Positions 1-43,667 of a stretch of 43,667 bases of DNA are shown piece after piece. The notes beneath the pieces are model-generated. The model did no database searches. It saw only the letters and a list, made by a program, of their open reading frames with translations, and was not told where the DNA came from. The position numbers and the translations under genes are program-made. Origin of the DNA: Acidobacteriota bacterium (GTDB taxonomy: Bacteria > Actinomycetota > Acidimicrobiia > Acidimicrobiales > Microtrichaceae); NCBI GenBank assembly GCA_003577145.1, contig QEUP01000027.1:1-43667 (forward strand), read 5' to 3'. Positions within the stretch are counted from its first letter, which is position 1, and the number at the start of each line of letters is the position of its first letter.

Positions 1-108
1 GCGGCGCAGCCTCCGCAGCTCACATGGCGCTACCGCAGGTAGCGCGGGCTTCGCCACCCGGTACCGGCCCGCCCGCTGCTGCGGCGCAGCCTCCGCAGCC
101 TTGCTTGA
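1..108. repeat. Direct repeat pair with hairpin upstream of first gene
   Basis: The 19-mer GCGGCGCAGCCTCCGCAGC occurs at 1-19 and again at 81-99. Between the copies is a perfect hairpin with 8-bp arms (GCGCTACC at 27-34, GGTAGCGC at 38-45) around the loop GCA. The copies themselves contain CTGCGG/CCGCAG inverted arms. I see no convincing gene end here, because all forward frames are short and of low complexity. It may be a dispersed intergenic repeat or a terminator for a gene lying to the left; its function is unknown. Confidence 0.5.
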
Positions 109-1566
109 TTGGGGGAGGCTTGGGCCGATCCAAGGGGTGTGCGAACCAGACTGATCATCATCTTCTCGGCCCTTGGGCTCTTGACGTTCGGCTGCGCCAA
201 CGACGACACGACCGCTGGCCGCGTCGACGACGAGACAACCACGAGCGCAACGGCTGACGAGACAAGCACCTCGTCCACTGAGGCAACCGTCCCCGGGCCC
301 TACGAGGGTTACAACCTGTTCGCCCCGGTCACGTCGAAGGTGACCTACCTGACCGACATCGACAACAACGTCGTGTGGTCGTGGGACAGCGAGTACATGC
401 CCGGCCTCGCCGCCTACCTGCTCGAGGACGGCAGCCTCCTACGAGCGGGGTATGTGGGCAACGAGAACTTCGAGATCCCCGGAGCCGGTGGGGTCGTGCA
501 GATCATCGCCCCCGACGGCGAGGTCACCTGGGAGTACGAGTACTCCAGTGACGAACACCTCCAGCACCACGACGTGGAGATGCTGCCCAACGGCAACATC
601 TTGCTCGTCGCGTGGGAGAAGGAAGACTCCGCGTCAGCCCTCGCTGCCGGTCGAACTCCGGAGAACACCACCCACGAGGGCGTGCTCTCCGATTCCATCA
701 TCGAGGTGAAGCCGACCGCAGACGGAGGCGGGGAGATCGTCTGGGAGTGGCACGCCTGGGACCACCTCGTCCAGGACACCGACGAGAGCATCGAGAACTA
801 CGGAAACGTGGCCGAGCACCCCGATCTGATCGACGTCAACTACATAGGCGCTCGCGGCGCGAAGCACGAGTGGACCCATTTCAACTCGGTCACCTACAAC
901 GCGGAACTCGATCAGATCATGGTGAGCGTGAGGAGCTTCAGCGAGGTCTGGGTGATCGACCACAGCACCACCACCGAAGAGGCGGCCGGTCACAGCGGCG
1001 GTGAGAGCGGCAAAGGAGGCGACCTCCTCTACCGCTGGGGTAATCCCGAGGCCTACGGGCGAGGCGAACCCGGTGAAGAGCAGTTGTTCGTCCAGCACTG
1101 CGCCCGCTGGATCCCCGAGGGTGTCCCGGGGGCGGGTGACATCCTGGTCTTCAACAACGGCACCGGCAGGTCTGGGGGCAACTACTCGACAGCCACCCAG
1201 TTCACGCCTCCATTGAGCGCCGACGACACATACGAGCTCACCGGCGACGAGCCGTACGGCCCCGGGGAGCCGAGTTGGACCTGGGAGGCGGACCCACCGG
1301 ACTCGTTCTACGCACCGGTGGTGTCCAGCGCCCAGCGTCTTGCCAACGGGAACACCTTGATCGTCGACGGTCCCGACGGGCTGTTCCTGGAAGTTGACGC
1401 CGAGGGCAACACCGTCTGGGAATGGGCCTACGGATCGCCGGTCTTCAAAGTCGTCCGCTACGGCGCCGAGTACCCAGGCCTGCCTGATCTCGGGCAATGG
1501 ACAGGATCCACCACGCCGACCAGTGCTCCGCCCGTCGAGGACGCCCCCCTGCCCCTGGAGTTCTGA
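109..1566 (+). CDS. Arylsulfotransferase-like (ASST family) lipoprotein
   Basis: This protein resembles the arylsulfotransferase family (Arylsulfotran_2 type), a beta-propeller fold that moves sulfate between phenolic compounds outside the cytoplasm. The supporting motifs are HHDVEMLPNGNILL near residues 153-166, EWHAWDH near 213 and WTHFNSVTYN at about 255-264, which match the conserved histidine-bearing motifs of that family. The N-terminus has a hydrophobic segment ending in FGC, followed by a Thr/Ser/Glu-rich linker, which suggests a lipoprotein anchored outside the membrane. The longest reading frame begins at TTG 109, but GTG 139 gives a tidier signal peptide (VRTRLIIIFSALGLLTFGC) and is equally likely. 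No dedicated disulfide partner such as a DsbA/DsbB pair is adjacent. The true substrate cannot be told from sequence. Confidence 0.75.
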   Translation: MGEAWADPRGVRTRLIIIFSALGLLTFGCANDDTTAGRVDDETTTSATADETSTSSTEATVPGPYEGYNLFAPVTSKVTYLTDIDNNVVWSWDSEYMPGLAAYLLEDGSLLRAGYVGNENFEIPGAGGVVQIIAPDGEVTWEYEYSSDEHLQHHDVEMLPNGNILLVAWEKEDSASALAAGRTPENTTHEGVLSDSIIEVKPTADGGGEIVWEWHAWDHLVQDTDESIENYGNVAEHPDLIDVNYIGARGAKHEWTHFNSVTYNAELDQIMVSVRSFSEVWVIDHSTTTEEAAGHSGGESGKGGDLLYRWGNPEAYGRGEPGEEQLFVQHCARWIPEGVPGAGDILVFNNGTGRSGGNYSTATQFTPPLSADDTYELTGDEPYGPGEPSWTWEADPPDSFYAPVVSSAQRLANGNTLIVDGPDGLFLEVDAEGNTVWEWAYGSPVFKVVRYGAEYPGLPDLGQWTGSTTPTSAPPVEDAPLPLEF

Positions 1567-1636
1567 GCGGCAACCAGTGGCTGCGGCAGCGCCACCGGAT
1601 TCGAGGAATGGCCCCTAGGCTGCCCCTGAGGGAGTC

Positions 1637-3511
1637 ATGAGGAGCAACCGTTACCACGGGCTGGTCGGGTCCGACCCCGACAGGATCGCAGGCGAGACGC
1701 TCAGCGAGGGAATCGTCGCCCGGGTCTGGGCGTTCGCCCGTCCTTACCGCTCCATGCTCGTCGGCTTCCTCGTCACGATCATCCTGGCGTCGGTGCTGAG
1801 CCTGGTCCCACCGCTGCTGTTCCGCTCGATCATCGACCAGGCCCTGCCCCAGAAGGACACAGGCCTGCTCGCGCTGCTGGCCGGCATCGTCATCGTCGCG
1901 GCCTTCATCGAAGCCGGGCTGTCACTGCTCGAGCGCTGGTGGTCGGCGCGCATCGGCGAGGGACTCATCTTCGATCTTCGCTCGGCGCTGTTCGACCACG
2001 TCCAGCACATGCCGATCGCCTTCTTCACCCGCACCCAGACCGGCGCCCTCATCAGCCGTTTGAACAACGATGTGATCGGTGCCCAACGGGCCCTCACCGG
2101 CACTCTCGGGTCGGTGGTGTCGAACATCATCGTCCTCATCACGACCCTCGTCGCGATGGTCGCGCTGGACTGGCGCCTGACGCTGCTCGCGCTGTTCATG
2201 CTCCCGATCTTCATCATCCCGGCGAAGCGAGTCGGCCGGCGGCTCCAGGCCATCACGCGGGAGGGCATGGACCTCAACGCCGACATGAACACCACCATGA
2301 CCGAGCGCTTCAACGTGTCGGGGGCGCTGCTGGTGAAGTTGTTCGGCCGCCATACCGAGGAGTCCACCGAGTTCTCGAACAGAGCCCGGCGCGTGGCCGA
2401 CATCGGGGTCAAGAGCGCTGTCCTCAACCGGGCGTTCTTCATCGCGCTCGGACTCGTGGGGGCGGTGGGCACCGCCATCGTCTACTGGGTCGGAGGACAC
2501 CAGGTGATCTCGGAGGCGATCACCATCGGCACCCTCGTCGCCCTGGCGACGCTGGTCACCCGGATCTACGAGCCGCTCACGAGCCTGACCAACGCCAGGG
2601 TCGACATCATGACCGCCTTCGTGTCCTTCGACCGGGTCTTCGAGGTGCTCGACCTGCCGAATCCCCTCGAGGACTCCGCCGAGGCGGTCGAGCTGGAGGG
2701 TGTGGACGGCTCGATCGAGTTCGACCACGTTTCCTTCACCTACCCGAGCGCCGCAGAGGTGTCGCTGAGGTCGCTCGAAGCAGGGACGGGCTACGAGACC
2801 GAGTCCGAACACGGCGAGGTGCTCCACGACATCTCCCTGTCGATCCACCCGGGCCAGCTCGTGGCCGTGGTCGGCCCCTCCGGCGCCGGGAAGTCGACGC
2901 TCAGCTCGCTGATCCCCCGCCTCTACGACGTCACGTCGGGCTCGCTGCGGGTGGGCGGGACGGACGTCAGGGAGGTGACCCGGGACAGCCTGCGCCGCTC
3001 GATGGGCGTGGTGACCCAGGATCCCCATCTGTTCCACACATCCATCCGGCAGAACCTGCTGTACGCCAAGCCGGACGCAACCGACGACCACCTCGTCGCC
3101 GCCTGTCGAGCAGCCCAGATCCATGAGCTCATCGCCGGCTTGCCCGACGGCTACGAAACCCTGGTCGGCGAGCGCGGCTACCGGATGTCAGGTGGTGAGA
3201 AGCAGCGCCTCGCCATCGCACGCATGCTCCTCAAGGACCCCGCCATCGTCATACTCGACGAGGCGACCAGCCACCTCGACAGTGAGAACGAGGCGCTCGT
3301 CCAGCAGGCGTTGGCAACCGCGCTCGAGGGTCGTACCGCGGTCGTGATCGCCCACCGCCTGTCGACGATTACCTCCGCGGATCTGATCGTGGTCCTCGAC
3401 CGGGGGCGCATCGTCGAGACAGGCCGGCACGAGGACCTGGTGGCGAACAACGGGCTCTACTCGGAGCTCTACGCCACCCTCGTCCGGGCCGAGCCCGAAC
3501 CGGCGGCCTGA
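1637..3511 (+). CDS. ABC exporter, fused permease and ATPase
   Basis: This is a half-transporter of the MsbA/LmrA type, 624 aa, close to the usual family length. The N-terminal half (about residues 25-320) is a six-helix membrane domain. The C-terminal half is the nucleotide-binding domain, with Walker A GPSGAGKS at 413-420, the signature MSGGEKQ starting at 517 (a variant of LSGGQ), Walker B VILDEA at 538-543 and a switch histidine in AHRLST. It should act as a homodimer or with a partner half-transporter encoded elsewhere, exporting a lipid, drug or peptide. There is an insertion of about 20 residues (around 374-394, rich in Glu and Ser) just before the Walker A strand. The ATG at 1637 follows a GAGGGAG ribosome-binding site. 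The substrate is not predictable. Confidence 0.9.
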   Translation: MRSNRYHGLVGSDPDRIAGETLSEGIVARVWAFARPYRSMLVGFLVTIILASVLSLVPPLLFRSIIDQALPQKDTGLLALLAGIVIVAAFIEAGLSLLERWWSARIGEGLIFDLRSALFDHVQHMPIAFFTRTQTGALISRLNNDVIGAQRALTGTLGSVVSNIIVLITTLVAMVALDWRLTLLALFMLPIFIIPAKRVGRRLQAITREGMDLNADMNTTMTERFNVSGALLVKLFGRHTEESTEFSNRARRVADIGVKSAVLNRAFFIALGLVGAVGTAIVYWVGGHQVISEAITIGTLVALATLVTRIYEPLTSLTNARVDIMTAFVSFDRVFEVLDLPNPLEDSAEAVELEGVDGSIEFDHVSFTYPSAAEVSLRSLEAGTGYETESEHGEVLHDISLSIHPGQLVAVVGPSGAGKSTLSSLIPRLYDVTSGSLRVGGTDVREVTRDSLRRSMGVVTQDPHLFHTSIRQNLLYAKPDATDDHLVAACRAAQIHELIAGLPDGYETLVGERGYRMSGGEKQRLAIARMLLKDPAIVILDEATSHLDSENEALVQQALATALEGRTAVVIAHRLSTITSADLIVVLDRGRIVETGRHEDLVANNGLYSELYATLVRAEPEPAA

Positions 3512-3604
3512 GGCGCCACGCCAGGATGCCGTCGTCGACGGGGAGAACCGCGACCGAAGAGGGCGCACCGCCGGCCCTCCCGGGCGCCGAGTGCCCGCAG
3601 TAGC

Positions 3605-5029
3605 TTGACGGTGGTGAACGACGCCCACACCTTCGAGGTCGGCGAGCTGAACCGCGTCATCGGGCGGCTCATCGAGGACTCCTTCCCCGGCGAGGTCTGG
3701 GTACAGGGTGAGATAGCCAACCTGTCACGTTCCAACGCAGGTCACGCCTACTTCCAGCTGATCGAGCCGTCGGCCGATCGCCGCACACCCGACGCGGCGA
3801 TCCCGGTGGCACTGTTCGACTCGAGCCGCAGGAGGATCAACGCCCAGCTCCGCAAGACCGGCGGTGTCCGCATGACCGACGGGATCCGGATCCGCGTTCG
3901 CGGGACCATCGAGTACTACGGGCCTCAGGGCCGGGTCCAGCTGCGAATGAGCGGCATCGACCCGGAGTTCACCGTGGGACGCCTCGCTGCCGAACGAGAG
4001 CGGTTGCTGCGCAGCCTGGCCGGCGAAGGCCTGCTGCGGGCCAACGCCTCCGTCCCGACTCCACTCGTACCGCTGCGGGTGGCCCTTGTCACCAGCCGGG
4101 GAAGTGCCGCGCAGGCCGACTTCATCGAAGAGCTCGGTCGGGGCGGTTACGCCTTCGAGGTGTCGATGATGGACGCGCGGGTCCAGGGACCCGACTCCCA
4201 GAGCACTGTCACTGCTGCGCTGCGCTCTGCCGCGCTCCTCGACGTCGATGTGGTGGCGGTGGTGAGGGGTGGCGGGGCCCGTACGGATCTGGCGGCTTTC
4301 GATTCCGAGCCGATCGCACGGGCCATCGCCGAGAGCCCGCTTCCCGTGTGGACGGGAATCGGACACGAGACAGACCGGACCGTCGCCGACGAGGTTGCTC
4401 ACACGGCCTACCGGACCCCGACCGCCTGTGCTGCGGGCCTGGTTGGCGCCGTCGGCGCCTTCATCGACACCTTGGTGGCGACCTGGCAGCGTGTCGTCTC
4501 CGCGTCCAACTCTGCGCTCAGCCACCACAGTGGCTCCCTCCGCCGGATCGCCGAACACACTGCACTCGCGAGCAGAGCGGTCTTCGAAGTGGCCGAGGAG
4601 TCTCTCGATCTGCGATGCCACCGGCTCGCACGCGAGTCGGAGATCAGCATCGATCGGTCTACGTCGAGGCTCCGGCACGACAGCTTCCGGCTACAACGGG
4701 CTGCCGAGCACCGCCTCACGTTGGCCGAGGGAGCGATCATGGCCCGGGCGTCGAACCTGGTCCGAACCGGGCCCCGGGTCCTGGATCGTGCCGCAAGCGT
4801 CCTGGCCGGTTTCGACGCGCGGTGCAGGGCCTACGATCCGGTGGCGGTGCTGGCCCGCGGTTACTCGCTGTCGCTCGCAGCCAACGGCTCCGTAGTCCGC
4901 TCCGTCAACGACCTGAGCATCGGGGACGGTCTCGTAACGCGGGTTGCGGACGGGTCGGTTCACAGCCGGGTGACCGGAAAGCAAGAGCACGCAGATACGA
5001 TACCGACGAGAAGTGCCCATGGAACCTGA
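3605..5029 (+). CDS. xseA: Exodeoxyribonuclease VII large subunit
   Basis: This is the catalytic subunit of exonuclease VII, which degrades single-stranded DNA into acid-soluble oligonucleotides during repair. The N-terminal OB-fold (about residues 8-105, including the VWVQGEIANLSRSNAGHAYF region) binds ssDNA. The catalytic core carries GHETD at 253-257, D262 and RTPTA at 270-274, the hallmark of XseA proteins. A helical coiled region follows (about 290-410) and then a short C-terminal segment containing LARGYSLSL. At 474 aa it is in the normal range. Starts at TTG 3605, GTG 3611 or GTG 3614 are all possible, and none has a strong ribosome-binding site. The 3' end overlaps xseB by 11 nt, so the two are co-expressed. 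Confidence 0.95.
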   Translation: MTVVNDAHTFEVGELNRVIGRLIEDSFPGEVWVQGEIANLSRSNAGHAYFQLIEPSADRRTPDAAIPVALFDSSRRRINAQLRKTGGVRMTDGIRIRVRGTIEYYGPQGRVQLRMSGIDPEFTVGRLAAERERLLRSLAGEGLLRANASVPTPLVPLRVALVTSRGSAAQADFIEELGRGGYAFEVSMMDARVQGPDSQSTVTAALRSAALLDVDVVAVVRGGGARTDLAAFDSEPIARAIAESPLPVWTGIGHETDRTVADEVAHTAYRTPTACAAGLVGAVGAFIDTLVATWQRVVSASNSALSHHSGSLRRIAEHTALASRAVFEVAEESLDLRCHRLARESEISIDRSTSRLRHDSFRLQRAAEHRLTLAEGAIMARASNLVRTGPRVLDRAASVLAGFDARCRAYDPVAVLARGYSLSLAANGSVVRSVNDLSIGDGLVTRVADGSVHSRVTGKQEHADTIPTRSAHGT

Positions 5030-5258
5030 CCGCACAGCGGTGCCCGACGTCGTCGGCTATGCCCAAGCGCTCGATGAGCTCACGTCGATCCTCGATCAGC
5101 TCGAGGACGACACGATCGACATAGACCTGCTGGCCGAACGGGTCGAGCGCGCAGCCGAACTGATCACCATCTGCCGCAACCGGATCGACAAGGCTCGCCT
5201 GAAGGTCGAGCAGATCGTGGCCGAACTCGAAGATGACGAGGAGGAGGCCGATGTGTAG
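5019..5258 (+). CDS. xseB: Exodeoxyribonuclease VII small subunit
   Basis: This 79-aa acidic helical protein matches XseB, the small subunit that packs in several copies on the XseA helical arm. The core YAQALDELTSILDQLEDD and the following helix with LLAERVERAAELI are typical. ATG 5019 was chosen over the in-frame GTG at 5013 because the family normally begins a few residues before the YxxAL helix. The start lies inside the end of xseA (11-nt overlap), which implies translational coupling. The acidic C-terminus (ELEDDEEEADV) is usual for the family. Confidence 0.92.
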   Translation: MEPDRTAVPDVVGYAQALDELTSILDQLEDDTIDIDLLAERVERAAELITICRNRIDKARLKVEQIVAELEDDEEEADV

Positions 5259-5387
5259 GCGCCCGTGCACCGGGGGGCGCACACCGAACAGAGCGCGGCA
5301 ACCAGTCGAAGCTCCATTCGGAGCAGGAAGTGCCGATGAAACACGCATGGCTGCGCACGACATCGGGTCACACTCGGAACTGCAGGC

Positions 5388-8231
5388 ATGCGACTGACGC
5401 GACACCTCGGAAGCGAGCCCGAAGAGGTCGCTCATCCGGCTGGTCCCGCGTCACAGCGCAGGATCGATCCTGCTTTGTTGATGCGCTACAGCACCGAGGG
5501 GATGATCGTCGTTGACGCCAACCTCGAGATCATCTTTCGCTCCGATCGCTTCAGCAGCATCTTGGGCTACCGCGAAACCGACATCATCGGTAGCAGCGTT
5601 CGCGATTTCGTCCATCCCGATGATCATCCGTCGATGGAGCAGCTGTTCGCAGAGCTGCTTCCCGTGCCGTCTGGATCTGCCGTGTACGAAGCCCGCGTTC
5701 GTGACTCAGGGGGCGATTGGCGTTGGGTGCAGGCGTCGGTCACCAACCTGCTGCACGACCCCCAGGTCGGTGGGGTGCTGATCAGCCTGCGGGACGTCTC
5801 CGACGCCAAACGCGTCGAGCAGGCGGTTCGTGACAACGAGCAACGCATCCGCGCGGTCCTCATGTCCTCGAACGACACGACGGTCCTGCTCGACAGCGAT
5901 ACCACCATCAAATGGATCACGCCCAACGTGACCAACTTCGGCTACGAACCGGATGAGCTCCTCGGCACAAGGGGCTTGGACCTCATCCATCCCGACAACC
6001 TCGACGAGGCGTTCGAAGAGCTGGCGACGGTGCTCGGCGGTGAGGCCGACAACCTGCCGTTCACGGCCAGGCTGCGCCACAAGGACGGATCCTGGGTTTG
6101 GGTGGACATTCTCGGGGGGAGCCTGCTCGACGATCCCGATGTGGAGGCCATCGCCTTGTCGATCCGCGATGTCTCGTGGCGGGTGGAGGCGGCGGCTGCT
6201 CTCCGGGAGAGCGAAGAGCGCTTCCGGACCATGGCTGTGCATTCGCCGCTGGGCATCTCGCTACAGGACGTGGACGGCAACTGCACCTTTGCGAACCACA
6301 GGTGGCGCCAGATCACCGGGCTCTCACAGGACACCATCTCCAACGAGGCCTGGTTCGATCTCATCCACCCCAGCGACGTGCACGACGTCGCACGCGTCTG
6401 GGGCCTGACGACCGGACAGGGTCGTCCCTTCGCAAGCGTCTTCCGCCTCGTCCGCAACGGCGGCGAGCAGCGGTGGGTATCGGCCCGCAACGCTCCCCTG
6501 TTCGACGACGCGGGAGCGGTCATCGGTCACGTCGGGTCGCTGGAGGACATAACCGATCTGGTCGAGGCCCAGCAGGACAGCGCGCGGCTCACGGCCATCA
6601 CCGAGGCGTCGCCAGATCTGGTCATGATCCAGGACATAGCCGGAGGAATCCTCTACCTGAACCCGGCGGCGAGGAGCTTCTGCGGAGCCGTACCGGGTGA
6701 GACCGCTTCGGTGGAGCTCGTTCCCGGCGAGCTGCTGCAGGACGCGCTACCCCGGCTGCACGAAGGTGGCTCGTGGAGCGGGGAGGTCACCCTCACGCGG
6801 GCAGACGGCAACGAGGTGCCGTTCTCGGCGCTGCTGGTGGGAAGCAGGGGTGAGGACGGTGATCTTCAGTTCGTGTCGACCGTCCTGCGTGATCTGAGCG
6901 AACGCAAGGCGATCGAGGCTCGGCTGGAATACGACGCGCTCCACGATCCGCTCACCGACCTGCCCAATCGCCGATACCTGACGCGAGCCGTGGACAAGGC
7001 CATAGCCCGCACCCGCAAACACGCAAGCTGGCTGTCGGTGATCCTGATCGACATCGACAACTTCCGGGTGATCAACAACAGCCTCGGTCACCGGGTGGGC
7101 GACGAGTTGCTCCGCAGCATGGCCAAGCGGCTCGAGAAGGTGATTCGACCCGAAGACGTGCTGGTGCGTGTGTCGGCCGACGAGTTCGCGATCCTTTGCG
7201 AGAACCTGCCGACACCCGACGAGGCAGGAAACCTGGCCGAGGCCTACCGATGTTCGGTCAGCGGGCACATCGAGCTGGCCGAGACCGAGGTGATGGTGAC
7301 AGCCAGCGCCGGAGTCGCCATAGACGACGGCTTCCAGGAGGATCCTGAGGCTCTCATTCGGGATGCGATCGCCGCCTCCCACGAGGCCAAGGTTCGCGGT
7401 CGCGACCGCTTCGAGATCTTCGAGCGCAGCATCAGGGCCAGGGCGGTCGATCGCCTCACGACAGAGACCGAGCTGCGCTGGGCGTTGGACCGCTCCGAGC
7501 TTCGCAGCTACTACCAGCCGATCATCTCCCTCGACACCGGCGAGGTACGCGCCGTGGAAGCCTTGCTCCGCTGGGAGCACCCCCACAAGGGCTTCCTGCT
7601 CCCCAGCGAGTTCATCGGAGTCGCCGAAGAGACCGGTTTGATCGTCCCCATGGGCCGATGGGTCGTCCACGACGCCTGCCGACAGGCGGCGGAATGGAGG
7701 GCTGCCGGCATCGGGACACCCGATCTCGAGCTGAGCGTCAACCTCTCGGGACGCCAGCTGAGTCACCGTAACCTGGTCGAAGACATCGGAATGGCGCTCG
7801 ACGAGACCGGCTTGGCCGCTGAACGGTTGACCCTCGAGATAACCGAGAGCGTGCTCCTCGACGATGTCAAGACATCGCTCCACACACTCGAACGATTGCG
7901 CGCGCTCGGGGTCCAGATCGCGATCGACGACTTCGGCACCGGCTACTCCTCGCTCACCTATCTCCGCCGCTTCCCGGTCGACACGGTCAAGATCGACCGA
8001 TCATTCGTCCACGGCATCCGCGATGACAAGAGCAACGCGGCCATAGTCAAAGCAGTGATCGGGCTGGCGCATGCCCTGGGACTCCGGTCCGTCGCCGAGG
8101 GTGTCGAGGCTCCCGCCGACCTCGAGCGGCTCCGCCTCCTCGGCTGCGACTGCGCACAGGGGTTTCTGATGGCTCGCCCCGAATCGGCCGAGGACACCCG
8201 GGAGCTGCTGGCCACCCACCCCAGGTGGTGA
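5388..8231 (+). CDS. Multi-PAS GGDEF-EAL protein with degenerate GGDEF site
   Basis: This 947-aa cytoplasmic protein has no visible membrane helices. It carries about four PAS/PAC modules in tandem (roughly residues 20-140, 150-265, 275-390 and 395-510), a GGDEF domain (about 515-675) and an EAL domain (about 690-940). The GGDEF active-site loop reads SADEF at 596-600, so both glycines of the signature are lost and diguanylate cyclase activity is doubtful. The EAL motif (E724-A-L) and the downstream DDFGTGYSSL segment are intact, so the likely net activity is cyclic-di-GMP hydrolysis, with the GGDEF domain perhaps binding GTP as an allosteric site. The PAS modules should sense small ligands or redox state. 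It lies alone between xseB and the FkbM gene. Confidence 0.9.
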   Translation: MRLTRHLGSEPEEVAHPAGPASQRRIDPALLMRYSTEGMIVVDANLEIIFRSDRFSSILGYRETDIIGSSVRDFVHPDDHPSMEQLFAELLPVPSGSAVYEARVRDSGGDWRWVQASVTNLLHDPQVGGVLISLRDVSDAKRVEQAVRDNEQRIRAVLMSSNDTTVLLDSDTTIKWITPNVTNFGYEPDELLGTRGLDLIHPDNLDEAFEELATVLGGEADNLPFTARLRHKDGSWVWVDILGGSLLDDPDVEAIALSIRDVSWRVEAAAALRESEERFRTMAVHSPLGISLQDVDGNCTFANHRWRQITGLSQDTISNEAWFDLIHPSDVHDVARVWGLTTGQGRPFASVFRLVRNGGEQRWVSARNAPLFDDAGAVIGHVGSLEDITDLVEAQQDSARLTAITEASPDLVMIQDIAGGILYLNPAARSFCGAVPGETASVELVPGELLQDALPRLHEGGSWSGEVTLTRADGNEVPFSALLVGSRGEDGDLQFVSTVLRDLSERKAIEARLEYDALHDPLTDLPNRRYLTRAVDKAIARTRKHASWLSVILIDIDNFRVINNSLGHRVGDELLRSMAKRLEKVIRPEDVLVRVSADEFAILCENLPTPDEAGNLAEAYRCSVSGHIELAETEVMVTASAGVAIDDGFQEDPEALIRDAIAASHEAKVRGRDRFEIFERSIRARAVDRLTTETELRWALDRSELRSYYQPIISLDTGEVRAVEALLRWEHPHKGFLLPSEFIGVAEETGLIVPMGRWVVHDACRQAAEWRAAGIGTPDLELSVNLSGRQLSHRNLVEDIGMALDETGLAAERLTLEITESVLLDDVKTSLHTLERLRALGVQIAIDDFGTGYSSLTYLRRFPVDTVKIDRSFVHGIRDDKSNAAIVKAVIGLAHALGLRSVAEGVEAPADLERLRLLGCDCAQGFLMARPESAEDTRELLATHPRW

Positions 8232-8272
8232 AGCCCGCGATGGAACAGCCTCCCGCCTGAGCGACGTTCCCG

Positions 8273-9007
8273 ATGAAGAGCCGCATCAAGCAGGTACTCA
8301 GACGAACACCGCTGCGGCGGCTCCTCAACCGCAATCAGGAGTACGACGAGCAGACCGTGGAGATCATGCGCCGGGTGCTCCGCGTGGAGTCGAACTGCGT
8401 CGATGCCGGCTGCCACCGGGGTGAGGTGCTGGATCGCATGCTCGACCTGGCGCCTGCCGGCCAGCACCACGGCTTCGAACCCCTGCCCGACCTCTGCCGA
8501 GAGCTTCGACGCAAGTACGCCGACTCGCCCAATGTCCACATCCACGAGCTCGCACTCAACGACAGGGCAGGGGAGACGTCCTTCCAGCACGTGCTGGACC
8601 ACCCGGCCCTCAGCGGTCTCGAACGGCGCGATTACCCGACACCTGACGAGCGCGTGGAACGGATAACGGTACGAGCCGCTCCCCTCGACGCGGTCCTACC
8701 TCGCGGTCATCCCGTGGATCTGTTGAAGATAGACGTCGAGGGCGGTGAGCTCGGGGTTCTGTCCGGCGCGCTCGACACGATCCGTGCGAACCGACCGTTC
8801 ATCGTCTTCGAGCACGGCAAGGGCGCGGCCGAGTACTACGGGACGCGACCGACTGACGTGTTCGACCTGTTGACCGACGAGTGCGGGCTACGGATCTCGG
8901 TGATGTCCCGCTGGCTGCATCATCCCGAGACCAGCGCGCTCAGCCGGGCGGCGTTCCGTCGCCGCTTCGACCTCGGACTCGAGTACTACTTCCTGGCTCA
9001 CCCCTGA
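8273..9007 (+). CDS. FkbM-family SAM-dependent methyltransferase
   Basis: This is a 244-aa Rossmann-fold methyltransferase. The SAM-binding motif I is VDAGCHRG at residues 43-50, and the FkbM-type segment LLKIDVEGGE lies near residues 148-158, followed by VFEHG. FkbM enzymes O-methylate sugars, polyketides or other small molecules. The N-terminal 30 residues are basic and may be an extension. The gene begins 41 nt after the PAS-GGDEF-EAL gene, so the two may share a transcript, but no functional link is evident. The acceptor substrate cannot be predicted. Confidence 0.87.
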   Translation: MKSRIKQVLRRTPLRRLLNRNQEYDEQTVEIMRRVLRVESNCVDAGCHRGEVLDRMLDLAPAGQHHGFEPLPDLCRELRRKYADSPNVHIHELALNDRAGETSFQHVLDHPALSGLERRDYPTPDERVERITVRAAPLDAVLPRGHPVDLLKIDVEGGELGVLSGALDTIRANRPFIVFEHGKGAAEYYGTRPTDVFDLLTDECGLRISVMSRWLHHPETSALSRAAFRRRFDLGLEYYFLAHP

Positions 9008-9100
9008 TTCCGTGACCGACCCGCGCGCCCGCTCATGAGTCGGGCCCCGGATGCGTGGTGAGCTTTCGAGTGGTTGCGCCGGGCCCGCCTGTTCGGCTGT

Positions 9101-9148
9101 GCCGACGAGTGGGGGTGCCGACGAGCGGGGGTGCCGACGAGCGGGGGT
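9101..9148. repeat. Three tandem copies of a 16-bp unit
   Basis: Three head-to-tail copies of GCCGACGAGCGGGGGT lie at 9101-9116, 9117-9132 and 9133-9148; the first copy has T for C at its tenth base. They lie in the 255-nt gap between the FkbM gene and the beta-lactamase-like gene. An open frame runs through them, but it lacks any sign of being coding. This is a short variable-number tandem repeat. Confidence 0.75.
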
Positions 9149-9262
9149 GCCGGGCGGGGCGAGCCGGGCTCGTGGGGGCTGTCATCCGTCTCGTACAGTG
9201 TTGGTCCACCAGGTGATGGCCGAGGGCGGACCGGCCGAAGGCACCAAACCGGAGGTATTGCG

Positions 9263-10456
9263 ATGGTCGAGATCCATGGTGAGGTTGCGGACGGCTTCGA
9301 ACCCGTCCGCGAGGTGTTCGAGGAGAACTTCGAGACCCGGGGGGACGTAGGCGCCGGCTTCGCCCTCTACCTCGAGGGTGAGAAGGTGATCGACCTCATC
9401 GGAGGGGTTGCCGACCAGGATTCCGGCGAGCCCTACACGCCCGACACGTTGCAGCTCGTGTTCTCGACCACCAAGGGTGCCACCGCGATCTGCGCCAACC
9501 TCCTCGCCCAGCGGGGTGAGCTCGATCTCGACGCCCCGGTGGCGGAGTACTGGCCCGAGTTCGGCCACGGGGGCAAGGAGGAGGTTCCGGTGCGCTGGCT
9601 GTTGACGCACCGATCGGGCCTCATCGACGTCGATCACGCGATGACCTTCGAAGAAGCACTCGAATGGGACCTCGTGACCGACGCCCTGGCCCGGGCCACC
9701 CCGCGCTGGGAACCGGGATCCGCCCACGGCTACCACGCGGTCACCTACGGCTGGCTGGTCGGCGAGGTGATCCGCCGGGTATCTGGCAGGTCGGTCGGTA
9801 CCTTCCTCCGCGAAGAGGTCACCGACAAGCTCGCTGCCGAGTTCTACATCGGGCTGCCCCGACACCACCACGAGCGGGTCGCGCCCATCTATCCGTTCGA
9901 GCCACCGGCCGGGATGTTCGGCGATCTCGGCGACGGCGCGGAGCTCACGGGAGCGGCAGACCTCGCCAGCCTCCTGTCGATGGTCCTCGGCCCCGACAAC
10001 CTGATCGGGCCGGCTCTCACCGCCCCGGGGGGAGCGTTCGCCGAGATGGACGTGTGGAACCACCCGGACCTGTTGGCCGCCGAGATCCCCGCAGCCAGCG
10101 GGGTGACCAACGCGCCATCTCTGGCACGCATCTACGCCGCGACCGTGACGGAGGTCGACGGCGTGCGCCTCTTCGACGACCAGACCGTGAAGCTGGTGTC
10201 CACGCCCGAGGTGGAGGGGCCCGACGCGGTGATCATGTTCTCGATACCGTTCAGCCACGGTTTCATGACTCATTCGATGTTCTCGCCCTTCGGTCAGGAC
10301 GGCTGCTTCGGTCACTACGGGGCCGGCGGTTCGGTCGGCTTCGCCGACCCCGACAAGAAGCTCGGCTTCGGCTACGTGATGAACCAGATGCAGCTCGGCA
10401 TCAACGGCGACCCCCGCACGACCGCCCTCATCGACGCCGTGTATCAGGTTCTGTGA
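9263..10456 (+). CDS. Serine hydrolase of the beta-lactamase (class C/EstB) fold
   Basis: This is a 397-aa member of the serine beta-lactamase-like superfamily that includes class C beta-lactamases, DD-peptidases and EstB-type esterases. The catalytic SxxK motif is S68-T-T-K71. The second motif is a YHA at 157-159 where lactamases have YxN, and the third is the HYGAGGS segment near the C-terminus in place of KTG. This motif set favours an esterase or similar hydrolase over an antibiotic-resistance enzyme. There is no signal peptide, so it is probably cytoplasmic. ATG 9263 was chosen because GGAGG at 9251-9255 sits 7 nt upstream; longer frames back to 9074 run through the tandem repeat and look non-coding. 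The stop codon lies within a palindromic element. Confidence 0.85.
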   Translation: MVEIHGEVADGFEPVREVFEENFETRGDVGAGFALYLEGEKVIDLIGGVADQDSGEPYTPDTLQLVFSTTKGATAICANLLAQRGELDLDAPVAEYWPEFGHGGKEEVPVRWLLTHRSGLIDVDHAMTFEEALEWDLVTDALARATPRWEPGSAHGYHAVTYGWLVGEVIRRVSGRSVGTFLREEVTDKLAAEFYIGLPRHHHERVAPIYPFEPPAGMFGDLGDGAELTGAADLASLLSMVLGPDNLIGPALTAPGGAFAEMDVWNHPDLLAAEIPAASGVTNAPSLARIYAATVTEVDGVRLFDDQTVKLVSTPEVEGPDAVIMFSIPFSHGFMTHSMFSPFGQDGCFGHYGAGGSVGFADPDKKLGFGYVMNQMQLGINGDPRTTALIDAVYQVL

Positions 10457-10497
10457 ACGCCCGGGGCCCCCATAGGGGCCCCAGCGGTTCACAGAAC
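10448..10497 (+). terminator. 50-bp double palindrome embedding the stop codon (copy 1)
   Basis: The outer arms are a perfect 11-bp inverted repeat, GTTCTGTGAAC at 10448-10458 and GTTCACAGAAC at 10487-10497. The inner arms GGGGCCCC (10463-10470) and GGGGCCCC (10475-10482) form a strong hairpin with the loop CATA. The TGA of the upstream hydrolase is bases 10454-10456, inside the left arm. There is no U-tract. It probably works as an intrinsic or processing-type 3' end. A near-identical 50-bp element sits at the end of hppA. Confidence 0.7.
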
Positions 10498-10499
10498 GC

Positions 10500-12134
10500 G
10501 TGTCCCTGCCGCGTTTTGCCATCTCGGGGAGCACCCGGTTTGCTGAACAGGTGCAAGATCCCGTGGCCGAGGCGGCCCGGCGTCGGACCTTCGCGATCAT
10601 CTCCCACCCCGACGCCGGCAAGACCACGCTGACCGAGAAGTTCCTCCTCTACGGAGGAGCGCTCGCGCGCGAGGCAGGCGCGGTGAAGGCCCGCCAGGGT
10701 AGGCGCTCGGCCACGTCGGACTGGATGGCGCTGGAACAGCAGCGGGGCATCTCGATCACCTCGACGGTCCTGCAGTTCCCCTACCGGGAGCGTGTCGTGA
10801 ACCTGCTCGACACCCCCGGCCACCGTGACTTCTCCGAGGACACCTACCGCGTCCTGGCCGCCGCCGACGGAGCAGTGATGGTCCTCGACGCCGCCAAGGG
10901 CATAGAAGCCCAGACCCTGAAGCTGTTCGAGGTGTGCCGCCAGCGCCGGCTGCCCATGATCAGCTTCGTCAACAAATGGGACCGGCCCGGGCTCGAGGCG
11001 ATCGAGCTCCTCGACGACATCGAACGCCGGCTCGACATCGTGGCCACGCCCCTGACCTGGCCGGTCGGGATCGCCGGTGACTTCCGGGGCGTGATCGACC
11101 GGCGGTCCGGTGAGTTCATCCGCTTCACCCGGACAGCCCGCGGAGCGACCGTTGCACCCGAGGAGGTGATCGCGCCCGGACGAGCCGCGGGCGAGGAATC
11201 GACGGCGTGGGCCGAGGCGCAGGAGGGCCTCGGTCTGCTCCAAGCCGTCGGGGCGGACTTCGACGAGGAGGCGTTCCTGGCCGGTGAGGCGACTCCGGTC
11301 CTGTTCGGGTCGGCGCTGACCAACTTCGGCGTTCGGCTCCTCCTCGACGCGGTGATCGACGAGGTTCCCGCGCCCTCACCGAGACTCGACGTGACCGCCG
11401 CTCCCCGCCCACTCGACGCCCCGTTCTCGGGCTTCGTGTTCAAGGTGCAGGCCAACATGGACCCGGCTCACCGCGACCGGATCGCCTTCCTCCGGGTCTG
11501 CTCGGGCCGGTTCGAGAGAGGGATGGTTGTCACCCACGCGAGGACCGGCAAGCACCTGGGCACGAAGTACGCCCACCAGGTGTTCGGCCAGGAGCGCGAG
11601 ACCGTCGAGGCCGCGTATCCGGGTGACGTCGTGGGTCTGGTCAACGCCGGGGACGTTCGCATCGGCGACAGCATCTATGCCGCTGAGCCCGTTGACTTCC
11701 CGGGCATACCGAGCTTCGCTCCTGAGCACTTCAAGGTTGCGCGCGTCACCGACACCGGGCGTTTCAAGCAGTTCCGCAAGGGTGTCGCGCAACTGGACGA
11801 GGAGGGTGTCATCCAGGTTCTGCGCGACGACGACATCGGCGACCAGGCTCCTGTGTTCGCGGCAGTGGGCCCCATGCAGTTCGAGGTCGCCCTGCACCGT
11901 CTCCGCAACGAGTTCGGGGCACCGGTCGAGCTGAGCAGCACGCGCTACACGGTCTCCCGGTTGACCGACGAGGAGAGCGCCCCCAGGCTGCGCTCGATGT
12001 CAGGCGTCGACGTCCTGCGCAGATCCGACGGGGCGCTGCTGGCGCTGTTCGAGAGCCCCTACTGGCTCGATCGCCTAGAGTCCGAGCACCCTGAGCTGAC
12101 CGTGGAACCCGCTTTCGGGGGCAATCACCCGTGA
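10500..12134 (+). CDS. prfC: Peptide chain release factor 3 (RF3)
   Basis: RF3 is a translational GTPase that removes RF1/RF2 from the ribosome after termination. The G1 loop SHPDAGKTT lies at residues 35-43, the G3 motif LLDTPGH near 101-107 and the G4 motif NKWD near 159. The following domain II/III sequence (EHFKVARV, FRKGVAQLDEEGVIQV and the VGPMQFEV segment) is diagnostic of PrfC rather than EF-G. At 544 aa it has the usual length. The start is unsure: GTG 10500 begins 2 nt after the palindrome, whereas in-frame GTG 10551 and 10563 would place the start just before the conserved RRRTFAI. The 3' end overlaps the next gene by 4 nt (GTGA). Confidence 0.95.
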   Translation: MSLPRFAISGSTRFAEQVQDPVAEAARRRTFAIISHPDAGKTTLTEKFLLYGGALAREAGAVKARQGRRSATSDWMALEQQRGISITSTVLQFPYRERVVNLLDTPGHRDFSEDTYRVLAAADGAVMVLDAAKGIEAQTLKLFEVCRQRRLPMISFVNKWDRPGLEAIELLDDIERRLDIVATPLTWPVGIAGDFRGVIDRRSGEFIRFTRTARGATVAPEEVIAPGRAAGEESTAWAEAQEGLGLLQAVGADFDEEAFLAGEATPVLFGSALTNFGVRLLLDAVIDEVPAPSPRLDVTAAPRPLDAPFSGFVFKVQANMDPAHRDRIAFLRVCSGRFERGMVVTHARTGKHLGTKYAHQVFGQERETVEAAYPGDVVGLVNAGDVRIGDSIYAAEPVDFPGIPSFAPEHFKVARVTDTGRFKQFRKGVAQLDEEGVIQVLRDDDIGDQAPVFAAVGPMQFEVALHRLRNEFGAPVELSSTRYTVSRLTDEESAPRLRSMSGVDVLRRSDGALLALFESPYWLDRLESEHPELTVEPAFGGNHP

Positions 12135-13813
12135 GATCCGACGACCCCACCGACACATCCCGAGAGGGATCGGCCGATACTCCAGCGCCTGCCGCCGACG
12201 ACGACTTGCCGCAGGCGGCGGTGGAGACCGAGGATGCCCGGCCAACCCGCCGGGACCGCCGGCAGCACCGGCGCCGCCGTTGGTGGATCGCCGCTTCGAC
12301 CGCAGTGGCAGTGGCACTGCTCGCCGGCGGCGCCACAGCCTGGTTCGTGTTGCGACCTTCCGGCGAGGAGGCGGACGTGGAGCCGGTGAGCGAGTCGGCC
12401 ACGGACCCCGGATCGGGTCCGAGCGTGGGCCCCGACACGTCGGCTGCACCCGACACAGCCACGACCGCGCCACCGTTCAACGGCTGGGTCAACCCCGACA
12501 GCGTCGGACAGCCGTGGGGCGACACCGTCCCCGGCCTGCTCACCTTCCGCGGCAACCCGACCCGCACCTACTACGGCGCCGGACCGGTGCCGAGCGACCC
12601 GACGATCCTGTGGTCGTATCCCGACGCCCGCATGTGCTCGCTGTCGAGTGACGGCGGTGAGGTGTCGCAGTGGTGCGGGATGGGCTGGACGGGACAGCCG
12701 GCCGTCTTCGACAGGGACGGCAAGACCTGGGTGGTCTTCGGCGCCTTCGACCGCGCGGTGCACTTCCTCGACGCCGAATCAGGAACCGACCTGCTCCCGC
12801 CGTTCGAGACGGGTGACATCATCAAGGGCTCGGTCACCGTCGACCCCGACGGCTTCCCGTTGGTCTACACGGGTTCGCGTGACGGCTTCTACCGGATCCT
12901 GGCCATCGACGGCGGCGAGGCGCGGGAGCTCTGGAAGCTCGACGCCGATGCGGTCTCGCCGACCAAATGGAACGACGACTGGGACAGCTCCGGTCTGGTG
13001 ATCGCCGACTACCTGTTCATCGGCGGCGAGAACAGCAACATCCACATCGTGAAGCTCAACCGCGGTCACGACGCCGATGGCAGGGTCAGCGTCAACCCCG
13101 AGCTGGTTTGGAATGCGCCCGGCTGGGACGACGAGTTGCTGGGCGCCATCGGCGACAGCAACGTTTCGATCGAGAACTCGGTGGCCATCTACGAGAACAC
13201 CCTGTACTTCGCCAACTCCGGCGGCCTGGTGCAGGGCTGGGACATCTCCGGCGTGACGCTCGGGTTCGAGCCGACCCGCGTCTTCCGCTTCTGGACGGGC
13301 GACGACACTGACGCCAGCGTGGTCATCGACGGCGAGGGCTACCTCTACGTGGCATCGGAGTGGGAGCGCTTCACCGACCGCTCCTCGGAGGTGGGCCAGC
13401 TCATGAAGCTCGATCCCCGCAACGTCGACAACCCGCTGGTATGGAAGGTCGATGACCGCGACGCGCAACCCGCCGGCATCTGGGGGACGCCGGCGCTCCA
13501 CGACGACGTCGTCTACGCCGCCACCAACGGCGGACGCTTCATGGCAGTCGACCGCGCCACCGGGGAGATCCGCTGGTCCAAGCAGCTGCCCGCGCCGACC
13601 TGGCAGTCACCGGTCGTCGTCGACGATGTCCTCGTCATGGGTGACTGCAACGGGACGCTTCACGCCTATGACGTGAGCGACACCACAATCGACCCACCCG
13701 AGCTGTGGAGCGTCGAGATCGGCGGCTGCATCGAGGCCACCCCGGCGGTGTGGAACGGCAGGATCTATGTGGGCACCCGCGCAGGGTTCTTCCACGCCTT
13801 GGGCGACGGTTGA
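12131..13813 (+). CDS. Membrane-anchored PQQ/BamB-type beta-propeller protein
   Basis: This 560-aa protein has an Arg-rich cytoplasmic N-terminus (about 1-50), one transmembrane helix (about 51-73) and an acidic, Thr/Ser/Pro-rich linker. The rest is an extracytoplasmic eight-bladed-type propeller with repeated blades of the FDRAVHFLDAESG and VYAATNGGRFMAVDRATG kind. Such PQQ-like repeats are seen in BamB and in dehydrogenases, but here none of the catalytic features of a quinoprotein dehydrogenase is evident. It may serve as a scaffold or binding protein at the cell surface. GTG 12131 overlaps the prfC stop codon (GTGA), so translation is probably coupled even though the functions look unrelated. 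Confidence 0.8.
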   Translation: MRSDDPTDTSREGSADTPAPAADDDLPQAAVETEDARPTRRDRRQHRRRRWWIAASTAVAVALLAGGATAWFVLRPSGEEADVEPVSESATDPGSGPSVGPDTSAAPDTATTAPPFNGWVNPDSVGQPWGDTVPGLLTFRGNPTRTYYGAGPVPSDPTILWSYPDARMCSLSSDGGEVSQWCGMGWTGQPAVFDRDGKTWVVFGAFDRAVHFLDAESGTDLLPPFETGDIIKGSVTVDPDGFPLVYTGSRDGFYRILAIDGGEARELWKLDADAVSPTKWNDDWDSSGLVIADYLFIGGENSNIHIVKLNRGHDADGRVSVNPELVWNAPGWDDELLGAIGDSNVSIENSVAIYENTLYFANSGGLVQGWDISGVTLGFEPTRVFRFWTGDDTDASVVIDGEGYLYVASEWERFTDRSSEVGQLMKLDPRNVDNPLVWKVDDRDAQPAGIWGTPALHDDVVYAATNGGRFMAVDRATGEIRWSKQLPAPTWQSPVVVDDVLVMGDCNGTLHAYDVSDTTIDPPELWSVEIGGCIEATPAVWNGRIYVGTRAGFFHALGDG

Positions 13814-13936
13814 TCCGGCTCGTGTCGCGTCGTGAGCCGGTACGGTGACCACAGACGTTCCCTGTGCCGGTACGTGCCGACGGCCGGCGGGGCGCGGCTA
13901 ACCTGCCCTGCCGGGCGCACCCAGAAAGGACGGGGC

Positions 13937-14128
13937 TTGGACCTGCATCTGAGCGACGACGACAGGGACCTGCTGAGGGAGATCCTCGATTCGGCCTACC
14001 GGGATCTCAGCTACGAGATCGCCGACACCGACAACTACACGTTCCGCCAGCAGCTCAAGGACAGGCGCGAGAGGGTCGGCCGCATCCTCACCGAGGTCGG
14101 CGGGCCGCTCGAGGACAAGCCACTCTGA
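13937..14128 (+). CDS. Small conserved-looking helical protein
   Basis: This is a 63-aa, charged and probably all-helical protein with the core SDDDRDLLREILDSAYRDL and a second helix QQLKDRRERVGRIL. I recall similar short proteins of unknown function from high-GC Gram-positives but cannot name a family. TTG 13937 was chosen because AGAAAGGA at 13923-13930 is a good ribosome-binding site 6 nt upstream; a frame open back to 13832 has no supporting signal. It follows the propeller gene by 123 nt. The function is not predictable. Confidence 0.6.
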   Translation: MDLHLSDDDRDLLREILDSAYRDLSYEIADTDNYTFRQQLKDRRERVGRILTEVGGPLEDKPL

Positions 14129-14129
14129 G

Positions 14130-14152
14130 CGGCTCCTCCCCGGCCAGAGCCG
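14130..14152 (+). terminator. Hairpin after small gene
   Basis: CGGCTC at 14130-14135 and GAGCCG at 14147-14152 form a 6-bp stem with an 11-nt C-rich loop directly after the stop codon of the 63-aa gene. There is no U-tract, so it is a weak terminator candidate. Confidence 0.35.
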
Positions 14153-14174
14153 TTCCGAGTGGTGCGGCGATCTC

Positions 14175-14224
14175 GATTTGTGAACCGAAAAGGCCCCCAG
14201 AGGGGCCACTCGCGTTCACAGAAC
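14175..14224 (-). terminator. 50-bp double palindrome embedding the stop codon (copy 2)
   Basis: Read on the minus strand, the element starts GTTCTGTGAACGC, identical over 13 nt to the copy at 10448. It contains GGCCCC/GGGGCC inner arms (plus-strand 14192-14197 and 14102-14107 shifted by 100, that is 14202-14207) and ends with CGGTTCACA. The outer right arm has two mismatches from a perfect 11-bp arm (GATTTGTGAAC on the plus strand at 14175-14185). The stop codon of hppA (plus-strand TCA at 14216-14218) lies inside the arm, as in copy 1. Copy and orientation relative to the upstream gene are the same in both cases. Confidence 0.7.
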
Positions 14225-16558
14225 GAGTGGGTCGGCAACCCCGGAAGAGCCGCTGATCTGTGCACCCTGGCGCTTCGAGTAGGCGACCGCGACCACCAGC
14301 ACGACCAGGGCCACAACCGCGATGCTCATCCTGGCGGCGGTGTTGTCCTGCAGCTCGATGACCACCGGGAGGATGAGCAGCGAGATCAGGTTCATCACCT
14401 TGATAAGCGGGTTGAGCGCCGGCCCGGCGGTGTCCTTGAACGGATCCCCGATCGTGTCGCCGATCACCGCGGCCTTGTGAGCGTCCGATCCCTTGCCGCC
14501 TTCGTGGCCGTCCTCGATGAACTTCTTGGCGTTGTCCCAGGCACCACCCGAGTTGGACAAGAAGACAGCCATGAGCTGGCCGCTGACGATCACCGACGCC
14601 AAGAACGCGCCAAGAGCGAAGTAGTTGACGCCGAAGCCGATGATGACCGGTGTCAACACCGCCAAGAGTGCAGGTGTCGCCAGTTCCCGCAACGACGCAG
14701 CGGTACAGATGTCGATGACCGGGCCGTAGTCAGGGCGCTTGTTGCCCGCCATGATCTGGCCGTCGGCGAACTGGTCACGCACCTCCTCGACGACCACGCC
14801 CGCGGTGCGCCCGACGGCCCGTATGGCCAGCGCCGAGAACAGGAACGGTACCGCGCCGCCGATGAGCAGCCCTATGAAGGTCTTGGGGTCGGCCACGTTG
14901 AGCTGGGTGAACGCCTGCCGGAACACGTCGACGCCTTCTTCGAGCAACTCGGGTAGCTCCTTGCCGATCGTCTCGACGTATGAGGAGAACAGCGCCACGG
15001 CGGCGATCACGGCCGAGCCGATGGCGAAGCCCTTCGTCACCGCCTTGGTGGTGTTCCCCACCGCGTCGAGACCGACCATTATCCGCTCCGGCTCCCCCTT
15101 GAACTCACCCGACATCTCCGCGATCCCCGCGGCGTTGTCGGCGACGGGCCCGTAGGTGTCCTCGGAGACCACGACGCCGGTTGTGGCGAGCATGCCCATC
15201 CCCGCCAGTGCGATCAGGTACAGCGAGAACATCAGGTTGCCCCCGCCGAGCCACAGCGCGACACCGATCGTGACGGCGATGGCTATCACCGAGTACACCG
15301 ACGATTCGAGTCCCACGCTCACCCCGGAGAGGACCGTCGTCGCCGGACCGGTGCGAGCCGACCCGGCGATCTCTTGCACCGGCTCGTGGTGGGTGCCGGT
15401 GAAGTACTCGGTCAGGCGGCTGACCACCTGGGCGAGGACGAGCCCTATCACGACCGCGCCGAACATGCGGATCCCCGGTGCGCTCACGCTCCCGTCGTCG
15501 TTGCCGACGTAGAGCATCGCCACGACGAAGGTGCCGACCACGGTCAGTACCCCTGCCGTGAGGAAGCCGCGGTTGATCGGCGCCATGGCGCTCTTGTCAC
15601 GGTCGGTTGCCCGCACCATGAAGACCCCGACGATCGAGGCGAGCACACCGACCGCGCGTGCGATGACCGGGAAGATCAGCCCGATGGCCCACAGCGACGG
15701 CCGATCCGGGTAGATCGACTGGAACGCTGCCACCCCGAGGATGATCGACGCCACCAGCGTGACCTCGTAGCTCTCGAAGAGATCGGCTGCCATCCCGGCG
15801 CAGTCGCCGACGTTGTCACCCACGTTGTCGGCGATGGTCGCCGGGTTGCGGGGGTCGTCCTCGGGTATGCCCGCCTCCACCTTGCCGACCAGGTCAGCAC
15901 CCACGTCGGCGGCCTTGGTGAAGATCCCTCCACCGACGCGCATGAACAACGCGATGAGCGAACCCCCGAACCCGAACCCGACGAGGATGGCCGACGCAGT
16001 GTTCTGGAAGATCATGATGATCACCGTCGCACCGAGCAGTCCCAGCCCGACTGTGAACATCCCCGCCACGCCTCCGGTGCGGAAGGCGACCTTCAGCGCG
16101 GCCGGCAGCGAACCGTCGCGTGCGGCCGCTGCCGTGCGTACGTTCCCCCGCACCGCCAGGCTCATGCCCAAGAAGCCAGTGAGCCCCGACAGCACGCAGC
16201 CGGCGACGAACGCCAGGGTCCGGAAGGCACCGGAGGCGATGAAACCCAAGGCCTCGCTACCGTCGGGGCGCACCACGGCTGTGGCGGTGAAGAACACGAT
16301 GGCAGCCACCGGCACGAGGATGATCCCGATCGTGCGGAACTGGCGTCTCAGGTAGGCGACTGCACCCTCCTGTATGGCCACGGCGATCTCGATCATCTTC
16401 GGGGTACCCCGCTCGCTGGCGAGTACCCCTCGACTGAGGAGGAAGCCGACCCCGATGGCCACCAGCGCGGTCGCAGCGGAGAAGATCAACCAGAACCACT
16501 CGGCCGCTCCGAGCTCGAAATCCTGCCAACCGCCTTCTGCGGCGAACACTCCGATCAT
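14216..16558 (-). CDS. hppA: K+-independent membrane proton-pumping pyrophosphatase
   Basis: This enzyme hydrolyses pyrophosphate and pumps protons across the membrane. At 780 aa with about 15-16 hydrophobic segments it matches the family. The substrate-binding region around GGGIFTKAADVGADLVGK and the DDPRNPATIADNVGDNVGD segment (which supplies the Mg-pyrophosphate-binding aspartates) are intact, as is the second acidic cluster near the C-terminus (FIEDGHEGGKGSDAHKAAV and GDTIGDPFKDTAGPALNP). The subfamily-deciding motif reads GNTTKAVTKGFAIGSA with K505 and T508; Lys and Thr at these two positions mark the K+-independent class. ATG 16558 has CCTCC (plus strand 16568-16572), a GGAGG ribosome-binding site 9 nt upstream. 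The 3' end lies in the palindromic element. It is transcribed towards the small gene at 13937. Confidence 0.96.
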   Translation of the reverse strand: MIGVFAAEGGWQDFELGAAEWFWLIFSAATALVAIGVGFLLSRGVLASERGTPKMIEIAVAIQEGAVAYLRRQFRTIGIILVPVAAIVFFTATAVVRPDGSEALGFIASGAFRTLAFVAGCVLSGLTGFLGMSLAVRGNVRTAAAARDGSLPAALKVAFRTGGVAGMFTVGLGLLGATVIIMIFQNTASAILVGFGFGGSLIALFMRVGGGIFTKAADVGADLVGKVEAGIPEDDPRNPATIADNVGDNVGDCAGMAADLFESYEVTLVASIILGVAAFQSIYPDRPSLWAIGLIFPVIARAVGVLASIVGVFMVRATDRDKSAMAPINRGFLTAGVLTVVGTFVVAMLYVGNDDGSVSAPGIRMFGAVVIGLVLAQVVSRLTEYFTGTHHEPVQEIAGSARTGPATTVLSGVSVGLESSVYSVIAIAVTIGVALWLGGGNLMFSLYLIALAGMGMLATTGVVVSEDTYGPVADNAAGIAEMSGEFKGEPERIMVGLDAVGNTTKAVTKGFAIGSAVIAAVALFSSYVETIGKELPELLEEGVDVFRQAFTQLNVADPKTFIGLLIGGAVPFLFSALAIRAVGRTAGVVVEEVRDQFADGQIMAGNKRPDYGPVIDICTAASLRELATPALLAVLTPVIIGFGVNYFALGAFLASVIVSGQLMAVFLSNSGGAWDNAKKFIEDGHEGGKGSDAHKAAVIGDTIGDPFKDTAGPALNPLIKVMNLISLLILPVVIELQDNTAARMSIAVVALVVLVVAVAYSKRQGAQISGSSGVADPLVL

Positions 16559-16740
16559 CTGGGGCGGCCTCCGTGGTCGCGTTCTGTCAAAAAGGACCCA
16601 TGAACAGTAGCCAGCCGTGGTTGCGCCGTCCCAGCCCTCGTCACAGCACGACCACGCTTCGGGTTCACTCAGCTCTGCCCCTGCTCAGCACCCAACCGCT
16701 CCGCGCGCCTCTTGCCGGACAGCTACCCTCGGATGTCCCG

Positions 16741-16814
16741 GGGGCTGTAGCTCAGCTGGCTAGAGCACCTGCTTTGCAAGCAGGGGGTCGGGGGTTCGAG
16801 TCCCCCCAGCTCCA
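16741..16814 (+). tRNA. tRNA-Ala (anticodon TGC)
   Basis: A full cloverleaf can be drawn: acceptor stem GGGGCTG/CAGCTCC (one G-T pair), D-arm GCTC/GAGC, anticodon stem CCTGC/GCAGG with loop TTTGCAA (anticodon TGC), and T-arm GGGGG-TTCGAGT-CCCCC. The discriminator base is A14 of 16801-16814 and CCA is not encoded. The total is 74 nt. The foreign-looking region begins right after it, so its 3' end is a plausible integration site, although no second copy of the 3' end is seen in this window. Confidence 0.97.
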
Positions 16815-17151
16815 CTCGAAAACCGCAGGTCACAGCGTTGCCGGGACCGTCGCCCTAGCGGGGGGAGCGGCCGGCGTGACCTCCACGTGACCTAACGGCT
16901 CAGCAGCGATCGGCCCGGTCCAGAACGATCGCCCGCCGATCGGCACGCTCCGCGCGCGCTGGGCCGGCGTGTCGGCTGCCAACGCGACTGGCTCGCAGGC
17001 GACGAGTGCAGCGGCCGACTCGACACCGACCCGTAGCCGGCGTTCTGCGACGTCCGCCAGCGCGGCAGCGTGTTGCGACAAGACGCTGGAGCCCGCCCGG
17101 TGTCATCGTCGAGCTGAGGAAGCACGAGATCCGAACGGTTGCCTCATCTCG
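16815..17151. other. Non-coding stretch after tRNA-Ala
   Basis: These 337 bases hold no gene I can support. They contain GTGACCT twice, 4 nt apart (around 16876-16893), and inverted CGATCGG/CCGATCG words around 16910-16945. Open frames on both strands are Ala/Arg-rich, low in complexity and overlap each other, as expected by chance in GC-rich DNA. If the tRNA is the integration site, the left end of the element would lie here. Confidence 0.5.
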
Positions 17152-18285
17152 TCAGAACGGCTCCTCATCGCTGCTATAGGGCCACGCCTCATCGTGCTCG
17201 CTGCTCTGGTTCCACTGTTCCTGCGGATCATTGCTCGCACCCCTTGCCTCGGAGTCATCGAATTGCGGCACGATGATCTCCTCCTCTGGCGGGTTCGACA
17301 CCAACCGAAGCGTCTGGTTTCCCTGAGCGAGGAGATGGTCGTAGGTCATGATCGATATGCCAGCCAGCCGGGCGTTGAGGCCGTGTAACGCCCGATGCTG
17401 GTCATCCGACCAATCCGATGACCGGCCGATCACGATCGTCGCCCGCGGGTGGTAGGCGATGACGTCCCGGGCGTCCCGCATTCCGTACCGAGCGTCCTCC
17501 TCGAGAACGTCCAGGTAGCGGTGGCACTGGCCGATCGCCTTCGACACATCGGACGTCAAGTACCAGTTCCGGTGCGAGTCGTCATAGCTGATGACCCTCT
17601 TGTCGGGCCGCTTCAACTCGATCAGATCGCGGAATCCGCCCAGGACCCGGGGTAGGAGCAGGTCGATCTGGTCTGAGCGGGAGATCGTCCGGATCTTGTC
17701 GTTGACGACGTAGGCGTTGCCGAAGGCCCAGCTGTGCTCCTCGCACCACCGCTGATAGGTGTGCTCATCGGATACGCCACCGTCGAGGTAGCTACGCAAC
17801 TGGTCAAGGGCCAACTGCAACTCCCTGAGTCGAATGACGCCCTTGAACGCAGTCACCATCTCGTGGGGCACGTCGACATCGGTGAGGTGCTGGACGATGT
17901 CCTCCTCCCGGAGAATCGCGGCCACAGCGTTGACGATGACGGCCGGGTCGAGGTGCCCGACCCACTGCGTCCCGCCCTCGACCGAGATGACGAGGTAGCT
18001 CGCCTCCCGCCCGTAGGCGGCGATGGCGTTATGTTCGCCAATGGCCCGAAGGAGCCGTCGGCCTGCAGCCGGATCGAAGCTGATCTCCCGGGGTGGCTCC
18101 TTCTCGGTCTTGTCGTGGCGAACGAGCTTCAGTCCGACGTCGGTGCCCTCACTGCGCGGAATGAGCCACGTGACTAACTCGATCCGGCTATCTCGTGTGT
18201 CGTGGATCTCAACTGGGGGAATGTAGTCGATGCGACCGGAGCGAGCCGTGCGTCGAACGACACCTCGAATCGGCTGATCGACCAT
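17152..18285 (-). CDS. sduA: Shedu-type anti-phage nuclease (DUF4263)
   Basis: This 377-aa protein matches the Shedu immune protein SduA, a single-gene anti-phage nuclease. The C-terminal DUF4263 domain has a PD-(D/E)XK core: D208 in QIDLLLPRV, then E223-L-K225 in RDLIELKRPDK, followed by a helix (TSDVSKAIGQCHRYLD), a strand with TIVIGRSSDW and the terminal LNARLAGISIMTYDHLL segment. The N-terminal part (1-190) is probably the sensing region and is not recognised. The C-terminal tail (about 340-377) is acidic and likely disordered. ATG 18285 is well placed. It lies 138 nt downstream of a minus-strand pair, so all three could form one transcription unit. Against a housekeeping role, it sits in a mobile region. 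Confidence 0.85.
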   Translation of the reverse strand: MVDQPIRGVVRRTARSGRIDYIPPVEIHDTRDSRIELVTWLIPRSEGTDVGLKLVRHDKTEKEPPREISFDPAAGRRLLRAIGEHNAIAAYGREASYLVISVEGGTQWVGHLDPAVIVNAVAAILREEDIVQHLTDVDVPHEMVTAFKGVIRLRELQLALDQLRSYLDGGVSDEHTYQRWCEEHSWAFGNAYVVNDKIRTISRSDQIDLLLPRVLGGFRDLIELKRPDKRVISYDDSHRNWYLTSDVSKAIGQCHRYLDVLEEDARYGMRDARDVIAYHPRATIVIGRSSDWSDDQHRALHGLNARLAGISIMTYDHLLAQGNQTLRLVSNPPEEEIIVPQFDDSEARGASNDPQEQWNQSSEHDEAWPYSSDEEPF

Positions 18286-18423
18286 CGAGTCCTCCGGCGT
18301 CAGGTCGCCTGCGGAAAACGTACTGCGCGGCCAGTCTGAACCGGGTAGTTCATCAGCGGGGCCATCTTGGTGTCGCCCTGACTCGACACGGTCGTCTGAT
18401 TCTTCGCGCTTAGTAGCTCTACA

Positions 18424-19041
18424 TCAGTCTGGCCAGGTGACGGTATCGGCGACCTGCCACTCGTACTGTTCAACCCAGGAATCATCGAGCTTCACCCCGA
18501 CGGTGTAGGAGCGAACCGTTGAGACGTCTGCCCGCCAGCCCGGACCGCGGTTGAACGCCTTTGGCGGATCGAACGACTCAAGGTCCCACGACATGGCGAT
18601 CTCGTAGTCAGGCCGACCTGTCACAACGCTGAGTTCAGCGAGGGCAGCATGAACCTGGTCGATGGCATCGTCGAGTTCTTCCCATGTGCACTCGGCGTTG
18701 TCGACGTGGGCGAAGTCGCTCCTGCGCTTGCGGATAGCGTGCAGCGTCGAGACGTTCGTGAGATAGCCCGCGAGGGCTTCGATGCGGTCGTAAAGGTGAT
18801 CGCGCCCACCGACTGTGACGCCCAGCCGGGCGGCAGCATCACCCAGGAACTCGTCGAATAGCGAGCACATCTGCACGTAGAGCAGTGGGGGAAGGATGCC
18901 TTCGAGGATCGGATTCTGCGGTGCGGGCAGCACGTCGTCCTCGCGCCCGCGCCACGGGTTCTGGGCGATTTCAAAGGGCTTGCCGTAGTTGCGAGCCAGT
19001 AGGACTCTGCGTTGAAACTTGTTCCAGACTTCCTCAGACAC
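18424..19041 (-). CDS. HEPN-like protein upstream of Shedu
   Basis: This is a 205-aa unrecognised protein. The middle part is helical and ends in AIRKRRSDFAHVDN, which carries an R-x4-H motif (R107 to H112), the ribonuclease-type signature of HEPN domains. A long helix follows (WEELDDAIDQVHAALAEL), as in that fold, and the preceding helix has the LFDEFLGDAA segment. HEPN proteins often act as RNA-cutting effectors in toxin-antitoxin and phage-defence systems. The C-terminal 50 residues look like an added beta-rich part. Its start overlaps the end of the upstream gene by 8 nt, so the two proteins are made together. HEPN is inferred from one motif and predicted helices only. Confidence 0.55.
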   Translation of the reverse strand: MSEEVWNKFQRRVLLARNYGKPFEIAQNPWRGREDDVLPAPQNPILEGILPPLLYVQMCSLFDEFLGDAAARLGVTVGGRDHLYDRIEALAGYLTNVSTLHAIRKRRSDFAHVDNAECTWEELDDAIDQVHAALAELSVVTGRPDYEIAMSWDLESFDPPKAFNRGPGWRADVSTVRSYTVGVKLDDSWVEQYEWQVADTVTWPD

Positions 19042-19888
19042 GATTGTCTTCCCCGTGGATGAGGCCGGTCATCGCGTCGCGACGAGTGTCCAGCATCTCC
19101 CACCCGTCGGGTGGAGTGGATCGCCACACCGCCAGGTGGTCCTCGATGAATCCAGCAACCCAGACAGTTGTAATGGCATCGGCTAGGTCGGGCGGGGCAG
19201 TAGGGGGTACCCCTCGGGCGAGATCCTTCCAGGGGGGATAGTTCCGGCTGTCCACCCAGACGAAGAGGTGCGCCGTCGCCGCGCCGGATCGCCCTAGCTT
19301 CTCGATGTTGTCGGCCTTCGAGGCCTCATCGCTGACCGCAGCCTGCACGTACCGGCCCGGCGAGTCACCCTCGGACCAGATCCGCCCATCGTTGGGAAGT
19401 CCGACAACGATCTTCGGGTTGGCCGACTGCTGCCACCGCCGACCGAACTCGATCCCGCAGGTTGTCATGATCTCCATGACCGTCTCGTTCGCGCCAGCGT
19501 CGGCGTTGAAGAAGAACCCATCGACTCCGTCCTGTTCGAGCTTCGCAAGGAGGGGGAGAAGACGCTTTCCGAGGTGCTTGAAACTCGTAGCCGAGGTTGG
19601 GAATACATGCCACGAGTGGCGCAAGCCAAGGGCCGCGATCATCGCTTCCTTCACGTTCTTGGACCGTGCCGAATCGGCACGCCGGAGCGGCTCGATGGTG
19701 GCCTCGGTCACCTCAACCGCCTGCTGAGGTTCACCGCCAAGGTAAAGGTCGAGGTCGTGAATCTGCCCTGACATGCCGTCGTCGCGAGTCATCACCGACG
19801 ACCCCGGCATGATCTCTTCGAGCACGCGGACGGTGCGCTGTTCTGGGTCGAGGCGAGCGAGGAAGTCTGTGTCGAGCATCGAAGGCAC
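19034..19888 (-). CDS. Putative PD-(D/E)XK-like protein, first gene of Shedu cluster
   Basis: This is a 284-aa protein of unknown function. The segment HDLDLYLGGEPQQAVEVTEAT (about residues 44-64) has the arrangement of a D followed by E-x-T after a strand, resembling actinobacterial nuclease-like proteins in which a PD-(D/E)XK core is partly changed (the expected Lys is Thr here). A later AHLFVWVD strand and a tryptophan-rich end also fit proteins of this type that I recall but cannot name. GTG 19888 and ATG 19879 are both possible starts, with no clear ribosome-binding site. It overlaps the HEPN-like gene by 8 nt. It is transcribed away from the nucleotidyltransferase/XRE pair, sharing a 266-nt divergent intergenic region. 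Confidence 0.45.
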   Translation of the reverse strand: MPSMLDTDFLARLDPEQRTVRVLEEIMPGSSVMTRDDGMSGQIHDLDLYLGGEPQQAVEVTEATIEPLRRADSARSKNVKEAMIAALGLRHSWHVFPTSATSFKHLGKRLLPLLAKLEQDGVDGFFFNADAGANETVMEIMTTCGIEFGRRWQQSANPKIVVGLPNDGRIWSEGDSPGRYVQAAVSDEASKADNIEKLGRSGAATAHLFVWVDSRNYPPWKDLARGVPPTAPPDLADAITTVWVAGFIEDHLAVWRSTPPDGWEMLDTRRDAMTGLIHGEDNRV

Positions 19889-20133
19889 TAGGTCCGCAGG
19901 GCACTCCCGATGGTAGGGGGCTTCATCTCGGTACCACTGTAATTTCTTCCCCGGTGCGCTACTCCTGTCCGCTCAACGCATCCCCGAAGTACTTGCTTCA
20001 GGGTCGCCCGCAGAGCGCGCCTTGGCGGCTCGTTGGCCGACCTCCCCGCCATCGGTTGGGACGACTTCGAGCGCGCCAGCGCTGTGGCGCAACGGGATCT
20101 CGACGATTCCCCGTAGAGGTAGCCTGCGACCCA

Positions 20134-20153
20134 CCACAATGATAAAGTTGTGG
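20134..20153 (+). promoter_or_regulatory. Palindromic operator before NTase/XRE pair
   Basis: CCACAA (20134-20139) and TTGTGG (20148-20153) are perfect inverted arms around the AT-rich centre TGATAAAG, ending one base before the GTG start at 20155. The centre includes a GATAAA -10-like hexamer. This fits an autoregulatory operator bound by the XRE protein encoded second in the pair. Confidence 0.5.
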
Positions 20154-20154
20154 A

Positions 20155-20592
20155 GTGCTTCCACAGCTCGACTCGGAGACCGGCCTGCTGCCGGTCGGCG
20201 AGCACGAAGCATCGTGGGATGAGGTCATGGAACGGTTCGGCTGGAACGAGAAGCGACGAGCCCTGCTCGACGGGCTCGCCGAAGCGCTGGAGCTTCTCAC
20301 GGCGGTCGGATGCCTGCAGGTCTGGCTCAACGGCAGCTTCGTCACCGCCAAGGAAGAGCCCCTCGACTTCGACGCCTGCTGGGACACCGACGGGGTCGAG
20401 CTCGACGAGATCGACCCGGTGTTCCTCGACCTCACCGCCGGCCGGGCAGCACAGAAACGCCGCTTCGGTGGCGAGCTGCTCCCGAACGTCATCGAGGCCG
20501 ACAGCGGCCTCGTGTTCGCCGACTTCTTCCAGAACGAACGAGACGGTTCCCGCAAGGGGATCGTCGTCCTGAAGCTAGGGGGGCCGACATGA
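20155..20592 (+). CDS. Nucleotidyltransferase-fold protein (DUF6932-like)
   Basis: This is a 145-aa protein whose LNGSFVTAKEEPLDFDACWD segment has the G-S...D-x-D pattern of minimal nucleotidyltransferases. I believe it belongs to the DUF6932 family. Members of this fold act as toxins or modifiers that transfer nucleotides to RNA or proteins. The first 50 residues (ASWDEVMERFGWNEKRRALL) form a helical lead. GTG 20155 lies directly after a palindrome and could be leaderless. The stop overlaps the next start (ATGA). With the XRE protein it looks like a toxin-antitoxin pair; which partner is toxic is inferred. Confidence 0.65.
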   Translation: MLPQLDSETGLLPVGEHEASWDEVMERFGWNEKRRALLDGLAEALELLTAVGCLQVWLNGSFVTAKEEPLDFDACWDTDGVELDEIDPVFLDLTAGRAAQKRRFGGELLPNVIEADSGLVFADFFQNERDGSRKGIVVLKLGGPT

Positions 20593-21026
20593 TCACCAAC
20601 GACGTCCAGTACCGCTCGACCAAGACCCATCTGGGGCAGTTCGAGGAGGCGCTCGCGAACCTGCGCACGGCTGCTGGCTCGAAGCCCACCAAGCTCCAGC
20701 AGCTCGAGATCGACGCGGTCACCGCCCAAGCCGATGACCTCCGCGCCGAGATCCAGGAGTACGAGCGCCTCTCGTCGGGCAAGGTCTCGACCTTCGAAGC
20801 GCCGAGCCTCGCCGGGCTAGCGACACTGCTCATCCAGGCCCGCATCGCCCGCGGCTGGACGCAAGCCCGACTCGCCGACCAGCTCGGCGTCGCCGAGCAG
20901 CAGATCCAGCGCTACGAGTCCACCGAGTACCGGTCGGCCAGCCTGGCGCGGATCTGCGATGTCGCCGCGGCGCTCGGGGTCGAGGTCGCCGAGACCGCTC
21001 GGCTGCGGGCGATCGACGCCGCGTAA
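20589..21026 (+). CDS. XRE-family regulator, likely antitoxin
   Basis: This is a 145-aa protein. Residues 1-75 are a charged helical, probably coiled-coil dimerisation region (LQQLEIDAVTAQADDLRAEI). Residues 77-135 form a helix-turn-helix of the XRE/Cro type (ARGWTQARLADQLGVAEQQI, with recognition helix QQIQRYES). ATG 20589 overlaps the upstream stop by 4 nt, and longer open frames upstream are antisense-like shadows. It probably binds the CCACAA/TTGTGG palindrome upstream of the pair and represses it. Confidence 0.75.
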   Translation: MITNDVQYRSTKTHLGQFEEALANLRTAAGSKPTKLQQLEIDAVTAQADDLRAEIQEYERLSSGKVSTFEAPSLAGLATLLIQARIARGWTQARLADQLGVAEQQIQRYESTEYRSASLARICDVAAALGVEVAETARLRAIDAA

Positions 21027-21036
21027 CGCGGAGGGG

Positions 21037-22209
21037 TTAGCCGCCGGCGTCTCGGAAGCGGATCACGTTCGTGTCCGCCTCGCCGTCGCGCTGTGACACT
21101 TCGAGGATGCGGTCGATGCCGTCGGCGATCGCCTCGTCCCGCTCGGCGGTCGCGTGCTGATACCGGAGCGCGGCGCGTGGGCTGGCGTGTCCGAACCGGT
21201 GCATGAGCTCCTTGGTGCTCGCCCCCGTCGCGGCAGCCATCGTCCCGGCGACGTGGCGGAGGTCGTGCAGGCGCACGCCCTCGAGACCGAGCGCCTTACG
21301 GGCCCGCGTCCACTCTCGCTGCCACGTGACGACCCGAACCGGTCCACCATGTTTGCCGGCAAAGATCGGCGCATCGGGCTCTGGCCCGACCCACTCGTCG
21401 AGGTGACCTTCGATCTCGGGGATCAGGCTCGCGGGGAGCACGAGCGTCCTCCGCCCGGCGTCGGTCTTCGGCGGTCCCACCAGATGGTGGCCGCCCTTGG
21501 TCTCCTGCCGCTGCACGCGCACCGTGACCGTGCGATGGAGGAGGTCGATGTCTCGCCTCGTCAAGCCCAGCAGCTCGCCCCGTCGCAAGCCACCGAACGC
21601 CGCGAGGAGGACGAGGGCACGGAACTGCGGCTGCACCTCGGCGGCCAGCCCGCCCACCTGCGCCAGCGTGGGGAGCAGTCGCTCCTCAGCCGGCTCGACT
21701 CCTGCGCCCTTGATCGTGCACGGGTTGGCCACGATGAGGCTGTCTTCCACAGCGGTGTTCAGGATGGTCCGCAGGAGCCGGTAGCACTTCGCCACCGACG
21801 AGGCACCGGGCCCGTCGGCGAGCAAGCCGGCGTGCCAGCTCCGGATGCCTGCGGTGGTCAGGCGCGCCAGCGGGACCGGACCGAGCGTGGGGAGGATGTG
21901 AAGCCGGAGGAAGCCTTCATACAGCTCGCGGGTCTTCGGTCGCAGCCGTTCGCCACGCGGGGTCAGCCGGGTGTCGAGCCACTGCCAGACGTAGTCGTCC
22001 AGCGTGACCCGGCCCTTCTCCGGTGCGACCCAGGTGCCCTTCTGCTGGTCGGCCGTCGCCGAGGCGAAGGCCCGCTCTGCTTCGGCCTTGGTCTTGAAGG
22101 TCCCAAGACTGACGCGGCGGCCGGTGCCGGGATCGAACATCCGGACTCGCCAGCGGCTGCTCGGCAGCCGGTCGACACCGCCGAGCTGTCGTCGTCGTCC
22201 ACCTGCCAT
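21037..22209 (-). CDS. int: Tyrosine site-specific integrase
   Basis: This 390-aa phage-type integrase should catalyse insertion and excision of the element. The N-terminal arm-binding part is followed by a core-binding SAM-like domain (about 65-165) and the catalytic domain with R209 (GGLRRGELLGL), K248, H315 and R318 in HDLRH, H341 in RFGHAS and the nucleophile Y350 in LRYQH. All catalytic residues are present. It ends 10 nt from the XRE gene on the other strand and begins 2 nt after the upstream regulator gene, so those two are one unit. It lies about 4.2 kb from the tRNA gene, which is further than usual if the tRNA is the attachment site. Confidence 0.95.
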   Translation of the reverse strand: MAGGRRRQLGGVDRLPSSRWRVRMFDPGTGRRVSLGTFKTKAEAERAFASATADQQKGTWVAPEKGRVTLDDYVWQWLDTRLTPRGERLRPKTRELYEGFLRLHILPTLGPVPLARLTTAGIRSWHAGLLADGPGASSVAKCYRLLRTILNTAVEDSLIVANPCTIKGAGVEPAEERLLPTLAQVGGLAAEVQPQFRALVLLAAFGGLRRGELLGLTRRDIDLLHRTVTVRVQRQETKGGHHLVGPPKTDAGRRTLVLPASLIPEIEGHLDEWVGPEPDAPIFAGKHGGPVRVVTWQREWTRARKALGLEGVRLHDLRHVAGTMAAATGASTKELMHRFGHASPRAALRYQHATAERDEAIADGIDRILEVSQRDGEADTNVIRFRDAGG

Positions 22210-22211
22210 GA

Positions 22212-22898
22212 CTATGCCTCCCCGTCTTCGAGGTCGACCGGCTCGCCGACCCGGTGTGATGTGGATCTCAGGTAGCCGGCCGAGCCGAGCGCCTTCACCT
22301 TCGACGCGAACTCAGCGAGAAACTCCGCGACCTCGTCGAGGCGGTCGCCGTACTCGACCTCGATCTCTCGCAGCCCGCGCCTACGCCACGTGCGGAAGTC
22401 CTCGTACCAGCCCGTCGCCGTGTCGTTCGATCCGAAGATGGCGACGAGCACCTCGTCTGACGCACTGGGGTCGTCCTGTCGGATCTCAGCGAGCCGGGCA
22501 TCGACGGCCTCGAGCTGTGCGTCGGTGCCGAGCGTCGCTCGCCACAGCTCCGCGACTGGCCTCCGGGTGTCGGCCAGCTCGTTCGCCCCAGTCCCCGGGG
22601 GAGGGATGAAGAAGTAGGCGATCGGCACGTCGAACACGACCGAGAGCAGGTACAACTCGTGGGCGTCGAAGCGCCGCCGCCGCTCGCCGTCGAAGCCGCG
22701 CTCCATGGCCGAGATGGAGGCCTGCGGGAGCTGGTGGCCGGTCAGCTGGGCCAGCCGGTCGGCGACCGCCTGTTGGGTCATGCCCCGACGCTCCCGGATG
22801 GCCTTGACGTTGTAGGAGACCACGGCGTTCACATCGAGGCCCGGCGGCCGGGCTGGCGCCTCTCCTGGCTCCGATCGCCGCTTGCGTTGGCGGACCAT
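22212..22898 (-). CDS. XRE-family regulator upstream of integrase
   Basis: This is a 228-aa protein with an N-terminal helix-turn-helix (about 27-85, AIRERRGMTQQAVADRLAQL and a recognition helix with QASISAMERG) and a C-terminal region of about 130 residues of helical character (RRGLREIEVEYGDRLDEVAEF). It probably controls the integrase, whose start codon is 2 nt downstream, and the divergent winged-helix/relaxase genes. ATG 22898 was chosen: a longer frame to 23051 exists but its extension is Arg-rich and overlaps the winged-helix gene. Phage-repressor-like in architecture. Confidence 0.8.
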   Translation of the reverse strand: MVRQRKRRSEPGEAPARPPGLDVNAVVSYNVKAIRERRGMTQQAVADRLAQLTGHQLPQASISAMERGFDGERRRRFDAHELYLLSVVFDVPIAYFFIPPPGTGANELADTRRPVAELWRATLGTDAQLEAVDARLAEIRQDDPSASDEVLVAIFGSNDTATGWYEDFRTWRRRGLREIEVEYGDRLDEVAEFLAEFASKVKALGSAGYLRSTSHRVGEPVDLEDGEA

Positions 22899-22978
22899 GC
22901 CGACGACGCGAACTCGGGCCGACCGCACGGTGCGCTCTCGAGTGCCTCGTCGAGCGCACCGACGCGGGAGGCGTCGCC

Positions 22979-23230
22979 GTGGCATCGGTCCGCTCGCTCG
23001 CAATCCAGCTCGGCGTGGCCAAGAACACCGCGCACCGAGCCCTCGCCACACTCGTGCGGGCCGGGATCGTCGAAGCCGTCCAGGACCGCGGGACCGACGG
23101 GCAGTTCCGACCCGGCGCCTATCGGCTCCATCTCGACCTCACGACCCCACCCGCCAGGCGCACCCGCAACCGCACCGCTGCCCGATCGACAGCAGACCCG
23201 GCACAACTCAGCCTCCTCCCCCCAAGCTGA
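22979..23230 (+). CDS. Small winged-helix DNA-binding protein
   Basis: This is an 83-aa protein. Residues 2-45 form a winged helix-turn-helix of GntR-like type (VRSLAIQLGVAKNTAHRALA followed by LVRAGIVEA), and the C-terminus is Arg/Thr/Ala-rich and flexible. GTG 22979 has GGGAGG at 22966-22971 as ribosome-binding site. The same frame stays open upstream without any start codon and reads like a continuation (residues LECLVERTDAGG), so an N-terminal truncation of an ancestral longer protein is possible. It precedes the relaxase and may regulate transfer genes. Confidence 0.75.
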   Translation: MASVRSLAIQLGVAKNTAHRALATLVRAGIVEAVQDRGTDGQFRPGAYRLHLDLTTPPARRTRNRTAARSTADPAQLSLLPPS

Positions 23231-23310
23231 CCCATGCACCCCAACACTCCCAACCCCCGAACCCATCAGCACGACAGACAAGTGCCCGCGAGCGGGAACG
23301 GGAGCGCGCC

Positions 23311-26265
23311 GTGCTCCGAGTGACGACGATCCACGCCAACACCGCCGGCCCCTCAGCGCGGTACTACACGCACTACCTGGCCGACGACGGCCCGGAGGGC
23401 GAGGGGCAGTGGCTCGGTCGTCAGGCTGCCGGGCTCGGCCTCGCCGGCTTGGTCTCGACGGACGATCTGGAAGCGCTTCTGTCGGGCCATGACCCAGTGA
23501 CTGGGACACGGCTCGGCAACCCGCTCGTCGACCGATGGGATGCGAAAGGCAACCTCATCCCGGCGGTCGCCGCGTTCGACGCCACGTTCTCCGCGCCGAA
23601 GTCGCTGTCGGTCTGGTGGGGCCTCACCGGCGATCCCGGACTGCTCGAAGCCCACGACATCGCCGTGCGGGCCGTCCTCGACCACCTCGAGCGCCACGGC
23701 GCGACCACCCGGGTGCGCGTCAACGGCTCCCGCCAGCATCCCGAGGTGGACGGCTTGGTGATGGCCGCGTTCCGGTAGGCCACCTCCCGGGAGGACGACC
23801 CCCAGATCCACACCCACGTCGTGATCTCCACGAAGGTGCAGTCGCCTGACGGGCGGTGGCTGGCACTCGACGCCCGCTACCTCAAGCGCAAGCAGCGGGC
23901 CCTGGGCGGGCTCTACCAGTCGGTGCTGCGCGCAGAGCTGACCCACCGATACGGCGTCGCCTGGCGACCGATCGTCAAGGGCCAGGCCGAGATCGAGGGC
24001 ATGCCCGACGAGCTGCTCGACGTGTTCTCGAAGCGCACCGCTCAGGTGAAGGCTGCGCTCGACACGAAGGCCAGCGACTTCCGGGACCGTGAAGGCCGTG
24101 ACCCGACCCGCTGGGAGCGCGCCGCGCTCACCCGCCAGGCAGCGGAGGACTCACGAGCGAACAAAAGCCACGCGTCGGCCACCGAACTCGATGCGAGCTG
24201 GTCCGAGGAGGCGGCCGCTCTCGGCTGGACACCCGACCGGATGGCGAGGGCGCTGCAGGACGCCGCCGATGGGGTTCGCCCGAAGAACACCCTGGACCTC
24301 GCTGCGGTCCTCGCGAAGCTCTCGACCAGCGGATCCACGTGGACCCGCGCTGACGTTCTCCAGGCGATCTGCGACCTCGCACCGCCCGTGTCGCAACTCT
24401 CGGGACGCGACTGGGCCAAGGCCGTCGAGGACGTCGCCGACCGGGTGATCGCCAACTGCGTAGACCTCGATCCAGCGAACCACGGCGCCCCGACGCGGGC
24501 GTCAGACGGGCGATCCATCTGGCTCGCCCCGAGCGAGCCCCACCTCACCCACGAGCGCGTACTCGCCGAGGAGGAGCGCATCGTCACCTTCGCCATCGAG
24601 GCCCAGGATGATCCGGCCCAGCCGTCGAGCACGTTCGACCGGGACGGACTGGACACCCTCCAGGCCGACGCGGCAGCAGCGGTTGCCGGCCACGATGCAC
24701 TCGTCCTGGTCGTCGGTCCCGCCGGCACGGGCAAGACGACCACGCTGCGCCGCGCTGTCGAGGACCTTCGGCAACACCGACGTGCCGTCTTCGGCGTCGC
24801 CCCCACCGCCAAGGCGGCCAAGGTCCTGCGCGACGAGACCGGCATGGCGGCCGAGACCGTCGCCAAGCTCCTGTACGAGTGGCGCGACGGACAGCCCAAG
24901 GACGAGTTCCGGCTGCCGAAGGGCACGACGCTCGTGGTCGACGAGGCCGGCATGTTGGGTACCGGGGCGCTCGACCAGCTCGTCCGGCTCACCGTGTCCC
25001 AACAATGGCGACTCGTTCTCGTCGGCGACCCCCGCCAGCTCCAAGCCGTCGGCCGTGGCGGCATGTTCGACGAGCTGTGCCGCACCGGTCGCACGAACGA
25101 GCTCACCTCAATCCACCGCTTCCGGCACCGGTGGGAACAAGAAGCGTCTCTGTTGTTGCGGACCGGCAGCCAGAAGGCTCTCGACACCTACGCCGCGCAC
25201 GGTCGGGTGCAGGCCGGCAGCCTCGCCGACCTCGTCGAGGAGGCCGCCCGCCAGTGGCTCGACCAGACTCACAGCGGGCGGGCCTTGGCCCTGGTGGCTG
25301 AAACCAACGAGCACGTCGATGCGCTCAACCGAGCCGTACAAGAGCTGCGTCAACGGCGTGGTCAGCTCGGCGAACCGTCGGTCCGAGTCGCAGGAGATGA
25401 GACGGCGTCACCCGGCGACATCGTCGTCACCCGGCGCAATAGCCGTTCCATCCGCACCGACCGCGGCGAACCCGTCCGCAACCGCGACCGATGGACGGTC
25501 CTCGCTGTCGGAAGCGATGGCAGCCTGACCGTGTCGCATCGCAACGGACACGGCTCCGCGACGCTGCCCGCCGACTACGCGCAGGAGCACGTGCGCCTCG
25601 GCTACGCGGCGACGGCCCATGGCCACCAAGGCGACACCGTCGACGTCGGACTCGCCCTCGTCACCGACGCCACGACACACCGGAGCCTCTACGTGGGTGC
25701 CACCCGCGGGCGCCAGGAGAACCGGCTCCTCGTCGTGGCCGACGACGATTCCGCAGCCCGCGACGCTCTCGAACGGGTGCTCAGCAACGAGCGGGCTGAC
25801 GTGCCTGCCGTGGTGCAGCGCCGCAACCTCGCCGAGCAGGCCCGCGGTGTGGACCGATCCCCAGATCAGAGACTGGCTGAAGCCAACCGAGCCGTCATCG
25901 ACGCGCGCCAGCGTGCCGCGCCGTACGAGGAAGCCGTCGACGCCGCACGACACGATCTGATCGAGACAAGGGGCACTCTCTCGGGTCTGGAGAGCCGACG
26001 CGACTCGGCCATCCCGATCGTGCGACCCCGGTTCCGTGGCGCGATCAGCCAGGCCCGGGCCGACGTGAACGCAGCCGAGGTCCGGCTCCAAGAGCAGGAG
26101 ACGGCAGCGCAGCCGTTCCGAGCAGAGGTCGAGCGCGCGGCCACAGCGCGCGACCTGCTCAACAATGAACTCGCCGCAGACCGAATGTGCCAGCGCCTCG
26201 ACGATCTGCAGCGCCTCGACGATCTGCAGCGCCGCCCGATGGCCCGAGATGGGCTCGGGCTGTGA
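23311..26265 (+). pseudogene. MobF (TraA/TrwC-like) relaxase-helicase with in-frame amber stop
   Basis: The reading frame from GTG 23311 (ribosome-binding site GGGAG at 23300-23304) encodes a MobF relaxase fused to a RecD/TraA-like helicase of 984 codons. The catalytic tyrosines are Y18-Y19 (RYYTHYL). At codon 156 (23776-23778) a TAG interrupts the frame. The same frame then resumes with TSREDDPQIHTHVVIS, whose H-T-H is the metal-binding motif, so the stop splits the catalytic centre. The helicase has Walker A GPAGTGKTT (about 469-477) and Walker B VVDEAGM (about 547-553). The family usually has Gln (CAG) or His at the stop position, so a single C-to-T change is the simplest explanation. The C-terminal coiled region holds an 18-bp tandem duplication (26191-26226). 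Without readthrough the protein cannot nick DNA; a fresh start at GTG 23821 or similar could still make the helicase. Confidence 0.88.
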
Positions 26266-26327
26266 GCGATCCGAACTCCCGCGACGTCAGAGGAGAGCGA
26301 CCGCCGGTCGCCTGTACGGTTGAGGTG

Positions 26328-26564
26328 ATGCGCACCGTCACAGCCACATGCCGACTGATGAGCCACACGGTCGGAGACGTTCCCAACGAGAAGCCAGGTC
26401 GTTGGGATGGCACGGGCGACTGGCTTCTCAAGCGAGAGATTCAGGTCGAGGACGACAGTCGTGCCGAGGACGTCGACTGGGGTCACGTCTGCGAACGAGG
26501 ATCCGACCCGCTCACGGCTCTGGACACGCTGAAGGACCTGGGCTACCGAGACCCACTCGAGTAG
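26328..26564 (+). CDS. Small hypothetical protein after the relaxase
   Basis: This is a 78-aa protein with no family I recognise. It begins MRTVTATCRLMSHTVGDVP, which reads like a beta-strand, and ends in an acidic helix-prone part with LTALDTLKDLGYRDPLE. ATG 26328 is preceded by GAGG but very closely; GTG 26262, overlapping the relaxase stop by 4 nt, is an alternative. The stop codon lies within the first copy of a 25-bp tandem repeat. Coding is plausible but not certain. Confidence 0.45.
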   Translation: MRTVTATCRLMSHTVGDVPNEKPGRWDGTGDWLLKREIQVEDDSRAEDVDWGHVCERGSDPLTALDTLKDLGYRDPLE

Positions 26565-26605
26565 CGGCTGTGGCCGGGGGCTCGAGTAGCGGCTGTGGCC
26601 GGGGG
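26556..26605. repeat. Perfect 25-bp tandem duplication
   Basis: Two exact copies of a 25-bp unit lie at 26556-26580 and 26581-26605, each beginning CTCGAGTAGCGG and ending GCCGGGGG. The first copy includes the last two codons and TAG stop of the small gene. It is in the gap upstream of the DISARM promoter and probably arose by slippage. Confidence 0.85.
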
Positions 26606-26625
26606 CCGGAGAGCCGCACGACAGC

Positions 26626-26691
26626 TCGACACCACGTCACGCCCCCCACGTACTGTGGACAAGTCCGCCGGCGAAGACACGTGGGGGTCAA
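26626..26691 (+). promoter_or_regulatory. Putative DISARM promoter with flanking inverted repeat
   Basis: CCCCCACGT at 26643-26651 and ACGTGGGGG at 26679-26687 are perfect 9-bp inverted arms with a 27-nt spacer. A TACTGT -10-like hexamer begins at the last base of the left arm (26651-26656), and TCGACA at 26626-26631 could be a -35 (19-nt spacing, longer than ideal). The right arm's GGGGG also acts as the ribosome-binding site for drmD. This layout fits a dimeric regulator controlling the operon, but no such regulator is encoded nearby. The promoter itself is tentative. Confidence 0.45.
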
Positions 26692-29600
26692 TTGGCAGTC
26701 GGAGTACAAGAGGAGACCGACATCGTCGTCCCCGAGCTGGGCCAAGTGGTCCGGTGCCGGGACCGGATCTGGGCGGTCAACGAAGTGGAGACGTCCACAC
26801 TCCCAGAGGACGCCGTAGCGGGCACCCGCCCCCACCATCTCGTCCGCATGTCGAGCCTCGAGGACGACGGCTTCGGCGACGAGCTGACAGCGATCTGGGA
26901 GATCGAGCCCGGCACCCAGGTCATCCCCCACCAGGAACTGCCGATGCCCAATCTCGACCGCCTCGATCCGCCCGAACGGCTCGACGCCTTCCTTGATGCC
27001 GTCCGCTGGGGGGCTGTCGCGACCGCAGACTCCAAGGCGCTCCAGGCTCCTTTCCGGTCGGGCATCACCATCGAGGACTACCAGCTCGACCCTGTCGTCC
27101 GGGCCCTCGGAATGCCGCGCGCCAACCTGCTGATCGCCGATGACGTCGGCCTTGGCAAGACCATCGAGGCCGGACTCGTCGTCCAAGAGCTGATCCTCCG
27201 ACACCGGGCCCGCACCGTCCTCGTCGTCGCGCCCGCCGGCCTCCAAGTCATGTGGCAGGAGGAGATGCGCGACAAGTTCGGACTGGACTTCCGCATCGTC
27301 AACACCGACTACGTCCGTCAGCTCCGTCGCGAGCGCGGCGTCGGCGCGAACGCCTTCACCTCGTTCCCTCGGCTCATCATCTCGATCGACTGGCTGAAAG
27401 ATCGCCGAGCCCAGTCGTTGCTCGACGAGGTGCTCTCCGGCGTCGACTACCGCCGCACACCCCGATCCTTCGACTTGCTCATCGTCGACGAAGTCCATTC
27501 GGCCGCTCCTTCCGGGCGGGGCAAGTACGCCGTCGATTCCCTTCGCACCAAGGCCATCCAGCGTCTGGCCCCACACTGCGAGCACCGCCTCTTCCTCTCG
27601 GCCACTCCGCACAACGGGTACAAGGAGAGCTTCACCGCACTCCTCGAACTGCTCGACCCCCAACGCTTCGCCCGCGGTGTCGAACCGAACCCTGAACAGC
27701 TCAGCCGAGTCCTCGTCCGCCGCCTCAAGCGCGAACTCCGAGAAGAACTGCCCCCGAACCCCGACGGCACCCCGAGATTCGCGGAGCGCAGGGTCGTCGC
27801 CATGCCTGTCGACTACCCCGAAGACGAGCGCCGCGCCCACGACCTCATCGAGCGCTACGCCGACTCCCGCCGCTCGCATCAGAAGAGGGGCTCGAAGCGG
27901 TCGGCCGCCGACTTCGTCACCCTTCTCCTCAAGAAGCGACTCCTCTCCAGCCCGACCGCCTTTGCCAACACGCTCGAGCAGCACCGCTCGACGATGGAGA
28001 AGCGCGATAGAGGTGACAAGGCAAGCGAGAACCAGATGCGCCTCGCCTGGGAGCGCAGTGACGACGACGCCGGCGACGACGAGACCGGAGAAGCCACCGC
28101 CGAAGCTCTCGCTACCGCAGCCCGCGGACGGGTCCCGCTCACCGACGAGGAACGCGCCATCCTCGACGAATTGGCCGGCTGGGTCGAGCAACGCCGGCAC
28201 CGCCCCGACGCCCGAGCCAAGGCGCTGCTCGACTGGCTCGCCGACACCTGCCGCACCGAGGACGGCGGGTGGACTGACGAGCGGGTCATCATCTTCACCG
28301 AGTATCGCGACACTCAGAAGTGGATCATCGACCTGCTCCTCACCAACGACTTTGGAGGCGACGGCGGCGACCGCATCGCCACCCTCTACGGCGGCATGGA
28401 CACAGACACCCGTGAGCGCACCAAGGCCGAGTTCCAGGCCCACCCGTCCCGCTCGCCGGTCCGAATCCTCGTCGCCACCGACGCCGCCTCTGAAGGCATC
28501 AGCCTCCAACGCCATTGTTGGCGGATGCTCCATTGGGAGATCCCGTGGAACCCGAGCCGCCTTGAGCAACGCAACGGGCGCGTAGACCGCCACGGCCAGC
28601 CGCAGCCCTACGTCGAGGTCCGCCACTTCGTCCCCGAAGGCTGGGAGGACGACCAGTCCGGCTTCGCCACCGAACTCGGCTTCCTATCCCTCGTCGCCCA
28701 CAAGGTCGAACAGATCCGAGACGACCTCGGTTCAGTCGGCGCCGTCCTCGCGGACCAGGTCGGCGACGCCATGCTCGGCCGGCGCACTCGCATCGACGAC
28801 GACGCCATCGACCAGGCCCGATCCAAGCCCGGCACGAAGGTGCTCCAGGTCGAACGCAAGCTCCGAGAAGGTCTCGCCCGCTGTCACGAACGCCTCCAGG
28901 AGTCGCTCGACGAACTCGGCCTCACCCCCGGGCGCGTCGGACGAGTCGTCACTACCGCCCTGGAGTTTGCTCACCAGCCCCGCCTCATCGAGACCGACGA
29001 ACCCGGCGAGTACCGTCTCCCCGCCCTCAGTGGCTCCTGGCAACGAACCTCTGAGGGGATGATCGACCGCCTCTCCGGCGACGAGCTCCCCTTCACCTTC
29101 GACCCTGACCTCGCCGCTGGCCGCGACGACATCGTCTACTGCCACCTCGGACACCGCCTGGTCTCTCAGTCCCTCCGGCTGCTGCGCGCCGAGGTGTGGG
29201 CCAGCGACCGAGGCAGCCTTGCTCGGGTCACCGCCCGCACCGTCCCCCCAATCGACGCCGTCCTCGAACCCCACGACCTCGGCGTCATCTGCCATGCCCG
29301 ACTGGTCATCACCGGCGCCGACGGCCACCGCCTTCACGAGGAGCTCGTCGTCGCCGGCGAGCGGCTCCGTAGCGGACGCTTCGCCCGCATCGACACACTC
29401 CGTGACCTCGACACCCTCCTCACCACTGCCACCGCCGCCCCCGACGCCAGAGTGCTCGAGCCCCTCAGCAAGTGGTGGGACGCCGTCGTCGAACCCGGGC
29501 TCTCCAAAGCCCTCGACCGCCGGAGCGAGACGGTCCAGGAGTCCAAGCAACGAGAACTCGCCGACCGGGCCGAAGCCGAAGCTGAGGCTGTGCGCACCGT

Positions 29601-29856
29601 CTTGACAGATCTCCGACACCAGATCACCGACGACCTCGATGCACTGACCCAGGAGCGCTCCGAGCAGCTCAGCCTCTTCAACGAACCCGAACGCGAGCAG
29701 TCTCAACGCGACCTCGACGCCCTGCGCAGACGGCTCGACGAGATCCCGGCGGAGATCGAACGCGAGGTCGACGCGGTCCACCGCCGATTCACCGACCCCG
29801 AGGTCCACATCTTCCCCGCCGCCGTGACGATCCTCGTCCCCGAAGAGAGTCACTGA
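26692..29856 (+). CDS. drmD: DISARM class 1 SNF2-like helicase DrmD
   Basis: DrmD is the SNF2-type ATPase that is specific to class 1 DISARM. The 1054-aa protein has a Walker A in DDVGLGKTIEAGL (about 149-161), DEVH at 265-268 (motif II), a SATPHNGYKESF motif III and the C-terminal helicase lobe with FTEYRDTQKW, ATDAASEGISLQ and the motif VI sequence QRNGRVDRHGQ (about 623-633). The final third is helical with a Glu-rich coiled coil. The start at TTG 26692 is forced by the open frame and lies 4 nt from a G-rich ribosome-binding site. Its stop overlaps the next start (TGATG). It may translocate on DNA to recruit or stimulate the other DISARM parts; that role is inferred. Confidence 0.9.
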   Translation: MAVGVQEETDIVVPELGQVVRCRDRIWAVNEVETSTLPEDAVAGTRPHHLVRMSSLEDDGFGDELTAIWEIEPGTQVIPHQELPMPNLDRLDPPERLDAFLDAVRWGAVATADSKALQAPFRSGITIEDYQLDPVVRALGMPRANLLIADDVGLGKTIEAGLVVQELILRHRARTVLVVAPAGLQVMWQEEMRDKFGLDFRIVNTDYVRQLRRERGVGANAFTSFPRLIISIDWLKDRRAQSLLDEVLSGVDYRRTPRSFDLLIVDEVHSAAPSGRGKYAVDSLRTKAIQRLAPHCEHRLFLSATPHNGYKESFTALLELLDPQRFARGVEPNPEQLSRVLVRRLKRELREELPPNPDGTPRFAERRVVAMPVDYPEDERRAHDLIERYADSRRSHQKRGSKRSAADFVTLLLKKRLLSSPTAFANTLEQHRSTMEKRDRGDKASENQMRLAWERSDDDAGDDETGEATAEALATAARGRVPLTDEERAILDELAGWVEQRRHRPDARAKALLDWLADTCRTEDGGWTDERVIIFTEYRDTQKWIIDLLLTNDFGGDGGDRIATLYGGMDTDTRERTKAEFQAHPSRSPVRILVATDAASEGISLQRHCWRMLHWEIPWNPSRLEQRNGRVDRHGQPQPYVEVRHFVPEGWEDDQSGFATELGFLSLVAHKVEQIRDDLGSVGAVLADQVGDAMLGRRTRIDDDAIDQARSKPGTKVLQVERKLREGLARCHERLQESLDELGLTPGRVGRVVTTALEFAHQPRLIETDEPGEYRLPALSGSWQRTSEGMIDRLSGDELPFTFDPDLAAGRDDIVYCHLGHRLVSQSLRLLRAEVWASDRGSLARVTARTVPPIDAVLEPHDLGVICHARLVITGADGHRLHEELVVAGERLRSGRFARIDTLRDLDTLLTTATAAPDARVLEPLSKWWDAVVEPGLSKALDRRSETVQESKQRELADRAEAEAEAVRTVLTDLRHQITDDLDALTQERSEQLSLFNEPEREQSQRDLDALRRRLDEIPAEIEREVDAVHRRFTDPEVHIFPAAVTILVPEESH

Positions 29857-32800
29857 TGGCCACGAAGCAACAGCATCGACTCAAGGCCAACCCCAGGGCC
29901 GCGCTCCAAGACTGGCTCACCCTCGTCGACCCCGACGGCGCCTTCCTCACCACCTCCGAGCTCAATGCCACATTCCTCCACGGCTTCGAGCAAATGGACC
30001 GCGACCTACGCACCGAGCTACGGGCCCGTGCCGCGGCCGCCACCGAAGCCGGCGACCCAACGAGCCGTCGCGAGCTGACGCGCTGGCTCCTCGACACCGC
30101 ACTCGAGTGGGACGACCTGTTGGCCGACGGTCAGCGCATCCCCGCGACGGCGACCGTGACGGCCGCCGACCAGGGCGTCACGCTCCGCCCCCACTACGTC
30201 CTCCTCGACGCCGACGACGCCACCAAGATCCGTCTCGGCGTGTTCACCTGGCCCAACGGCACCCCGATCGACCGTCGCCTCGACCCGACAGCCTCCGGCG
30301 GCACCTGGCCTGCCAGCCCCGTCCAACGAGCCGAGACGTGGTGCCGCGAATCCGGAACTCCGCTCGCCCTCGTCACCGACGACGACGCCTGGGCCCTCGT
30401 TTGGGCTCCACGCGGCGCGCCAGCCGCATCGTGTCGCTGGACCATCGCCGACCTCGCCGACGAGACGATTCTGCAAGCCGGACTCGTGTCGCTACTCGGC
30501 GCTCGACGATTCTTCGCCGTCTCCGATGATCCGAAGACCGGCGAGACCCTCGAGCGGCTCTTCGAACGCGCCGTCGACGCCGAAGCCGAGCTCACCAAGG
30601 GCCTCGGCTCCTCGGTCCGGGGATCGGTCGAGCTTCTTGTTGCCGCCACCTCCCGCGACGACGTCGCCCACAACGGCAAGGTGCTGGCCGGCGTTGCCGC
30701 CACCGAGGTCTACGAATCCGCGGTCACCGTCCTCATGAGATTGGTCTTCCTCCTCTTCGCCGAAGAACGACGACTCCTCCCCGCCGAGGACCCGCTCTGG
30801 AGCGAGTCGTACTCGGTGCTCACACTGCGCGACGACCTCCGCCAGGCCGCCACCCGCGATGGCCTTGACGCCCTCGAACGGCGCGCCACCGCCTGGCACC
30901 GACTCCTCGCCACCTTTAGGGCCGTTCACGGTGGCGTCAACCACGACCGCCTCACCCTGCCCGCCTACGGCGGCAGCCTCTTCGACCCCGACCGCTTCCC
31001 ATTTCTCGAGGGCCGTCGAGCCCCCGAACACATCGTCGCCGGCGGCGTCGACCTCGGCCCATCTCCCGACGCAGAGCCCGGACCGGGTCGTCCCGTCGCC
31101 ATCGACGATCGAACCGTCCTCGCAATCCTCGACGCGCTCCTCACGGTCCAAGTCAAGTCAGGCCGCACCAAGGTCGCCCAGCGCGTCTCGTACAAGGCGC
31201 TTGACGTCGAACAGATCGGCCACTGCTACGAGGGACTTCTCGACCACAGCTGCGTGCCCGTCGACGAGCTCGCCCTCGGGCTGGTGGGGCCCGAAGCCAA
31301 CGAACCCGAGATCACCGTCGCCGACCTCGAGCAATTCGGCGACGATCCAGCCGCCTTGTGCGAGTGGCTGTCCGACAAGACACGATGCAAGAAGAAGGCG
31401 AGCGCCCTGGCCAAGCTCGTCGACCAGGAACCCGAAGGCGTCGACCTCGCCCGCCTCCGCGTCGCCTGCGGCCACGACGACGACATCGTCGAACGTGTCC
31501 TGCCTTTCTGGGGCCTCATCCGCCCCGACCTTCGTGGCCTGCCTGTCGTGCTCCTCCCCGGGTCGATGTTCGTCACCCAGACCTCAACCCGCCGCAACAT
31601 GGGCGCCCAGTACACCACCAAGGCCCTCGCCGAAGAGGTCGTTCAGTACGCCCTCGAGCCGCTCGTCTACGACCCCGGTCCTCAGAACGAGCCTGACCAG
31701 GCCAGGTGGAAGCTCAAGACCCCGGCCGCCATCCTCGACCTGCGCGTCTGCGACCCCGCCGTCGGGTCTGGCGCCATCCTCACAGCAGCGGGCCGATTCC
31801 TCGCCGACAGGCTCATCGAGTCGGTTCTCGAGTACGGACCCGGCGAGGGACAGTTCGCATCGCGTCTCAACTACCTCACCACCGCTGCGACCGACGAACA
31901 GACCGTTCTCGCTCGACGAGAGGTCGTCGACCACTGCCTCTACGCCGTCGACAAGAACCCCGTCGCCGCCGAAATGGCAAAGCTCTCGCTCTGGCTCACG
32001 ACGATGGCCCGGGAGCGACCGTTCACGTTCCTGGACCACGCCATCCAGGTCGGCGACTCACTGCTCGGCATCACCGACATCGACCAGCTGCGGTGGCTCC
32101 ACCTTGATCCGTCGGAACGTTGGGGAAAGCGGGGGTTCGAGTCGCTGGCGCTTGACATGCGACTGAAGGAGGCGACCGAGCTAGCCCGGCGAGTGCGAGA
32201 GATGTCCGTTGTGACCGTACGGGACGCGGAGGAGAAGAGGCACCTGAACGACGAGCTTCAAGAGAAGCTCGCGGATCTCGCCGTGGTCGCGGATGCAGTA
32301 GCTGGGGCCGCCCTCAGCACCGCCACCAAGGGCGGCGTCTCGATGGAGCAGCGTCTCGATCCTGAGATGGACCGGATTCGCACCTCGCTCGACGAGAACG
32401 GTTCTGGACCCGAGCGCGAGGCGGCTCTGATGGCTCTGCGCGGTGTCTCGACGGGCTGGCTGCGAATCGACCTGCCGGACGACATCCCCACGCCTTGGGA
32501 TCGGCACTGTCTGCACTGGCCGCTCGCATTCCCAGAGGTGTTTCTCGACGGAGGGCCCGGCTGCTTCGACGCCATGGTTGCGAACCCTCCGTTCCTGGGC
32601 GGAAAGCGCGTGTCGGGCCAGTTGGGTAGCGCCTACCGGGGATTCTGCATGGAATGGCTCGCTGGGTCCCGTGGCAATGTAGATCTCGTTGCCTTCTTTC
32701 TTCAGCGGATGGGAAGTGTCAGCAGGGGTATCGGAACGATCGCAACCAACAGTGTCGCCCAAGGCGACACACGCGAGGCAGGCCTTTCCTCGTTGCTAGG

Positions 32801-34013
32801 TCGCGGGTGGGTCGTCCATCGTGCGGAGAGCAATTATCAATGGCCCGGTGACGCAGCGGTCGTCGTATCGCTCATTTGGCTACGACGAGACTGGGACGGG
32901 CAGAGCTACGTCAATGGCGTGGCGGCTTCTTCGATTGACAGCTCGCTCACTAGAACCTCCCGAGTTCTCGGTGATGCATACCCGCTTGCGTCACACGCTG
33001 GTAACTCCTACCAGGGCTCGATTCTCGTTGGTCGCGGCTTCGTACTCGATGAAGAGGAGGCAGCGCGACTGCTGCGGGGTGATCCAAGAAACTCTCAAGT
33101 CGTTCGTCGCTATCTTGGTGGAGCGGACCTCAATAAGCGGCCCGACCAGTCGGCGTCCCGTTGGGCCATCGACTTCTTCGAGCGGTCCGAGCAGGAGGCG
33201 CGGTCGTTTGCCGAATGCTGGAGGATCATTGAGGAGCGAGTGAAGCCTGAACGGCGGCGAAAGAAGGACGATGGCTCGTTCGCCCTCAGGTCACCGCAAC
33301 CAGAGCGGTATTGGCAATACGCCGACAAGAGGCCTGCCTTGTACCGCCTACTGGAACGGCGTGACACGACTGTCGCGATTGCCCAGGTGAGCAAGACACT
33401 CATGCCGGCCCGCATTGACGCAGACCAGGTACTCGACGCGAAGCTGATCGTGTTTCCGCTGGCGTCCTCCGGCGTATGGGGAGTCCTGAGCAGCTCGTTT
33501 CATCAGCTCTGGGTCATCCGCTGGACGACTACGTTGAAGACCGACCTCACGTATGTTCCCACACGAGTCTTCGACACGTATTCGTTCCCAGCAGACTCGC
33601 TGCTAGGAGGGGTCTCGGAATCGATCGAGCACCTTGATGAGTTTCGAAGCAACCTCATGGCGAGCTACAACGAGGGGCTCACAAAGACCTACAACCGGGT
33701 ACACGATCGGGAGGAGTCCGATCCCGCGATTGAGTCGTTGCGCAAGCTCCATGTTGAGCTGGATGTCTCGGTTCGCGATGCCTACGGCTGGTCTGACATC
33801 GATCTCGACCATCACCACTCGGAGACTCCCCAGGGGATGCGGTTCACTCTCAGTCCGGAGTCCAAGGATGAGATCCTCGATCGACTGCTCGAGCTGAACC
33901 ACGAGCGGTACGCCGAGGAGGTCGCCGCCGGCCTGCACGACAAGAAGGCCAAGAAGTCGACGAAGAAGCGCGCCTCGAAGAAGGCGAGCGAGGACCAAGG
34001 GAAGCTGCTGTGA
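29856..34013 (+). CDS. drmMI: DISARM adenine-specific DNA methylase DrmMI
   Basis: This 1385-aa protein is a large gamma-type N6-adenine methylase related to PglX and Eco57I-like enzymes, which marks host DNA as self. Motif I DPAVGSGAIL starts at D633 and the catalytic motif IV NPPF is at 910-913, followed by LGGKRVSG. The target-recognition region lies between about residues 920 and 1300, and the C-terminus is Lys-rich. From about 32090 to 33890 the codons end far more often in A, T or G than in the first half of the gene, where almost every codon ends in C; the switch begins just ahead of motif IV and spans the recognition region. This suggests that a recombined specificity module was acquired. 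It overlaps drmD by 1 nt and drmA by 4 nt. Confidence 0.92.
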   Translation: MATKQQHRLKANPRAALQDWLTLVDPDGAFLTTSELNATFLHGFEQMDRDLRTELRARAAAATEAGDPTSRRELTRWLLDTALEWDDLLADGQRIPATATVTAADQGVTLRPHYVLLDADDATKIRLGVFTWPNGTPIDRRLDPTASGGTWPASPVQRAETWCRESGTPLALVTDDDAWALVWAPRGAPAASCRWTIADLADETILQAGLVSLLGARRFFAVSDDPKTGETLERLFERAVDAEAELTKGLGSSVRGSVELLVAATSRDDVAHNGKVLAGVAATEVYESAVTVLMRLVFLLFAEERRLLPAEDPLWSESYSVLTLRDDLRQAATRDGLDALERRATAWHRLLATFRAVHGGVNHDRLTLPAYGGSLFDPDRFPFLEGRRAPEHIVAGGVDLGPSPDAEPGPGRPVAIDDRTVLAILDALLTVQVKSGRTKVAQRVSYKALDVEQIGHCYEGLLDHSCVPVDELALGLVGPEANEPEITVADLEQFGDDPAALCEWLSDKTRCKKKASALAKLVDQEPEGVDLARLRVACGHDDDIVERVLPFWGLIRPDLRGLPVVLLPGSMFVTQTSTRRNMGAQYTTKALAEEVVQYALEPLVYDPGPQNEPDQARWKLKTPAAILDLRVCDPAVGSGAILTAAGRFLADRLIESVLEYGPGEGQFASRLNYLTTAATDEQTVLARREVVDHCLYAVDKNPVAAEMAKLSLWLTTMARERPFTFLDHAIQVGDSLLGITDIDQLRWLHLDPSERWGKRGFESLALDMRLKEATELARRVREMSVVTVRDAEEKRHLNDELQEKLADLAVVADAVAGAALSTATKGGVSMEQRLDPEMDRIRTSLDENGSGPEREAALMALRGVSTGWLRIDLPDDIPTPWDRHCLHWPLAFPEVFLDGGPGCFDAMVANPPFLGGKRVSGQLGSAYRGFCMEWLAGSRGNVDLVAFFLQRMGSVSRGIGTIATNSVAQGDTREAGLSSLLGRGWVVHRAESNYQWPGDAAVVVSLIWLRRDWDGQSYVNGVAASSIDSSLTRTSRVLGDAYPLASHAGNSYQGSILVGRGFVLDEEEAARLLRGDPRNSQVVRRYLGGADLNKRPDQSASRWAIDFFERSEQEARSFAECWRIIEERVKPERRRKKDDGSFALRSPQPERYWQYADKRPALYRLLERRDTTVAIAQVSKTLMPARIDADQVLDAKLIVFPLASSGVWGVLSSSFHQLWVIRWTTTLKTDLTYVPTRVFDTYSFPADSLLGGVSESIEHLDEFRSNLMASYNEGLTKTYNRVHDREESDPAIESLRKLHVELDVSVRDAYGWSDIDLDHHHSETPQGMRFTLSPESKDEILDRLLELNHERYAEEVAAGLHDKKAKKSTKKRASKKASEDQGKLL

Positions 34014-37000
34014 GTGACACGCCGACACCGGTGCGGATCCGGGACGAGCTCGAGAAGCTCATCGTCACCGACCTGCTCGGGCCATCCGACCCTCACGAGC
34101 AGCTCCCCGGGGTCCGCAGTCCGGTGCGAGAGTGGTACCTCGTTGGGCTCTTAGCGCCGAAGGGGACGGTCGTCGATCCAAGCCGGGGAGATGGCGACGA
34201 CCTCCAGGAGGGCGACGAGGGCGGTGCGCCGGGGCCTGACGATCGCCCGGCGAAGGTCGTGCTCTTCCCATCGTCGGCAGGGTTCTCAGCAGCGGTCGAC
34301 CTGTCGTGCGAAGCGCTCGAGGTTTCGGCTTCGTGGGGACGGTACGAGAAGATCGACAACGAAGACCCGAATGCCGAGCGGGCCTACGAGAAGCTGTGGC
34401 AACGTCACCCGGCCGGCGGTTCGCAGACCATCACCCTCGCCGACGAGGACATCGGACCGGTCGTCCCCGACCCTGAACAGCCCGAGGTCGTCATCCGAGG
34501 TCGATGCCGGAAGACGGCGAGCTGCTGGCTGGTCACCCTCTTCCTCGTCAATGAGCAGCTCCCGACTGACCGCAACATCGACGAGCGCTGGCTGTTCCAG
34601 ATCGAGCTGTCGGCCGCTGCACCCAACGGCTCACCGGCGTTCGTCGGTCGAAAGCTGGCGCTGCCCGACCAGGTCAGCGACAGTGACGACGAGGTAAAGC
34701 ACCTGGACCTGCTGTATCGGCACACCGTCGAGTTCGCCGTCGGGCACGGCGTCGCTGTCCACGCCGAGGTCGCCGACGGCAACCCTCACCGAGCCACATC
34801 GGTCCGCACGTCAGTGCTGCCCCGATCAGAGGTCGCCAAGGTCGAGGCACCCGAGCCAGACGACCCCACCCTCGACAACGAACAGCGCCACCCGTTCGAG
34901 CGGGAGCAACTCGCCTCGGTCGTCTTCGACATGGAGAAGCTCGCCAGCCTCGACGGCCCCGGCGCCGTCGCCGCATTGACGCCGCTGGCCGACTCCTACG
35001 ACCACTGGCTCGAGCGGCAGAAGGCCCGAATCGACGGCTTTGAGAGCGAGGATGGCGGGGTCGCTGCAGCGGCCGTTGCACGCGCGCAGGGGATAGCCCG
35101 CCGCCTTCGTGTCGGGATCGAGCTGCTCGGGACCGACACCGTCGCCGCCGAGGCGTTCGCCTTCGCCAACCACACGATGTGGCAGCAGCGGCTCCACACG
35201 CTCGTCGGCTTCGCCCGGCGGGACAACCCGAAGCTCAGCCTGGCTGACGCCGAGGCGCAGGTCTCAGCTGAGCCGAGCTGGTCGTGGCGGCCGTTCCAGC
35301 TTGCCTTCGTGCTCGTGAACCTTCCGTCGTTGAACGACCCGACCCACGACGAACGCCAGCTCGACACCGGCACCGTTGATCTCCTGTTCTTCCCGACCGG
35401 TGGCGGCAAGACCGAGGCCTACCTCGGGCTCACCGCGTTCACGCTCGCGATCCGCCGCCTCCAGGGCGAGATCGAAGGCCACTCGGGAGAGGGCGGAGTT
35501 GGCGTACTCATGCGCTACACGCTCCGCCTGCTGACCTCGCAGCAATTCCAGCGCGCCGCCACCCTCATCTGCGCCTGTGAGGTCCGACGGCAAGAGCTGA
35601 TCGCGGCTGGCGACGAACGATGGGGCGAGACGCCGTTCCGTATCGGCATGTGGGTAGGCGGCTCGGTCAGTGCCAACAAGACCCAGGACGCCGCCCGCGA
35701 CCTCGACGACCTCCGCAACACTGGCTGGGCCAAGGGGGCCGGCCCCACTGCACTTGTTGCCTGCCCATGGTGCGGCGAGGAGCTCGATCCCCAGCGCGAT
35801 GCCACCTCACACCCGCACCTGTGGCGCACCCTCATCACCTGCGGTGACTCGAAGGGCCGCTGCCCGTTCACCGCCCGCCGCTCGGATGGTGAAGGCATCC
35901 CGGTAGTCAGCGTCGACGAGGAGATCCACCGGCTGCTACCCGACCTGGTTATCGCGACGGCCGACAAGTTCGCTCAGCTTCCGTGGCAGGGGCAGACCAG
36001 CAGCCTGTTCGGTCGCGTCTACCGGCGCTGTTCCCGCCATGGCTTCCGCACACCGGACCTCGACTCCTACGGCGGCCATACCGAGGCAGACAAGCACAAC
36101 AAGGCTGGCGACCTCCCCGCCGCCACATCCACCGACTGCCTGCGTCGACGTCCACCCGACCTCGTCATCCAGGACGAGCTCCACCTCATCGCCGGACCAC
36201 TCGGCTCACTCTTCGGCCTGTACGAGACCGCCATCGACGAGCTCGCCTCGTGGACGGTGGACGGTAAACCGGCGCGGCCGAAGATCGTCGCGTCAACCGC
36301 CACCATCCGCCGGGCCGAGCACCAGGCCTACAACCTGTTCTGCCGGCGCCTCGCCGTGTTCCCACCTCAGGTCATCGACGCCGGCGACTCGTTCTTCGCT
36401 GTCGAACGCCCCACCGAGTCCGTGCCCGGGCGCCTCTACATCGGCGTGTGCGGAATGGGTCAGCGGTTCAAGTCGGTCGAGACCCGCGTCTTCACCACCG
36501 TGCTCGCCGCTGCCCAGGTGCTCTACGAGAAGTACGGCGCGGCCGCCGACCCATGGATGACCACCGTCGGGTACTTCAACGCCCTCCGCGAGCTCGGTGG
36601 CATGCGCCGGATGCTCGACGATGACGTCACCAACCGGCTTCGCCGAACCGACCGTCGCGGCCTCACCAATCGCTGGCTGAACGACACCCGAGAGCTGACC
36701 TCGCGGATCAGCTCAAGCGACATCCCCGCAACCCTTGACGACCTCGGCCGACGCTTCACTGGTCAGAAGCCCGAGAAGGGCGAGTGGCCCATCGACGTGT
36801 TGCTCGCCACGAACATGATCTCCGTCGGCGTCGACGTCCCTCGTCTCGGGCTCATGGTCTGCGCCGGCCAGCCCAAGACCACGGCCGAGTACATCCAGGC
36901 AACGTCTCGAGTCGGCCGCGACGAGCGAGGCCCTGGCCTCGTCGTGACCCTCTACAACTGGGCGCGGCCCCGCGACCTGTCGCACTACGAGACCTTCGAG

Positions 37001-37573
37001 CACTACCACCAGACCTACTACCGCCAGGTCGAAGCCCTATCGGTCACCCCGTTTGCCCGTCGCGCCCTCGACCGTGGGCTAACCGCGCTGCTCGTGTCCG
37101 AGGCTCGGCACAGCCGCAAGGAATGGAACCCGAGGGCGGCGGCACAGTTCGTGCCGGTGAACACGGCTGAGTTCGACCCGATCGCTGCTGCCCTGCGCAG
37201 CCGCGCCGAGCTGATCTCAATGCCGGCGTCCGACGTGGTGAACGCGATGGTCGCCACCCGGCGAGATAAGTGGTCCAAGCAACAGCAGGCGCCTGGTGTC
37301 ACGCTCACCTATGCGCGAGGCCGGGGCGACGCGATCGACCTCCTTCAGGCCCCCGAGTCCGGCCCGTGGACCGACTTCACTGCGCCGAACTCCCTGCGCG
37401 AGGTCGAGACCGGCTCCAACCTGCTGCTCCGGGAGGACGACCCGTCCGACGACCCGACCGCCGGGTTTCCCGACCCGCCAGTCGGCGAGGATGACGACGA
37501 GGGGGTCGCCGTCGCCGCCGAGGACGCCGATGCCGAGGACGCCGACGTCGTGGTCGAGGAGAGCGACGGATGA
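34010..37573 (+). CDS. drmA: DISARM helicase DrmA
   Basis: DrmA is the core SF2-type helicase found in all DISARM systems and forms a complex with DrmB. The 1187-aa protein has Walker A FPTGGGKTEAY (P462-T463-G464-G-G-K467), motif II QDELH at 721-725 followed by LIAGPLGSLFGLYETAID, and the helicase lobe with LATNMISVGVDVPRLGLMV and the QATSRVGRDERG motif VI. The N-terminal 400 residues are not recognised. A Cys-containing segment (CPWCGEELDP and CGDSKGRCPF, near 583-625) may bind zinc. The C-terminus is strongly acidic (about 1155-1187). GTG 34010 overlaps the previous stop by 4 nt. The overlap with drmB is also 4 nt. Confidence 0.93.
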   Translation: MSDTPTPVRIRDELEKLIVTDLLGPSDPHEQLPGVRSPVREWYLVGLLAPKGTVVDPSRGDGDDLQEGDEGGAPGPDDRPAKVVLFPSSAGFSAAVDLSCEALEVSASWGRYEKIDNEDPNAERAYEKLWQRHPAGGSQTITLADEDIGPVVPDPEQPEVVIRGRCRKTASCWLVTLFLVNEQLPTDRNIDERWLFQIELSAAAPNGSPAFVGRKLALPDQVSDSDDEVKHLDLLYRHTVEFAVGHGVAVHAEVADGNPHRATSVRTSVLPRSEVAKVEAPEPDDPTLDNEQRHPFEREQLASVVFDMEKLASLDGPGAVAALTPLADSYDHWLERQKARIDGFESEDGGVAAAAVARAQGIARRLRVGIELLGTDTVAAEAFAFANHTMWQQRLHTLVGFARRDNPKLSLADAEAQVSAEPSWSWRPFQLAFVLVNLPSLNDPTHDERQLDTGTVDLLFFPTGGGKTEAYLGLTAFTLAIRRLQGEIEGHSGEGGVGVLMRYTLRLLTSQQFQRAATLICACEVRRQELIAAGDERWGETPFRIGMWVGGSVSANKTQDAARDLDDLRNTGWAKGAGPTALVACPWCGEELDPQRDATSHPHLWRTLITCGDSKGRCPFTARRSDGEGIPVVSVDEEIHRLLPDLVIATADKFAQLPWQGQTSSLFGRVYRRCSRHGFRTPDLDSYGGHTEADKHNKAGDLPAATSTDCLRRRPPDLVIQDELHLIAGPLGSLFGLYETAIDELASWTVDGKPARPKIVASTATIRRAEHQAYNLFCRRLAVFPPQVIDAGDSFFAVERPTESVPGRLYIGVCGMGQRFKSVETRVFTTVLAAAQVLYEKYGAAADPWMTTVGYFNALRELGGMRRMLDDDVTNRLRRTDRRGLTNRWLNDTRELTSRISSSDIPATLDDLGRRFTGQKPEKGEWPIDVLLATNMISVGVDVPRLGLMVCAGQPKTTAEYIQATSRVGRDERGPGLVVTLYNWARPRDLSHYETFEHYHQTYYRQVEALSVTPFARRALDRGLTALLVSEARHSRKEWNPRAAAQFVPVNTAEFDPIAAALRSRAELISMPASDVVNAMVATRRDKWSKQQQAPGVTLTYARGRGDAIDLLQAPESGPWTDFTAPNSLREVETGSNLLLREDDPSDDPTAGFPDPPVGEDDDEGVAVAAEDADAEDADVVVEESDG

Positions 37574-39402
37574 GCAAGCCCTACGACGGCCCGATCCGAG
37601 TCGGGAACATCCGGCCCAGCCAGGCCATCCACTCCTACGGCGTAGGCTCCCTGGTCGACCTCCCGAACCTGAGCGTCATCGTCGGCGGCCTCGACCGCTG
37701 GGACACGACTCGCCAGGAGGTCGTCACCGAGGAGCGGTTGCTCAGCGCCGTACGGACGCGGCTCGGCGATCAGGTGGAAGCACTACGGGCTCTGCCCTCC
37801 GAACCGGAGACATCGAATCCGTTCGACGACTGGGCCCGCGTCGGCCTTCCCGTCACGGTCTTCCCTCGATGGCTGCGGTGCACCGCGTGCAACCGGCTGT
37901 TTCCCATCGCCTCCGGCGCCCTCAAGCTCGAGTCGAACGCCTACCGGCCAGACCGGACCCGCTACGTCCACCCCAACTGCGACCGCGCCCGCAAGCCGCC
38001 GCCTGCGGTGCCTGCTCGCTTCGTCGCCGGCTGCGCCAACGGCCACCTCGACGACTTCCCGTGGGTGCGATTTGCCCACGACGGTGTACCCATATGCGCC
38101 AACCCGATTCTGCGGGTCAATGACATCGGCTCCGGCGGTCGCGCCACAGACCTGCTTGTCGCCTGCCTTACCTGCGACGCCAAGTCCACACTGGCCAAGG
38201 CGTTCGGGCCAGCCGCAAAGCAGACCATGCCCGGGTGCCGTGGTCGCCACCCACACCTCGGGCAGGCGACCGAGCCATGCGGCGAGCAGCTCCGGTCGCT
38301 GGTGCTCGGCGCGTCGAACCTGTGGTTCAGCTCGAGCCTGTCGGTGCTCTCGCTGCCCGTCGGTGGCGGGTCACTCAACCAGCTCGTCCACGACCATTGG
38401 TCTGCACTCGAGAAGATGACGGTCAAGGACGTGCTGACCTACGCGCTGACGACCGACAGCACGCTCCAAGCCGCCTTCGCCGGTCATGACCCCGACGACA
38501 TCTGGGACGCCATCGAGGCCAAGCGCGGCGGCGCAGGTGACACCCCCGAAGCCGACGTGCACGGTCCCGAGTGGAGCGCGCTGACCACGGGATCACAGGG
38601 CCAGAACTCACCGCATTTCGAGGCCGAGCCGATTGAAGCACCAGCGGACTTCGCCGGACGGCTTGCTGGCGTCACGCTGGCGCATCGCCTTCGCGTTGCC
38701 ACCGCTTTGTGCGGGTTCACACGAATCAGTACTGGAGAGCCAGATGACCTGAGCAAGGTCGTGCGGCTCGATGCGAGCGGGGCGCCCACCTGGGTGCCGG
38801 TAGTAGAGAACCGTGGCGAAGGGATCTTCCTCCAGCTCGACGAAGCGGCGGTCCAGGAATGGGAGGCAGCCGCCTACGACAATCCACTGTTCGTCGCCAT
38901 GCGGCGCGCCCACCGGGAGTGGCGAGAGGCTCGAGGACTCGACCCGCATGTGGGTTGGCCAGGGGAACGCTTCGTGCTGTTGCATTCGCTCTCCCACTCA
39001 CTCATCAACGAGCTGGCCATCGAATGCGGCTACTCCTCGGCTTCGATCAGTGAGCGGATCTACAGCCGGAGACCCGGCGAGGGCCCCGAGCCAATGGCAG
39101 GCATCCTCCTCTACACCTCCGCACCCGACGCCGAGGGCACGCTCGGTGGGCTAGTAAGCCTGGGCAAGCCCGCCGAACTTGGCCCGCTGCTCACACGAGC
39201 GATCGAGAAGGCTGGCCTCTGCTCGAGTGACCCGCTCTGCGCCGAGCACGAGCCCGACCCGCTGGACGGCTCGCTCCACGGCGCCGCCTGCCACGCCTGC
39301 TTGCTGGTGGCGGAGACAAGCTGCGAACAGGGCAACCGCTACCTCGATCGTTCGACGTTGGTCGACACATTTGCTCACACCGGTCTGGAGTTCCTCGGGT
39401 GA
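37570..39402 (+). CDS. drmB: DISARM DUF1998 protein DrmB
   Basis: DrmB carries the DUF1998 domain and works with DrmA in the core DISARM complex. In this 610-aa protein the N-terminal part has CTAC (C104, C107) and CANGHLDDFPW, and the C-terminal part has SDPLCAEHEPD, HGAACHACLLVAETSCEQGNRYLDR, with several Cys residues likely binding zinc. The HSLSHSLINELAIECGYSS segment near residue 475 is typical of DUF1998 proteins. ATG 37570 overlaps the drmA stop by 4 nt, and its own stop overlaps the drmC GTG by 4 nt. Confidence 0.93.
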   Translation: MSKPYDGPIRVGNIRPSQAIHSYGVGSLVDLPNLSVIVGGLDRWDTTRQEVVTEERLLSAVRTRLGDQVEALRALPSEPETSNPFDDWARVGLPVTVFPRWLRCTACNRLFPIASGALKLESNAYRPDRTRYVHPNCDRARKPPPAVPARFVAGCANGHLDDFPWVRFAHDGVPICANPILRVNDIGSGGRATDLLVACLTCDAKSTLAKAFGPAAKQTMPGCRGRHPHLGQATEPCGEQLRSLVLGASNLWFSSSLSVLSLPVGGGSLNQLVHDHWSALEKMTVKDVLTYALTTDSTLQAAFAGHDPDDIWDAIEAKRGGAGDTPEADVHGPEWSALTTGSQGQNSPHFEAEPIEAPADFAGRLAGVTLAHRLRVATALCGFTRISTGEPDDLSKVVRLDASGAPTWVPVVENRGEGIFLQLDEAAVQEWEAAAYDNPLFVAMRRAHREWREARGLDPHVGWPGERFVLLHSLSHSLINELAIECGYSSASISERIYSRRPGEGPEPMAGILLYTSAPDAEGTLGGLVSLGKPAELGPLLTRAIEKAGLCSSDPLCAEHEPDPLDGSLHGAACHACLLVAETSCEQGNRYLDRSTLVDTFAHTGLEFLG

Positions 39403-40148
39403 CCACGTTGGCCGAACTCACGGCCGACGTGGCGCGTCGGCTGGCGCCGGTTCATCTGGCCTCGGTGGCTGCCGCGTACCGGAAGGAGCCGGCCTACTCG
39501 AAGGAAGGAGCGGCCACTGTCACCCGAGCGCTACCCGGCCCTCACAAGGAGGTGCTTGCCGAACTGCACGCGGCATGGGCGGCCCAACCCGAGACGCCCG
39601 GCGTCGCACTGGCGATCGGCCTCGAAAGCGCGGCAACGACGGAGGCAGCGTCCGATCGGACGGCCGTCGAGGTCGTCGTCACCGGTCCCAACTCTCCGGT
39701 CGCACCAGTCCGTCTCACGTCCGAAGTCGTCCGGCGCCTCATCGACGATGCCAAACATCGGGTCATGCTCGTGAGCTACGCCGCCTACCAGGTCGACTCC
39801 GTCATCAAGGCGCTCGACCGTGCGGTAGACGAGCGAGGGGTGACCGTGCAGCTCATCCTCGAGTCCTCCGAGAACCTCGACGGCGGAGGCGGCGCCCACG
39901 CGTACGCCAAGTACGTCGTCTACGAGTGGCCGCCAGCAGACCGCGTTCCACATGAGGCGAAGCTCCACGCGAAGGCGGTCATCGTCGACGGTCGCGACGT
40001 ACTCCTGACGAGCGCCAACATGACCAACGCCGCCTACAGCAAGAACATCGAGCTCGGCGTGCTGTGCCGGGGCGGCAACACGGCCCGGCACGTGCAGGAG
40101 CACTTCGACGGCCTCATCAGCACAGGCGTCCTTCAGGCGGTCCCATGA
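39399..40148 (+). CDS. drmC: DISARM phospholipase D-like protein DrmC
   Basis: DrmC is the phospholipase D-superfamily member of DISARM, possibly a nuclease. This 249-aa protein has one HKD-type motif: H190-A-K192 in KLHAKAVIVDGRDVLLTSAN, followed by MTNAAYSKNIELGVL. Only one HxK copy is present, so activity would need a dimer. The N-terminal 100 residues are helical. GTG 39399 overlaps the drmB stop. The next gene starts 2 nt after the stop (40149 is a single base gap), so it is probably co-translated. Confidence 0.9.
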   Translation: MTTLAELTADVARRLAPVHLASVAAAYRKEPAYSKEGAATVTRALPGPHKEVLAELHAAWAAQPETPGVALAIGLESAATTEAASDRTAVEVVVTGPNSPVAPVRLTSEVVRRLIDDAKHRVMLVSYAAYQVDSVIKALDRAVDERGVTVQLILESSENLDGGGGAHAYAKYVVYEWPPADRVPHEAKLHAKAVIVDGRDVLLTSANMTNAAYSKNIELGVLCRGGNTARHVQEHFDGLISTGVLQAVP

Positions 40149-40149
40149 T

Positions 40150-41445
40150 GTGCGGCTCGAAGGCGGTCACCAGGGAGGGTCTCCGCTCAGCGTTCCCTCT
40201 GGACCGAGCGCTGTGAACGCAGACGATCTAGCGGAACTCACCCGCCGGGATCTCGAGCCGCTACTTGCCGCGACAGCAACGATCGACGCGCCAACCGTCA
40301 ATCGGCGAGTCGCCGGTGGCCGGCAGGCCCCAGGAAACACGATGTGGATATCCGTGCCGGGTGGGTTGGAGGTGACCCTGACCCGGTCGCTCCCCCTGAG
40401 CACGTGGGAGGCCGGGATACTCCGACCATACGGCAACGCTCTCAGGGATCTGCACGGCATCCCGGACGCCGTGGCACGGAATGCGGCCGACGAGGTCGTC
40501 CTGCGCGCCATCGCAGTTCAGCTCGGCGACATGCAGGCCGCGATCGTCGAGGCTGCCATCCGATTCCTGCTCCGCGCCGCCGTCTCGACGTACGAAGGCC
40601 AACCCATTCATCTGAACGTCTTGGTGGACCTGGCTCTGCCACCCGCCCCCGGAGTCATTGCCGACCTGGCGGAACTCCAGCGGCACGACTGGTACGCGTT
40701 GCTCGGAAGCGGTCTTGAGACCGGGGTGCTCGTAAACGGGGCCGGGGAGGTCGTGAGGCTCGTCGACGTCGGATCGTTCGAGCTCCAAGCGGGAGAGTCG
40801 CCCGATCGCCTCTTGTCCCACGCGTTCCGTCCCATCGGGGAGTGGACCCGCCAGAGCGGCACTCGACTGGCGCTCTCAATCACGCGGGGACGTGAACTGC
40901 TCGTCCATCAGGGCGGTGAGTTGCGATACGTGTACAGGTCCGGTCGATGGCGCGGTCTTCCACTCGACGTGGCGGTCAGAAAGGGCTGGAGCGCAGGAGC
41001 GGGCATCGGCCGGCCCGTCAAGCGTGCAGTGCTAGCGAGCCTGATCGACGGTTCCCTTGGCCATCACGGCGCCTGCCTCGGAATCGTCGTCCGAGGGCAG
41101 AAGACCGGCTTCATGGGCTCCGCCGTCCTGCAGCAGAGCGATCTCTGGCCCGACAACGTACGTGCCGGCCTGTTCGGGTCAGACCGGTTTCAGCTGCTCT
41201 CTCGTCGCCAGCGCCTGGAGTTGCTCTCGATGGATGGTGCAACAGTCCTCGATCACACCGGCAGGATTCTGGCGGCTGGAGCCATCGTGGCGGTACCCGG
41301 AGGAAGCTCAGGCGGCGGACGCCTTGCGGCGACCCGCGCTCTCGCCGCCTTTGGGGCAGCATTCAAGGTCTCCCAGGATGGGCCGATTGCCCTCTTTGGC
41401 CGAGACTCCGAGGGGAACGTCGAACTCAAGATGGCGCTGGCCTGA
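40150..41445 (+). CDS. DisA/DAC-like nucleotide-binding protein in DISARM operon
   Basis: This 431-aa protein is not a known DISARM component. The C-terminal part (about 285-425) reads like a DAC (DisA_N) domain: KRAVLASLIDGSLGHHGACL, then D362-G363-A364 in LSMDGATVL, an AGAIVAVPGG strand, and R396 in GGGRLAATRALAAFG, 34 residues after the DGA, which is the DisA/CdaA spacing. The DAC RHR motif has become R-A-L, so diadenylate synthesis is doubtful. Afterwards come FKVSQDGPIALF and the SEGNVEL strand, matching the SEEG-type segment. The N-terminal half (about 20-280) is unrecognised, with a LALSITRGRELL and RSGRWRGLP part. The overall design resembles the DAC-like sensor proteins (DACNV-type) reported in conflict systems. 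GTG 40150 follows drmC by 1 nt, with AGGCGG upstream; GTG 40213 is an alternative start. Confidence 0.7.
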   Translation: MRLEGGHQGGSPLSVPSGPSAVNADDLAELTRRDLEPLLAATATIDAPTVNRRVAGGRQAPGNTMWISVPGGLEVTLTRSLPLSTWEAGILRPYGNALRDLHGIPDAVARNAADEVVLRAIAVQLGDMQAAIVEAAIRFLLRAAVSTYEGQPIHLNVLVDLALPPAPGVIADLAELQRHDWYALLGSGLETGVLVNGAGEVVRLVDVGSFELQAGESPDRLLSHAFRPIGEWTRQSGTRLALSITRGRELLVHQGGELRYVYRSGRWRGLPLDVAVRKGWSAGAGIGRPVKRAVLASLIDGSLGHHGACLGIVVRGQKTGFMGSAVLQQSDLWPDNVRAGLFGSDRFQLLSRRQRLELLSMDGATVLDHTGRILAAGAIVAVPGGSSGGGRLAATRALAAFGAAFKVSQDGPIALFGRDSEGNVELKMALA

Positions 41446-41484
41446 AAGCCCGGCAGAGGATCGAACCGGTCTCGCGGGTGTCGG

Positions 41485-42288
41485 TCAGGCAAGGGCGGTC
41501 GCCAGATCGGCCCATAGGACCTGCAACGACTGGCGCACGACGTCGGTGTCAGTGAGACCCCGAACAGCGCCCTCCGCGAGACCGAGGCCAGCGCCGCCTG
41601 GGCCGAAGAGGGCGTCGCCAAGCCCGATTGCCTCCTCGGTCACCGGGCCGGCGAGGTCGTTCCTGCGCAGTCGATCGACCCCGGCGACGAGGTCGTTCGT
41701 CGGGATCGCCTGGAGGAGCCGCAGCACGTCGAGTGCGTCCTTCTTGACGAGCCGATCGGGCTGGTCAACCCGTTCGGCGATCTTGTGGACCTTCGCGACG
41801 AGCAGCGCGGCGGGCCCGGCGACTCGCACACGGAACGACCGGCTGTCGTCCGGGTCGAGCGCGCCGAGCTCCCGCTCCGTGTTGTCCACAAGCACGCCTT
41901 CGATCCCCTTCGCCCGCCGTGCGGCGCGCTTGCCGTGACCGGGAAGCCGAGCGCCACGTCGGCCGGGCCCAGCCACCGCCTCGGGTACGAGCAGGTCGAC
42001 CTGGATGCCGTCGCTCGTCCGCCACTTGCCCGGGTCCTCCTGGAGCTCGAAGCCCCGGCCCTCCAGCAGGGTCTGGATGCTCGGCTCGTCGGCGAGGAAC
42101 TCCGGAGCGATTGCGACGTCGGCATCGGTGGTGAACTCGGCCACCGGCAGATCGGCTGGCCCGGTGTGAACGTACACCGCCTGGGCCCCGACGACCACGA
42201 TCGAGTCCAGATGTGGCGTCAACGCCTCAAGCCCATCGAGGAGCGCTCTGCGGGCGAGGACGTACAGCGGGTCAGGATCGCCAGGCAT
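41485..42288 (-). CDS. AbiEii-like nucleotidyltransferase toxin candidate
   Basis: This is a 267-aa protein with a nucleotidyltransferase core of the AbiEii/AbiGii type: VVVGAQAVYVHTG (about 31-43), T54-D55-A-D57 (FTTDADVAI), and the third Asp D98 in GIQVDLLVPEA. The later segment KVHKIAERVDQPDRLVKKD gives the conserved basic and acidic residues of that family. Such toxins transfer nucleotides to tRNA and halt growth. It overlaps the upstream regulator gene by 17 nt on the minus strand and ends 39 nt from the DAC-like gene, towards which it is transcribed. Confidence 0.8.
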   Translation of the reverse strand: MPGDPDPLYVLARRALLDGLEALTPHLDSIVVVGAQAVYVHTGPADLPVAEFTTDADVAIAPEFLADEPSIQTLLEGRGFELQEDPGKWRTSDGIQVDLLVPEAVAGPGRRGARLPGHGKRAARRAKGIEGVLVDNTERELGALDPDDSRSFRVRVAGPAALLVAKVHKIAERVDQPDRLVKKDALDVLRLLQAIPTNDLVAGVDRLRRNDLAGPVTEEAIGLGDALFGPGGAGLGLAEGAVRGLTDTDVVRQSLQVLWADLATALA

Positions 42289-43348
42289 CGGTGTTCTCCT
42301 CCATCCAGTCGAGCAGCTCCTCGCCCTCGGCCGGCGCTCGGCCAGGCCCCGTCAGTAGGTCCACCGCGAGCTGGGCCGGGTTGACGAGCTGAAGTCCCTC
42401 GCGCTCGATCGTGCGGGTGAAGACAACGTCGTCGAAGGGCCGAAGGAGCATGACGTTGGCGCCGGATTCGGTCTCACGAAGGTCGAGCCCGAGAACAGCC
42501 GCTCGCACGTTCGAGACGTAGAGCATCGCCAGACGGGCGGGAGCGAACGGTGCGAGCGCGTTCGCCGCCAACGACCCGGTGAGGGCGTAGTCGAGATCGG
42601 TCTCGGTGAGGCGTTCGGCCAGGGCTGGCAACCCACGTGGCTGGAGGTAGCCGACGGCGTCGTTCGAGCGGAGCACGTCGTAGTCCTGGGCCCACCGCCT
42701 GACCGCCGCCGCCCAGTCGACGGTCAACACCGCACCCCGCTCGTCCCGCTCGACGATGCCATCCCGTTCGAGCAAATCGATCACGCGTGACAGCGTCGCT
42801 GCCGAGGCTTTCGTCCGACCGGCGAGCTCTCGGACGCCATACGGCGGCGCGAAGTCGATCAAGGCACGGACAGCTCGAGCTGCACCCGAGCCGCGGAGGC
42901 TCTGCAGGCTCTTGTCAACCGGCCAGGGGTTCTTCGTCGCCCCTTGAGCGGTGATGAGCAGCGCCGGCTCGTCGCTGACGAGCCGGACAGTCCCAGTCGC
43001 ATCGACGTAGGACACGCCCTCGCTCGTGAGACGCTCCTGCGATCGGGGGCTGAGCCACGGCACAACGAGCAGGGGGCGGCTGTCCGGTGTTGCCTCGGTT
43101 ATCGAGCGAAGTTGGGCGAGCGCGTCTGTGAGCTGCGCTCCGGACGCCTCACGCTTCACCTCGCCGAGGAACGTCACCGAAACTCCACTTGGACACGCCA
43201 CCCGCAGAGCGAGATCTCCTCGCAGCCCGGCTCCGAGAGGAACGTCTCGGTCGAGGTCCAGCCGCCAACTCGACGGCAACAGAGCGCGGAGAACCTGCTC
43301 GACATCGTCGAGGATCTGGGCTTGGCTCGGGGGTCCGGTTCTCAGCAC
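42272..43348 (-). CDS. AbiEi-like regulator with PD-(D/E)XK-like domain
   Basis: This is a 358-aa protein that is probably the antitoxin and repressor of the pair. The N-terminal 130 residues look like a PD-(D/E)XK fold: D45 in RGDLAL, E63-V-K65 in LGEVKRE, then a helix and a VVPWLSPRSQERL strand-turn. Residues 168-212 form a winged helix-turn-helix (GVRELAGRTKASAATLSRVI, then LERDGIVERDERGAVLTV). The C-terminal 130 residues include an AbiEi-like segment (DYALTGSLAANAL, TETESGANVML, VNPAQLAVDLLT). GTG 43348 is the only start, as TGA lies just upstream in frame. The nuclease-like domain may bind DNA without cutting; this is inferred. Confidence 0.75.
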   Translation of the reverse strand: MLRTGPPSQAQILDDVEQVLRALLPSSWRLDLDRDVPLGAGLRGDLALRVACPSGVSVTFLGEVKREASGAQLTDALAQLRSITEATPDSRPLLVVPWLSPRSQERLTSEGVSYVDATGTVRLVSDEPALLITAQGATKNPWPVDKSLQSLRGSGAARAVRALIDFAPPYGVRELAGRTKASAATLSRVIDLLERDGIVERDERGAVLTVDWAAAVRRWAQDYDVLRSNDAVGYLQPRGLPALAERLTETDLDYALTGSLAANALAPFAPARLAMLYVSNVRAAVLGLDLRETESGANVMLLRPFDDVVFTRTIEREGLQLVNPAQLAVDLLTGPGRAPAEGEELLDWMEENTDAWRS

Positions 43349-43386
43349 GACCTGCCTTCATCATCGTTTACCTTGTATGCCGTCAT
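43342..43386 (-). CDS. 14-codon leader ORF of the AbiE-like pair
   Basis: On the minus strand an ATG at 43386 has GGGAG 7 nt upstream (plus strand CTCCC at 43394-43398) and encodes MTAYKVNDDEGRSC, ending in TGA 7 nt inside the GTG start of the regulator gene, in another frame. The weak GTG start that lacks its own good ribosome-binding site suggests coupling through this leader. Its translation is a prediction. Confidence 0.45.
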   Translation of the reverse strand: MTAYKVNDDEGRSC

Positions 43387-43436
43387 GATGTGTCTCCCGT
43401 TAGCTGGCTAAAGGGGTTGGGCCATTAATCGTGTCT

Positions 43437-43472
43437 GTTTCACCATAGGTGAAACGAGAAGAATTGTGAAAC
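43437..43472 (-). promoter_or_regulatory. Promoter and palindromic operator of AbiE-like pair
   Basis: GTTTCACC-ATA-GGTGAAAC (43437-43455) is a perfect palindrome with 8-bp arms. A third GTGAAAC lies at 43466-43472. On the minus strand TTCACA (43470-43465) and TATGGT (43447-43442) are -35 and -10 candidates with a 17-nt spacer, so the palindrome covers the -10. This fits autorepression by the winged-helix regulator. The remainder of 43387-43615 shows no supportable gene. Confidence 0.65.
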
Positions 43473-43611
43473 GATAACCGCCTAGGTCGCTGCCGGAGTG
43501 TAGAGCTGGCTTTCGGAAATGAGCGCAGATCCGAAGGCATGGGCCGTAGGATCGAAAGCGTGTCTCTCGCCCAGATGGCGGCTGTCACCTCGTCAGAGGG
43601 CATACAATAGA

Positions 43612-43635
43612 TATACTGTCAGATATGGCTGACAG
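43612..43635 (+). promoter_or_regulatory. Leaderless-type promoter with overlapping palindrome
   Basis: TATACT at 43612-43617 is a good -10 hexamer, and CTGTCAG (43616-43622) with CTGACAG (43629-43635) is a perfect 7-bp inverted repeat around 6 bases. An ATG at 43625 lies 7 nt after the -10, as in leaderless actinobacterial transcripts. No clear -35 is seen. Confidence 0.4.
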
Positions 43636-43667
43636 GGTGGATCCCCTCTGCCAAGGTGGGGCGGTGG
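43625..43667 (+). CDS. Possible gene start cut by window end
   Basis: ATG 43625 opens a frame beginning MADRVDPLCQGGAV that runs off the window end. The only support is the nearby promoter-like hexamer and palindrome, so this is a tentative call. Too little sequence is available to assign a family. Confidence 0.25.
   Translation, partial: MADRVDPLCQGGAV

Follow-up and report, generated by a model that had tools for sequence, protein, structure and literature searches.

A DAC-like protein encoded directly behind a class 1 DISARM operon belongs to a rare family that recurrently adjoins defense systems

A gene that directly follows a class 1 DISARM operon on the same strand codes for a protein of 431 aa that is predicted, from its modeled structure, to be a tandem of two DAC-like domains with the degenerate one first. 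It was found in the window, which here means the whole stretch of DNA analyzed (43,667 nt). The family to which this protein belongs is sparse across genomes and recurrently adjoins defense systems in distinct lineages. We read the family as a rare, movable nucleotide-sensing or signaling accessory of defense loci, which in the window has joined DISARM. For the window protein itself, we give a probability of about 0.5 to the reading that it is a nucleotide-binding signaling accessory from a rare, defense-associated tandem-DAC family and that it passes an infection signal to DISARM.

Class 1 DISARM is defined by drmD, drmMI, drmA, drmB, and drmC in one run. All five genes were identified in the window with PADLOC and NCBIfam, in one operon-like run on the forward strand. 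The run begins with drmD, which codes for a SNF2-like helicase (26692..29856; NCBIfam NF038317 DISARM_DrmD, 1261 bits with a cut-off of 610; PADLOC DrmD), followed by drmMI, which codes for an adenine methyltransferase (29856..34013; PADLOC DrmMI, 1444 bits; Pfam MmeI_TRD, Eco57I, and MmeI_Mtase), the helicase gene drmA (34010..37573; PADLOC DrmA, E 3e-296), drmB with its MZB domain (37570..39402; PADLOC DrmB, E 8e-76; Pfam MZB), and drmC, which codes for a PLD-type nuclease (39399..40148; NCBIfam NF038319, 192.5 bits with a cut-off of 133; PADLOC DrmC, E 1e-53). The junctions among the five genes are overlaps of 1, 4, 4, and 4 nt, in agreement with the 1–4 nt given in the original prediction. 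A gene for a MobF/TraA-like relaxase-helicase lies 5' of the operon (23821–26265, forward strand; the matches listed score under their thresholds), and the region could therefore be a mobile one. A tRNA-Ala (TGC) gene at 16741–16815 on the forward strand is a possible integration site. On the far side of the DAC-like gene, an AbiE-like nucleotidyltransferase/regulator pair (41485..43348, reverse strand; NTP_transf_8 E 1e-4 and AbiEi_2 E 0.0015, both under cut-offs) converges on it, 39 nt from its stop. This pair is a neighbor of the DAC-like gene and is not claimed for the unit; AbiEi and AbiEii genes also share a stretch with a family member at another locus (L054).

The DAC-like gene occupies 40150..41445 on the forward strand as an ORF with a GTG start at 40150. 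If this longest ORF is taken, the gene begins one base past the drmC stop on the same strand, as had been described. Compared with class 1 DISARM as defined, the window therefore has one additional gene, the sixth, on the same strand and of DAC type. An in-frame GTG at 40213 (residue 22) is an alternative start and may be the true one, since many homologs begin at about this position in a 30-row alignment and since residues 1–20 have mean pLDDT values of 46 and 53 per ten-residue block in the predicted structure. With a start at 40213, the gap between drmC and the DAC-like gene is 64 nt and the strand is still the same. A consensus scan of 39900–42500 identified no sigma-70-type promoter and no terminator, a result that says little for this genome. 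Scans of Pfam, PADLOC, NCBIfam, and PHROGs gave no match to the window protein at E ≤ 1, and the sequences of the PDB gave none at E ≤ 10.

An AlphaFold2 model of the window protein was built from the 30-row alignment and has a mean pLDDT of 86.3 and a pTM of 0.85. When the whole model was compared to the PDB with Foldseek, the first 47 of the best 50 matches were diadenylate cyclases, and the best of them was CdaA (E 6.1e-5). The C-terminal DAC domain spans residues 284–431 (40999..41442, forward strand) and was delineated by Foldseek and VIA-align on the model. Its best 40 VIA-align rows have Z values of 11.4–13.9 and include 39 entries named as DAC, DisA, or CdaA, aligned over residues of about 280–431; the next other fold follows at Z 7.3. 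Also among the best 40 rows is structure 2fb5, which is titled as a hypothetical membrane protein, matches residues 61–431, and which we take to be a DAC. When a profile of this domain was compared by hhalign with a profile of three DisA sequences, the two aligned at E 1.5e-4 with a probability of 51%, against E 0.28 for the reversed control; the DisA profile was made from three of four PF02457 loci, with L121 left out. The DAC assignment of the C-terminal half, which had been made by eye, now has the predicted fold and the DisA profile comparison behind it; structure prediction, a check named at that time, gives the domain a DAC fold in an AlphaFold2 model with a pLDDT of 86.

A middle pseudo-DAC domain precedes it at residues 112–286 (40483..41007, forward strand), as identified with VIA-align and Foldseek, and reached a pLDDT of 86.9 when modeled alone. 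Its best 40 VIA-align rows (Z 7.1–9.8) are 39 entries named as DAC, DisA, or CdaA plus 2fb5, with the next other fold at Z 3.0. Foldseek matched the middle domain to five DAC structures with E values of 2.4e-3 to 2.7e-2, none below 0.001. Helices and strands follow a similar order in the middle and C-terminal domains of the AlphaFold2 model. The two domains gave no significant match to each other in hhalign (best E 0.036, probability 1.4), and the tandem reading is therefore carried by the predicted structure. The model also has an N-terminal alpha/beta domain at residues of about 20–108 (40207..40473, forward strand). The VIA-align matches of this domain to phytochrome or GAF regions were too weak (Z up to 7.3) for a fold to be assigned.

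Conservation was counted across 55 aligned family rows, and all motif coordinates given here are on the forward strand. YEG (residues 148–150, 40591..40599) is present in 55/55 rows, as are W267, D300, S302, G307, R355, and E357. DGA had been predicted at residues 362–364 (41233..41241) and is found there in all 55 family members, which is partly an effect of selection because most of these members were retrieved with a pattern that included DGA. The late SQDG-type segment of the original prediction was likewise recovered at residues 408–411 (41371..41382) and is conserved, with S408 and D410 in 54/55 rows and the remaining row cut short. The position proposed for the conserved arginine had to be corrected: it is R391 (54/55 rows) and not R396, whose column in the 30-row alignment is not a conserved one. 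R391 is the last residue of a GGR (residues 389–391, 41314..41322) that stands in the place of RHR in 54/55 rows, the remaining row again being cut short, and RHR itself occurs in 0/55 aligned rows. In the DisA profile alignment, R391 pairs with the first arginine of RHR; by spacing to the late serine, it pairs with the second. DGA and RHR act in DAC catalysis. The replacement of RHR by GGR across the family makes canonical c-di-AMP synthesis doubtful as judged from these sequences, and with RHR lost, neither ATP binding nor c-di-AMP synthesis is to be assumed.

The window protein thus shares with DisA and CdaA a predicted DAC fold, DGA, and a serine in the late strand, and it differs from them in having neither RHR nor a match to PF02457. 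Unlike DisA and CdaA, it is predicted to have two DAC-like domains per chain, and its DAC domain is at the C-terminal end rather than at the N-terminal end as in DisA. Among 13 homologs scanned with Pfam PF02457 (DAC), matches were found at E ≤ 0.001 in L007, L118, and the distant L009 and L012, and at E ≤ 0.005 in L057 and L065. The matches of these relatives have scores of 17.5–24.7 bits, all below the gathering score of 27 bits, and the remaining 7/13 homologs had none.

DAC proteins in defense are already known from DS-2, a system composed of a phospholipase, a cGAS-like protein, and a DAC (PMC13092281). According to the accessible part of that source, the DAC is needed for this CBASS-like system, mutating two of its predicted catalytic residues abolished defense, 15 of 30 DAC homologs adjoin CBASS, and Galperin 2023 is cited for the link between CBASS and DAC (PMC13092281). 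We found a DS-2 locus in E. coli (L119), where the third protein is NF053872 (DS2_3_antiphage) and has DACNG, DACNH, and a DAC-like end. Like the window protein, it is a multi-domain protein whose DAC-like part has DG and a degraded RHR, and it sits with a CD-NTase and a patatin phospholipase, as does one family member (L057). The DS-2 protein is longer (581 aa versus 431 aa), is matched by Pfam DACNG and DACNH where the window protein is not, and had no hmmsearch match to the profile of the DAC-like family. The DAC parts of DS-2 and of the family align at an hhalign E value of 0.018 only. NF053872 matched five of six family members at E 0.0025–0.14, far below its 630-bit cut-off, and did not match the window protein. 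These comparisons indicate that the DS-2 DAC belongs to another family than the window protein. The DACNV-type label of the original prediction drew no support from the Pfam scan, in which the window protein had no match at E ≤ 1, and the DACN-type domains encountered here, DACNG and DACNH, are those of the DS-2 protein. In the open-licence literature, no paper was found for the name DACNV, and its four sister names returned only an unrelated title.

These results bear on the possibility that the window protein is an active cyclase, in which case infection would trigger synthesis of c-di-AMP or of some other nucleotide, cyclic or linear, as a second messenger operating alongside DISARM. The predicted DAC fold, the DGA, and the one arginine that is kept are consistent with activity, and the DS-2 DAC also lacks RHR, yet its predicted catalytic residues are needed for defense, as stated in the accessible part of PMC13092281. 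None of the six alphaproteobacterial genomes with a family member that were scanned had a PF02457 match at E ≤ 0.001 (some of them are MAGs and maybe incomplete), so a messenger made there would be a dedicated one. The near-universal GGR argues against this explanation, as does the lack of a cyclic-nucleotide effector in the DISARM and type I R-M operons. In addition, a canonical DisA with RHR is present in the window's own genome, and c-di-AMP itself would therefore be no specific signal there. We consider an active cyclase unlikely.

The family was searched for in genomes, plasmids, and viruses. A scan of genome contigs produced 98 pattern matches, from which 53 loci were confirmed. In tblastn searches of plasmids, the window protein identified two records and the A. 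vitis protein three, itself included. A tblastn search of 50,697 phage records with the window protein gave no match at E 0.1, and none of 15 pattern matches in viral contigs was confirmed. With the center genome counted in each case, the family occurs in 2/385 genomes of the class of L066, in 9/247 genomes of the window's class, and, with an earlier profile, in 7/396 genomes of the window's phylum; several actinobacterial matches in these counts span the C-terminal part only.

A phylogenetic tree was constructed using 55 of 60 rows, after L021, L068, L089, and L105 were dropped as distant or cut short and L020 was dropped because it lies on the same contig as L060. The tree splits 17 rows, including the window, from the other 38 with branch support of 97/88; the midpoint root was used for drawing only. 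The window protein forms a pair with its nearest row, L053 (37% identity, support 100/100), and the placement of this pair inside the 17 rows has support of 83/15. L053 comes from an Acidimicrobiia genome that falls in the window's class, which makes an Acidimicrobiia origin of the window very likely. The tree program issued warnings for long branches and for the unusual composition of the window row. A distant actinobacterial subfamily (L009, L010, L011, L012, and L021) has a similar C-terminal DAC-like domain in chromosomal-looking settings.

Defense genes lie within about 2 kb of the family gene at 12 of the 17 loci in the window's branch (a raw count), and at 10 of the 17 no gene lies between. 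The defense-adjacent loci come from Pseudomonadota, Actinomycetota, Verrucomicrobiota, and Candidatus Fermentibacterota. The systems involved are CBASS (five loci), type I R-M (three loci), an EcoRII R-M system, a UG9 reverse transcriptase, PglX-like methylases, and DISARM. R-M, CBASS, DRT, and Zorya neighbors were called by family scans, and the effector at L067 and the rest of the operon at L007 were assigned by clustering or from the record annotation. L118, L065, L007, and L057 form a group of four that combines R-M and CBASS (support 95/59). For R-M, the labels require three changes, a number as low in 500/500 shuffles, and are not clustered; for CBASS, they require two changes, as low in 27/500 shuffles.

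Three of these neighborhoods place the family gene among the genes of type I R-M systems. At L065, it overlaps hsdS by 4 nt and hsdR follows 15 nt on. At L118, hsdM and hsdS are upstream, an unassigned stretch of about 1 kb separates hsdS from the DAC-like gene, and hsdR is 16 nt downstream. The HsdR proteins of these two loci are 79% identical. At L054, the family gene lies between two hsdM-type genes, 30 nt past the first and 4 nt ahead of the second, which is followed by AbiEi/AbiEii, hsdS, and hsdR, with zorABCD farther upstream. A HsdM-type methylase with an extra N-terminal region of about 280 residues (L054:7646-9985) adjoins zorABCD and another hsdM. HsdR relatives of L065 at E ≤ 1e-100 occur in 5/289 genomes; G609 is one of the two genomes with a family match in the class of L066, the other four are not, and the DAC-like gene therefore looks optional there. 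The family resembles type I R-M and CBASS loci with accessory genes in that it is found between hsdS and hsdR or beside CD-NTase, E1-E2, and effector genes, and its optional presence is a difference from them.

The remaining systems are arranged differently around the family gene. The CBASS system is on the other strand at L057 (CD-NTase and patatin), at L066 (CD-NTase, E1-E2, and JAB), and at L007, which is on an A. vitis plasmid; at L070 (2TM effector, CD-NTase, and E1-E2) and L067 (CD-NTase and E2), it is the adjacent effector that is on the other strand. In Candidatus Fermentibacterota, a UG9 reverse transcriptase and its PolA-type partner (RTasPolA; L058:11240-14516) converge on the family gene from 45 nt away. 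The gene is separated by one gene from an EcoRII endonuclease and C5 methylase at L056, and by an integrase from PglXI/type II methylases at L053. At L007, L057, L066, and L058, where the system is oppositely oriented, and at L067 and L070, where the adjacent effector is, the family gene is thus not simply part of the neighboring operon.

Such arrangements would suit a stand-alone defense or toxin-like gene with its own trigger, for which the place after drmC is a coincidence of island growth. The opposite orientation of the system at L007, L057, L066, and L058 is consistent with this explanation, as are the integrase that directly adjoins at L053, the IS elements that flank L008, the possible 64-nt gap to drmC, and the single DISARM case in the searched set. 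It is at odds with the flanking of the DAC-like gene by hsdS and hsdR at both L065 and L118, with its position 4 nt before hsdM at L054, and with the same-strand, near-abutting position in the window. On balance, we find a stand-alone gene possible and somewhat improbable, and we retain the reading of a signaling accessory.

Five of the 17 rows in the window's branch have no counted defense neighbor (L008, L055, L060, L079, and L084); at L055, a HicA-like toxin gene is nearby and was left out of the defense count. For the other 38 rows, examined by eye and by clustering, no defense system was noticed among the matches listed. One of them, L071, adjoins a PD-(D/E)XK nuclease gene that looks AddB-like by eye and was left uncounted. 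In MAGs of Clostridia type, at least 24 family loci have an ftsY-like neighbor and at least 23 have an smc-like one, as assessed by eye. At least 25 loci among L069–L103 have an uncharacterized gene (about 240 aa) immediately 5' of the family member, and this chromosomal setting is conserved. The housekeeping-like context at 24 or more loci indicates that the fold family is not confined to defense. It also raises the prospect that the window protein is a housekeeping nucleotide protein without a defense role that sits behind drmC by chance, to which the chromosomal appearance of the distant actinobacterial relatives would add. The defense genes of six kinds at 12/17 loci of the protein's own branch and the sparse distribution (2/385 and 9/247 genomes) speak against a housekeeping role, and we regard it as very unlikely.

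The association with DISARM was found in one place. The original prediction had proposed a six-gene variant of DISARM and had named a survey of drmC neighborhoods as a check. A tblastn search with five Drm proteins (E 1e-4), covering up to 10 kb of flank on each side, detected no Drm homolog at 53/53 family loci. Conversely, DrmC at E ≤ 1e-20 occurs at ten places in 396 genomes of the phylum, the window included, and the DAC-like family is absent from the flanks (about 1.5 kb) of the other nine drmC-like loci, not each of which is a verified full DISARM. A conserved six-gene variant is therefore not borne out, and the six-gene DISARM is a single case. The same two results rule out, as a general claim, that the family is a DISARM-specific partner. 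Searches of the open-licence literature, mostly by title, returned nothing on a DAC protein encoded in operons of DISARM or of type I R-M and, among the titles listed, none tying DISARM to diadenylate cyclase or c-di-AMP, although this does not prove that no such work exists. The text of PMC12458937, which concerns DISARM relatives, contains neither cyclase nor nucleotide-binding as a word.

If the window protein is a signaling accessory, it could act as follows. The DAC-like gene would be co-transcribed with the drm operon. The two DAC domains would pair, either within one chain or between chains, and together might hold an adenine nucleotide or dinucleotide. Infection would alter the ligand state of this pair, and the change would be relayed to the neighboring defense system, which is DISARM here. 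We infer both this coupling and the ligand of the window protein. In a broader version of the same idea, tandem-DAC proteins would be a general, interchangeable nucleotide-signaling module that serves CBASS and DISARM as well as restriction systems of types I and II and a reverse-transcriptase system; we put this forward tentatively and hold it to be rather doubtful. The motif set of the family (YEG, W267, DxS, DGA, GGR, and SxD) offers direct targets for mutants.

The family extends the result for DS-2, a system reported to depend on another DAC for its defense activity (PMC13092281). If operons of DNA-targeting systems include a DAC-fold partner, restriction would be gated or backed up by nucleotide sensing or by a second messenger, and CBASS-type signaling would be linked to R-M. 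DISARM and type I restriction are regarded as autonomous DNA-targeting systems. If the broader version given above is true, nucleotide-messenger control would reach DNA-cutting systems that have been thought to be messenger-free.
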